Shown one piece after another: positions 1 through 64,000 of a stretch of DNA of 64,000 nucleotides. The stretch covers positions 62,001 to 126,000 of the forward strand of contig JAODUP010000951.1 of the NCBI GenBank assembly GCA_025642065.1, read 5' to 3'. This DNA comes from Paralvinella palmiformis (lineage: Eukaryota; Annelida; Polychaeta; Terebellida; Alvinellidae). The notes under the pieces are model-generated. The model was not told where the DNA came from, did not search any database, and saw only the letters and a program-made list of their open reading frames with translations. Positions within the stretch are counted from its first letter, which is position 1. Each line of letters opens with the position of its first letter. The position numbers were made by a program, and so were the translations under genes.

Positions 1-7
1 AGTTCCC

Positions 8-929
8 ATGTTTTACGTCGTTCCCCAATATTCTGTTTATGGACTGCTGCTGCTAATCTTGTATACAACACCACTAAGCTATGCTATTCATAGTTACAAA
101 TTATACCATCATCTATATGCACATAACACTCAAGTATATATGTCTTTATCTACAGTAGGCACATATATTTCTCTCACACAGCTAGGTGATTGTCTCAGTG
201 ATATTACTGGCTGGATGACAAACAACAGACTTAGGCTCAATGCAGACAAAACAGATTTAATTATTATAGGTACATCCAGACAATGCAGCAAATCTACTCG
301 TTTTTTCCCTAGACCTCTCTTTTCATCATGCATCAGATCATCAGACAATGTGGTTAATCTTTGTGTTACATTTGATAGCGATATTAATTCCAGAAAACAT
401 AGTTCTCTGAAATGTCGCTGCTGCTTCTACCATATTCGATATCTTTGCCGTATTCGTCCCTATATTTCTCTATCAGTGGCGAAAATCATTGTTCAGCAGT
501 CATTACAAGTATACTTGATTACTGCAACTGCATTCTTTATGACATTGCATCTGATGATATTGCAAAACCTTAGCGTATTCAGAAATGCTTGGCTAGGGTT
601 GTCACACAGTCTCCTAAGTCTTCTCATTCTGTATCACTCCTGAAATCACTTAAGTGGTTCCCTGTTCAATCTAGGATCATTTCCAAACCTTGTACCATTG
701 TCTATGAAATTCTTTATTCCGGAGAATCTTCGTATCTACTTTCCGTGCTTTCTCTTGCATCTAAACCCAGAGTACACCGTTCATCAGCTTTCACGTCTTG
801 TCTGTTCCCTGGTTTAAACCTCATGCTTTTTCAGTTGCTGTCCCTACTCTTTGGAATTCACTGAATATGAACTTGCCTAACTCCTGTACTAGGTATGCCA
901 TTGAGATCGATTCTTTTCGAGGATATTTG

Positions 930-930
<1 letters not shown>
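8..930 (+). mobile_element. CR1-like LINE, reverse transcriptase 3' part, decayed
   Basis: Frames interrupted by indels read VPQYSVYGLLLLILYTTPLS (GVPQGSVLGPLLF region), then HHLYAHNTQVY at the YADD site, ITGWMTNNRLRLNADKT, SHSVSLLKSLKWFPVQ and FSVAVPTLWNSL. These are the usual RT thumb and C-terminal blocks of CR1-type elements. The catalytic aspartates of YADD are His and Asn. The 5' end lies outside the window; the 3' end runs into an (ATT)n tail. Confidence 0.85.
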
Positions 931-981
<51 letters not shown>

Positions 982-982
982 G
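928..982 (+). repeat. (ATT)n microsatellite tail of the LINE
   Basis: About 18 ATT units directly after the last LINE codons, as expected for the 3' microsatellite of CR1/L2-type elements. It separates the LINE from the relic Ig exon. Confidence 0.9.
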
Positions 983-1014
983 TAAACACCTCATTGTGTG
1001 TTAGATATAATAAT

Positions 1015-1100
1015 AAGATATTGTTCTCGATCGTTGAAGGAGGTCCGTTGCCAGTTTGGCAGTGGTATGTACCAGAATTAAATAGACTCAAGGGAGTAGC
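1015..1100 (-). pseudogene. Relic A-type Ig exon fragment
   Basis: The minus strand reads LSLFNSGTYHCQTGNG then PPSTIENN, closely matching array exon 15A ([24 protein letters not shown]). The upstream part of the domain is missing. The TVFG end and splice donor are lost, and a LINE 3' microsatellite lies directly beside it. It is a broken copy about 6 kb beyond the last kinase exon. Confidence 0.65.
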
Positions 1101-1109
1101 GGGTAGACA

Positions 1110-3710
1110 ATCTTTGTAGGCTATGCTACTCCCTCCATTTCCTTTGTAAATATTACTGTAGTGTTTATGTAAATATGTATGCACAAGGAAATGGAAATAA
1201 ATCTATCTAACTAACTCAAATTAAACAGAGTTAATCAGCATCGATTCAGTTTTTTCTCTGAACAGCTAAGATCAACCCGACTGAATAATGTTATGTTCCT
1301 TCATCTGAAGAACAATACGTTTGTTATTTCCCCAGTTATGCAGATTAACGCAACTAACGATAAGCTGAATGAGTAAATTTGTTATTTAATGTCAGAAGTC
1401 CATTTATCAACATTTAGAAACCTCGCAAGTATTCAGTTATATAAATGTGACATTTTGAACCAAAAATAAATCTCAGTGTATTTCCCTTCCAGTCAACATT
1501 CGCATTTTCACTCAAACGAAATAACTCCCGTATTGATTCCAATTAACGTTTGTAATACTTTTCGCATCAGGTTATTTGGAGATTACCTCCAGTGTCACTC
1601 ACCAAGTCTTTGAAGGCGTCGAGTCGTAGTGTAAATATTAAAGATTGCGGTTCCTCAAACACTGATTCGAGGAAGATGATTTGTTGGTTCTAACTTAATA
1701 CACCGGACAAGGTCTATTAAAGTGCAAACAATAAACTGATAAAGATAGACATTATACGTATCTCTTTTTCAAAAGTATGTATTTAATAACCTACAGAATC
1801 ATATAATATATTATCAAACTGAACTCAAACTCCATTTGATCAAATGGGAAAATAACATGCTTAACCCGTTTAAGAGACTTAGCAAATACACCATTACTGT
1901 ATTCGGTTAATCGGAAAATCTCCACCTGGATACAGAGGAGGTTTGAAACTGCCAAATACAGGATGAGTATGATAAATAGTCAGTCACTGAGAAACCGTTG
2001 AACGAATTATTAATGTGGATGTTAAATATAACTATCCTTATAACAGTAAATATGTTAATAATGAGAAAATCGAACGAGTTGCTGTACACAATCGATCATC
2101 TAATGAACTACCACATATAAAGCTTATATTTGTTTCAAGTTACACAGCTGCAATTGTGGTCAGGCATGTTTTGAGGACGAAATACATGCAGAAGTTAGCC
2201 CAACAGTCACCCATCAGATTGTTGAATTTGGTGCGATTTATGCAAGAAGTGTTATTGTTTTGGAATTGTGTACCAAATGAGCGAATAAACAGCCGGATGA
2301 TGTGAGATAATGTTTATCTTCTGCTTCACACGACCTATACATAACCTATGCATTATATAATATAAAGAAGGTTCATTGCATAATATATGGAAGGTTCATT
2401 GCAAAGGTGGCTCAGAAAAAGAGTCAGATCCTCTAGTCTGGAAGTATAGCGGTTGTGAAATAGTTTAGGCAAATCCTACACATTGATCATATCTCACCAA
2501 GCAATCTAAAGACTGATTAGTAAAATTTGAGGAATAATTTGTTGTCGCAGCTTAAGAGAGTACACTTAAAGGCTTCCATATATTATGTATACTGTGGGCA
2601 AGCTGATGCAAGAGACCGGCTTCTATGCGATATTGTGAAATGACTTTAGTTGAGTTCAAAAGATGATGGTACTCTCAAACTATTCGTGTTCTCCAAATAT
2701 TCCTTCATCACTAACTTCTACGTCAAAACTTCGACTTCGAAAGTAGAATAGCATGACGAATGGCAAATACCCACCGATAGCTGAAGTCTTTAAGCTACAT
2801 ATTCGTTTAGTCCATTACACCTTTCACAAGTAGAAGAAACATCGCAGCTCCTTTGTTTAAGATATGTAAAGACATAGGTGCGTGGCTTCTTAGTGACATT
2901 TGGGTGGAATACACCAATTTTAGGCGGCGTTAACTGGCAATTGAACATGTTAGACAAATAAACCCTACGTGTAGATGATACAAACTGTTGAAAATATAAA
3001 TTTGGATGATTTGTAGGTCTGTGATTCAAATGTATAGAAATACATTCATGTCCCTATGCATTGTATTCAGATGAGGATACACATTGTATTTATAGTTTTT
3101 GTTGCTGCTGGAAGAGCTGCACTTTCAGATAACACATAGCACCTTTATTACTCGATATATCAATACCCCAGTTTCCATGTGTATAGTCTATTTACCATTT
3201 TTAGGAATAAAAGTTATTTAATTTTGAATCTTTTTATGCAATAAGAACAAACAAATTATGATCATAATGTTTGCTCCAACAGTCATCACCAACAGTCAAT
3301 CACCAACAGTCATCTGTGAAATGACTTTCCTGCTAGCGGAAAATGTATAATTTTAAAAGATCTTCTTCATCTTTGTTGTTATTGATAATGGAAAGTATAT
3401 AAAGGAAATATGTTTTTGGAGTAGATTCAGGACTTAACTGATTCTAAAATTTAATAGTGTTATCGTGCTGATTATGAACACTTAGAGGAATTTATCAACA
3501 CTCCTTACATTCGTCTAACTGGCTCGAACTTCTGAAGTGGCTACCTGAAACTGTGTTTCACTCTAGTAATCTAAGCAAATATTCCTCCACCTTCTCTTCA
3601 GATAGATATATACATGAAGTGAACCAACTGCTTTCATGCACAGGATTGCCATACATAATTTATAGTCTCTATCGTTTCTTATCAGTAACTTACGAACAGG
3701 TATACTGACT
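1110..3710. other. No gene recognised
   Basis: AT-rich sequence with short ORFs only. A partial LINE-like tail (AATAAATCTATCTAACTAAC) ends near 1205. I found neither a kinase C-lobe exon nor Ig sequence here on the minus strand. Confidence 0.5.
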
Positions 3711-3945
3711 TCTTCCTTCAAATACGGCGGCCCGTGGTCTATTTGGTAGCGTGTCGGATCACATATCTCTACCACCTGAGTTCGAATCTCGGCGAGGGCA
3801 TATCTGAAATGTGTTTCATCTTTGACTTCGCTTCATTACCTTTGGAGGTTGCACAGCCCATTTAGTCTACCATGTGCACAAAGGTGGCCGTAAAACATCA
3901 ATCGTTATCATCATCATCATCATCATCATCGTCTTCCTTCAAATA
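3711..3945 (+). mobile_element. tRNA-derived SINE with target-site duplication
   Basis: The body is 3725-3931. The head is tRNA-like: A-box TGGTCTATTTGG and B-box GAGTTCGAATC. It continues into a tail region CCCATTTAGTCTACC and ends in (ATC)n. The 14-bp direct repeats tcttccttcaaata at 3711-3724 and 3932-3945 flank it exactly, so it is a full-length, fairly young insertion. Confidence 0.9.
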
Positions 3946-5331
3946 TTGCCGCATTAACATGCTGGCGTATATCAGCAATTTCTTTAATATTATCGAGGTA
4001 AACTTCAGGATAGCTTATAACGATTCGTTTCCAATAAAACATTTATTAGTGCTATGATGCTACGATGATAATTAACTCCTATGATATTTGTCAAATCGTA
4101 AATAGTTAATAGGTTGCTTTATATATGAATTTCTATATTACATACATATCTACCACACCACGGTCGTGTTTTGATGGTATGCATTAAAATACCAAGATCT
4201 GTGAATAATTAATGAGGCTTAGTGCATTCCCTTGTCACTACCCGCGCTGGCGTACAAACATGCCAGCTTGTTTTAAACATTGATAGTTCAAAACTTAGGA
4301 AACGTCTTAGAAGTGAATGCAACATCCAAAGAACAGAGCACGAATAAAGCTTTTTTAAATATTGGTTTCATGTTTAAGTGAATGCGAAGGAAACGAATAT
4401 TTTATAAACGCATATAATTAATAAATGACAGTATTTTATGTCACATTACCTATATATTTTAAGAATAATATACTTTTATACAACTATACAAATCCAAACC
4501 CACATGTATTGGTTAATTTATATTGACAAACTAGTGCACATTTAGACAAAATACACTGTATATAAGTTACCGTTATTATGCTGAATATTTCAGTTATAAG
4601 GAGATATTAAAATAGAATTTGTTCCCCTTATAAATGACAACAATAATGACAAATGTCATCTACGGTCCTAATAATTATTTTCTGGTAATAATGACATCCG
4701 TTGAAACCTTCTCAGCTTCGACGAATTGATTCAGTATTCGGAAATATACATCCAGTCAATAATGGTTGATCACAACTTCAAACCAGGTATTTTCAATAAC
4801 ATGTCGCGGAGATCGTTCATGGTTGGTCTATTAGATGGTGTTTGCATCCAACATAAAGCCATCACATCAAACCTGAAATGTAATGGAGAGTTGATTTCGA
4901 TATTTTGTCACTAAATGGATACGTTTAGTAAAATAATGTTGCTAACTGAACAAGATAATGCTAAGACAACGATTCACCTTTTCTGGCAAATCAGTGTTTT
5001 CAAATGGGTATCAGCAATACTCACATTTCCGTAGTACATTTTGTTGGCTTAGATAGTCTCTGACCACGTAGTATTTCTAGCTTTACTTCATCTTTATTGA
5101 ATTCGCCAAATGGGTCTTTCCCTAGAGTCAGACAAATATATTATGCTTTCCTGATTTATGTAATGCAGAATGATATTACAGAATAAACTAGTTATTTTGC
5201 ACTAAGACAATGAACACATAAAATGGCTAATCATCCAATTGTTTAAGTTAGGTACGGAAAGTAATATAATTAATGCGTACGTTTAGGTTCATGGGATCAT
5301 CACTATTATATACATATTCAAATTTAAAGCT

Positions 5332-5335
<4 letters not shown>
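3946..5335. other. No gene recognised
   Basis: AT-rich, without long open frames or recognisable motifs on either strand. Confidence 0.5.

Positions 5336-5389
<54 letters not shown>
5336..5389. repeat. (AT)n microsatellite
   Basis: About 27 AT units in an otherwise unique AT-rich stretch. Confidence 0.95.
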
Positions 5390-5390
<1 letters not shown>

Positions 5391-5769
5391 AGTATATTAT
5401 ACTTTATTTACATCTTGGTCGTTTCGCCAGCATATTCATAATTCAAATATTGTCTCTTCAAGTAGTTCAGAACTACGAAAGATAAGTGCTAGAAATGTTC
5501 TAGCTGTTTTATAGTTGTTTTCTGATTGCTCTTCGATTTCTTTTCAATATGATTTTCTGATTGTTTTCCCAGTTGGTTTTCCTAGTTGGTTTTCTGTTGT
5601 CAGTAGTGTTCTAGTTGTTTTCATACTGAACCATGGAATATTGCCCCTGTTACATTCACATGAGAATTACTTTCCAATATTTATTCATTTTCAAAATTAG
5701 GTCTGTGCATAATAAATAGACCAGTATCACAGACTTGGTAATATGTAAAAAATTGGATATTCTCGCCCA

Positions 5770-6835
5770 CACTGAGACTAACAGTGTCATTTCTGCAATA
5801 GACTCGTGAATAAAGGTAAATTTGGCTTTCATAGGAACATGATATCCAACAACTCTGACAATCCTAGTCAATTCTGGAACTGTATAAATAAGATTTTCCA
5901 TAGAAAGGCTTCTGTTTCTCTGCCCAGTCCAGATTCAACTAATTCACTATGCAACTCTTTTCTAGATATGTCAAGGATAAGATCACCCAAATTAATGATT
6001 CTTACCCAGGAAGTGTTTCCAGTTGTAATAGTGATTTTCCATTTGTACAGTGTTTAAACCTTCGTCAATTACAGAAGTTGCTAAACTGATTTTATCATCC
6101 CCTAATTAGTCCTGTAAACTTGATCCATAAAATTCTGCTAAACTTTGGTCTTCATATAATAATTGGTCTAATTGCAAAGATAATAAATGTATCACTAAGC
6201 TCTGGGGTGTTGTCTTCTCATTTTAAACATGTCCAAGAAAACCCTCTTCTTAAATAACCATATTTGCCAGGCAATGACCTAAACAGCGATAGACCAAGCC
6301 TATTTCTAATCTATCTTTCATATCTAAAGTATTAGAAGAAATCGTATACAGTCAGCAGCTTTTGACACTATATATTATGCTATTCTTCTATATCGCTTCT
6401 CTGATTCATGTGGCATATTGGGCACAATACTCACTTGGATCCACCCATTCTAAATAAATAGGTTTCAATCAATATAAATAAGAAACTGTTTTTCAAAGGC
6501 AATTCCTTTGTTTTGCCGTATTCTCTAGCACTATGCTTTCTTATTCACAGCCACAAATTAGACCATCATTTATATGCTAATGACACCCAAGTATACACAC
6601 CTTTATCTCCAGCAGACACGGAATGTTCCCTTAAACAATTAGGTGCCCGCTTAGTGATATCGCAGGCTGGATGACAAACAATAGATTCAGGCTCAATGCC
6701 AACAAAACATATTTCTGTATTATTGGTACATCCAGACAACGCGGTAAATCTACTCGTTTATTCTCTATACCTATCCTTCACCGTAGCATCACACCGTCAC
6801 ACAATGTACGTAATATTGGTGTTACATTGCAGAAT
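5770..6835 (+). mobile_element. CR1-like LINE fragment lacking its 3' end
   Basis: Broken frames read NPSQFWNCINKIFHRKAS, then an SHFKHVQENPLL-type RT start, then CYANDTQVYTPLS (YADD with first Asp changed), IAGWMTNNRFRLNANKT and NVRNIGVT. Same family as the copy at the left edge. It stops inside RT with no tail, so its 3' part was deleted after insertion. It lies next to the last kinase exon of the receptor gene and may have helped destroy its 3' end. Confidence 0.8.
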
Positions 6836-6875
6836 TGTGTGTATTTTGAACGAACGAAATCCCTATAGGAAAAGT
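6830..6875 (-). other. Possible remnant of the next kinase exon
   Basis: After an ATTGTAG acceptor-like sequence the minus strand can read SQDTFPIGIS, which resembles the GxxPFPGxS stretch that follows WEVLSEG in RTKs. The frame is one base off from the preceding phase-1 donor, and LINE sequence starts at about 6830. It may be a broken exon or coincidence. Confidence 0.25.
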
Positions 6876-7063
6876 ATCTTGGCTCCTACAATTATTATGA
6901 TATTATTATTTTTTTTAATTTTCCTTTCTTTCAGAATTGTTAAATGTATCATTCTCACAAAAATAGACCGAGTGCCAACAGTCTACGTCAACAACTTATC
7001 TTGTCTTGTTTTATATACTACACGACAAGTGCAAGGTTTATATAAGGACATTATTTCAACTAC

Positions 7064-7172
7064 CTTCACTAAGAACTTCCCACATTAATACACCAAATGA
7101 CCAAACATCGGACTCAGGTATGTGGTTGAGTAGTATGGCTTCTGGTGATAACCATGGGATTGGTCTTGGTAT
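7064..7172 (-). CDS. Kinase-like exon 5: APE motif and alpha-F
   Basis: 109 bp, phase 0 to 1, TATTCTAG acceptor and GTAGTT donor. Encodes [16 protein letters not shown] then [17 protein letters not shown], near-perfect counterparts of the KWMAPEA and [13 protein letters not shown] blocks. The structural C-lobe core is thus conserved while catalysis is lost. It is the last exon I can place with confidence. Confidence 0.85.
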
Positions 7173-7306
7173 CTAGAATAATAAAATATATACGACTAGT
7201 AACATGGGACCACACTTGTGTCTTTTACATGAACACTGGTGTGTGCACGCACTCGAGTCCGAGCATGAGTAAACACACACACACACACACACACACAAAC
7301 GCACAT

Positions 7307-7351
<45 letters not shown>

Positions 7352-7432
7352 CACACACAGTATAGCTGATATATATATATATATATATATCCAATTCAGT
7401 TAACTGCTACACTACCATGTTATTTCATGCAA

Positions 7433-7467
<35 letters not shown>

Positions 7468-10008
7468 TGCGCGCGCGCGTGTGTGTGTGTGTATGTGCGT
7501 GCGTGTTTGCGCGCGTGTGAACGAGCGTTCTATTACTTTATTCGCTTCTTCCCATTGTTCTCGGCGCCGGACTATGCCAGAGCTAGCAAAACCTGAGAGT
7601 TTACAATTCTTGTCACCAGAGAGCAGCACATTTGAGGCACACAGACAGTAAAATAAACACGGGTTCTGGAGAGAAAAAAAAACCCTCAAGAATGAAAGTT
7701 TGTTTTATGAACTAAAACAGAATGTCAATCAAAGCAAAAATTAAGTTTCCGTTTTGTACCTGAAGACCGTAAACTGCTTCAACACCTTGAAATATCTGGC
7801 TGATAAACTGGATAGCATCAGAAGAAGGTGACCGCATCAAATCAGAAGAATATTCATTTGCCTTGACTCCGAGATATTGTTTAAGGTTTCCCAGTGGGGC
7901 AAATTCCATTACAAGTGACTCGTTTCCTGATGAAAACAAGAACATTACATTTCATTTTCCTTTCAATAATTTTATTTATCAAGGTTTGCATTGACTAACA
8001 TACACTGCTTAGTTGGCTTTTGTTTATATTTAATTGCAATACACAGGCAAACGGATAATTGTTTATTTTGCGATTTTGTATTACGTGTCGTTACATTTCT
8101 GTTCATGAATAGTCATATTCATGGATGGATATACTCATGAAAACGACATTAAAAAGCTTATGCATTGATGTTCTGTTGTTTTACCTGGCGCCGTTCCTAG
8201 ACAATTAATTATGTAATGATTTCTTTCTAATTTAACCAAACTTTGGGCTTGTCTAATAAGATACCGGATATATCCTTCATTTAGTCCTTGAACAAAGAAA
8301 GCAATATTCAGTCTAAGGTTTTTGTTGGGTGTCGCAATTCATATGATTGTAATGTTTACTGGTAAACGTGCAATCGTTTGCAATACCTTTATCTATTTTG
8401 ACGATAACGTCCTTTCGTGGTTCTGTTTCCAAAACTCTCCCTTTCCAAACCTGATAAACATTGCCATCACTGATAAGTGATATTAAAATGATTTGTTTTG
8501 GCAAGAGACGATTAAAGTTTGATTGCAAAATATCCGCGTCGGGTAGTCTGGGTAACATCTAAACAACGAAACAAAAATAACACGATTAATCGTTTATTAA
8601 AAGTATGTTTTATTTGATTGATATACTCACTTAATATCATATAATCGTGATACTCAATAATATAACTTTGAGCTGCAGTAAAAGTAGGTCGATTGTTTGT
8701 GATCCTCCATCAATAAATATCTAAATTAACTAGTTATTTAATTAATTATATGTAAGTGTATTTAAAGGTGTTATGTCAAATAGAGTGTAATAATTAATAC
8801 CAAAATGTGTAATTTAAACATCATTCCTTCGTATTGCCTGGATGATGCATTTGCATATCTTATGTGCAACTCACATTCAGATTAGCTTTCTTATCAACGT
8901 CTGTGTTCTCGCTTCTAATTATATCCATATTGCACTCGCCAATTAATGGCACATGACTGTTTGGATTTGTATCCACATTGTTTCTACCTAAGCGTTTCCT
9001 ATTGCTTTGCTTCTTGAGACATTCTAAAGTAAATACGAGATATACCGTAGTAAATCTAAATGTAGTGAAAATATTTATAGGTGTCAAACATTATGGGGTA
9101 ACAATTTCTCACTCAAGCTTGACAATGACACTTGTTTAACAGAAATATATATTATTATTATTTGCACCCGAATTGTACGAAGTGAACTATTTATATGGTG
9201 TCTCATTAGAATGATTGACTCAAAACTCAATTCCTATTCATTTCGAGTTATATCTTACGTATTTGTCTGCATTCTACTGCCATCAAGTCAAAGATAATAA
9301 TAAAAATAATTGCAGCAATAAATGCTGCCACCAAAGCTGTGGCGATAATCTCGTAAGGACCTGCCAAAGGAATTATAGATTTATTTCGTTATGTGTATTA
9401 CATTACTAAGATTACAAGCATTTTACTCTTAGTAATTTCAAAGGGTATTAATATTTGTTGTTGTTATCGGCTTGTATTACGGAGATAGGAAAATGAAAAC
9501 ACTTACATCCACACCTACTCACTGTCACTACGTACTGCTCTGGAGTCAGTAAGATGTCACCTTGATAGATCCAGAATGAGAAGGACCAGGCGCTAGCATT
9601 TGGCTGTATCAAATTCACATCCTTCTTAAAGTCATGTACTTCCTTCGCTATGGCACGCTTTCTTCTTTGGTGAGGAACCACAATATTTTCTGTAGTGCAA
9701 GTCGTTGTTCCGTAAACACAGTTTTGAGACTTTATATGTGTTATTGGTCCACTGATGAGGAAGTGAATCCGTGCTTTGTATCCAATAATCTTAACGGCAG
9801 GGTTCTTGTGAAACTTGCTTACGACTAAATTGCAATAAATATGTAATATATATATATATATATATATAATACTGTTTATCTCGTGAATAGATTTGAATCA
9901 TGTCATTTAAGGAATTTATGTTGTCCTTTCGTGATTTCATATGATTTTAGTTTATTTAGAATATACTTTTCATCATAATTTAATTGAAAATTAATTAATT
10001 AAATAAAA

Positions 10009-10056
<48 letters not shown>

Positions 10057-13000
10057 ATATAATATATAATCATGGTACTAGGTTGGAAACGGGAATACTG
10101 CGTGGTGTTTAAACATCTATGTTTATACCTAATTAACTAACCACCGACTCGCATTATATGAAGAGTTCTTAAATCTGCAATGGTACAAACCTGGCACAAA
10201 AACCCTAAATACACCAGTAGTAGTCCGGACGCCATTTGAATTAACCCCAACTACCTCCAGGTAATATTCTGTTTCAGGTTCTATGCCATCAGTAATGTCG
10301 TAATTCATATCCGATTTACCATCATGTCCTTTAAACTGAATATCGGTCTCCTCTCTAGCTACTCCCGTAGCTGGATTAGTAAATCTAATTGTATATGTTT
10401 GATTGAATTCCGATATCAAATGTACTCGAATTCTGAAAGGTGAGATGTCAGTTATGTCATAATCAAAAGTTCTTTGATTGTCAGTCTCGTTAACGACTTG
10501 CTTCTCAATCAACTGAAACATGATGTCTTCTCCTTTCCATCCACCATAGCTATTTCTTGCCCATAAATAGTAGTTTCCGAAGTGATTGGCAGTAATTATA
10601 TCTATAGAGAGAACAGCGATATTCGCAAATACTGTAAGCTTAACATTCTCTGGCTGTACTCTCTTAGCATCCACAAATTCGCCATAAGAGAATTTCCAGT
10701 GCCACTGATCGGCTGTAGGCAGTGGTCTACCTGTGACCCAAACCTTGAATTGTCCAACAGCTCCAACATTGCTTCGGTAAACTTTGGTAGCAGGCTGGAG
10801 TTTTAGCCATCTTGCTGGACCTGCATATGTTATACAATAGATATACAAATAATGAAAGTAACAACCTGGTGGACAACGCATGTTGTTATTATATTTTCAA
10901 TATATTTGAAATTCGTACAGATAATATAGCATTTAAATGCCATCGAAGTTTGTCTGTCTCATTTGCAGCAGTTATTGCCCATAAATAGCTACAGCTTTTT
11001 TTAAAAGTTAGCGCTAATATTATAATAATATTTTTAAGTATAGAGAAAATCAGATAAATTAGTCTAAAAACCTGACATTGAATTAATACCGAAACTGAAT
11101 TTATAAATATATACTTCTTTCCTATCAGCACTGGATTGATTTCCCAATAAAAAGCTCTTTTTTAATATTAAATATAGTCGTGAATAAAAGCATGAAGTAA
11201 ATGTTGAATGCATGTTTATTCAATTACTTTTAAAGTAGACAAAACCTAAAGTACTGAACTTGTATTGCTTTAATAGATATTGATAACAAAATAAATTATA
11301 ACCTTTGTCTCTAATCCAGCATACCCATTCAATGCCCATGGAAAGTGTATATAATAACATATCATACTCTTTATAACAGAAACTAACCAAATACGGTGAT
11401 GTTTGTCTCGATAGTGGAAGGCGATCCATTATCAGCCGTGCATTGATATGTTCCAGAATGAAATACACTCAACCTAGATAGTGTCAATGAGCAGTGGGTC
11501 CGGTTTCTTTGACTACAGCCAAGATCGGATGGATCTGATGCTGTTATATTAATCCATTTGAAGGATAAGGGATTTGTCTTACTCTCCACAATACATATGA
11601 GGGTCACCACTGAATCTTCTACCAGCTGCCCGCCAGGTGATAGTATAATGCTGAGCTTAGAAGAATCTAAAACCACTTAATATAAATAAGACACATGCAT
11701 TCAACCAACAAAATATTTAAACTTTTCAAAATGAGGAAGGAAGGTATAAGGAAAATATTAAAATAATAAGATACGACAGTAACATACCTCTACACTTAAT
11801 TAAAAGAAATCAGAATAACTGAATTAGTTCAGCCATACCGTTACTACTCAAATTGAATTCCAAATTTCCTTCTTTCCAGCCACCATATTTATTACTTGTC
11901 CACACAAAATAACTTCCATAGTGATTCTTAGTAACATAGCTAATGTTCAAAATGGCCATGCTCCCAGAAACTGATAGATATACATATTTTGGATTTGTCA
12001 CCATTGCACCACTTGTACCACTTGGCCTAAATTTCCAGTGCCACTGATCTAGTCTTGGTAACGGACGACCTATGATCCAAAGCTGAAAGTATGTGTAATT
12101 ACTAATGCTGACATAACGAACGCATTCAGCTGGTTCTAGCTTCAACAACCTCGCTGGTCCTATTGATGAAATAAAAGAAAACATGTTTAGAACATAAATA
12201 AAACAGATAATAATATAAAAGAGGTTCTCTTTAAATCTTAACAAAGAATAAAGTATCGTTCAACTATTAGTGAAAGACACTAACCAAATACGGTAATGTT
12301 TCTCTTAATATTAGCTGGGGCTCCAACTGCACCATTGTTAGCCAGACATTCGTAAGTTCCAGTAATGAAATATACTCAGATTAGACAGTATTAATGAGCA
12401 GTGAGTCTGATTTTTCTTTGTACAGCCAAGATCTACTTCATCTAAAATTGTAATGTTCATCCACCGGAAGAGAAATGGGTGTGGTTCTCCTTCCGCAATA
12501 CATGTTAGCGTTAACGTGGAACCTTCCACGACCACACCTTCAGGCAACTGCTTAACAGACAGTTTCGGAGCATCTTAATCAAAAGAAAAGATAAATATAT
12601 CTTTCTATCTATTTCAACCCTGTTTGTAGGCTAGCAAATTAATTTTGAACCAGTGGCTTATATCAAGAGTAAGCTGAAATCCTTTAAGTTTTAGATAACA
12701 TAATGAAAACAGTTGAATAAATTAAATATTTTACAACTAAAATGTTATGATTATTACTTGGTGAAGCCAAACTGAATCCCAAATCATCTTTTTTCCAGCC
12801 TCCATACGCATTATCTGTCCACACATAATAAGTGCCGTAATGATTCCGGGTAACGTTTGCTATTTTCAGAATGGCCAGCCCATCATTTATCACCATATGT
12901 ACATTCGGTGGATGTGACAACACAGAATGAGATATGTTACTAGGTGAAAACGTCCAATGCCACTCATCTAGTCTAGGAAAGGGTCGAGCTTTGATCGAAA

Positions 13001-16000
13001 CCTTAAAGATTGCGCTTCCTCCAATACCAATTTGAAGAAACCGATTAGCTGGTTCTAGCTTATTCCATCGGGCTGGTCCTATTGTTGAAATTAAACAAAC
13101 ATCTTTAGGACATATAAATGGATATGGTTCTCTTTAAATCTTTAAAGATAAAGTATCGTTCAACTATTATGAAGACACTAACCAAATACGGTAATGTTTC
13201 TCTTAATATTAACTGGGGCTCCAACTGCACCATTGTTAGCCAGACATTCGTAAGTTCCAGTATGAAATATACCAGTAGCATATTAAGAGAATGATCTGTT
13301 TTTCTTTGTACAGCCAAGATCTACTTCATCTAAAATTGTAATGTTCATCCACCGGAAGAGAAATGGGTGTGGTTCTCCTTCCGCAATACATGTTAGCGTT
13401 AACGTGGAACCTTCCACGACCACACCTTCAGGAAACTGCTTAACATACAGTTTCGGAGCATCTTAATCAAAAGAAAAGATAAACATATCTTCTATCTATT
13501 TCAACCCTGTTTGTAGGCTAGCAAATTAATTTTGAACCAGTGGCTTATATCAAGAGTAAGCTGAAATCCTTTAAGTTTTAGATAACATAATGAAAACAGT
13601 TGAATAAATTAAATATTTTACAACTAAAATGTTATGATTATTACTTGGTGAAGCCAAACTGAATCCCAAATCATCTTTTTTCCAGCCTCCATACGCATTA
13701 TCTGTCCACACATAATAAGTGCCGTAATGATTCCGGGTAACGTTTGCTATTTTAGAATGGCCAGCCCATCATTTATCACCATATGTACGTTCGGTGGATG
13801 TGACAACACAAATGAGATATGTTACTAGGTGAAAACGTCCAATGCCACTCATCTAGTCTAGGAAAGGGTCGGCTTTGATCGAACCTTAAGATTCGCTTCC
13901 TCAATACCAATTTAAGAAACCGATTAGCTGGTTCTACTTATTCCATGGCTGGTCTATTGTTGAAATTAAACAACATCTTTAGGACATATATAAAATAGAT
14001 GATAATATAAAAGAGGTTCTCTTTAAACTTTAAAGAATAAAGTATCGTCAACTTATTAAAGACACTAACCAAATCGTAATGTTTCTCTTAATATTAACTG
14101 GGCTCCAACTGCACCATTGTTGCGAGCTAATTAATTTGAACATGTTAACAAGATTAAGGAAATCCTTTAGTTTTATAACACAAACACTTATAAATTTAAT
14201 TTACAGAAAAAATGGTTGTTTCCTTAAGCCAAACTGATCCCATACTTTCAACCTCCATACCATTATCGTCAACCAAAAAGTCGGAATATAAAGAAAACGT
14301 TATATTTTATATTCACCCTTTTATAGTAGTATTAATATTTGAACCAGGTTATTAAGATAAGCAAACCTGTGAAAACGTCCAATGCCACTCATCTAGTCTA
14401 GGAAAGGGTCGAGCTTTGATCGAAACCTTAAAGATTGCGCTTCCTCCAATACCAATTTGAAGAAACCGATTAGCTGGTTCTAGCTTATTCCATCGGGCTG
14501 GTCCTATTGTTGAAATTAAACAAACATCTTTAGGACATATATAAAATAGATGATAATATAAAAGAGGTTCTCTTTAAATCTTAATAAAGAATAAAGTATC
14601 GTTCAACTATTATTGAAAGTCACTAACCAAATACGGTAATGTTTCTCTTAATATTAACTGGGGCTCCAACTGCACCATTGTTAGCCAGACATTCGTAAGT
14701 TCCAGTATGAAATATACTCAGATTAGACAGTATTAATGAGCAATGAGTCTGATTTTTCTTTGTACAGCCAAGATCTACTTCATCTAAAATTGTAATGTTC
14801 ATCCACCGGAAGAGAAATGGGTGTGGTTCTCCTTCCGCGATACATTTTAGCGTTAATGTAAAACATTCCATGACAACTCCATCAGGCAACTGCTTAACAT
14901 ACAGTTTCGGAGCATCTTAATAAAAAACAAAAACATGAATAATCATTCTATCTATTTTAACCCTGTTTATAGGCTAGCATAATAATGTTCAACCAGTGGC
15001 GTATTTAAAGATTAAGCTGAAATCCTGTAAGTGTTAGACAAAATAATCAAAACAGCCGAATAAATTAAATGTTTATAAATAATTGTTATGATTATTACTT
15101 GTTGAAGCCAAACTGAATCCCAAATCATCTTTTTTCCAGCCTCCATACGCATTATCTGTCCACACATAATAAGTGCCGTAATGATTCCGGGTAACGTTTG
15201 TTATGTTTAGAATGGCCAGCCCATCATTTATCACCATATGTACATCCGGTGGATGTGTCAACACAGAATTAGATATGTTACTAGGTAAAAACGTCCAATG
15301 CCACTCATCTGGTCTGGGAAAGGGTCGAGCTATGATCGAAGCCTTGAAGATTGCGCTTCCTCCAATACCAATTTGAAGAAACCGATTAGCTGGTTCTAAC
15401 TTATTCCATCGGGCAGGTCCTATTGTTGAAATTAAACAAACATCTTTAGGACATATATAAAATAGATGTGAATATATAAGAGGTTCTCTTTAAATCTTAA
15501 CAAAGAAAAAAGTATCGTTCTACTATTATTTAAAGACACTAACCAAATACCGTAATGTTTCTCTTAATATTAACTGGGGCTCCAACTGCACCATTGTTAG
15601 CCAGACATTCGTAAGTTCCAGTATGAAATATACTCAGATTGGACAGTATTAATGAGCACTGAGTTTGGTTTTTCTTTGTACAGCCAAGAACTACTTCATC
15701 GAAATTTGTAATGTTCATCCACCGGAAGAGAAATGGGTGTGGTTCTCCCTCCGCGATACATGTTAGCGTTAACGTGGAACCTTCCACTACAACTCCATCA
15801 GGCAACTGCTTAACAGACAGTTTCGGAGCATCTTAATCAAAAGAAAACACGAATAATCATTCTATCTATTTTAACCCTGTGTATAGGCTAGTATACTCCT
15901 TTTGAACCAGTGGCTTATTTCAAGATTAAGCTGAAATCCTGTAAGTGTTAGATAAAATAATCAAAACAGCTGATTAAAAAAAACATATAAATAAATGTTA

Positions 16001-19000
16001 TGATTATTACTTGTTGAAGCCAAACTGAATCTCAAATCATCTTTCTTCCAGCCTCCATACGCATTATCGGTCCACACATAATAAGTGCCGTAATGAATCC
16101 GGGTAACGTTTGTTATGTTTAGAATGGCCAGCCCATCATTTATCACCATATGTACATCCGGTGGATGTGTCAACACAGAATGAGATATGTTACTAGGTGA
16201 AAACGTCCAATGCCACTCATCTGGTCTGGGAAAGGGTCGAGCTATGATCGAAGCCTTAAAGATTGCGCTTCCTCCAATACCAATTTGAAGAAACCGATTA
16301 GCTGGTTCTAACTTATTCCATCGGGCTGGTCCTATTGTTGAAATTAAACAAACATCTTTAGGACATATATAAAATAGATGTAATATAAAAGAGGTTCTCT
16401 TTAAATCTTAACAAAGAAAAAAGTATCGTTCAACTATTATTAAAGTCACTAACCAAATACGGTAATGTTTCTCTTAATATTAACTGGGGCTCCAACTGCA
16501 CCATTGTTAGCCAGACATTCGTAAGTTCCAGTATGAAATATACTCAGATTGGACAGTATTAATGAGCACTGAGTTTGGTTTTTCTTTGTACAGCCAAGAA
16601 CTACTTCATCGAAATTTGTAATGTTCATCCACCGGAAGAGAAATGGGTGTGGTTCTCCTCCGCGATACATGTTAGCGTTAACGTGGAACCTTCCACTACA
16701 ACTCCATCAGGCAACTGCTTAACAGACAGTTTCGGAGCATCTTAATCAAAAGAAAACATGAATAATCATTCTATCTATTTTAACCCTGTTTAGGCTAGAA
16801 ATATTTTGAACCAGTGGCTTATTTCAAGATTAAGCCGAAATCCTGTAAGTGTTAGATAAAATAATCAAAACAGCTGAATTTAATTAAAAACATATAAATA
16901 ATTGTTATGATTATTACTTGTTGAAGCCAAACTGAATCCCAAATCATCTTTTTTCCAGCCTCCATACGCATTATCAGTCCACACATAATAAGTGCCGTAA
17001 TGATTCCGGGTAACTTTTGTTATCTTTAGAATGGCCAGCCCAACATTTATCACCATATGTACGTCCGGTTGATGTGTCAACACATAATGAGATATGTTAC
17101 TAGGTGAAAATGTCCAATGCCACTCATCTGGTCTGGGAAAGGGTCGAGCTATGATCGAAGCCTTAAAGACTGCGCTTCCTCCAATACCAATTTGAAGAAA
17201 CCGATTAGCTGGTTCTAACTATTCCATCGGGCTGGTCCTATTGTTGAAATTAAACAAACATCTTTAGGACATATATAAAATAGATGATAATATAAAAGAG
17301 GTTCTCTTTAAATCTTAACAAAGAAAAAGTATCGTTCAACTATTATTGGAAGTCACTAACCAAATACGGTAATGTTTCTCTTAATATTAACTGGGGCTCC
17401 AACTGCACCATTGTTAGCCAGACATTCGTAGTTCCAGTATGAAATATACTCAGATTAGACAGTATTAATGAGCACTGAGTTTGGTTTTTCTTTGTACAGC
17501 CAAGACTACTTCTCGAAATTTGTAATGTTCATCCACCGGAAGAAAATGGGTGTGGTTCTCCATCCGCGATACATGTTAGCGTTAACGTGGAACCTTCCAC
17601 TACAACCCTCAGGCAACTGCTTAACAGACAGTTTCGGAGCATCTTAATCAAAAGAAAACATGAATAATCATTCTATCTATTTTAACCCTGTTTATAGGCT
17701 AGCATAATAATATTCAACCAGTGGCTTATTTCAAGATTAAGCAGAAATCCTGTAATTGTTAGATAAAATAATCAAAACAACTGAATAAATTAAACATATA
17801 AATAATTGTTATGATTATTACTTGTTGAAGCCAAACTGAATCCCAAATCATCTTTTTTCCAGCCTCCATACGCATTATCAGTCCACACATAATAAGTGCC
17901 GTAATGATTCCGGGTAACTTTTGTTATCTTTAGAATGGCCAGCCCAACATTTATCACCATATGTACATCCGGTGGATGTGTCAACACAGAATGAGATATG
18001 TTACTAGGTGAAAACGTCCAATGCCACTCATCTGGTCTGGGAAAGGGTCGAGCTATGATCGAAGCCTTAAAGATTGCGCTTCCTCCAATACCAATTTGAA
18101 GAAACCGATTAGCTGGTTCTAACTTATTCCATCGGGCTGGTCCTATTGTTGAAATTAAACAAACATCTTTAGGACATATATAAAATAGATGTAATATAAA
18201 AGAGGTTCTCTTTAAATCTTAACAAAGAAAAAAGTATCGTTCAACTATTATTGGAAGTCACTAACCAAATACGGTAATGTTTCTCTTAATATTAACTGGG
18301 GCTCCAACTGCACCATTGTTAGCCAGACATTCGTAAGTTCCAGTATGAAATATACTCAGATTAGACAGTATTAATGAGCACTGAGTTTGGTTTTTCTTTG
18401 TACAGCCAAGATCTACTTCATCGAAATTTGTAATGTTCATCCACCGGAAGAGAAATGGGTGTGGTTCTCCTCCGCGATACATGTTAGCGTTAACGTGGAA
18501 CCTTCCACTACAACTCCATCAGGCAACTGCTTAACAGACAGTTTCGGAGCATCTTAATCAAAAGAAAACATGAATAATCATTCTATCTATTTTAACCCTG
18601 TTTATAGGCTAGCATAATAATTTTGAACCAGTGGCTTATTTCAAGATTAAGCCGAAATCCTGTAAGTGTTAGATAAAATAATCAAAACAGCTGATTTAAA
18701 TTAAAAAAAAACATATAAATAATTGTTATGATTATTACTTGTTGAAGCCAAAATGAATCCCAAATCATCTTTTTTCCAGCCTCCATACGCATTATCAGTC
18801 CACACATAATAAGTGCCGTAATGATTCCGGGTAACTTTTGTTATCTTTAGAATGGCCAGCCCAACATTTATCACCATATGTACGTCCGGTTGATGTGTCA
18901 ACACATAATGAGATATGTTACTAGGTGAAAATGTCCAATGCCACTCATCTGGTCTCGGAAAGGGTCGAGCTATGATCGAAGCCTTAAAGACTGCGCTTCC

Positions 19001-22000
19001 TCCAATACCAATTTGAAGAAACCGATTAGCTGGTTCTAGCTTATTCCATCGGGCAGGTCCTATTGTTGAAATTAAACAAACATCTTTAGGACATATTTAA
19101 AAAAGATGATAATATAAAAGAGATTCTCTTTAAATATTAGCATAGAATAAAGTATCATTCAACTATTATTGGAAGTCACTAACCAAATACGGTAATGTTC
19201 CTCTTAATATTAACTGGGGTTCCAATAGCACTATTTTGAGCCAGGCATTCGTAAGTTCCAGTATGAAATATTCTCAAAATAAACAGTATTAATGAGCACT
19301 GAGTCTGTTTTTTCTTTGTACAGCCAAGATCTACTTCGTCCAAAATTGCAATATTCATCCACCGGAAGAGAAATGGGTGTGGTTCTCCTTTCCGCGATAC
19401 ATTTTAGCGTTAATGTAAAACATTCCATGACAACTCCACCAGGCAACTGCTTAACATACAGTTTCGGAGCATCTTAATAAAAAACAAAAACATGAATAAT
19501 CATTCTATCTATTTTAACCCTGTTTATAGGCTTGCATAATATTGTTCAACCAGTGGCGTATTTCAAGATTTAGCCGAAATCCTGTAAGTGTTAGACAAAA
19601 TAATCAAAACAGCTGAATAAATAAATTGTTTTATAAATAATTGTTATTATTATTACTTGTTGAAGCCAAACTGAATCCCAAATCATCTTTTTTCCAGCCT
19701 CCATACGCATTATCTGTCCACACATAATAAGTGCCGTAATGATTCCGGGTAACGTTTGTTATGTTTAGAATGGCCAGCCCATCATTTATCACCATATGTA
19801 CATCCGGTGGATGTGTCAACACAGAATTAGATGTGTTACTAGGTGAAAATGTCCAATGCCACTCATCTGGTCTGGGAAATGGTCGAGCTATGATCGAAGC
19901 CTTGAAGATTGCGATTCCTCCAATACCAATTTGAAGAAACCGATTAGCTGGTTCTAGCTTATTCCATCGGGCTGGTCCTATTGTTGAAATTAAACAAACA
20001 TCTTTAGGACATATATAAAATAGATGTGAATATATAAGAGGTTCTCTTTAAATCTTAGCAAAGAAAAAAGTATCGTTCAACTATTATTAGAAGTCACTAA
20101 CCAAATACGGTAATGTTTCTCTTAATATTAACTGGGGCTCCAACTGCACCATTGTTAGCCAGACATTCGTACGTTCCAGTATGAAATATACTCAGATTAG
20201 ACAGTATTAATGAGCACTGAGTTTGGCTTTTCTTTGTACAGCCAAGATCTACTTCATCGAAATTTGTAATGTTCATCCACCGGAAGAGAAATGGGTGTGG
20301 TTCTCCATCCGCGATACATGTTAGCGTTAACGTGGAACCTTCCACTACAACTCCACCAGGCAACTGATTAACTGACAGTTTCGGAGCATCTTAATCAAAA
20401 GAAAACATGAATAATCATTCTATCTATTTTAACCCTGTTTACAGGCTAGCATAATAATTTTGAACCAGTGGCTTACTTCAAGATTAAGCCGAAATCCTGT
20501 AAGTGTTAGATAAAATAATCGAAACAGCTGAATTAAATAAAAAAATCAAATAAATAATTGTTATGATTATTACTTGTTGAAGCCAAACTGAATCCCAAAT
20601 CATCTTTTTTCCAGCCTCCATACGCATTATGTGTCCACACATAATAAGTGCCGTAATGATTCCGGGTAACTTTTGTTATGTTTAGAATGGCCAGCCCAAC
20701 ATTTATCACCATATGTACATCCGGTGGATGTGTCAACACATAATGAGATATGTTACTAGGTGAAAATGTCCAATGCCACTCATCTGGTCTCGGAAAGGGT
20801 CGAGCTATGATCGAAGCCTTAAAGACTGCGCTTCCTCCAATACCAATTTGAAGAAACCGATTAGCTGGTTCTAGCTTATTCCATCGGGCTGGTCCTATTG
20901 TTGAAATTAAACAAACATCTTTAGGACATATATAAAATAGATGATAATATAAAAGAGGTTCTCTTTAAATCTTAACAAAGAATAAAGTATCGTTCAACTA
21001 TTATTGGAAGTCACTAACCAAATACGGTAATGTTTCTCTTAATATTAACTGGGGCTCCAACTGCACCATTGTTAGCCAGACATTCGTACGTTCCAGTATG
21101 AAATATACTCAGATTAGACAGTATTAATGAGCACTGAGTTTGGTTTTTCTTTGTACAGCCAAGATCTACTTCTTCGAAATTTGTAATGTTCATCCAGCGG
21201 AAGAAAAATGGGTGTGGTTCTCCATCCGCGATACATGTTAGCGTTAACGTGGAACCTTCCACTACAACTCCATCAGGCAACTGCTTAACAGACAGTTTCG
21301 GAGCATCTTAATCAAAAGAAAACATGAATAATTATTCTATATATATTAAGCTTATTAATATGCTAGCATAATAATTTTGAACCAGTGGCTAATATCAAGA
21401 GTTAGCTGAAATCCTGTAAGCTTAGATAAAATAATCAAAAGAGCTGAAGAAATTAAAAAATATATAAATAATTGTTATGATTATTACTTGTTGAAGCCAA
21501 ACTGAATCCCAAATCATCTTTTTTCCAGCCTCCATACGCATTATCTGTCCACACATAATAAGTGCCGTAATGATTCCGGGTAACGTTTGTTATGTTTAGA
21601 ATGGCCAGCCCATCATTTATCACCATATGTACATCCGGTGGATGTGTCAACACAGAATGAGATATGTTACTAGGTGAAAACGTCCAATGCCACTCATCTG
21701 GTCTGGGAAAGGGTCGAGCTATGATCGCAACCTTAAAGATTGCGCTTCCTCCAATACCAATTTGAAGAAACCGATTAGCTGGTTCTAACTTATTCCATCG
21801 GGCTGGTCCTATTGTTGAAATTAAACAAACATCTTTAGGACATATATAAAATAGATGATAATATAAAAGAGGTTCTCTTTAAATCTTAACAAAGAATAAA
21901 GTATCGTTCAACTATTATTGGAAGACACTAACCAAATACGGTAATGTTTCTCTTAATATTAACTGGGGCTCCAACTGCACCATTGTTAGCCAGACATTCG

Positions 22001-25000
22001 TAAGCTCCAGTATGAAATATACTCAGATTAGACAGTATTAATGAGCAGTGAGTCTGGTTTTTCTTTGTACAGCCAAGATCTACTTCATCGAAATTTGTAA
22101 TGTTCATCCACCGGAAGAGAAATGGGTGTGGTTCTCCATCCGCGATACATGTTAGCGTTAACGTTGAACCTTCCACTACATTTCCATCAGGCAACTGATT
22201 AACAGACAGTTTCGGAGCATCTTAATCAAAAGAAAACATGAATAATTATTCTATATATATTAAGCTTATTAATATGCTAGCATAATAATTTTGAACCAGT
22301 GGCTAATATCAAGAGTAAGCTGAAATCCTGTAAGTGTTAGATAAAATAATCAAAACAGCTGAATAAATTAATAAATATATAAATAATTGTTATGATTATT
22401 ACTTGTTGAAGCCAAACTGAATCCCAAATCATCTTTTTTCCAGCCTCCATACGCATTATCTGTCCACACATAATAAATGCCGTAATGATTCCGGGTAACG
22501 TTTGTTATGTTTAGAATGGCCAGCCCATCATTTATCACCATATGTACATCCGGTGGATGTGTCAACACAGAATGAGATATGTTACTAGGTAAAAACGTCC
22601 AATGCCACTCATCTGGTCTGGGAAAGGGTCGAGCTATGATCGAAACCTTAAAGATTGCGCTTCCTCCAATACCAATTTGAAGAAACCGATTAGCTGGTTC
22701 TAACTTATTCCATCGGGCTGGTCCTATTGTTGAAATTAAATAAATATCTTTAGGACATATATAAAATAGATGATAATATAAAAGAGGTTCTCTTTAAATC
22801 TTAACAAAGAAAAAAGTATCGTTCAACTATTATTGAAAGACACTAACCAAATACGGTAATGTTTCTCTTAACCTTAACTGGTGATCGAACTGCGCCATTG
22901 TTAACCACACATTCGTATGTCCCAGAATGAAATATACTCAGATTAGACAGTATTAATGAGCAGTGAGTTTGATTTTTCTTTGTACAGCCTAGATTATGTG
23001 ATCTAGTTACTGATATGTTCATCCATGTGAAAGAGACTGGTTGTGGATTTCCCTCAGCTACGCAACTCAGTGTCAGCTTGAAACCTTCCAGAAGAACCCC
23101 ACTGGGATAGCTTTTGACAATCACTTTCTGAGTAACTAAGTAGAAAAACATATTATTAGTTGAATATTTGTTTTTCCTGTACCATCATAATGATTTTAAG
23201 ATGATGACATTTTAAAGCGGTAATTTATATTTATATAAAGCGTTATATGAACATTAAATATAATCTGGAAAATTTGTACAGATTATGAAATAATTAAATT
23301 ATTTTACTCTTACATGCTGAAGTCAAACTGAAGTTTAGACTATCTTCCTTCCAACCACCATATGCGTTATTTGCCCAAACAAAATAACCTCCGTAATGAT
23401 TTTGAGTCACTTTTGTTATGTCTAGAATGGCCACATCTTTTGATGCACGTAGATGCACATTTGCTGGATTTGTTGTGTTCCTATAATAAGTGTTGCTTGG
23501 GGAAAACCTCCAATGCCACTGATCTGGTCTTGGAAATGGTCGAGCTATGATCCAAATTTTAAATGTTGCATCGCCTCCAATGTCGATTTTGCGAACACGA
23601 TTAGCTGGTTCTAACTTTATCCATCGGGTTGGTCCTTTGATTTGATAAGAAAAGTTCGTTCAGAATAAAAACATAAATTACTTTCTTTCGAAAACTGTTT
23701 AAATTTCAGAAATAGAATTTCACACTTTAAATTAAAAAGTTGATGTAAATAACACATTCATATAGAGCTCAACCCTAATTAATATTTGACAAAACAAGCT
23801 ACTCTTAGAGTACAGGTTACCAAGCATACACTCACCAAATACTCTGATAGTTTTGTTGCGTTTAACAGGAGAGCCACCAACCCCGTTAAAAGCCTCACAC
23901 TGGTAAGTACCCGAATGAAGTATATCTATGTTAGACAGTCTGAGTGAACATTCAGTTTTTGTAGAATTACTGCAGGGAAAATGATGGCGAGCAAGCCCGG
24001 TAACATTATACCAACCAATATAATGTGGATATGGTCTACTATCAACAGTGCATGTCAGTGTTACATCGACACCCTGGATAAGATCACCCCTAGGCGTCTG
24101 TTTAATATTCAGTTTAGGACGGTCTAAAAAGACAATGAAATAAATTATCAAACAGGTAGATCTATCAAATATGTATTATATATATAAAGAGTTTTGAACC
24201 ACTAAATCCCTAATGTGAACAGTATTAATATTTAAATATTGTCTATTTGAAATAAGTATTTAAAGGATCTGTCATTGCCTAGCATAAACAAGTAATAGTA
24301 CGGACAGAAAGGGTTCATCTTTCACTTGTGCATGCACATTTCGCATTACAAAAATCAGTTTAAGTCAGTTTCAAGTTTAAACGCAGTTATTTCATTCTTG
24401 TGACTCTTGTGAACATCATAAAATAGTCAAAGTCATTCATGTAAGAGAAAGAGTTTCATAGCCAAAGCTAACACTTGTAAAGAAAACGACTGCTAACATA
24501 GCGTGTCCTGTTGATGGGTGAGTGAGCGAGTCCGACAGTGAGTGAATGAGTGAATGAGTGAGTCGGTCAATCAGCAAATCGGTCAATCAGCAAATTGGTC
24601 CATCAGCAATTAAGTCAGCATGTCAATCAGCAAATCAACCAATCAGCAAATAAGTCAATCAGCAAACCAATCGGTCATTCAATCAACAAATCAATATGTC
24701 GGTCAGTAGCTGTATTTCCCCATTGTAAATTACACTGGTAATGAGGGAAAGAAGTTTAGCGCGTCTTAAAGATCGAAGGAGATATTCCTGGACAGAAAAA
24801 ATTAAATAGGATTTTTACAAAGGCAATTTGTTGGTGATGGATATTATAGTTTTATCACCATCTGCTAGTTGAGCCAATTAGGTGTGCATAGATATGTTCA
24901 GTTGTTGTCTTTTGTATGCTATATTGTAGCAGTCGGAACTTATGATTTCAGATTACGGGTAAATAAAATAGTGAATAAACCATTCCCTTGGCCAGGTACT

Positions 25001-25320
25001 GTTTATTTCATTTGAATATTATCTCCGGTTAATATTTATTGCTGTTTTTATTCCTACAGCCGAATGACAAAATATAGACTTTAAAGATAACTTTTAAATG
25101 CCAAAAGAGTTCTTTATCAATATTAACAGTTACATGTCAATTAACACGGTAACAGTAATTTGGTATACCCTTAACAAGATAGACTGACAATATAGGACCA
25201 CTAAATTATCTGAAAAAATAAAGACATCCCTTTTTGTAAAGCTGAACTTCAAGTTGAAATTACCATAGATATAATAAATATACTCAATGATGACAATGTG
25301 TCATTCTTAAGCTAACCTCG

Positions 25321-25398
<78 letters not shown>

Positions 25399-27367
25399 AT
25401 ATATATATATATATTGTTTAAATTGATCGGTATTCGAATATTTTAGTAATTTTGGTCCACTTAATCAAACGAATGAAAACCTCTGAGAATGATGACAAAT
25501 AGCAATGTTTTTTTCTATATAGAGTATGATGAAATCGGCATAACTGAGCACAAAAACGATAGTAGAGTCGCACATCGTGGTTTATGACGTCATAAGGCAG
25601 ATAGTAATCTACGTTTCTGCAAACTAAACATTAACAAAATCAGTCAACATAGTTCCAGCAATGCATTATACATCTCTAAGTACTTACAGGCAACCTTTAC
25701 CATGGCTCTAAAGGATTCGGTGTACGGTGAGCCAGTTTCGTGAGCTATGCATTCAAAGAGTAAGTAGTGATTGAATGACTCCACATGTGTTAAGGTGATC
25801 GTCTCGTTAGCTGGCCCACTGATTGAATATCTGCTATCGTTCGGTTTAAATCTTTTGTCTACAATCCAGTGAAACGTTATCTTTGGCTTTACATTATACG
25901 GGATGTTGACAGGCATTATAGATGTAGAGTTGCCAACGCATGTCATAACAAAATGTTCATGGGAACCTTCTGATATTAGCTTTGGCTCGTCTGGTGGTCC
26001 TAGTGAAAATATAAGCAAATTTAGCTTGTCAGTAGAAGTCGAAGGCAATTCTATTTCGATCAAGTATTGTGTATGTTTATTATTAGTAAATAACTAAGAC
26101 ATATTTAGTTAAAACATAACACAGCTCATTGTAATCATTGCTTTCAGTAAATATATATAAATACCTTCTTGACATGTGCATAACAAGTTATGTAGAGAGA
26201 AGCATTTGCTTTTACAAATAGTATTCCTTATTGCGAAATTAGCTTATAAATACTTTCTAAATTGTTTGACAGGAATTAGCACATAATCTAAACAAGTGGC
26301 AAAACAGTACAATTGGGCCAGAGAAATGTGTTTTCATAAAATTATGTTTCTACATAACGAGTTTTCTAAGTTAAATAAGACCCCCCAATGTAATTGTACT
26401 TCCCATAAGAATATATTAGCATATACATTCTTCACGGGAAAATAACATATACGTCTCAATAACTTAATAAATCGTTCCGTTTTAGTAGATTCGTTAGATA
26501 AATTCATTAATTGTTAAAGGGCGACATCTGCGAGCTTCGGCTCAGCTAAATAAGCAGAGCACTGTGGCATGCTGTATTTACAAATAAATGCACAAATATT
26601 GAAACTGATAAACCGATTCTGTTTACGATATAATTTCGAGCCAATGTTGTAGGCCATTATAGTTCGGTAAAATTTCGCCACATTACAGTATTCAGCAATA
26701 AAGTGCGAAGCAGGGGGCAACACACTAATCAGCAATTTTATATTAAGGCACGATAATTCTAGAGGGTTAACACAGTATTTAGATCGTATCATTATGAATT
26801 ATAGATTATGGTAGTCAAGACTACATTGAAATAAAGTAAATACTTACTATAAATTACTATCCAGGCCTGTCTATTTATCACATCATCTTTGCCATCCAGG
26901 ACAATCTTAAGCATATAGTTATGCATGGCATCATCAACTTGGAGATTACGTATAATCATGTCCACTGACCTGGATCCAAACAGTACAATTAGGCTAACTT
27001 TGTTTATACCGTAATCTTGACCGTAAGTTGTCTGAATAGTTCCTGAAGACGTAACCTTCCAGCCACAGACAACCTTTGGTGGATTTGACTCAAAGTAAAT
27101 AGTACCTCCCCATCTTTCGTTGACAGGCTCGTTTAGCACCCATCCTAATTTGACCGTATTATGTAGTGCGGTACCGACAACGTTTGGCCAGGCTATAAAT
27201 TTCAAACCTGCAATGGATATAATTGAAAACCACGCGAATAAGTGAATTAATAATAAGACTAGCTTAAAAATAAAAACTTATGTTATTATATATCAATCTT
27301 CAAAGGTGTTTCATACGTGTGGATGAATGTGTGTGTGTGTGTGTGTATTTGTATTGTTTATTGTTTT

Positions 27368-27445
<78 letters not shown>

Positions 27446-29259
27446 GGGAAGTAGAACCATAATTACGAGAAATCCAGTAATGATTGAACCTTTTTAATAC
27501 AAATAATTATTGAAAACTTTAATAGTATATTACTATTAACTTTATCTGTATATATTGATAGTACCTACAAGGGCTGGTCTTAGGACTGTGAAATCTAATT
27601 TGTGATACTGTTTGAATATGGCAGCCTTTAAGGTATTTGGCACATTACTGTATCTACTACATATTTATAATTAACAAAATACAACTTTTGTGACCAGTAA
27701 TATATTTATTACTGTTTTAAGAGAACATTAACACAAAATAATCTACTTATGAGATTCATTTTATAATATTCAAATAGTATTTTAATTCTATCTGTGACCT
27801 TTTTATAATGCATGTTATATGGATATGTATAAATATATGGATAGGTAGATATATATATATGAGATCAATGTTGTTGAATAAATGTTACTGTACTGCTGAA
27901 AAAAACAGTTCGTGATATAATAAATCAAATGAATTCTGTACTAACGGTGTCTTTTACATAAATGTGATAACCTTAATTTATCCTGTTCTTGAAATAATTT
28001 AGATGTTACTACATTTAGACCGAGAAAGGTGTTAAGTGACCTCAGGTGACAACATTTAATAAGTGTTCTTAGCTAAATTGACCCTATTATAACATTTATT
28101 TTTCGATGGTGCAGACCACTAGCAGGTGGTACTTGTTCAAAGCACATTTTACATGCATTTTATTGATGTATTTATTATTCAAACTAACGTGTCTATGTAT
28201 TTAACAGTTATCTAATATCGATGGGTTCGAGTCAAGTGACGACATTTGCCGCCAGATAGAATTATGATCGACATTATGACAAATACCGCATATGCTATAC
28301 AACGATAGAACAACTATCTAGTTAAATATTTTGGGACGCCTCCGTGGTCTAGTTGGTAGAGTGTTGGACTACCACCTGAGTTCGAACTTCGGCCTGGGAA
28401 TATCTGAAGGGTGTTTCAACTTTGGATGTCGCTCGGCCCATTTAGCCTACCATTTGCACAAAAGTGTCCGTAAGACATCAATCATCATGATCATCATCTA
28501 GTTAAATATTCCACAAACACAGGTTTGAGTGAAACCTGAACCCACAACCTGGACGTTTCCAGCCCATTGTTTAAGGCCTTGTCTTTTAATTTAGTAGTGA
28601 CGTTTCAGAATTCAAGAATAAACTGCATATCTACTCTCCATATGTTTGTACTTCTCTGATGAATATCACAAAGATACTACACGGGGGATATAGGATATTG
28701 TGTCGGTAATCGGTGTGGGCTCCATTATAATATACAAATAATCACCGATCATCTTGTGACAGACATGATTCAATCTAATGTAGATGTTTGTGTCAGTGCA
28801 AACAACTCTCCAATGGCGTTTCTGCACTACATAGCATTAGATCATAGAATATAGGTCAGAGGCGATAAGGCTAAAACGGTACACACCCTCACAAATTGTA
28901 TTGGTGGTTCTTGAAAATAGTCGTGAAGGATAATGCATTGATTTATCTCACCAATCACGTCAGTCACGAAATTAAAGCAAGGCCTATAATGGCATGACCT
29001 ATATCGCATTCAGAACAATGCTATTCGGACATTGAGTGACATGTATGTCTACCGTGTCGGATCAAATGAGCGTTGAAGGAATTTATCATAGTTAAATGTA
29101 ATTACCATGTCTGTTGCTTTATTATCTATCATGTGCTAAGTAAAAGTTCGTAGGAACGACTTATCATAGAATAATGTTTTTCTTACCTTGGCAAAGGCTA
29201 GATAACACAACTAGCCCAGCGATAGTGTGCACAAATAAAAAATGGAATGTGCCGAACAT
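7064..29259 (-). CDS. Receptor-type pseudokinase with a giant tandem Ig ectodomain (whole gene, 3' end incomplete)
   Basis: The gene was built by walking splice sites on the minus strand. Order: signal peptide, two Ig-like exons, 15 A/B Ig pairs, FN3, a second FN3-like exon with RRKR, one transmembrane helix, juxtamembrane segment, tyrosine-kinase-like lobe. This is the layout of an Ig/FN3 receptor tyrosine kinase, so it should sit in the plasma membrane with the array outside. With all exons intact and included it would be about 3,800 residues, mostly array. Kinase motifs are degenerate (HRD to FYC, DFG to GFA), so it should signal, if at all, as a scaffold or dimerisation partner. Introns inside the array are only about 124 and 180 bp. 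Several array exons have frameshifts. No exon for the last kinase helices was found. I do not recognise an orthologue; a role in recognition or adhesion is inference. Confidence 0.85.
7266..7500. repeat. Compound CA / TA / GC-GT microsatellites
   Basis: (CA)n at 7266-7315, (TA)n at 7316-7346, 7369-7391 and 7434-7464, then GCGCGC and (GT)n to about 7505. They fill the short intron between kinase exons 4 and 5. Confidence 0.9.
7537..7665 (-). CDS. Kinase-like exon 4: dead catalytic loop and activation segment start
   Basis: 129 bp, phase 0, acceptor [20 protein letters not shown] sits exactly where HRDLAARNVLL should be (FYC codons 7645-7653), so the catalytic aspartate is cysteine. [10 protein letters not shown] replaces KIxDFGLAR (GFA codons 7585-7593), so the metal-binding aspartate is glycine. 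The donor is taken as GTAATA after EEANK; this boundary is the least certain, but it joins in phase to the next exon. Microsatellites start within 50 bases downstream. Confidence 0.8.
7760..7926 (-). CDS. Kinase-like exon 3: hinge to alpha-E
   Basis: 167 bp, phase 1 to 0. [15 protein letters not shown] is a good match to the RTK hinge and alpha-D (the VEYAxxGNLxxYL type). A short insert with [12 protein letters not shown] follows, then [16 protein letters not shown] equals the alpha-E QIAxGMxYL segment. Donor GTACAA. Confidence 0.85.
8185..8286 (-). CDS. Kinase-like exon 2: alpha-C helix and beta-4
   Basis: A 102-bp phase 1-1 exon between GTTCAAG and GTAAAA. Encodes [20 protein letters not shown] then [15 protein letters not shown], which matches the alpha-C to HxxIINLLG segment of receptor tyrosine kinases. 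By alignment to FGFR the alpha-C glutamate falls on a glutamine (in RQAQ), another sign of lost activity. Confidence 0.8.
8387..8558 (-). CDS. Kinase-like exon 1: degenerate glycine loop and beta-3 lysine
   Basis: 172 bp, phase 0 to 1. [15 protein letters not shown] aligns with the tyrosine-kinase nucleotide loop, but the first and third glycines are Ser and Tyr. VIVKIDK supplies the beta-3 lysine (codon 8397-8399). The N-lobe fold is therefore recognisable while ATP binding is doubtful. Confidence 0.85.
8877..9023 (-). CDS. Cytoplasmic juxtamembrane exon
   Basis: 147 bp, entry phase 1, exit phase 0 at GTGAGT. Starts [14 protein letters not shown], a basic membrane-proximal stretch, and ends in a polar acidic/basic segment ([17 protein letters not shown]). 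No tyrosine is present, so it lacks the usual juxtamembrane autophosphorylation sites. Confidence 0.8.
9259..9360 (-). CDS. Transmembrane exon
   Basis: 102 bp, phase 1-1, GGCAG acceptor and GTAAGA donor. Encodes PYE then a continuous hydrophobic run [20 protein letters not shown], followed by [11 protein letters not shown], a polar stop-transfer side. This is the only clear membrane span after the signal peptide, giving a type I topology. Confidence 0.85.
9507..9824 (-). CDS. Membrane-proximal FN3-like exon with RRKR cleavage motif
   Basis: 318 bp, phase 1-1, acceptor CAATTTAG, donor GTAAGT. Starts [19 protein letters not shown] and ends [11 protein letters not shown], consistent with a divergent FN3 fold. 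In the middle, [11 protein letters not shown] (RRKR codons at 9655-9666) matches the R-X-K/R-R rule of furin-type convertases. By analogy with the insulin-receptor family, cleavage here would leave the array disulfide- or non-covalently linked to the membrane stub; this is inference. Confidence 0.8.
9847..10068. repeat. (AT)n tracts in the intron after the FN3 exon
   Basis: TA runs at 9847-9868 and 10014-10068, separated by unique AT-rich intron sequence. Confidence 0.9.
10191..10820 (-). CDS. Array pair 15 B-type Ig fused to a fibronectin type III domain
   Basis: A single 630-bp phase 1-1 exon. The first ~108 residues are a B-type domain ([31 protein letters not shown]). The next ~100 residues fit FN3: the YTIRF strand, then [18 protein letters not shown], the usual E/F-loop tyrosine motif. 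Donor GTTTGT is weak but the phase fits. No intron separates the two domains, unlike every other pair. Confidence 0.85.
11388..11675 (-). CDS. Array pair 15, A-type Ig exon
   Basis: 288 bp, intact, diverged. [34 protein letters not shown]. The four A-type cysteines are conserved even here, so they are an ancestral trait of the A domain. Confidence 0.85.
11839..12159 (-). CDS. Array pair 14, B-type Ig exon
   Basis: 321 bp, intact, diverged from the inner copies: [40 protein letters not shown] donor. With pair 15 it forms the old 3' edge of the array. Confidence 0.85.
12285..12573 (-). pseudogene. Array pair 14, A-type Ig exon with +1 frameshift
   Basis: 289 bp. One A is inserted at about 12363-12365 (CCAGTAATGAAA for CCAGTATGAAA), so the frame is lost after LSIFH, just before the GTYEC cysteine. 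The splice sites are normal. Confidence 0.75.
12758..13078 (-). CDS. Array pair 13, B-type Ig exon
   Basis: 321 bp, intact. [17 protein letters not shown] and ending SLASPS. The SPS ending and PRLDEW mark pairs 11-13 as a subgroup. Confidence 0.85.
13183..13461 (-). pseudogene. Array pair 13, A-type Ig exon with internal stop
   Basis: 279 bp. Normal as far as LGCTKK, then a rearranged stretch at about 13271-13305 gives an in-frame TAA before the FHTGTYEC block, which is itself intact. Confidence 0.7.
13645..13953 (-). pseudogene. Array pair 12, B-type Ig exon with many one-base deletions
   Basis: About 309 bp instead of 321. The 3' 95 bases are normal, up to HYGTYYVW and SLASPS. Between 13750 and 13955 at least ten single bases are missing, with almost no substitutions. 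Splice positions remain recognisable. Confidence 0.7.
13750..14367. other. Probable low-quality or collapsed assembly segment
   Basis: The unit sequence here loses a base every 10-20 positions, then becomes a scrambled, shortened echo of the intron and exons (14120-14340), then resumes perfectly at about 14367. Deletions greatly outnumber substitutions, which suggests poor consensus over a repeat. Confidence 0.7.
14070..14121 (-). pseudogene. Array pair 12, A-type Ig exon remnant
   Basis: Only the last ~50 bases next to the GTTAGT donor remain, already with missing bases (AAATCGTAATG for AAATACGGTAATG). It then runs into the scrambled segment. Confidence 0.65.
14367..14503 (-). pseudogene. 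Array pair 11, B-type Ig exon, 5' part only
   Basis: Reads normally from [10 protein letters not shown] to DEWHWTFS, then breaks off at about 14367 into scrambled sequence. Weak remnants of the rest of the exon can be traced at 14220-14275. Confidence 0.7.
14628..14915 (-). CDS. Array pair 11, A-type Ig exon
   Basis: 288 bp, intact. Carries [12 protein letters not shown] where others have [12 protein letters not shown], a variant shared only with the broken pair 6 A exon. An extra cysteine results near the N terminus. Confidence 0.85.
15099..15419 (-). CDS. Array pair 10, B-type Ig exon
   Basis: 321 bp, intact, with [14 protein letters not shown] and consensus C-terminal half. Confidence 0.85.
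15544..15831 (-). CDS. Array pair 10, A-type Ig exon
   Basis: 288 bp, intact. Shares NFDEVVLGC with pair 9. All Ig cysteines and the WMN tryptophan are present. Confidence 0.85.
16011..16331 (-). CDS. Array pair 9, B-type Ig exon
   Basis: 321 bp, intact. Variants TRIHYG (I for N) and DDLRFSLAS. Confidence 0.85.
16454..16740 (-). pseudogene. Array pair 9, A-type Ig exon with -1 frameshift
   Basis: 287 bp with the same missing base as pair 7, at about 16656-16664. The downstream part reads normally ([19 protein letters not shown]) in the shifted frame. Confidence 0.75.
16918..17237 (-). pseudogene. Array pair 8, B-type Ig exon with -1 frameshift
   Basis: 320 bp. One T is missing at about 17220, so TGG AAT AAG becomes TGG AAT AGT TAG, an early stop. 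The remaining Ig sequence is open in the original frame. Confidence 0.75.
17361..17642 (-). pseudogene. Array pair 8, A-type Ig exon with several small deletions
   Basis: 282 bp. The six missing bases are scattered: one near 17430, two near 17506-17515, one near 17544 and two near 17606. The net change is a multiple of three but the frame is wrong between lesions. Deletions without matching substitutions look more like consensus errors than slow decay. Confidence 0.7.
17822..18142 (-). CDS. Array pair 7, B-type Ig exon
   Basis: 321 bp, intact. LTHPPDV with [15 protein letters not shown] and consensus [11 protein letters not shown]. Confidence 0.85.
18266..18552 (-). pseudogene. Array pair 7, A-type Ig exon with -1 frameshift
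   Basis: 287 bp. One base is missing at the CTCCTCCGCG run (about 18467-18476), inside the Glu-Gly codons after TCIA. The same lesion occurs in pair 9. Everything else, including splice sites and four cysteines in the shifted frame, is preserved. Confidence 0.75.
18739..19059 (-). CDS. Array pair 6, B-type Ig exon
   Basis: 321 bp, intact. Variants LTHQPDV, INVG and FILAS. The LTHQPDV form recurs in pair 8, so these units are sisters. Confidence 0.8.
19184..19472 (-). pseudogene. Array pair 6, A-type Ig exon with +1 frameshift
   Basis: 289 bp, one base longer than every intact A exon. The extra base lies in the CCTTTCCGCG run at 19386-19395, after LKCIAE; the frame is lost there although the rest of the Ig sequence continues in the shifted frame. 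It also has several unique substitutions. Splice sites are intact, so it is either a dead exon or a base-call error. Confidence 0.75.
19657..19977 (-). CDS. Array pair 5, B-type Ig exon
   Basis: 321 bp, intact, with [15 protein letters not shown]. Very close to the pair 10 B exon, which suggests block duplication of several units rather than only unit by unit. Confidence 0.85.
20102..20389 (-). CDS. Array pair 5, A-type Ig exon
   Basis: 288 bp, intact. Variant [10 protein letters not shown] loses the NQT sequon found in most A domains. The other Ig residues are kept. Confidence 0.85.
20574..20894 (-). CDS. Array pair 4, B-type Ig exon
   Basis: 321 bp, intact. Carries [16 protein letters not shown] and VWTHNAYGG (H for D). 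Shares the INVG and TKV variants with pairs 6-8, an internal marker of copy relationships. Confidence 0.85.
21019..21306 (-). CDS. Array pair 4, A-type Ig exon
   Basis: 288 bp, intact. Differs from consensus at FFFRWMN and NFEEVDLGC; all four A-type cysteines are kept. The intron to its B exon is 124 bp, the same as in most units. Confidence 0.85.
21488..21808 (-). CDS. Array pair 3, B-type Ig exon
   Basis: 321 bp, intact, consensus B form with [15 protein letters not shown] and no Ig cysteine pair. The intron to the next A exon is 181 bp. Confidence 0.85.
21933..22220 (-). CDS. Array pair 3, A-type Ig exon
   Basis: 288 bp, intact. [36 protein letters not shown]. Small changes against its neighbours are GNVVEG for GVVVEG and A for T before YEC. 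The GATTAAG acceptor is shared by all inner A exons. Confidence 0.85.
22403..22723 (-). CDS. Array pair 2, B-type Ig exon
   Basis: 321 bp, intact by hand translation from [10 protein letters not shown] to FSLASTS. DEWHWTF and [15 protein letters not shown]. From here leftwards exon and intron sequences are nearly identical between units. Acceptor ACAATAG, donor GTAATA. Confidence 0.85.
22848..23135 (-). CDS. Array pair 2, A-type Ig exon
   Basis: 288 bp, intact. [32 protein letters not shown]. Its 5' two thirds is diverged while its 3' end is like the inner copies, marking the boundary of the homogenised zone. Acceptor CTTAG, donor GTTAGT. Confidence 0.85.
23314..23634 (-). CDS. Array pair 1, B-type Ig exon
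   Basis: 321 bp, phase 1-1, open throughout although its opening half has no start codon. Begins [13 protein letters not shown], then DQWHWRF and [15 protein letters not shown]. The F-strand Ig cysteine position holds valine, as in every B domain. Diverged edge copy with a GTAAGA donor instead of the GTAATA of inner copies. Confidence 0.8.
23836..24123 (-). CDS. Array pair 1, A-type Ig exon
   Basis: 288 bp, phase 1-1, TTTTTAG acceptor and GTGAGT donor. Ig residues LTCTV, GWYN and GTYQCEA; the extra A-type cysteines are in FPCSN and ECSL. Clearly diverged from the inner copies, so this is the old 5' edge of the array. Confidence 0.85.
24510..24710. repeat. GTGAGTGA and GTCAATCAGCAAATCG minisatellite
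   Basis: A GTGAGTGAATGA stretch (24519-24563) passes into about nine imperfect 16-20 bp copies based on GTCAATCAGCAAATCG. It lies in the intron between exon 3 and array pair 1. Confidence 0.85.
24711..25687. other. Intron sequence with a long (AT)n
   Basis: The only structure seen is a TA microsatellite at 25326-25414. The rest is unremarkable intron of the receptor gene. Confidence 0.6.
25688..25999 (-). CDS. Exon 3: Ig domain
   Basis: Phase 1-1 exon of 312 bp, CTAG acceptor and GTAAGT donor. It has a classical Ig frame: FVMTCVG (strand B), FHWIV (strand C tryptophan), [17 protein letters not shown] (strand F cysteine). Sequons NST and NET are present. It precedes the tandem array and is not of the A or B type. 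Confidence 0.8.
26000..26847. other. Intron between exons 2 and 3
   Basis: AT-rich, no repeats or exons recognised on either strand. Confidence 0.6.
26848..27207 (-). CDS. Exon 2: divergent N-terminal Ig-like domain
   Basis: A 120-codon phase 1-1 exon between a TTGCAG acceptor and a GTAAGT donor. It begins [12 protein letters not shown] and has a beta-rich pattern ending in WIVIY. One cysteine (VVCGW) is visible where an Ig B or C strand would lie. The expected partner near [10 protein letters not shown] is absent, so the Ig assignment is moderate and rests partly on position and phase. Confidence 0.7.
27325..27444 (+). repeat. (GT)n microsatellite
   Basis: Two GT runs, 27329-27347 and 27369-27444, in the first intron of the receptor gene. 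Confidence 0.95.
27445..28315. other. Intron 1, unremarkable part
   Basis: Nothing recognised apart from ordinary AT-rich intron; 28511-29186 is similar. Confidence 0.5.
28316..28510 (+). mobile_element. tRNA-derived SINE with perfect 15-bp target-site duplication
   Basis: Body 28331-28495. A-box TGGTCTAGTTGG and B-box GAGTTCGAACT are close to tRNA consensus. The tail (GGCCCATTTAGCCTACC, CATCATC end) matches the copy at 3725. Target-site repeats atctagttaaatatt at 28316-28330 and 28496-28510 are identical, so insertion is recent. It lies in intron 1, opposite to the gene. Confidence 0.92.
29187..29259 (-). CDS. Exon 1: start codon and signal peptide
   Basis: ATG at 29257-29259 opens 24 codons, [10 protein letters not shown] then [14 protein letters not shown], a typical hydrophobic secretory signal. 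It ends in phase 1 at a GTAAGA donor (29186-29181), which joins in frame to the exon at 27207. Too short for ordinary ORF detection, but the frame, phase and hydrophobic profile all fit the receptor downstream. Confidence 0.75.
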
Positions 29260-29439
29260 GTTCCATATATATATATTCTGTTGTCTATTCACATTCTAAT
29301 ATGAAAGAAAATAAAAAAATACCATTACAGCATTTTGTGACCTCCAATTTGATATTCTATAATCATAACATATTTTTATATTCACCTATTTTCAGATTAG
29401 CGTATGTAATTTTAAACGCCATTTTGCTCGACCTTATCA

Positions 29440-29462
29440 GTTCCTTGCTTATATACAATATA
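29440..29462 (-). promoter_or_regulatory. TATA-like element upstream of the receptor gene
   Basis: Minus strand GTATATAAGC about 190 bases upstream of the signal-peptide ATG. A short ORF opens at 29421 (ATGGCGTTTAAA, about 19 codons) and could act as a uORF. There is no transcript support; AT-rich sequence makes chance matches common. Confidence 0.25.
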
Positions 29463-29469
29463 ATACAAC

Positions 29470-30355
29470 ACGATCCGTTATTCTTGACGATAATTGCATG
29501 AAAATGAATTAAATAAATAGATCATCCCACTTAGTGTCTGGAATCAAGTGATATCCTTAACTAGGCTACAAGAAACGTATAGTACGATTACTAACTAGAT
29601 AGTAAATCCAATTGCCTTAAATCATTATTCAAAACACGTTTAACATGTTACATAATACGCTTAGCTAGTGCACAGACTTGGATATTGGAAAATGAAGCAA
29701 TTAGAACAAATTATAATAGTTGTTACAATAAATACAACCCCAGCTTTTTGCTTCAATACTAATAATAGGTCAGCCGATTACATATACATAAAGTATTGTC
29801 GTGCACATTTATAATCCCTGGATTATGTCATCGTTATGAAATGGACCGCATCTGTCATCGATGACCGATGGGGCTGCATTTTGAACGATATGCACGGATG
29901 TTTGCTCTATAATCTTTGATTGGCGAAACATACAGCTATCTCTTACCTGATGCCTAATCTTAACGATGTGATCAGGTAATAAAGCTATAAGGGCTGTGGC
30001 ATCCGTTTTGCCGACCTGGTAGGAAAACAGTGTCTACTTTGAACATTCAAACGAGGTAACCGTTTAAAGTAGTGATTAAATTTTCCCGCTCGAATTTCTG
30101 CTATTAATGCATCGCTACAATTCTACATTAGTTTATGAAGACGGGGATGAGTATAATTGTTACAATCAATTAAGAAACATATCTAAACAATATTAAAAGA
30201 CAATAAATAGCCATACATATATGTAAATTGATAGAGTTACTAATCAAAAGCTTTTTAGCAAGATACTGTTACAGAACAAAAGGTTCACTTCGCTCAACTG
30301 TTTTCCTATATATACCGCGGGTGTCCTCAGATATCAGGTTTAGACAATGTTTTAG

Positions 30356-30431
<76 letters not shown>

Positions 30432-31060
30432 TTTACATTGTTTGGCAATGTTACAGCACGAAATTAGAGAAGTAGTTTTGCATGTACAACAACGATATAT
30501 AATGTATCTGCTATTCATCCATTTGTCTAGTCTTTTAAGTGGAATGGCAAATAAGTTGGTAATCATTTAGCGGTGATCACAGTTCAGTATATAAATAGTG
30601 CGTATTTACTTTTTAAAGCCCTGATGACTGAATGATAATTTACCCACTTTAATGAAACCACGTAAAAGAAAAGCAAGAAAGAAGCAGGTAGCCATTTTAT
30701 GTACTTTTTTAAATTTTAAAACCTATTCATAATCATCTTGAAAAGATCAATATGATAAAGTAACTTACACTGCTTTCTTCTTATCTTATACCCAACTCTC
30801 AAACAAAGTGAAGTATATTATAATTACGTAACCATGGTCACCAGTGAACGCTAAAGAAATGGCTCTTGATAAAATCGTTTAATATGGATAAATTGAAGGT
30901 GGAAACAGATACTCGGTCGGAGATCTTGTGATGGGGTAATTGATCAATATCAGTTGAACAAGCAAAGAAATATTTCAGCGAAATAAATCAACAAATAAGG
31001 TCAAAAATTTACCATTTTGATTGTATTGTCAACCTGTTTACTGTATCCTTATTATAAAGG
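29470..31060. other. Upstream flank of the receptor gene
   Basis: No exon recognised. It contains a (TA)n of about 35 units at 30358-30427. Any promoter should lie in its left part. Confidence 0.5.
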
Positions 31061-31064
31061 ATAA

Positions 31065-33260
31065 TTGCAGTTAATCGTGAAAACGAAATTGTGGTTATAT
31101 ATCACCCCTTCGTGTGATAGTCAACAAAGTAAGAACAAAGAAGCGATTTATTTTTACCGTGTCCTGAGAGCAATTCGGTCGACTCCGAAGCGGAGAAATT
31201 CAGCGCAGAAACAACAACAAAGGAATTCATTAATCGACATCAAGAAACAGAACCTGCGAATTCCGAAAAAAACATCAAACTCCGGAAAATCGTAAAATGT
31301 CGATCCACGACATGGAACTGGACTCTGAAAAGTTTATAGCACTTTATACCAAACCGCGCTTAGACGGGAGGGGACTAATTATATATTGAAGGAGTTGATC
31401 GAGCCATTGTTGGCTAATACAAGAAAGAAACAACGCAAAAGATTAACAAGCTTCAATATACCATAGATCTGCGATTAAACAAGATCTTACAGCTTGGGGA
31501 ACAAATGGATAAATATGATCAAAGAACAGACGAAATATAGCCTTAATTTATGGAATTAAGGCAGATAAGGACGAAGTTGTCAACCTTGCCAACATAACCA
31601 ACTTCATGGAAAATGTGAGAAAGCTAGAGTTTAAGAGAGAAAACATCGTAAGTGCTCACAAAGTGGACAAATCAGGCAATGTAATGTTGGTGTCATTTGA
31701 TTCCTCAAACACTAAAGATAGGATCTTCAAGGTAAAGACAAAACTCAGATATGATGCCAAGATGGTCTACATCAACGACTACCTGGCAAGTAGAAGAGTT
31801 AAACGTTTCAAGAAAGCAAAAGAATTAAGGAAAATGAAGAAAATCGAAGCAACTTGGGACTTTTAATGGCAACATAATGGTCAAGTCAGTCCATGATGAG
31901 AAACCACAACAGATTCAAAATGAATCAGACTTGGACAAGATCCCGAAAGTCAAAATAAACATGTCACAAATCGCCGCTAGAGGATCTAAACAAAATTAAT
32001 ATCTATCAAGTGTTCCAAAGACCCTCTGTGCATATTGAAATATAATCCATTTTACCTATTGCAATTTAAATTAGTACACTATCACATTATTATTTAATAA
32101 TATTGATTTTATAATGTACCAGTCACTTTATTTGTAATAATGTATCCTTAATTGTGGAGTCTGATTGGAAATTGGTGGATTGCAGGACCTCTTCAAAAAC
32201 GGGAACACTGTTGGTTAAGGGACAACATTAAAACTGGTTGATTAATTACCTTACAAACAGACAGCAATATGTTCAAATTAGAAAGAACATTTTTGCAACA
32301 AGGATTGCGATGTCTCACAGGGATCAATTTTAGGGCCTCTCTGTATGTAAACGACATTGCTCAGTGTACCAAAAGCCATATATCATTTGCAGATGACACC
32401 ACATTGTCTGTATGTGATTCTGAGCCCAGATTATTGTTAGAAAAGGCAAATATTGAAGTCAACAAATTATTTAACTGGTTTTATGCAAACAGACTGTCAC
32501 TTAATCCCCAAAAGACCAAATTCATAATAATTAAGCCATCAAAGGCTAAATTTGAGTTTAGTGGTCTAAATCTTTTAATAAATGGAACACCATTGGAGAG
32601 AATTGGTAAAGAATACAAGGAGGAAAGCACACAGTTTTTGGGTGTACTATTTGATGAATCACTGACATGGAAACATCATATAAATCACATTAATAAAACA
32701 ATATCAAAATCACTTTTCGCAATTAAGCAAGTAAGAAATATGTTTCAGCCATATATTAACTATGGCATATTGGCATGGGGAAATGCAAATCAATCTATTC
32801 TTAAACGTACTGTTCTATTGCAAAAAACGTGCAATTAGAATCATATGTAAAGTACAATGTAACAGCCATACTTAACTACTATTTAAAAAACGTAAGATTT
32901 TGAAAATTAAAGACCAATTTGAATATGAATTAATAATTTTTATGAATAAATATAAACAGAACAAATTACCTTCATCTTTTGATAAGAATTTTAGTTATAA
33001 TCATGAGATCCAGAATAGACTCACCACTAGGCTATCACACCAGTTATATATTCAAAGATGTGATTCCACATTTGCTAGAAAAATACCCCTATTTGAAATT
33101 CCCGAAATATGGAACAAATGGAGTTATTGTACTCATAATTATACTTTCACTTACCAATCTAAGCTGAAAAGGCAGCTTAAAGGGGAAATGTTGTCTCATT
33201 GCACAAGTAGTGTACGATGTGTAAACACTCATTGCAAAGACTGTCTGAATTGATTAAATC
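31065..33260 (+). mobile_element. LINE with large internal deletion
   Basis: ORF1-like sequence comes first (31065-31990, frameshifted; includes VMLVSFDSSNTKDRIFKVKT and INDYLASRRVKRFKKAKE). After a ~230-bp linker the element resumes in the RT palm (DVSQGSILGPL, then ISFADDTTLSVCD with intact FADD, and FLGVLFDESLTWKHHIN) and continues through the thumb to a C-terminal CVNTHCKDCLN stop at 33253. Endonuclease and the N-terminal half of RT are absent. Frames show few lesions, so it is a fairly young non-autonomous derivative of a Jockey/CR1-clade element. Confidence 0.8.
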
Positions 33261-33535
33261 CTTTTATATTGTGTTATATATTGTCTTATTATTTATTATG
33301 AATTTTAGTAATTTCATTCAAAACTGAGGTTTAATTAACTATAAGCTCTATTTTCTGCTGGTATGACTATTGTATTCTAACGCAGTGATTTAACTTTTGG
33401 GTATATATCGGGGGATGGGGGGCCATGGGGAAGGCAGCAATAGCTATACTGGTCCCTTAGTTCACATAGTAGATTCATCATTAATAATTGTAGTATTATA
33501 ATGTTTTGTATAATTGTTAGGTGAACAGAATAAAT

Positions 33536-33549
33536 ATATATATCTAATC

Positions 33550-33602
<53 letters not shown>
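33536..33602. repeat. (TCTA)n and (TA)n microsatellite
   Basis: Follows the LINE 3' region and may be its tail. Confidence 0.9.
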
Positions 33603-33606
<4 letters not shown>

Positions 33607-33762
33607 CTATCAATCATGGTTACAATTCACGAAATAGTCACCCCCAAAACCTGTCTGAAGGTATGTCGTGACAACACAGCACGTGACAATGTTGATTACT
33701 ATACATTGCTATTAAAATATAACGCATTAAGTACACCACATTCAGTACTGGTGTTATCGTAG

Positions 33763-34057
33763 TTTGTTAGTTGCTATCCCTACTCTTTGGAGCTCACTCC
33801 CTGAACATAATAAGTATTCAAATAGCATAGTTTCTTTTAATTCGAAAATTCACCAGTTCAGGCTTGCTTATCTTACCTAGGTTTCCTAAGGTTCCACTGC
33901 ATACAATCATTTGTTGTTGAATATTCCATCGTGCCTAGACTACGAGATCGCCCAACCGCGGTACTATGTGCACAGCCGAGCTCGATTGTTTTCAAGGATA
34001 TTGGCACAATAGAAGTTTGTAATTATTGTTAATTATTATTATTGTTGTTGTTGTTAG
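33763..34057 (+). mobile_element. CR1-like LINE 3' end
   Basis: Reads VAIPTLWSSLPEHNKYSNSI then SFNSKIHQFRLAYL, the conserved CR1 C terminus, and ends in an (ATT)n(GTT)n tail at 34019-34057. It is a strongly 5'-truncated copy. Confidence 0.8.
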
Positions 34058-34499
34058 AGTGTTGCTATTGATTAGACACAGAATGTAAAATAGATTTTAT
34101 TCTAAGTTTCAGAATGTTGTAGGTAATAAAAATAAAATGTTAACAAATATCATGTCTATAAAGAACCACTATGGATTATGTACACAGATAGTCTTCCCAT
34201 ATAGAATTACATTAGGTTAAATATTCTCCATTTTTTGTGACATAAAACATTAAACACCATAATATGAATCGGTTTATTAAAAGCCTCTCCAGTCAAAAAA
34301 ACAAACATTTCCGTTATATGAGATAAAATACCAAATATAAGGCTACTACGGAGATCGGGTAAAGCAGTATTAATATCAAATCAGTGACTATTTTGTGCGA
34401 CGGTGTATTTTAAAGCAATCCATTAGTTTGTGCGTCGGTGTATTTTGTCTCGAATTGTTTAAATATGTGCACGTGTCTGGTGTGTGGAATCGTATGATA

Positions 34500-34640
34500 G
34501 GTGGCGTGATGTTTTTCTGTGCTGTGATTGGTCATCGGTTCACCGCCTGTGGATCACCTGATAGCTTAGAAATATTCTAGAACCGTAAATCGCCTATATA
34601 AGCAAGATCATTGCTATATAAGCAAGAGCATTGGTTGAAG
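34500..34640 (+). promoter_or_regulatory. Promoter-like segment: inverted CCAAT, HSE-like, duplicated TATA
   Basis: GTGATTGGTCA (inverted CCAAT) near 34524 is followed by GAAATATTCTAGAA (TTCnnGAA heat-shock-type half pairs) near 34569 and by CTATATAAGCAAG at 34594 and again at 34612. The spacing resembles a real core promoter. No convincing ORF follows, so it could be an LTR promoter or a gene whose first exon is non-coding. Confidence 0.35.
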
Positions 34641-34976
34641 CAGAGCATCAGGCTGTGCTGATTAAGCAACAGCCTGAGGATTCTCCCCGAACAACAAAAC
34701 CAAACCGAAACAGAGAATTTGGTAGTTAGAGGTTCGCTATAAACATGTACTTTGAAGCATTAAGGACGCGCCAGCAGTATTAACATAGTTCTACATGATT
34801 TGTGACATAAAGTATTCTTCTTCGAACTATGATTGACAGTTGAGGGCATTTATTCCAATACATCTATATGCCGCTTAGAAGGACATTTCAACCTCTTAGA
34901 GATGCTTTGAGAAGATCTACGTTTGAATAATAATAGACAACTGATATATACGACCACATGTATACCGTGATTGCTG

Positions 34977-34978
<2 letters not shown>

Positions 34979-35011
<33 letters not shown>
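34979..35011. repeat. (AT)n microsatellite
   Basis: About 16 TA units next to the promoter-like segment. Confidence 0.9.
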
Positions 35012-35012
<1 letters not shown>

Positions 35013-35279
35013 GACGCCGTGTGGGTAATATTCTATGAATAAATCACATTTATTGTTTATATATTGAATAGTTTGATGTTATGTAGAACAGGAATTTCGA
35101 ACCCAATCACGAAACCAAGATTTTTGTGAGGTCTACGCTCTGGAGTTTTCCTTATAACGTGTCTTACCACAAAACCCTTATATAACAGATACAGCATAAT
35201 ACATAGATAGCATACAGATGATCTTTCTCCCGCCAACAGATCGGAGGATCAAATTACTAAGATGAATTGATATTAACTT

Positions 35280-36985
35280 TGATAGCAATTAATAAAAATC
35301 GCTACCTACATCGTAAGTAGCTATTTTGAAAACTGCGCTACTAAAGTGCTGCTTATGATTTAGGTAGCTAAATCTGCAACTTAAATTTTGCAGTTATTTT
35401 ACAATTCATGTGAAAGATAGTATTGCCGATTGATTAAAATTGCCACTTCCGGTCAATAGTTTGTCTGCTACAATTCTTCCGGTAAAGATTTGCTCTTGCT
35501 TAAGATTCTTGATTGCTTGACAAATTTTGACTTAATTGACTTACTACCTAAGTAATGGATCAGGTTTCTACGTCTAGTACTAGTAGGCCTAGTACTTGTG
35601 CTACGCCTACACCCAGTTTAAGATAGGGCATACCTAGACCCTATTTCCCCCACGTGTCTATCATTCTATGAACATAGCATCGAACCTGAATGCCATACAA
35701 GTTATAGATTGTATAAATAGTCTCTAAATATAATTGAGTTTACAAAGGATAAATAAATAAAATTAACAATTAAATATATACAAACACAATGAGGCTGCCA
35801 TTATGGTTGGGATAATTATGCATTGAAGGTAAATCTTTTTAATTAGAGTGGCATTTAAAATGGAGAGAGACAAAAGTGGCCTCATTGTGAAATTGACTTG
35901 AGAAATTTGTAAGAAAATACCTAAAATGTTCTATATTAGGTTCATGCCAACACACCAATACGAAATTACCTTGAAAGAAATATTTGTATTATTAAGTGGT
36001 TGTAATATTATAATGAAATTAAAAAATATTATCCATTGTACTCGAGTGATAAAAACATTCCTACATATTTAGGTATATAAAAGTTGGCCCACACAATTAT
36101 TTCTGTCATATAAAAACATATTTATAGTCTATTATAATTGCTGAAAATATGATGTATTTGTTTTAAAGTTGAATTTGTGGTTCCATATCACACTTTATTT
36201 GCACGAGTATTTATCAGACTGGAAACACTACAATATAATTTGAAATTGTCAGTGTAGTGTTTAAAAAAGAAAAGTAAAGTCGCTTAGCCCACAGACCATC
36301 TTTATATGTAAAATGTATCTGTTGTAAGAGAATGTAGTTCTAATTAACCTTACCGTTGAGGAAATAGGTTTGAAACGATGGTATACAGTAACTCCAGTTA
36401 AGGGTATGTTCGATTTAAATTAACGACGCAAGTCTCATCGACTCGAGATTCCACGCTTGTGTGATGAATGAAAAAGTGTTGGCAGCAACTTTGTGTTATA
36501 TTTTGAGTACTAGTAGGCTAAATTAGTTTAATTTTGAGACATTTACCTGCATCTCTGAGGTAAGTGCGTGTGACCGCGAATAAGCATTAGATAAATGTGC
36601 ACCTGCAAAGCCAGTGATAAATTTTTCTATTATTGTCTGACTCGGTCGATAATCGGCCTCCTCAAAATCAACCAATATTTCATTAAACCTTCTTCTTTGG
36701 TGACAAATTCATTATCTTCGACGACGTTGACGGAGAGTTACGAAACGATTGACTGCTCTGTTGACTTTTAAGTAGCGAAATAATATTTAAGATATTCCTT
36801 TTAGCTGCTTAGTTAAGTAGCTTTTTTGCTGATTTTAATTAGCTATTATTAGTAGCTTTGTTTAGTAACTCACCTTTTACAAGTAGCTATTTATATTAGG
36901 TAGCAATCTGTTACTTAAGTAGCTAAATGTCATTTAAGTAGCTAAATCAGCGACTTAAAATCTTAGTAATTCGGTCCCCTGGTCT
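35280..36985. repeat. Element with GTAGCTA subrepeats at both ends
   Basis: The left cluster (35287-35395) and right cluster (36768-36960) share GTAGCTAAATCnGCnACTTAAA and many GTAGCTA/GTAGCAA words in direct orientation. The right end is TAGTAATTCGGTCCCCTG at 36965-36981, and the same words recur at 42200-42217. It looks like a non-autonomous transposon with terminal subrepeats; the class is unknown. Confidence 0.45.
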
Positions 36986-37250
36986 AAACTAGATTAATTC
37001 GTGATGTTTTATTTGTTTCTTGTTTGTCACATGAACAAATCAGACCAATGTCATGTCTGACAATATAACAATAATAATAGCAATTATATGTGGTATATTG
37101 ACATCTGAAATATGCATCCAGGTTTACAGTGTGTGTTTGTCTCTGTGTGTTTGCGCGCGAGTGTGCATGTGCGCGCGCGTGTGTGTCCATCGACATGTAA
37201 ATATTTAAATCTATTAGTTGTTATTCTTCGCGTTTACAATAGAAAACAAA

Positions 37251-37252
<2 letters not shown>

Positions 37253-37308
<56 letters not shown>
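37253..37308. repeat. (TA)n microsatellite
   Basis: About 28 units, preceded by GTGTGCGCGCG-type sequence at 37141-37186. Confidence 0.95.
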
Positions 37309-37449
37309 TGATATCTGATTATACGGATTGATACGACATGATATAGGACTATAAACTTCGCTTACGTTTAGGGTTGATAGCCGCAGCACAGTGAGCAGAT
37401 GTCAGAACTAAATATTTACTGATAAACGTGCCCGCAAAGAAATGATTAG

Positions 37450-38375
37450 AACCACTATAGCTATCTTTCCAAACTGTCAAAATACAGTAGTATACAACTA
37501 ATAATGATTGTGGTGTTGCTGTCTATGTTAAAGAATCCAATGCCCAACAGCAATCTGCAAAAATCGTTGGTACGCTGTGATGAAATATTATCTCGACTCA
37601 AAAATACTAAAAAAAATATTATTACAACCGATCAGAATATGGATCTATTAAATATTGAAAGTTATATACATACTGCAGAATTACTTAACAATATGTTTAC
37701 TGTTTCTATCATACCAACAATAAACAAACCTACCCGTATCACACACTCTACTGCTACATTAATTGACAATATATATGTGAAATTTAATGATTTCCATACT
37801 ACAGTAAAATCTACCTATATTTTGTTTCATTTCCTATAATAAGCCTTACAGTCGAACAAACCAGAAACCACTAATATTCGAAAAAGAGATACAAATGATA
37901 ACACTATAAACCTTATAAATAGTGCTATTCAACATACTAATTGGGACTACTTAGACAATCTAACCATGAATGAATCTTTTGAAAGTGTTATTGAAATTTT
38001 AAAAGACACGCTCCACAAATATGCACCATTCAAGGAAATAACAATTATACATAAAAGTATCATCTGGAATCCATATTTATATAGCAAATGCATAAACAAA
38101 TCCAAGACTGATATAACATATAAAAGATGCATCAAAAAGATAGCTAAGGGGACAAATATTTAATGACGTCAAACACAATATAAGGGAAACATGGAAGATA
38201 ATAAACGCAACAATATGCAAATTAAATGATAAAACTAGTACACCAAAAACCTTTAAAATAGACAACAAAAATATCTCGGATCCTAATATAATAACAGATA
38301 AATTTTGCGAATTCTTTACCAATGTTGGTACCAAATATGCCAATAATAAACCTTTACATACATTAACCTAGATCT
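37450..38375 (+). mobile_element. LINE fragment: endonuclease C-terminus to start of RT
   Basis: Broken frames read IIPTINKPTRITHSTATLID then NIYVK (the conserved end of AP endonuclease in Jockey/CR1-type elements). Linker sequence follows (NWDYLDNLTMNESFESVIEI, then KYAPFKEITI) and KFCEFFTNVGTKYA, typical just before the RT domain. It ends near 38375 with RT missing. Different family from the copies at 8-930 and 5770-6835. Confidence 0.8.
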
Positions 38376-38505
38376 TCGAAAGCAAACATTATACAATAGA
38401 ATGTTTGACAATAATATTGTGCAAGCCTATACGTACAGTGATGGAACTGACAGCTACAAATTAAAACGATTGATGACATGAAATGATAATTGAAACGGCT
38501 TCAAA

Positions 38506-38507
<2 letters not shown>

Positions 38508-38543
<36 letters not shown>

Positions 38544-38625
38544 GCGCGCGTGCGCGCATCGACCCATTTGGCCTAATAGGTGCACAAAAGTGGCCGTAAA
38601 ACACCAACTATGATCATCATCACAC
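38508..38625 (+). mobile_element. (CA)n microsatellite and SINE tail fragment
   Basis: (CA)n at 38508-38541, then CCCATTTGGCCTAATAGGTGC and AAAGTGGCCGTAAAACACC, the 3' half of the SINE seen at 3725 and 28331. The tRNA head is missing, replaced by the CA tract. Confidence 0.7.
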
Positions 38626-38949
38626 ACGTGCACACACGCATTTTAGCTACCAAATCACTATATAAGACTTCATACTAGCCAAGTTACTACAAACGAAAAT
38701 AACACGATGACTAACTTAAAATGTATATACAAGTGTGTTTGTTTCATGAAATTTGTCATCCAAATCACTCACTACTTGATTCCAGACTTGTGTCAAAAAC
38801 GTCAAGTAAGTACGTCGGTAACTCGCAGCCAAGTCAATACGCAATAAAAGTAACACACGGCCAAGTCACTATGCATACTACATTAACATGCAGCCAAATT
38901 ACAAGCATATAACACTGAGTCCTGATCCCATTCATTGAACCTGTGAAAT

Positions 38950-39140
38950 GTTTGGCAAAGGAACAAATATAACAGGCGTCTGTGGTTGCTATGTGACCAA
39001 ATTTAGCTTACTGTGCGATTATTCAAGTGTCATCTGGAGTAACTATCCCTGCGTTAATTTCAAGGTAAAAGTGGCATGTGTATTTATTTTGTATATGAAT
39101 AAAATATAATTATTAAATAAGCTGATATCCCTATATCAAC
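38950..39140 (+). repeat. Interspersed repeat R3, copy 1
   Basis: The block GTCTGTGGTTGC...TGACCAA...GAATAAAATATAATTA...GCTGATAT recurs in the same order at 57110-57300. Class unknown. Confidence 0.6.
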
Positions 39141-39880
39141 CTACAGTCTCGAGTTAGAAATATACGAATCACTGGGTTGCTTGGAGATTTACCCATATGG
39201 TGGCCGATAAACGTCTTACTGAAAAGCTATATTTTAACAGCAATATGTGGATTTTATATATAGTTCATTAAGGATATGTGATCTCCAGATCATATTTTTG
39301 CATTTAATTGGAATTGCATATATGCTACTAAACTAAATAACGTTCAGCGCGATTTGCATGGCTGTCTTGGTCCAGCCTGTCTAGTTCAAACTTATTTTTG
39401 ATAGAACCGTTGCCATCTGATATGTCGATCTGAATGGATAAAATCAATGATCAAATGAATTATAATTCAATGAGTGATTCCTATTACTATAACACTGATA
39501 TTTTGCATTGAAAGTTAACTTTTATTTCTGAATCTGCCAAAACTGGCAAATTGCCCTTTACATTAAATATTTTGTTAATCTTCATTAAAATCAATTTACA
39601 TTTAGCGATAAGTTTCATTCTAATATTATTAATGTAATCTATTGAAAATTATGGGTGAATATCACTGTCACTTTTAGGTTTAAAGGTAATTTTTAAGGTC
39701 ATTAAGAAAACCAATGTAAAAAAATGATGTTTTCAGTGTATTCGTCTAAGTAGCTTATAATTGCAGCAGAAGCATGATAATTGACACAAATTTTTTGAGA
39801 CATTCGTCAATTCTAAACAAGTGAACATTTGAAAATTCAAGATGGAGGTCACCTTTTCCCCGAAATGGCGACTAATGTCA
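39141..39880. other. No feature recognised
   Basis: AT-rich sequence without coding or repeat signals I can support. Confidence 0.5.
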
Positions 39881-39881
39881 C

Positions 39882-39910
39882 ACGCACGCACACACACGCA
39901 CACACGCACG

Positions 39911-40005
<95 letters not shown>

Positions 40006-40025
40006 CACACACACACACACACACA

Positions 40026-40060
<35 letters not shown>
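39882..40060. repeat. Long compound (CA)n(TA)n microsatellite
   Basis: GCAC/CA at 39882-40028 followed by TA to about 40060. Confidence 0.95.
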
Positions 40061-40063
<3 letters not shown>

Positions 40064-43000
40064 ATATTTTCCATTAGTGTCACGTAAAACCACGAGGATA
40101 TAAAATTATTCAACTTTTTCTATTGTCACATTGTTGCGCAGATACCACATTGGCTTATTACTTAAGTTGTGCTTGCCTAATGTCATGCATTTTGACTTAG
40201 ATTAACTTACTAATATGGATTCATCAGCGTAACTAGCATCTTTATAGTTAATTGTGCCGGTTCAGATGCCATGACAGCATTATTTTAGTTCACTGCAGAG
40301 ATGTTTCATAACAAAATGAAACTGATAAAGGGATAATCGACTAACCTGCCTAGTACCCATTGTTATGTTAAAATGTGTCATTGTGGCTATCATTCCATTA
40401 TACCACACCTTATAATTTGCGGTGCCATTTCATTAATAAGATCCAATGGCTAACCGCTAATACATCAATAAGGCTATAAAATAGAGACAATTCAAATAGG
40501 AAATAATTAGACATCGATGTCTAGAATGATAGTTTCATTACGGTTAGAGTATGTTAAGCCAAGTATAAAGAGCCTGTAATGTTCAAACTTATTAGGATCA
40601 AGAGTAAACTTTTTAGGTATCGGGATGATGACACCTTTTAGGAAACTTTGATACAATAACATTAACTTTATATGATAATAAATCCAGAAGTGTTAAATAT
40701 TTTCGGTATATTAAGTTTTCGGGTGATAGACTGTCCATTTCGCAAACATCCACAACGAAGTTTGTCGCAAGATTTTCCCTAAGGTCATATCTGAAATTAC
40801 TCTTCATGCTGAAAGTTTAACTTACGTATCGCCAGCATGTTACTAACTGCCATACTGATCATGTGTGCATGTGAGCTGTCATACCTGTGGGACATACGTG
40901 CACACTGGCAGGAGGAACACGTCGCTTGGAAACATTCTTTAAACATAGAATTGACTCGGATTCCGCACTGCAGCTTAATCCAAGATCGTGACAGATCAGT
41001 TATACTTCGTCTTCGAAATTATTTCATTTACTTCTACAGTAAATCTGTCTTCAAGCCTACAATTCTTGTATATTTAAGCTAATTATAATCCACTTCTATC
41101 GAAAAACACATAAATAGTTCGAACTTTGCCGAGATCTACACCGATAAAAGAATATATACACGGTAGCCTTATCACAGCGATATTTTCGACAGCGATTTCA
41201 AGTCGACGCTGTGGAGACTTCCTTCAATTTTGGCATGATGATACGAGCATTATGTTTGCAGTTGATTTCGTTTCATCCTTGGAAGAGGTGATAAAATAGT
41301 TAGATTGGTTCACTTTTTGGATTTTGTTATCTGTAATTTTAGGGGACAGATAAGTATTTTGTGTGTGATTATGGTATCTGAAGCTGAGCCTGTGAGACTT
41401 ATTTCTTTTAGTTTTAGTGGAAATCTAGTTTGTTTAATTGTCAACTCTGATTTGTTTTAGCGGGATAAATGAACACTATTAATTTCTAGTGAATTAGGCT
41501 TCAAACTTTAGTGCAGATATGAAATGGGTCCGATGTCCTCCCATTTAAAACCATTAGACAGACGTAACAAAAACAACATTTTGGGTAATAAGGTTCAAGC
41601 ACCCATGCTCTCTGGTGCGCCCTACACGTTTAATGTGCCAGCATAATCTAAAGGCAGGATATGAATTTGACATTTTTTAAACTTCTATTTTAATATATAA
41701 TAGTTATTTTTATAATGAACTCTGATCAATTAAATAGATTCATGTGACTAATTTTCTTCGTAACAACGACTCTGAAAGAGTCCAATATGCTTGCTAATAT
41801 GACATGTATAATTTGTGCAAATTGAATCGAAAATGTACAAATCTAGGTATGATAACACTGGAATATTACTCTCATTTGCACAAATTACCATAATTAACAC
41901 GTTTCATAATCCATCTCATCCTATGAAGAAATTCACCTATTAAATATATATTTTGGTTTTATTTTTCAGGAGGATGTTCATAAAACAAGGTAAACCAAGG
42001 TCCGTACTTTTATCTAGACTTGTTCATTTCGGAGCATCATGATATTTGAACTTGTGACCCTTAGAAGCCAAAATGTTCATCGTTCATGTCATCAAGATTT
42101 TTACTAAGATTTAGGGTGCACTTTAAATACGATTTTTCAGCTTACCTGGTATATATAACATCTTAACTTAAAGTGTTTCTTATAAGCTACCACAAGTACT
42201 AGTAATTCGGTCCCCTGTACCCTTTATTGACTTTCTATATTGTTATCAATTTAATTAGTTTTGTTGTGATTTGTGGACTTTGCTTCTGCACCACGCATAT
42301 TATTACTTGTTCATGTTCTCTTTAAATTGGTTCTACCCAGGGGATACATTTTGTGATCATGATGACCAACTTCTCTAGTTAGATTGCTTTAAATTATGAT
42401 ATTGTATAATGCCATTGTGGTCATGAAGTTTGAACGTGTTAGATTATACGAACGGCATGCACTGCTGCCCATAGCGTAAGACAGGTGCTTTTAAATAGCT
42501 GTACTAAGATGATTATATTTATTCAGATACCAGTATTATGACAACGAATGCTAAGGATATTATTTCATTCATTAGCTTTTTAAAGCTAATTATTTTGGCA
42601 TGACTGAATAGATCAATTTATTTGTTGTTTATTGCACATTCATGTTATGTTATGATGAAAACAGACAGGATAATCAGCCAATTATATCCAATAATGATGA
42701 TGATTATCATCCTGATAATGAAAGTAACGTAGTGCATACTCAATACGAAGTTCATCACAGTAATGATGAAAGAAGCAATATGAGTCTCACTATCTGAATG
42801 CTGTCCATAAAAGAAGATGCTAGTATAAATATTCTTAAAGCTACCAATGCCACCACAGGTAGCTGAACAAGCAGGGAACATGCATGTTACCTCTGCTTCA
42901 ATCTGTATGCAAACGTCGCCAGACATATAGAACATCTTCAGGCAGATGTTGAGTATGCGACCAAAGCTTGGATATGAAGCGGGCTTGGAACACTGATAAT

Positions 43001-43140
43001 AGAAGGGAATTATGTCCACAACTATGAAATTATCGAGCAAAAAGATGATACCAAACTACAGATCGAGAAGGGCATACAATGAATGTATTTCCGCCCATGC
43101 TAACTAGGTGAGGGTTTTATATAACCTCAGATCTTATATG
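40061..43140. other. No gene recognised
   Basis: Short open frames only (for example 40613-40807 minus and 40837-41082 plus), with no family resemblance I can name. A TAGTAATTCGGTCCCCTG word at 42200-42217 matches the end of the 35-37 kb element. Confidence 0.4.
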
Positions 43141-43880
43141 AATCAATTTTCCTATATCAGTGTAAGCTAATTATTCATAATTTGGGGGAATAATTATGCC
43201 TGTACCTAAATACCCTGGGTGGTGTCTACTAGGGGTAACAATCGACCATAGGTGTATAAATCCAACAAACAGCATTGTATGAATTAATAGATCATTTCCC
43301 CAGACCACAAAATGGGACAACAATATAGATTCTACATCATAGATAGTAAAGCTAAGAGTTATATGTGTTGTAATAACGACATTACTTTCCTTATATTGGC
43401 GTTATATGGAATCTGGAAATCGAAATACGTCTGAAGTCTTGGACAGGCAATATGTCTTTTAAGAAACATATATAGTAGTACTGTCGCAGAACATCAACTT
43501 CTATATACATCCTTTGAGAATTGTAGCTGCATCAATCGAAATAGAAATAAAACTATCCATACATCAATCTAAATGTACACCTCCCTATACGGATACACAT
43601 ATATGTGGACTTATTAATGTGTCTGGGTTACTCATCAGCCTGCGGGGATCAGCTAATTGGGTTTTTATAAGCATCAAATATATCACGCCCACAGGAAATC
43701 GGCTACATGCAAGTTACGTACAAAAGCTGAAGCACGTAGAAACATATCATTTTACAACACAGCCCGTAGTAAAAACACGCCCTTGTGGCTCATTGGTAAT
43801 TTGTACATACACAAGATAACTATTTTGACACCACTCTTTACATTCAACAATATGTTTATGTGGTCCAAAAGCAACCTATA
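43140..43880 (+). repeat. Interspersed repeat R1, diverged copy
   Basis: Shares, in order, CTATATCAGTGTAA, GTATAAATCC, GTATGAATTAATAG, CAACAATATAGATTCTAC, then the CTCATCAGCCTG...GGCTACATGCA block with the copies at 48-50 kb and 58 kb, at clearly lower identity. Confidence 0.7.
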
Positions 43881-46590
43881 TATATAGAAGATTTAGACAC
43901 CACAGATGATGATCTCAGCTTTATTCTGGGTTCGAAAAACTAAACAAATCCTAACTATATGAACCATACTGATAGACATCTGACTAAACATGTTGTAATA
44001 GAGACGTAACTTTCTCACATCGGTTTAATAAGGAATTAGATTCTAAACATCGGCAGTATGCTGATGATTATATCAACAAAAATGTAAATCGAGACTGAAT
44101 TCAATAATAATAACCAGCGTCAGTTGAAATAATTATAAAAATAAATTGTATTAAACTAAATTGAAATCTTTTAGAAACTCAATATTTTAATAATAATTTG
44201 TTTAGTACATAACAACCTTAAATATATTACAATATGACATATAATTCCATTAGGTCCTGGCATTCCATTGGGGATAAAAATCAGTGAAAAAACTCTGGGA
44301 CATTTTTCAAATCTGTTTCTTTCGAGTATTTCCAAGGGGAGTTTGGAATTGCTGGTATTTTCACAAGAGATGATTATACCAATGGATTTGGAAAACATTA
44401 AGAGATTCACCTGAAAAAGTAATTGCTTGAAATTTGTCAGATAAGTATATCGACTATAGAATCAACTACTGTTTGATTGAGCTTAAATTATTTTGTACGG
44501 TTCATTTACTCATTAATAATTGTCAATTCCTACCACATCACAAATATGACAAAAATATGGTTCTATGCATTAGTCAAAGAAATATCAAGGAAAGCCATTT
44601 AAACGGACCGATACTGCACATATATATGAACAGTTAACAGTTATTAGGCTCTTAACAAGACAGTTCTTCACAATATTTCGTTTTAAAGAAAATATACCGT
44701 TTCTTCTTTAAACTTTTTATACTTTTTGCAGTCGTTGTCATATCCATGATATATTATATAAAGCAAAGACAAGGTAAACGTTTCTCTTTCTGCCATATTT
44801 ATTAGCTGAAACATTGAGTAAACGTGTCATGATCCTTAATAAAAATGAAGCAGGTGTTAAACTTACAACAATCGTTCAAAATAATGAACAATTATATATG
44901 ACAATCTGCTCGAAATGAGTGGATTTCTAGCAATCTTTTATCATCTTCATTATGTGTTGATACCGATGGTAAGGAGCCTGCATGTCCCAAAGGCTCTATA
45001 CATGCGGGTTCTTAAGCTCTATCAGGTCAAAGCCAAGACGGATAGGTCTCAGATGAAGGACCACACGAAACACAGAGTTGGTTCTGCAAGTTGGAAGTTG
45101 GTAGCGGGGCTAACAACCACACCTCGTAAATTCAAAACCGTTACCAAACTTACTTCAACAATTATATTGCTGCTGTAGCCTTATCTCCCACTGAGTACGA
45201 AGGGGATAAGTACGTAGAATCCATTTAGAAATAATCTATTATTTTAAAGTCAAGATAATTGTAGTAGATTAATCTTGACCATTTTATCGAAATACAGAGA
45301 TTAGTTGAACGAACAGAATAGCATGTTTCAGACAACCGTGAATTGAAAAAGAAATCAATTGAGGTGCCCCAAAAAGAGCAAACCTTTACTACACACAATT
45401 GTTGTACTTTTGTGAGAAATGTATACCGCTATATAAATGATGATATTTTCCTCCTCTACTGTATGCAGAGTATGTGGGTTAAATATAACTATGAGAGACC
45501 TGATGGCAGAAGAAGGAACTAGTAGATGTAGAGGCTCATTGGGTTGGACTGGAGCAATAAATTTAAAATTATATAGAAATGTATCGACATCCTGCTGACA
45601 GTTAGACAAATCACATGTGGACGAAACACTACTGTCAACAGGAAATATAGAATTGTTTGGCACCAGAGTTATCGCTGTGTCCACCCTTTCATCCTCTCTG
45701 AAAACACTGGAAAATCCACATGTTTTGGGGTTAACTTGGGAAATATTCTGATAGGTAACTCTGAATCGTATAGAAAACAAGACAATATGTTGCTAAGATA
45801 CATTGTTCTCTCCAACTTTGAAAAGTGACTTTTTAAGTTTGTTTATATATTCTTCAATAAATATGATGGATCATAGAAGACAATGACACGATTATTGGGT
45901 TATGCATACCATATAACTTGCCAACAGATGCTCCTAGTGTTGTGACCGTTTACTGATTATTTGGACCATGATCACATATCCTAGCTTTGACAATAAGGAT
46001 ACATTCACTTGCAAATTTAATCCAATTCAAAAGACGATGTTTCAGGAAATCAGAACTTTGTGTACTGTTGTTTACAAAATAGCCAATTGGTTCCTTCCGC
46101 TTACATGCTAAACCTCTGAACATAAACTTAATGGCTGACTAAATATTTAATTTTCAAACATCTCCAAAATCTTCCACTTCATCACACCCAAAGTTGTATG
46201 ACACAAGTTCGTTTATTGTCAGTTCATCAAAATAAACACAGCATAATTTCGACTAGTCTGCCATTATATTAACTTTCGTTTTGAAAGTGTTCAACAAAGC
46301 TTAATTAAAACTTAGATAAATCTTGAGTTTTATAACCCCGCTATGGAGTGTTTCAGTGATGGTAACAGGAAAAGGTCGGCAAGGAGCTTTATGTTTGTGG
46401 ACTGAAATGCAGGATAGATAACGCAAGGGATGTATCATGGGCAGTCCACCTTCAACCATTGTTAATTCCCTTTGAGAAGCGAAGTTAAGACGACACGAAA
46501 TAAAGAGTGGACCAGACTTATGTTTAGCAGGTTGCTTCGCCAACTGAACTACAGACATCTCATCCGCAGTTGTTACTTTGAGTGGAGTGA
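43881..46590. other. No confident feature
   Basis: Apart from the unrecognised frame at 45355-45780 nothing is supported. The frame at 46301-46600 minus is not recognisable either. Confidence 0.4.
45355..45780 (-). CDS. Unrecognised open frame, 141 codons
   Basis: An open frame with ordinary amino-acid composition and four cysteines (PKTCG, STCDLSNCQQ, TIVCS). It has no transmembrane helix, signal or domain I can name. No splice or promoter context was confirmed, so it may be an exon, a transposon relic or chance. Confidence 0.2.
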   Translation of the reverse strand: MFSIRFRVTYQNISQVNPKTCGFSSVFREDERVDTAITLVPNNSIFPVDSSVSSTCDLSNCQQDVDTFLYNFKFIAPVQPNEPLHLLVPSSAIRSLIVIFNPHTLHTVEEENIIIYIAVYISHKSTTIVCSKGLLFLGHLN

Positions 46591-46599
46591 CGTTAAGCA

Positions 46600-46740
46600 C
46601 ATGTTTAGTTCAATGGTGACTTGCTACATACATATCAAACTATTTTGACACCACAGTTTACATTCAACAGTAATTTTCTGTAGTCCAAAAGAAACCTGTA
46701 TATAAAACATTTCGACACCTCAGATGCTGACCTCAATATG
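46600..46740 (+). repeat. Interspersed repeat R1, partial copy
   Basis: GTTCAATGGTGACTTGCTAC, CAAACTATTTTGACACC, AATTTTCTGTAGTCCAAAAG and CTCAGATGCTGACCTCA match the middle of R1. Confidence 0.75.
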
Positions 46741-47599
46741 TTTACTTAGTTGAGAAATCTGAGTCGTCAAGAATAAAGGAAATCAAAAAAGATTCACGTA
46801 CGTCTTTCTTTGATACAATAATACCGAAACTTTCAAATCAAGAATAAACGAACGATTAAAACTAATATTTCTGTTCGTAGAGTTGTAATGAAACTGCATT
46901 AGTGTATATAATCAGCCAACAATTACAATACAATCAAATCTATATCTTAGATGAACGGGGTGTATCGATCCCAGATTACTAGTATGATTGTGCAAAGGTT
47001 GACTTGAATTAATAAAAAGAAAAGTAAAAAGTAAGCATTATAAAAGATAATAGTAACTACTACTTATTCCTTATTCAAGTAAGACTTTAAAACATACTTT
47101 GGGATTATGGTTTGAAATATTGCATTTGATATAAGTAATTTGTGCAAAAGATTAGCATCATTATGCCTAAGACTAGCATGATTAAACCTAACACTAACAC
47201 GATTAAACCTAGGAATTTGTTGATAAGACTTAAGACTAACATGCTGTAAGTTGATATACCTTTTATGTTGTGTTCAAGTCAGAGATACATCTGTAACTCT
47301 TCAGTGACTAGAACATATGGCTAAAAATTGAATGTTTGCTGACTGTAATGTCAGTACAATTGCGATAACTACTTAATGAGAAACAAAATACCAATAGGAG
47401 GAATGAAGTGCATCTTATCAATCAATCACAGTACCTGGTGGTATAGGATAATGAGGTATTGTGAGAACAAATGATGAGTTTACTCCGACTTCATGGTATT
47501 GAGTATAATAGTAAAGAGGTCAAAGTCGTTTATGAGATTTTAGTTTGTTTGTATTTGGGGGTAGGTGATGGGTGTGAATAATGGGTGTTGTCATCAGTA

Positions 47600-47782
47600 T
47601 ATGTGTTATCTTGTGTGTGTGCGTGTGTAATCGTGTGTGCGTGAGTGTGTGTTTGTGTTTGTGTATATGTGTGTACGTATGCGTGTGTGTGTATGTGTGT
47701 GTGTCTGTTCGTGTGCAGGTGTGTGTGTATATGTTTGTGTGTGAGTGTATGTGTGTGTTTGTGTGTGTGTGTGTGTGTTTTA
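47600..47782 (+). repeat. Degenerate GT-rich microsatellite inside R1
   Basis: About 180 bases of GTGTGT/GTGTGC directly before TTTTAGGGTACATATAAAGG. In short R1 copies the same place holds only GCAATGTGCGTTTTA. Confidence 0.85.
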
Positions 47783-48530
47783 GGGTACATATAAAGGCAA
47801 CAGGCACAGAGCATCAACATATGTAAACATCCTTCGAGACCTACCTCCATAAATCTAAATACAAATACAACTATACATATATTAATCTAAAAATAAAATG
47901 TTCCATACCTCCAATCAAACTATTTTGACACCGCAGTTTACATTCAACAGTAATTTTCTGTGGTCCAAAAGAAACCTGCATATAAAACACCTCAGATGCT
48001 GACCTCAGCTTTATTCTGGGTTCGAATAACTAAATAAATCCTACCTATATGAACCATGTATCAATCAATACACATCCGACTAGTCTGGCATCAAAGTTCT
48101 TCTCTAACCTAAGTGAAGATTTATGCCTTTTATATACCCTCAGTGTGTTAACAAACATTACAGTTTATTCATAACAAAGAGAATGACACTAACTCAGCAT
48201 GGACTCACTGAAGTGATTTAACTAAAATAAAAACAAAGTAGCAATACTGCAACAATGGATTATTACTGGACTAAAACGAAATATCGTCCAAACCGGAGTA
48301 AATATTATGATTTAATCGAACCTAATAGCTAATTCTCGTACGTTTCCGTTCATCACTAAGTGAACATTCATTCACGCCTAATTTAGAATCCCTAAGTATA
48401 TGCAGTTAGGTGTGGTGGGATTCAAGTAAAAGCGCCTATCCACTTGATCTATTTGACCATGGTCGAGAACAGCGGATTTCAGGCAGATCTCCGATACTGC
48501 GAATGACACGACGGGATTATTATAGCTATA
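47776..48530 (+). repeat. Interspersed repeat R1, long copy
   Basis: Contains GGCAACAGGCACAGAGCATC, the ATCTAAAAATAAAATGTTCC word, CAAACTATTTTGACACC, ATTCTGGGTTCGAATAA and CCTATCCACTTGATCTATTT, ending near ATGACACGACGG. The same blocks occur in reverse at 57620-58560. Confidence 0.8.
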
Positions 48531-48534
48531 CAGT

Positions 48535-49000
48535 TAACAAATTTCCTATATCACTGTAACCTAAGTACTCACAACATGGGAAAAAACTCTGTCCGTAGCT
48601 TAATACCCATGGAGATGCCTGCCGGAGTAACAAACGACTCCAGGAGTATAAATCCATCAAGCAGCATTGTATGAATTAATAGGTCGTTTTGCCAGACCAC
48701 ATAAGAGGACAACAATATAGATTCTACATTATACATAACAAATCTAATAGACCCAAACATGTTGTAATAACGACATAACTTTCTTACATTGGTGTAATAA
48801 GGAATCTGGATGGAAATAGATAAGATGTCTGGCACGGGCAATGTGCGTTTTAGGGTACATGCAAAGAGGCAACAGGCACAGAGCATCAACATATCTAAAC
48901 ATCCTTCGAGACCTGCTTCCAGAAATCTAAATACAAATACAACTATACATACATTAATCTAAAAATAAAATGTTCCATACCTCGACATATTGATAGATAT
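48535..49000 (+). repeat. Interspersed repeat R1, tandem sub-copy a
   Basis: Nearly the same as 49281-49750: AACTCTGTCCGTAGCTTAAT, GGAGATGCCTGCCGGAGTAA, GTATAAATCCATCAAGCAGC and CAACAATATAGATTCTAC, ending in AAAATAAAATGTTCCATAC. Offset about 740 bp. Confidence 0.85.
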
Positions 49001-49280
49001 ATGCGTATACCTAAGCATGTGTCTGGTCTACTCATCAGCCTGTGGGAACCAGCTAATTCGCTTTTCGTACGCGACAAATATGTCACTCCCACAGGAATGC
49101 GGCTACATGCAGGCTACGTACAAAAAGCGGAAGCACCTAAAACATGCCATTTGATTCCACAGCTCGCAGCAAACAATACGTGCGTGTGGTTCAATGGTGA
49201 CTTGCTACATACATATCAAACTATTGCGATTTGGCAATTCGATACTGCAATGACGGGGGATTATAATAGCTATACATTTA
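49001..49280 (+). repeat. Interspersed repeat R1, ATGCGGCTACATGC block
   Basis: Holds CTACTCATCAGCCTGTGGGA, CGCGACAAATATGTCAC and GGCTACATGCAGGCTACGTA; counterparts at 43620-43760 (plus) and 58228-58428 (minus). It can be read as an open frame in each copy (PTGxRLHAGYVQK), but these frames are short. Confidence 0.8.
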
Positions 49281-49790
49281 ACAAATTTGCTATATCAGTG
49301 TAACCTAATTACTCATAATATGGGAAAAAAACTCTGTCCGTAGCTTAATACCCATGGAGATGCCTGCCGGAGTAACAAACGACTCCAGGAGTATAAATCC
49401 ATCAAGCAGCGTTTTATGAATTAATAGGTCATTATGCCAGACCACATAAGAGTACAACAATATAGATTCTACATTATGCATAACAAAGCTAATAGACTCA
49501 AACATGTTGTAATAACGACATTAACTTTCTTACATTGGTGTAATAAGGAATCTGCATGGAAATAGATAAGATGTCTGGCACCGGCAATGTGCGTTTTAAG
49601 GTACATATAAAGAGGCAACAGGCACAGAGTATCAACATATCTAAACATCCTTCGAGACATAGCTCCATAATTCTATATATAAATACAACTATACATACAT
49701 TAATCTAAAAATAAAATGTTCCATACTTCCACATATTGATAGATGTGTGCGAATATCTAGGCATGTGTTTGGTCTACTCATCAGCTTGTT
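49281..49790 (+). repeat. Interspersed repeat R1, tandem sub-copy b
   Basis: Direct partner of 48535-49000, with a few percent difference by eye. Confidence 0.85.
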
Positions 49791-50482
49791 TACTTGTGAT
49801 GCTCAACAATGTGAAAGTATGTTGATAAAAAAGATATATGGATATATGCTAAATAATAATAAGTAAAACGATAATTTTAATGAAACCAAATAATACCCAT
49901 TTTAATGGATGATGTGGGCTCCAAAGAAGTGTCACACTTGGCTGATTAGCATCTTAGATAAAGTTACACTGTGACAGCAAAAAGCTCGGTGGAACCTTTG
50001 TTTTATTACTGGACTAAAACACTTTCCGCCGTTAATAATATACAGCTCTAATACGCCGCTACACGGTTTATGAAAGGAAATATATCTAAGTGCGCCTCAT
50101 GCTGTGAGACCTAACCGGTTCTATATTTGCTTAATTTATAAGCTGATGTATATTACCGAGAATTACAAAATGATTCTATAACAAATTCAGTATTTAATAT
50201 ACTATATTTAACTAAAAGCATGTTCAATATGATTAATAATAGTATTTTTCACACCTATGAATCAGTTGTTTTATATTGAATATTACATTTCAAAACTAAA
50301 GATAATCATAGACAACTGCTCCCAGAGCGCTGGCACAAGAAGAAGTTTAGTAACAGTCTAAATTGTCTTTCAGCTTGTTACATCCTTCAGTCAGTCATTA
50401 GCTTAGAATCATTCTCTTAATGCTCATGACGCCGTAGCTGTCATATTCTATTATTATAAATCAGTGGGTTAATTGGGAATCT
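49787..50482 (+). repeat. Direct duplication R2, copy 1
   Basis: About 700 bp matching 51590-52325: AATTTTAATGAAACCAAATA, CGCCGTTAATAATATACAGC, ACTAAAAGCATGTTCAA and CATTCTTAATGCTCATGACG-type words in the same order. Confidence 0.85.
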
Positions 50483-51589
50483 TCAAAATGTTTTGCCAAT
50501 TTAATTGAAATGATTAATTATAATACATTCCTCTGGTAATTGGATAATTCTATCGAATAACAATAAGTGTGTTATATAATTTGAATTATGACCTTGATTA
50601 AGGCTTAATAAATAAATATAAATAGATTTTACCTAAATCGATTTTTGGCCTGCTTGCCTTAAGATCTTTACAGCAAGGAAATGATAACACATCTTTGAGG
50701 ATTAAATAAGAACATTATTACACTATCTACTTAATATAGGTATATACTCAAAAGAATGCAATCTAATTAAATGTATGTTTATGCCCATAAATAATCAAGA
50801 TTATCTCAAAAGGATATTTAAAGTTCGCCATCATGTTTTTGTCTGCTGAAACCACGTATCAACACCAATATGATTTTATGGCCGAACCATACTGCTCTTG
50901 CTTATATCTTAAATATGTATTTACGTACTGTTGAATATGTTATAATTAATTATAAAATGGGGCTAGCATTTTGTGTGATTAACATAGTGGAATCATTTGC
51001 ACAGATAATTCTAAAAAAAACTGTATATAAACTTTTACAAATGAATTATTGTGATAAACATGTATCAGGGTAACTGAAAATCAATATGTATCCTTTGTGA
51101 GTTTTAATCAAACTAGACTTCTGCATAAAGTCAGAATAATTGACAGTACTAGGAAATAATGTTTTCGATCAACAGGATATTTTGAACGTAGGCACCTGGG
51201 TAAAATTCTGCAAAACCCTTGAATGAATTAAAAATTGACTATTAAAATAAAGGTTGTTTCTAAGGAAGAAAATCCCAGAATAGTATCAATTTAAAAAAAA
51301 ATAAAACTAAAAACATTTAAAACATCATTGTGTCTTATTGAAATATTACTTTGGACATCATTACTTGATGCAAGGAATTTGTAATAAATGTAATTATACC
51401 TTGTATTATGTTTGCTTGAGAGGCCACCAGGGGTCAGCACTCACTCTCAGGACAGCTCTCTACTTTCAGAAGATAGTCATCGACTAGAAGTGTACCCAGC
51501 CAGAGTTGTGGTCTGTTCGATTGTGTAGGGTTGTCACTCGTACGATACTAAAACAATAGATGACCCAATATATATATTTACATATATAA
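50483..51589. other. Spacer between R2 copies
   Basis: AT-rich, no feature recognised. Confidence 0.5.
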
Positions 51590-52325
51590 CATGTTTATTT
51601 GTGATGTTCAACAAAATGAAAGGAAGTTGATAAGAAAGATATATGCTAGTTAAAAATAGCGAAAAAGAAAATTTTAATGAAACCAAATAACACCCATTTT
51701 AATGCATAGTGAGAGCCCCAAAGAAGTGTCACGCTTGGCAGATTAGCACCATATTTAAAGATACATTGTGACAGCCTGGGAATACCCCCCGAACTACAAG
51801 CAAGCAAGCCTAGAAGCTTGGTGAAAGATTTTGTGGATGTCTGGACTGAAACTATTTTCGCCGTTAATAATATACAGCTTAAATAAATAGGTACACGGGT
51901 TATGCAAGGAAATTCATCTAAGGATGCCCCATGCTGTGACAAATATCAGGTTCTCTATTTGCTTAATTATATAAGCTGATATGCATTACTGTGAATTATT
52001 TTTACAAAATGTTTCTATAACAAAGTCAGTATTTAATATCCTATATTTAACTAAAAGCATGTTCAACTTAATTTATAATAATATTTTTCATGCCTATGAT
52101 TCAGTTGTGTATACTGGACATTACATTTCAAAACTAAAGATAATCACACACAACTCCACCCAGAGTTCTGGCAGAAGAGGAAGTTTAGTAACAGTCTAAA
52201 TTGTCTTTCAGCTTGTTACATCCCTCAGTCAGTCATTAGCTTCGAATCATACACTTAAAGCTCATGACGACGTAGCTGTCATATTCTATTATTATAAGTC
52301 AGTGGGATAATTGGGATTCTGTAAT
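51590..52325 (+). repeat. Direct duplication R2, copy 2
   Basis: Same orientation as copy 1, offset about 1.8 kb, with a unique insertion near 51776-51815 (GGGAATACCCCCCGAACTAC). Confidence 0.85.
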
Positions 52326-52805
52326 TATAAATTTGATTCGTAGATTGTCATTTCGAATTAAAACAACCCAACGCTTTCTCGGCGTTTCATCCCACGGCCA
52401 GCACATGCCAACTTAAATGTTTATATTGCTTACTAGTGGCATGACAATACGTACGCATGATTATAACAGATCCGGAACATTGACGTTTAATGTTAAAATG
52501 GCGGGATTATCACGGTGTTATCGCTCAGCGGACCCCCTATAAATCCCACAATGCAAAGCGCACCTGTTTGTTTTTGTTTTTGACGTCATCATGCAATGGG
52601 TCTATTGATTGTATGATTTTCATTCAGATAGACACTAGATAACATTGTCGTAAACACTCTAGTCGAGATTAGTATGACGAGTACATTGTGTGCCCTAATT
52701 ATTATGGATATTTAAATTAATTGTTTGAATTCCCCGACCCCCCTCCCCAAACACACGCGTGAGTGCGTGAGTCCGTGTGTGCATGCCTGCGCGCATGTGT
52801 GCCTG

Positions 52806-52806
52806 C

Positions 52807-52876
<70 letters not shown>
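52806..52876. repeat. (AT)n(GT)n microsatellite
   Basis: Preceded by GTGCGTGAGTCCGTGTGTGC-type alternating purine-pyrimidine sequence from 52750. Confidence 0.95.
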
Positions 52877-52878
<2 letters not shown>

Positions 52879-54830
52879 AAAGAGATGTCGAGCTATTGAA
52901 GAAAGTATATAATAGCGGAATATTGTAACATTAAATAGTAATGTGTGGTAATTATGTTTCCATATACCACAGGAGTGAAATTCACGATACTAAAACGTAT
53001 ATAATTTAAATGGGAATTATGCGTTCAGGTTGTAAAAATCATGCTGATTTCAATAGCTAACATATCATAAGATCAGTTTATGTCGAACATTGCGTTATAA
53101 AAATCATATATTGCAAATATAGATATTCGTATAAAAATAGCCTGACACTTTATTGGGCTGAACTAATCTGAGATATGCGTTTAAGTTTGTAAAGTATTAT
53201 AATTGTTGTTATATTATGACGACAGGTGGCAGCACTCTCTCACCTCAAGCCAGTGTGAGTTGGCCTCATAATCTTAGACTATCGTTTAAAATAACGTGTT
53301 AACTCTTAGAAGTTATGAAACACTAATATAACCGCTAGTTATCACCGACTTAATTATTAATCTGTACCTTCCTAGATAGATATAATTGGAGTTCATCAAT
53401 TAATTGCTCTCCATGATATTGTATGACAAATAATGAAAACGACGCCTTTACTTTGATATATGACAATTTACCAAGTATAATATTAAGGGCCCAGTAATTG
53501 CGTTTTTGCATATATTGCAGGGTTTTCATTAAACATATATTATCTAGCTAACAAAGTACTATCATAAAATAAGTATTTACTATTTTAAATAGCACCATGT
53601 TTCTAGAAAGTACAGTGAAGTAAACTAGTAAAACAAAGTAACTGTTTGATTTGATGCATAAATCATTATATCGGATCTTCCCATCTGGTTAGTGGATGTT
53701 TTCGGAAGAACTAACAAACAAGGTAACATTGTTGGTTTGTTGAACTTAAATTATTTTTAGCTGAACACTATTGCTTATATTAACTAACATACACAACTTA
53801 GTCCTCACTGTAAATATTTGTCCACTTGATATGGCTTTTAAATATTTGTCAACATTCTTTGCTACAACATTCTTATTACTTGCCAAAGACACTCAAACAG
53901 ATTCACCTTTGTGTGCAATTTCTTTGAAAGCGACGAGCATGCTTGATAAGGAGTCTAACACTCCAACGATGTAAAAACTTCGAATAGGATTGCTATGTCA
54001 AAACTCAGAGCTGACTTCTTGGAACTGAGGCTAATCGTGTGGCTAAGTGTATGTCAGCCGCTCTTTACATCACACACTTGGCTTTTTTTCCAACCTGGTT
54101 GGCTCCTAGTCTGTCAAAAGATTCCTTTATAACAAGGTGTGCCCCTGATGCAGGCTGCGAAATACAAACTGGCTACTTTGGGTGTGGGGGTGTTGGGGTG
54201 GGTGGTTTAATAGTCTTTGTGTCGCCACTAGTCTCGGTGTACGTGCAATATGTGAATACAGTTCGTAACTGTGATAAATAAATATGGTAGATAATGTCGT
54301 GGAAAAATACAAACACCGGTGTAATTATATTATTAGATTTCAAGTGTGTGCTTAGTACTTGTATACAAACACAGCGTGTATATAGATAAGAATAAAATTA
54401 TTTTGACTGTAGACAAAATGAAGCATTGTTGGGTATTTTTCTTTTATGTCTTCATAGTATCGTCATATAGATAAAATTCAGGTTAATCATTGGTAAAGAT
54501 ATACAATCTTCCTTCGTGTTTTATATAGCCAATTCTCTCTTGCAAACTATATACGTTTGTATCATATTTATAGTTTTCTCTCTTTGAAGGCAAAGCAATG
54601 GACTAGACTTGTGGCCAACGTCGATTCGGACATATTCTGGCTAAATACACGGGTTTTAATTCCCTCCCGCGCTTCGTCTCCCCAATACCTTAGTTTCTAT
54701 AGCCCTATCTGGTAAGCTGAAGGTTAAAGATTCAAAAATAAAAGTAGCCAGTGCGTGTGGGATGATATTTACCATATCGGCCGTATTTCCTTCGTGTAAT
54801 CGTACCGATGCTACATAATTCAATCACACG
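52877..54830. other. No gene recognised
   Basis: Two short plus-strand frames (53771-53974, 54039-54281) have no recognisable domain. A G-rich spot GGGTGTGGGGGTGTTGGGGT lies near 54180. Confidence 0.4.
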
Positions 54831-54832
54831 CA

Positions 54833-56080
<1,248 letters not shown>

Positions 56081-56082
56081 GA

Positions 56083-56156
56083 CACACACACACACACACA
56101 CACATACAACACACACACACACACACACACAACACAAACACACACACACACACAAT
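56083..56156. repeat. Interrupted (CA)n microsatellite
   Basis: CA runs with AA interruptions, bordering the G-rich island. Confidence 0.9.
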
Positions 56157-56159
56157 ACA

Positions 56160-56960
56160 GTCAAACCTGTGTCATATTTGTTCCGACCACCTGGGGATCT
56201 GACTAAGATTTGCGTGAAACGGATTATGCCACATTACAAATGTTTGTTTTATTCGGATGTCCATGCTTCCGACTCGATACAATGTAAAGCCATGGCCGGT
56301 TGTCGAGTTGGTTTATGTTGTGAGGAGTTGGTGATCGCCCGTGGGTGCCGCTTGGGGATTTGTGGCCGGCCGGTTGTTGGGATCGCACGGGTGTAGTTGT
56401 CGTGGCCGTGGGTTTTTGTTGGGTTTGTACAGTATTACTTTTTTCGGGGTGTGGGATGGGTGTGTGAAAGGTTTGTTGGTGAATATTTGTGGTGGTACAG
56501 CCGAGTCGGGGGACATGCGGGTCTCCACTAGACAGCACGCTGATTGTGCTGGTGGGGGGGGGTCCCCTTCGTGTGCCTGTTTGAATCCGTGGGGGGAGTT
56601 TTTGGTGGAATTTTGTTCTCGACTCGGCTAGGTCTGCGGTGGTTGGACCAGGTGGCCATGCGGGGTCCGCCGGACAACGGTGCTGGCGCTCCTAGGGGGA
56701 CAGTTCCCTCTATATATATATATATATATATATATATGGATTTTATAGATTTTTGGGGAGAGGTGAGTGAGTGGAGTAGTAGGTCTGGTGGTGGTTCTGG
56801 AGTGTATGGTTTCGAGGAGTTTACAGTTTGTGTACAGTTTTGAGTAGAGGAATAAAGTAGATTCGAGACCACATGAGTTTTGAAAGAGAGAACTTAGCTA
56901 AGGCCGAGATCCGGGACGAACGGCCGAGCCGACCGCGTGCTGGACCTCGGTACTTTTCAA
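56160..56960 (+). mobile_element. G-rich GC island, candidate solo LTR
   Basis: This stretch is far richer in G (plus strand) than anything else in the window. A TATATA run follows CCCTC at 56711. An AATAAA occurs at 56850, and the segment ends ...GGTACTTTTCAACA near 56961. TATA plus AATAAA in one GC-skewed block is typical of an LTR. Clear TG start and target repeats were not found. Apparent open frames on both strands come from the low stop-codon density. Confidence 0.35.
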
Positions 56961-57109
56961 CAGTCTTTTCATAACATAACTTGACGTTTCAATATATTTA
57001 CGCCTAGATTATATTTATTTTGACAATCCGTAATCACACACCAACCAATCTGTATCAGTGTCTCTGTAGTCTAATTAGATACCTCTGAAGTTGTAAACAA
57101 CCAATCGCA

Positions 57110-57300
57110 GGTTGTTTCGACAAACACACAGAGTCTGTGGTTGCCATGCGACCAACAATTAGCGTATGGTGTAATTAATCATTTGGCAGATAGAGTGGAT
57201 ACAATAAGAGTAGATATATCTCAGTAGATATCAAGGTGACGCGTATATATCTTTGATGTGCGAATAAAACATAATTAGACGAGCTGATATTCAATTGTGC
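57110..57300 (+). repeat. Interspersed repeat R3, copy 2
   Basis: GTCTGTGGTTGCCATGCGACC, AATAAAACATAATTAGACGA-like and GCTGATAT blocks correspond to 38950-39140. Confidence 0.6.
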
Positions 57301-57619
57301 TTTTCAATTTTTATAGTGGCCGAATGAATATATTTAGGCTAATCCAGCATATTCTGATAAACATATAGCACATTTGTGATCAATTTTGGCAGACTTGATG
57401 TAACTGTGAAAAACTAATGACACACAATACAAAATGGTAGATTTGATAGAATACCGCATTCGCATTTATAATATTGTAAGCATAAGGATACTACTTAGAT
57501 CTAGTTGTGAAGGCGCGAATATATAATTTGTTGATATTGTTTGACACGAAACACAATTATTAATTATTATGAATACATCGTGCATTGAATGAATGATTCA
57601 GTTTTCTATGTGAATTAAA

Positions 57620-58560
57620 TCGGCCGACGTGTCATTCGCAGTATCGGAGATCTCCCTGAAATCCTCTGTTCTCGACCATGGGTCAAATAGATCAAGTGGA
57701 TAGGCGATTTAATTTAGATCCGACCACACCTAACTGCATATATTATGGGACGCTAAATTAGGCGCGAATGAACGTTCACTTAGCAATGAACGGAAACGTA
57801 TAAGAATTAGGTGTTAGGTTCGAGTAAATCATAGTATTTACCCAGGTTTGAGACGATATTTCGCTCTACTCCAGTAATAATCCATTGTGCAGTATTGCTA
57901 CTTTATTTTTATTTTAACTAGATCACTTCAGTGAGTCCATACTGGGTTAGGGTAGATTCTCTTGTGGCGAACAAACTGAGGGTATATAAAGGGCGTAAAT
58001 TTTCACTTAGGTTAGAGAAGAACTTCGACGCCAGACCAGTTGGACGTGTATCGATATACATGGTTCATATAGGTAGGATTTATTCACTTATTCGAACCCA
58101 GAATAAAGCTGAGGTCAGCATCTGAGGTGTCGAAATGTTTTATATACAAGTTTCTTTTGGACCACATAAAATTACTGTTGAATTTAAACTGTGGTGACAA
58201 AATAGTTTATGATATGTATGTAGCAAGTCACCATTGAACCACAAGCACGTGTTGTTTGCTGCGAGCTGTGGTATCAAATGGTATGTTTATACGTGCTTCC
58301 GCCTTTTGTACGTAGCCTGCATGTAGCCGCTTTCCGGTAGGCGTGACATATTTGTCGCGTACGAAAAGCGAATTAGCTGATTCCCACAGGCTGATGAGTA
58401 GACCAGAGAGATGCTTAGGTATACTCACACATCTATAAATATGTGGAGGTATGGAACATTTTATTTTTAGATTAATGTATGTATAGTTGTATTTAGATTT
58501 ATGGAGGTAGGTTTCGAAGGATGTTTAGATATGTTGATGCTCTGTGCCTGTTGCCTCTTA
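57620..58560 (-). repeat. Interspersed repeat R1, inverted full-length copy
   Basis: Read on the minus strand it runs from AGGCAACAGGCACAGAGCAT through the GGCTACATGCAGGCTACGTA block and ATTCTGGGTTCGAATAAGTG to CGATACTGCGAATGACACG, about 940 bp. It is the most continuous R1 copy and the best guide to the element's extent. No transposase or RT frame is present. Confidence 0.8.
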
Positions 58561-58570
58561 CTATGTACCC

Positions 58571-58631
58571 TACAAACACACAAACACACACAACACACAC
58601 ACAAACACACACAAACACACACAAACAAACA

Positions 58632-58686
<55 letters not shown>
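58571..58686. repeat. (CA)n(TA)n microsatellite at the R1 border
   Basis: Starts directly after GTACCCTACAAACACAC, the place where other R1 copies also have GT/CA expansions. Confidence 0.9.
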
Positions 58687-58688
<2 letters not shown>

Positions 58689-58689
58689 C

Positions 58690-60886
58690 ATACACACACA
58701 CACTCATATACACACCTGTTGCTTTTTGCTATCCATTATGTATTCCTATTGTATTGCCGTGTTATTGGTATGAACATATTCTGGAAAAGAGGCTGAAATG
58801 TCACGGCATAACGCACACCGTATGTCATATGCCGTATCCCGCATAACTCATTCAGCAAACCGTTTATATGGAATCTAAGCTCATCATACTTATTTATGAC
58901 TACCGTTTCAACCTAATACGGCACAAGAGCTGATTTCAACATATTTTCGTCTACGTTGTATGAATTAATGGATATAATAAATAATGAAAGGAAAAGGTAT
59001 GTTTTTATGGGAGCTTTCAATATTGATTTACTCAAATTTGGCATCCAACGAAAAACTAACCATTAAATAAATGACATCTTTTTGCGCTTACTATAATATA
59101 TCTATATCCTCATCTGGTATTGTTATCACTGATGTGGCTGACCATTTTGGGACTGTTTGGTCGTGTGGGATACGCCAGCTGACTTTTCTTCAACTTCTCA
59201 ATTAATAGGGATTATTTCTGATTGAAATAATAAATTATTTAAATATTATTTAAATTAAACTGACTTCAGCGCAGTTTCGTACCCTAAACCACGGAGGCAC
59301 CCTCCAGAAACACAGAAATAGGTTGAACTGAATCCCTAAAAAGAAGGTTTGCATGGTAATGATATTGCCGTTCACTTGTCTGAACACCCACGTTAATGTT
59401 GAAGCGTTTGACTTTTAGTGTGTCATAAATAATATAGAAATAATCTTTGAAATGTCTCTTTTTATATGAAACAAATCATACAAACACTGACCTTCTACCA
59501 TGCTTATTTCATGTGATTAGTGCAATATAAAATTTTAAGATGTAATAAATAGACTGTATCCTTCGATTATGGATATAGCTTTTCCAATTAATTGAAATCA
59601 TGATATTCACTTATAGACGTTAAACTATTCTAATACCACCTCGGTATGTTTTGTTGATAACAACATAAGAAAAAGAATCTCTTGTTTTGGAAATTAAACA
59701 ATTATCCAATCATGAATTATTGCCTACCTACACATTTAGAATACTATTCTCAGAATCACTGAAGAATATCAGCATTTCAAATTAGAAACTTAATGGAATT
59801 TGTGGGAGCTGTACTATTTAGCAAATAATATCAAAGTTCCAGACAAGGAAATATCTTTAGAACATGGTATTCTTTGGAAGTGAGATGATTACTTATTATA
59901 AAAACACAAGATAGACAAAACAAGATATAAATGAAACTGTTATTTTATTCATCATTTACAAAATTAGTAAGCAATTCTTCATTTACAGAGAAGATTAATG
60001 TTACCATTATTAGAAGAAGAAATATTACATATAATCTGTTGTGAAATTAACGAATAATCCTAAATTATTTTTGTTTAACAGAATACTGTTAGTTATGGAA
60101 ATAACAATAGTAAACCACATGTACAATCTTATTAGCTCTTATTGATCACTGCATTTCTACTAGAGACAAATTAGCGTCAATTGAATATTCAATGATGATT
60201 TGTGAGCTGAGAGACCACTCCCTACCCCCGCCCCCCATCCCATACCATGGCCCCACAAATACAGTTCTCAATCGGATATCAGGCCTCACCTACAAGATTC
60301 AGCGCAATTTTCTTAACTTTGAATACCAGATATAAATACCCAAATATATTATTGCATCAACAATAATAATTATTTAAAACAAAAAAACAGGTATGAAGAA
60401 CAATGTTCTAATTACTGAATATATGAAGATTACATAGTACAAATTAGTATATCAGGCCAAGACACCAGCTGTCTGCAAACCAAAAACATTAAACTATTTC
60501 CTTCACATCATCATCACCTATATGCCTGTTATTATTTCTAACATGCAGGATTGTACACTAATATTTTCAGTTCCTTATAAACTCTTGTTGGTAAATACAG
60601 AACATTTCTTTATTTCTTTATAATGTTATTAATTAGAGAAAGAGAAAATAAGTCGTAATATGACATATTCGCATAATACAAGTCTTTACATTAGCCTTAA
60701 ACAGTGCACCAAAATTAGTATTACATTTCTGCTTAAGATGATATTAGCAAAATAGTTAATAGATAGCTAAAGCAAAAACCGAAATATCGAACACACAATA
60801 AAACTTTAAATATTATAAAAGTATATTTTCCTTAAGCAAATCGACTATGTTAACATCTAAACGTATAATTAGGTTCGAATGAAAAT
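58690..60886. other. No gene recognised
   Basis: AT-rich. A C-rich word CCTACCCCCGCCCCCCATCC lies at 60221-60240. If the terminal exon at 60887 is real, the left part could be its 3' UTR. Confidence 0.4.
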
Positions 60887-60928
60887 CTAAACTCTAGGAT
60901 AATGATTTTCCGTATTCTCAACCATTCT
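60887..60928 (-). CDS. Candidate terminal exon of a second gene
   Basis: After a CCTTATTTTCAG acceptor the minus strand reads RMVENTENHYPRV and a stop. The pyrimidine tract and acceptor are good, but the reading phase is unknown and no family can be named. Confidence 0.2.
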   Translation of the reverse strand, partial: RMVENTENHYPRV

Positions 60929-62221
60929 CTGAAAATAAGGAAACGTCGATGTAAAATTATGGTAGAATAGAAAAATGTAAAGCATACTGTGGATAATATA
61001 TAATTTCATCCAGTCTTTTTTTTATCTATTCCAAGTTGAGCAATTCAAATTCTAATTAGCACAGCTTCACAGATATAGAGATACAAAGGTTACAAAATAG
61101 TATTACCTAGCACATGACCAGATACTGGCAAAAATTATATAAAAACTAATCAGTTCAAATTTATTGTTTACAGTCAAATAACTGAACTAAATCATTTATT
61201 ATGTTTCCACAATGAAATGGCTTATGTCCTCATTTGCTGGTGTTAAATTTTAAAGATAAATAAATGCATAATCGGCATGAAATATTAATTTTATTAAACA
61301 AATATACCAATGGCTTATTTTTATTTTGAGAAGCTGTACCTGTTCGGAAAAATTGCTTCTTACGTGAGCGATGCATTAAAGGCTCAAATACATCACAAAG
61401 CCTATAGCAATTCCCAGTCCTTGTCGTGTTGGTAATGATGATGATCATAAAGAAATTAAAATAAGAAGAAATAATAACATATACAAAATGAAAGTAAACT
61501 TTGTTCCTGATGTTAAACATCGATATAAGACAACCTACCAATATAGAACATATCCAATTAAGATTGATAGGCAAAAAGAGATATATGTAAAATATCTGTC
61601 ATGTCATTGTAGAACTCTAAAATTTCTAACGTGAAATTATCTGATTCTTATGTCATTTAGAAAATACTCAACCTTGATATGGCACTGGTCACTAAAGCAG
61701 TTATTAGATAATGTAATAGACATCACCATTTAAGAATGGTTAACCTCTGTCAATAAAAGGTTAATTTATGACAGAAAAAACTAAAGTAGCTAGGGTTACT
61801 GCTGGCAATAAATATAAGTAATAATAACTGGAATTGTGATCAGAGTCGGCAGGTATAACCCCCTTGCTGGGTTTAACGCGGGTTGAAATAAATCACTACT
61901 TTGGCCTAAACTCGGTTAAACCACGGTTGGAATAGTTTTTAGACACAATTCAGTACTAATTGATTAAAAAGTAAACACACTAAAGGTAAATTAAGCATTT
62001 ATTATCCATATTAATCAGAAGCCAATTCAACAATCATGATCAACCAATCATAAAATATATCAACTGGTTCAGACCACCAAAAAAATCATAACATCTTACA
62101 TAATTACTATGTGTGGATAAGTCAGTCTAATTGTGTAAATGATTGAACATGTGAGTATCATTGACTGTCTGGATGAACCATCACCAAATGTAATAAGCCA
62201 AGAAAAAATTTAATGATTTAC

Positions 62222-62248
62222 CGCTAGGTGCTAGACATATTGATGATC
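62222..62248 (-). CDS. Candidate 27-nt microexon
   Basis: Bounded by CTTTTTTTCAG and GTAAATC. In phase 1 it reads SSICLAPS plus split codons. It lies in a duplicated ~1-kb unit whose second copy also has a tiny open exon at the same place. Confidence 0.3.
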
Positions 62249-63219
62249 CTGAAAAAAAGTAAGAAACAAAATATGAAACAAATTGAAAATTCAAACAAAA
62301 TAATTCCTCTACTACATAGTAAATACTGATACAGCCAAACAAAGGAAACATCTGTTTTAATAAACATTTTATAGTTACTCTAATTCAATAAGTAAGGTTG
62401 ATCACAGAAAGATCTTTTAGAAATACAAATTCTTCTGTCATTTGGCTTACTTTTATATTGGTTGTTACAAGATTCGAATCTGATATTATTATATCATCGA
62501 TTTGATACGTGTTTCCAGATAAATTGCGTGACATATTAAGATGGTGATAATAGTATTCATTAAGTTATGACACATTAATGCAACACCTATTACTAAAAGA
62601 AACATATTAAACAAGAACGTTGTTAAAACAACCTAATTAATTATATATAGGTAAAAGTAAAAAGATTCTAAATGTATAGATAACAACTGATATATATCAT
62701 GTATGGTCCAATAACCATTTGGTCTGTAACAGAAACTCTGTTAACAAAAATAACTTGAACACAGGCATTCTTGGAATGCTTTTAAGTTGATATAGAAATA
62801 AAATATAATTCTTCAAAAGTACATTAAATCAATGGATATTCAGCGATTATAATAAAGGAAAAATCTGAAAGAACGTCGCGAAATAAGTAGTTTCTAAGTT
62901 TTGCTAAACATGACATTGAAGACAATAGCATTATTTAAATACATTTAATAACACAAATAATCTGACATTGACAACTGTTGTAGGATATTTATTACAATAT
63001 TAGTTTTGCCTCCTTCCTAAACCTATAATTGTCAACTTACTGAAGAAAAATAATAATTTAAATTAAAAAACAAATTATTACTAATAATATTATTCACCAT
63101 AGTTCATAAATAATCTAAATTATATTATAACAAAGGCTAGTTACTGGTATTAATTACATTGTTAATAAAACAGTTATAAGGTGATGTATAAAGCAGAAAA
63201 TATAAAATAAATGATTTAC

Positions 63220-63237
63220 CTTTTGGTGCTGGAGTGG
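63220..63237 (-). CDS. Candidate 18-nt microexon
   Basis: Bounded by AAAATATAAG and GTAAATC. In phase 1 it reads TPAPK plus split codons. Like its partner it is a multiple of three and keeps the donor GGTAAATCAT. Confidence 0.3.
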
Positions 63238-64000
63238 CTTATATTTTGAAAAATGAAAAAGAAAATATGAATATGAAAATTCAAACAAAATCATTCATAC
63301 CCTATATATTACATATTAATAAAAGATACTTGGACAACAATAAAAACGAAATTTCATCGGTAGTTATTTGTATGAATAATTAGTAAGTTTGACATTATTA
63401 AAACTTTCATATATTAAGTGTTTCCAGACAAATTGCCTACTATTAAAAGGTGGTTATTATAATATGCATTATCTCAGGTTATAACACCTGTTACTACAAG
63501 ACAATTATTAAACAAGAACTTTGATACATATTAAAATAATTTGATTAATTCTATATGCACATAAGAATAATTAATTTAAAGTGATTTAATAACAGCATAT
63601 TAAATGGTTAGTGAGCGCTTTGAATGAAATAATCAGTTTCTAAGTGTTAGTAGAAGAAAATGTTTAAGGAAGAACTTTGTTACATATTAACATAATCTAA
63701 TTAATTCTATATAGGTATAATAATAACAATATAAAATAGACTAATAATAAAGAATATATCACATTTAGGTTCGAATAACAATTCTCTCTGTAGCAGAAAC
63801 TAATTTCAAAATACCAAACTGTATTAAAACATTCTTAGAATATTTTTCATTCATAACCAATTAAATAAAAGTTCTTCAATAACAGAGTGAGTAGATGCTT
63901 AGTCAGCATTGTGAATAAAGGACAAATCTGAATCAATTATTGAAAGAATCAGTTTCAATGCATTTATAAACTTGTTTTTGCAGACAATAACATGATTTAT

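Follow-up and report, generated by a model that had tools for sequence, protein, structure and literature searches.

A putative receptor-pseudokinase gene with a tandem array of Ig-type domain pairs in Paralvinella palmiformis

Gene organisation and the array of domain pairs

The window (the whole 64,000-nucleotide stretch of the Paralvinella palmiformis genome that was analysed) carried on its minus strand a gene that, according to its splice sites and phases, extended from an ATG at 29259 to a stop codon at 4770 (Table 1). In the 5' to 3' direction, it encoded a signal peptide, two N-terminal domains (D1 and D2), an array of Ig-type domain pairs, an FN3-like region, a transmembrane (TM) segment, and a complete kinase fold. 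The GT-AG sites and phases were consistent throughout, and a spliced frame built with five intact pairs from the start of the array plus the final pair was stop-free over 2,048 amino acids. All of the D1-D2, FN3-like, TM, and kinase exons were open and had usable splice sites. Neither D1 nor D2 matched a Pfam family.

A tblastn search of the whole window (E <= 1) revealed no kinase match inside the array, since the cytoplasmic part of the protein matched only 4773-9027. Additionally, a hydropathy scan of the minus strand at 24123-10191 identified 11 hydrophobic stretches, none of which was in frame with an array exon. Thus, no TM or kinase exon appeared to interrupt the array. Because the GT-AG sites and the phase continuity agreed, the genomic sequence supported a model where the array and both of its ends belonged to one single-pass receptor gene. 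Together with the tblastn and hydropathy results, this led us to reject several separate genes. The sequence-only reading had likewise described a single gene that ran from a signal peptide through an uninterrupted array to a TM-kinase end. However, it had ended this gene at 7064, and we found two further kinase exons (5121-5025 and 4872-4770) beyond that point. An Rfam search returned nothing at the gathering score, and there were zero matches in a phage sequence collection.

Table 1. Positions of the annotated features in the window
Feature	Positions	Strand	Details
Leader exon, start codon and signal-peptide-like	29187..29259	-	ATG 29259, hydrophobic leader, donor GTAAGA, phase 1
Exon D1, N-terminal domain	26848..27207	-	AG/GTAAGT sites; 46% match in paralogue C2543:231.7-232.0k
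Exon D2, second N-terminal domain	25688..25999	-	splice sites; homologues in 5/8 mapped paralogue stretches
Array, 15 B-A exon pairs, last A fused to FN3-like domain	10191..24123	-	
Homogenised array core, 915-bp units	12034..23025	-	
Deletion-rich stretch with broken unit junction	13740..14369	-	probable assembly weak point
Exon with last A domain fused to first FN3-like domain	10191..10820	-	Pfam fn3 E 0.11
Exon with second FN3-like domain	9507..9824	-	contains RRKR; homologous in paralogues
TM exon	9259..9360	-	hydrophobic segment, 19 residues, mean hydropathy 3.14
Juxtamembrane exon	8875..9023	-	
Pseudokinase exon K1	8387..8558	-	Gly-loop degenerate, VAIK Lys retained
Pseudokinase exon K2	8185..8286	-	alpha-C, Glu replaced by Gln
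Pseudokinase exon K3	7760..7926	-	
Pseudokinase exon K4	7537..7665	-	LFYCLCASN at HRD loop, GFA for DFG
Pseudokinase exon K5	7064..7172	-	
Pseudokinase exon K6	5025..5121	-	C-lobe
Pseudokinase exon K7	4770..4872	-	contains stop codon
Relic B-A pair, outside the Ig-array gene	1214..1713	-	several stops

Each unit of the array paired a 288-bp B exon with a 321-bp A exon, and the two exon types were phase 1-1. Including the broken copies, there were 15 A and 15 B exons, with one pair located at a bad join. The tandem organisation was evident from unit-shifted self-alignments, the longest of which spanned 7,745 columns at 94.8% identity (15285-22994 versus 14369-22079), and the same unit also aligned at further shifts. 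When units were cut at the B-exon starts and the composite unit 14915-13462 was excluded, 11 of the 12 aligned units were 888-920 bp long with a consensus of 915 bp, the unit length proposed earlier. The first unit measured 988 bp. The interior units of about 915 bp were 85-98% identical. Namely, U3-U10 shared 91-98% identity with each other, U2 and U12 were 85-90% and 88-92% identical to them, respectively, and the outer units U1 and U13 were 57-77% identical to the remaining units.

The B exon encoded a domain that was clearly of Ig type, as in the I-set/C2 type of the Ig superfamily (E 8.7e-13 for Pfam Ig_3), and the residues C24, W37, and C75 of its Cys-Trp-Cys core were invariant in all eight aligned intact copies. 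The A exon matched the same family at E 3.2e-4 with 21.6 bits, which was under the curated cut-off of 30 bits, and a Cys pair was absent from the 12 aligned A copies. The A domains were therefore classified as Ig-like and disulphide-free. Among intact copies, pN/pS was about 0.5 (0.52 for nine A copies and 0.49 for five B copies), and amino acids differed at 23 positions among the A copies and at 17 among the B copies. These values suggested that the copies were homogenised and overall were not diversifying; nevertheless, the variable positions leave room for some recognition role.

The first FN3-like domain, scanned together with the last A domain, reached a Pfam fn3 E value of 0.11, and there was no fn3 match at E <= 0.1 when both FN3-like domains were scanned together. 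The AF2 model of the exon joining the last A and the first FN3-like domain had a mean pLDDT of 53 and was unused as fold evidence. Thus, an FN3 identity of this region was weakly supported. Furin processing was rejected as a family feature since the RRKR motif was absent from the aligned paralogues.

As assembled, 10 of the 30 array exons were frameshifted, truncated, or fragmentary, mostly due to small indels. Relative to the unit consensus, the segment 14503-13462 had 84 deletions and 8 insertions, and U7-U9 had 18 small deletions and no insertion. The deletion richness of 14369-13740 resembled unpolished long reads. The assembly was visibly poor within the array, and because of the broken exons and the deletion excess the number of 15 pairs was not secure. 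The earlier claim of about 15 tandem pairs and some 30 Ig domains was thus recovered from the assembly as it reads, but its count was not safe and 15 of the domains (the A domains) were only Ig-like according to Pfam.

The kinase-like domain and its paralogues

The kinase fold was complete, since its match to PF07714 (E 3.6e-45) covered positions 5-257 of the 258 in the profile, and the TM exon was in frame with this PK_Tyr fold, as in a single-pass receptor. The Pfam scan of translated exons, which the sequence-only reading had suggested, recognised the B and kinase domains but left the A domains under the cut-off and fn3 weak. The best PDB sequence matches were an EGFR construct (E 1.2e-39) and FGFR2 (E 3.5e-32), and FGFRs made up 59 of the 60 matches listed from a total of 1182. 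In the alignment with FGFR2, FYC took the place of HRD, GFA the place of DFG, and Gln the place of the alpha-C Glu, while the VAIK Lys and the catalytic-loop Asn were retained. No protein homologue of the C-terminal 719 amino acids was found at E <= 1e-3 among 7390 candidates from a database that seemed devoid of animal proteins.

The altered loop was shared by other loci in the same genome. Among 24 loop exons read in the window and at 23 loci that were collected by likeness to the window kinase, all lacked both catalytic Asp residues and all had LFY[C/S] and GFA at the HRD and DFG positions. The alpha-C exon was read in two paralogues, and the Gln was present in both. The 24 exons encoded 16 distinct peptides over 28 residues, and therefore some of the loci may be allelic or recently duplicated. 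In comparison with four paralogues, the dN/dS of the kinase exons was 0.23-0.39, indicating that they were probably under constraint. Judged by these residues, the domain was a pseudokinase and the gene was not an ordinary receptor tyrosine kinase (RTK). The earlier description of a receptor tyrosine kinase was thus unsupported in the catalytic sense because HRD, DFG, and the alpha-C Glu were lost and both Asp residues were gone in all loop exons read.

The extracellular part differed between the paralogues. Four of them (C1051, C1116, C322, and C1909), in which both array ends were in view, had a single pair between D2 and the first FN3-like domain, and a gene on C2233 had an array of seven A domains. 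In a tree of A domains, which included the last window A exon twice (win_10510 and win_last) and excluded the C1051 A domain, the C2233 copies and the homogeneous window copies were split by a 96/93 branch. The B copies showed no clean grouping by gene. The A tree indicated that the C2233 array was amplified separately from the window array. Moreover, contig C2543 had six groups of kinase matches across 10.5-218 kb. These loci pointed to a putative receptor-pseudokinase family that was found so far only in the Paralvinella palmiformis genome. A literature search of partial coverage, which is no proof of unpublished status, returned nothing on this family.

Possible function and alternative explanations

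On balance, we favoured an explanation in which the gene encodes a non-catalytic receptor in which the array of Ig pairs determines reach and valency and the pseudokinase beneath it is a scaffold. The D1-D2 tip, the repeated pairs, or both would recognise either a ligand or an identical receptor carried by another cell. The near-identical pairs would not be diversified binding sites but an extendable stalk that provides reach and multivalency, since pN/pS was about 0.5 in the intact copies. Binding may then cluster the receptors, and the pseudokinase may act as an assembly platform or as an allosteric partner for other signalling proteins. Unequal exchange would lengthen or shorten the array. 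Because both the A and B exons were in phase 1-1, units can be gained, lost, or skipped without a frame shift.

A less probable but still credible explanation was a set of receptors for invertebrate immunity or self/non-self recognition. The number and sequence of Ig pairs would then differ from gene to gene and from individual to individual, and signalling adaptors would dock on the pseudokinase. The 16 distinct loop peptides, the kinase-match groups on C2543, and the variation of pair number among paralogues were in line with such a recognition system, but the array copies were homogenised and overall not diversifying (pN/pS about 0.5). In an even more tentative idea, a tyrosine-kinase domain would have been permanently turned into a non-catalytic scaffold with a rebuilt and strongly conserved loop (LFYCLCASN...GFA). 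The number of Ig pairs would be a dial that tunes length and valency, evolves fast, and is safe for the reading frame; its setting would differ from gene to gene, and probably from one individual to the next, in the service of self/non-self or cell-cell recognition.

It was unlikely that the size of the array was largely an assembly product, in which collapsed or mis-joined long reads inflated or scrambled fewer real pairs. The deletion-rich stretch, the insertion-free U7-U9, and the ten broken exons would fit such an artefact. On the other hand, the other units were distinct copies since they differed by about 2-5% substitutions, had mostly intact exons, and contained only a few small indels, with insertions and deletions in roughly equal number; moreover, another contig carried a second array, with units of 993 bp. 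The broken exons, together with the nearby relic pair with stops (1713-1214), could also mean that the frameshifts and the lost catalytic residues are real and that the locus is a decaying pseudogene. We rejected this reading as very improbable given the stop-free spliced frame, the open exons with usable splice sites outside the array, the constrained kinase dN/dS, and the altered loop in every family member read. An ordinary active RTK with a long ectodomain was hardly credible: the best PDB matches were active RTKs and the VAIK Lys and catalytic-loop Asn were kept, but it was rejected by the FYC, GFA, and Gln replacements and by the alteration of all 24 loop exons, as well as by the alpha-C Gln in the two paralogues with that exon read.

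The altered active site of this dead kinase was itself conserved across a sizeable gene family, and the role that a pseudokinase catalytic loop plays after the loss of catalysis thus becomes testable. Additionally, the phase 1-1 B-A unit, which was amplified in more than one paralogue, provides a natural system for the study of receptor length change.

Comparison with known receptors

Ig-type RTKs usually have 2-7 Ig domains, and the window gene would be far above this range if the array holds. Receptors of the FGFR/VEGFR/PDGFR type similarly combine an Ig ectodomain with a kinase fold, but their Ig domains number 3-7 and their kinases are active, whereas here the kinase was dead and the Ig pair was amplified in the genome. 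The TAM/Tie-type receptors have Ig and then FN3-like domains before the TM segment and the kinase fold; unlike the window gene, they have few Ig domains and an active kinase. A long stalk of many Ig domains that raises a distal binding domain off the membrane is known from Sialoadhesin (Siglec-1) and similar proteins. However, these proteins are without a kinase-like domain, have fewer domains, and belong to different families.

A further likeness was to CCK4/PTK7, which together with Drosophila Otk and Hydra Lemon belongs to the known Ig-domain receptor pseudokinases and shares the Ig-domain ectodomain, the single TM segment, and the tyrosine-kinase-like pseudokinase. PTK7 has seven Ig domains directly before the TM segment and no FN3. 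In contrast, the window gene had 15 B-A pairs, or about 30 Ig-type domains in tandem, followed by FN3-like domains, its dead loop was different (FYC for HRD and GFA for DFG), and there were many family loci in this one genome. Thus, the earlier suggestion of an undescribed system was correct in part: Ig-domain receptor pseudokinases as such are already known, but this family is new, as are its altered catalytic loop and its large array.

Gene structure and repeat array

The receptor gene on the minus strand started with an ATG at 29259 and a hydrophobic leader, followed by the N-terminal domains D1 and D2, the array, an exon fusing the last A domain to an FN3-like domain, and a second FN3-like exon. 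Downstream were the TM exon, the juxtamembrane part and seven kinase exons, the last of which ended at 4770. The sequence-only reading had closed the gene at 7064, and the last two kinase exons were found past that end. The spliced frame, built from pairs one to five plus the final pair and omitting the units between, was open over 2,048 codons. The earlier claim that no TM or kinase exons interrupt the array was upheld. Namely, a tblastn search across the whole window with the cytoplasmic part as query (E <= 1) gave matches at 4773-9027 only, and no hydrophobic stretch was in frame with any array exon (24123-10191, minus strand). A hydropathy scan of this interval and strand gave 11 stretches above 2.0, the top one reaching 2.65 versus 3.14 in the TM exon.

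When the window was compared with itself, alignments offset by one or more units appeared, of which the longest covered 7,745 columns at 94.8% identity. We aligned 12 units cut at the starts of the B exons, excluding the composite unit 14915-13462. Eleven of them were 888-920 bp long (consensus 915) and the first was 988 bp. Units U3-U10 were 91-98% identical to each other; U12 and U2 shared 88-92% and 85-90% identity with them. Identity to the remaining units was 57-77% for U1 and U13, which lie outermost. Each unit carried one B exon (288 bp) and one A exon (321 bp), both divisible by three and of phase 1-1, with consensus introns of ~124 and ~182 bp. Exon B had a canonical Cys pair, a Trp and an additional Cys pair, invariant in all eight aligned intact copies. 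Exon A scored under the Pfam cut-off for Ig, and no Cys pair was present in it across 12 aligned copies. With broken copies included, the array contained 30 exons, 15 of each type; of these, 20 were intact and 10 broken.

Coordinates of broken array exons and other features (window positions unless a contig is named)
Feature	Position	Strand	Remark
Broken B exons	19472, 18552, 17642, 16740, 13461, 12573; 14121	minus	14121 is a fragment
Broken A exons	17237, 13954; 14503	minus	14503 is a truncated copy
Degenerate B-A pair	1713-1008	minus	several stops
Next downstream family member	C2543:60.4-60.8k; C2543:30.1-32.0k		A-like and FN3a; kinase
Isolated array fragment (locus L016)	C2250:140722-141870		~1.2 units, ~91% identity to window array
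Reading frames resembling broken non-LTR retrotransposon pieces	31519-33253, 37450-38163	plus	by look of translation
Dispersed repeat family	43144-43967, 46608-49789, 57624-58582		self-comparison; copies ~75-95% identical, some inverted

Reliability and putative role of the array

The unit count of the array was not safe. Compared with the unit consensus, 14503-13462 had 84 deletions, 8 insertions and 51 substitutions, figures inflated by the poorly aligned 14369-14122, and the overlapping 13954-13079 had 28 deletions and 3 insertions. Deletions and insertions numbered 8 and 0 in 18142-17238, 9 and 1 in 17237-16332, and 1 and 1 (22723-21809), 3 and 2, 2 and 2, 3 and 1, and 2 and 6 in other units. 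In the unit alignment, U7-U9 carried 18 small deletions and zero insertions. These small deletion-biased changes, which hit exons and introns alike, appear to resemble unpolished long-read sequence; some array units may also be truly decaying. As for the role of the array, pN/pS among intact copies was 0.52 for exon A (nine copies) and 0.49 for exon B (five copies), and divergence was 11.5% in the intron after A and 4.4% in that after B. On these values we favor a homogenised stalk or avidity array, which the repeats would form, over diversified sites.

The kinase domain and its relatives

Judged by its catalytic positions, the receptor kinase domain is predicted to be dead, as are those of its relatives. 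Aligned against FGFR2, its catalytic loop had LFYCLCASN at CIHRDLAARNVL, with GFA at the DFG position. The alignment also put Gln at the position which, by FGFR numbering, we take to be that of the alpha-C Glu. The domain still matched PK_Tyr_Ser-Thr (E 3.6e-45). In four paralogues with kinase exons, the VAIK Lys was retained and the loop was altered likewise, and the alpha-C exon had Gln in both paralogues where it was read. Moreover, 19 of 20 short stretches around other matches yielded a loop exon, which brought the total to 24 loci once the window and the four paralogues were counted. The HRD position was FYC in 18 and FYS in six; the DFG position was GFA in all 24. These loci had only 16 distinct peptides across 28 residues, and therefore some may represent alleles or recently arisen copies. 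Across the genome, the kinase search, with 134 of 193 candidates scored, gave at least 101 matches, and more distant kinases (27-31% identity) were among the matches listed.

Kinase-exon dN/dS between the window and its paralogues was 0.39 (L012), 0.23 (L027), 0.39 (L028) and 0.23 (L030); dS was partly saturated in these comparisons. In the closest paralogue, the loop exon showed one non-synonymous and six synonymous differences in 42 codons. Because the dead loop was conserved, we favor a pseudokinase that would act in scaffold or allosteric signalling. The catalytic-loop exon K4 of L012 (C2543:216.86-216.99k) was 94% identical in DNA to that of the window. It was much closer than the remaining L012 kinase exons (dS 0.25 vs 0.81), so local gene conversion may have occurred.

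Paralogues and known systems

The window corresponds to C2543:62001-126000 in a genome of 594 Mb and 2597 contigs. A receptor combining Ig domains with a kinase probably points to an animal source; a COX1 search gave no match. In this genome, the A-domain search gave at least 63 matches on 25 contigs, some with stops. Domain mapping of fetched stretches placed a single pair between D2 and FN3a, the first FN3-like domain, in four genes (C1051, C1116, C322 and C1909); C1051 was the one of these read through to its kinase. One pair was seen on C986, where the contig start cuts the upstream end. Below a D2 and D1, the stretch C2543:224.0-227.4 kb contained four B and three A exons, and five more A matches (C2543:189.7-213.9 kb) were upstream of, and on the same strand as, a kinase at 215.9-218.3 kb. 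On C2233 there were seven A domains, of which one was interrupted by a frame change; its successive units of 993 bp were 96-97% identical, and its kinase exons were at 227.9-230.4 kb.

In the A tree, a cluster at 100/99 united the C2250 fragment with the homogeneous window copies. The C2233 copies, five of six clustering at 95/91, were across a 96/93 branch from them, beside the four other single-A genes included. Array amplification has therefore probably occurred more than once, with the reservation that the B copies did not sort cleanly by gene. Within the compared 50 kb surrounding the C2250 fragment, no further family domains were found. The degenerate B-A pair in the window probably belongs to the next downstream family member. 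At L012-L013, two 2.4-kb stretches (C2543:225370-227777 and 232595-235000, the second ending at the edge of the fetched stretch) shared 99.9% identity, representing either a very recent tandem duplication of an Ig-pair region or an assembly duplicate.

CCK4 has an Ig ectodomain, and Ig-domain receptor pseudokinases are already known as a kind. A literature search of partial coverage (titles and abstract openings) found no published description of the window receptor family. PMC8662651 refers to CCK4 as a pseudokinase family. Compared by loop, ectodomain and array size, the receptor family of the window differs from CCK4.
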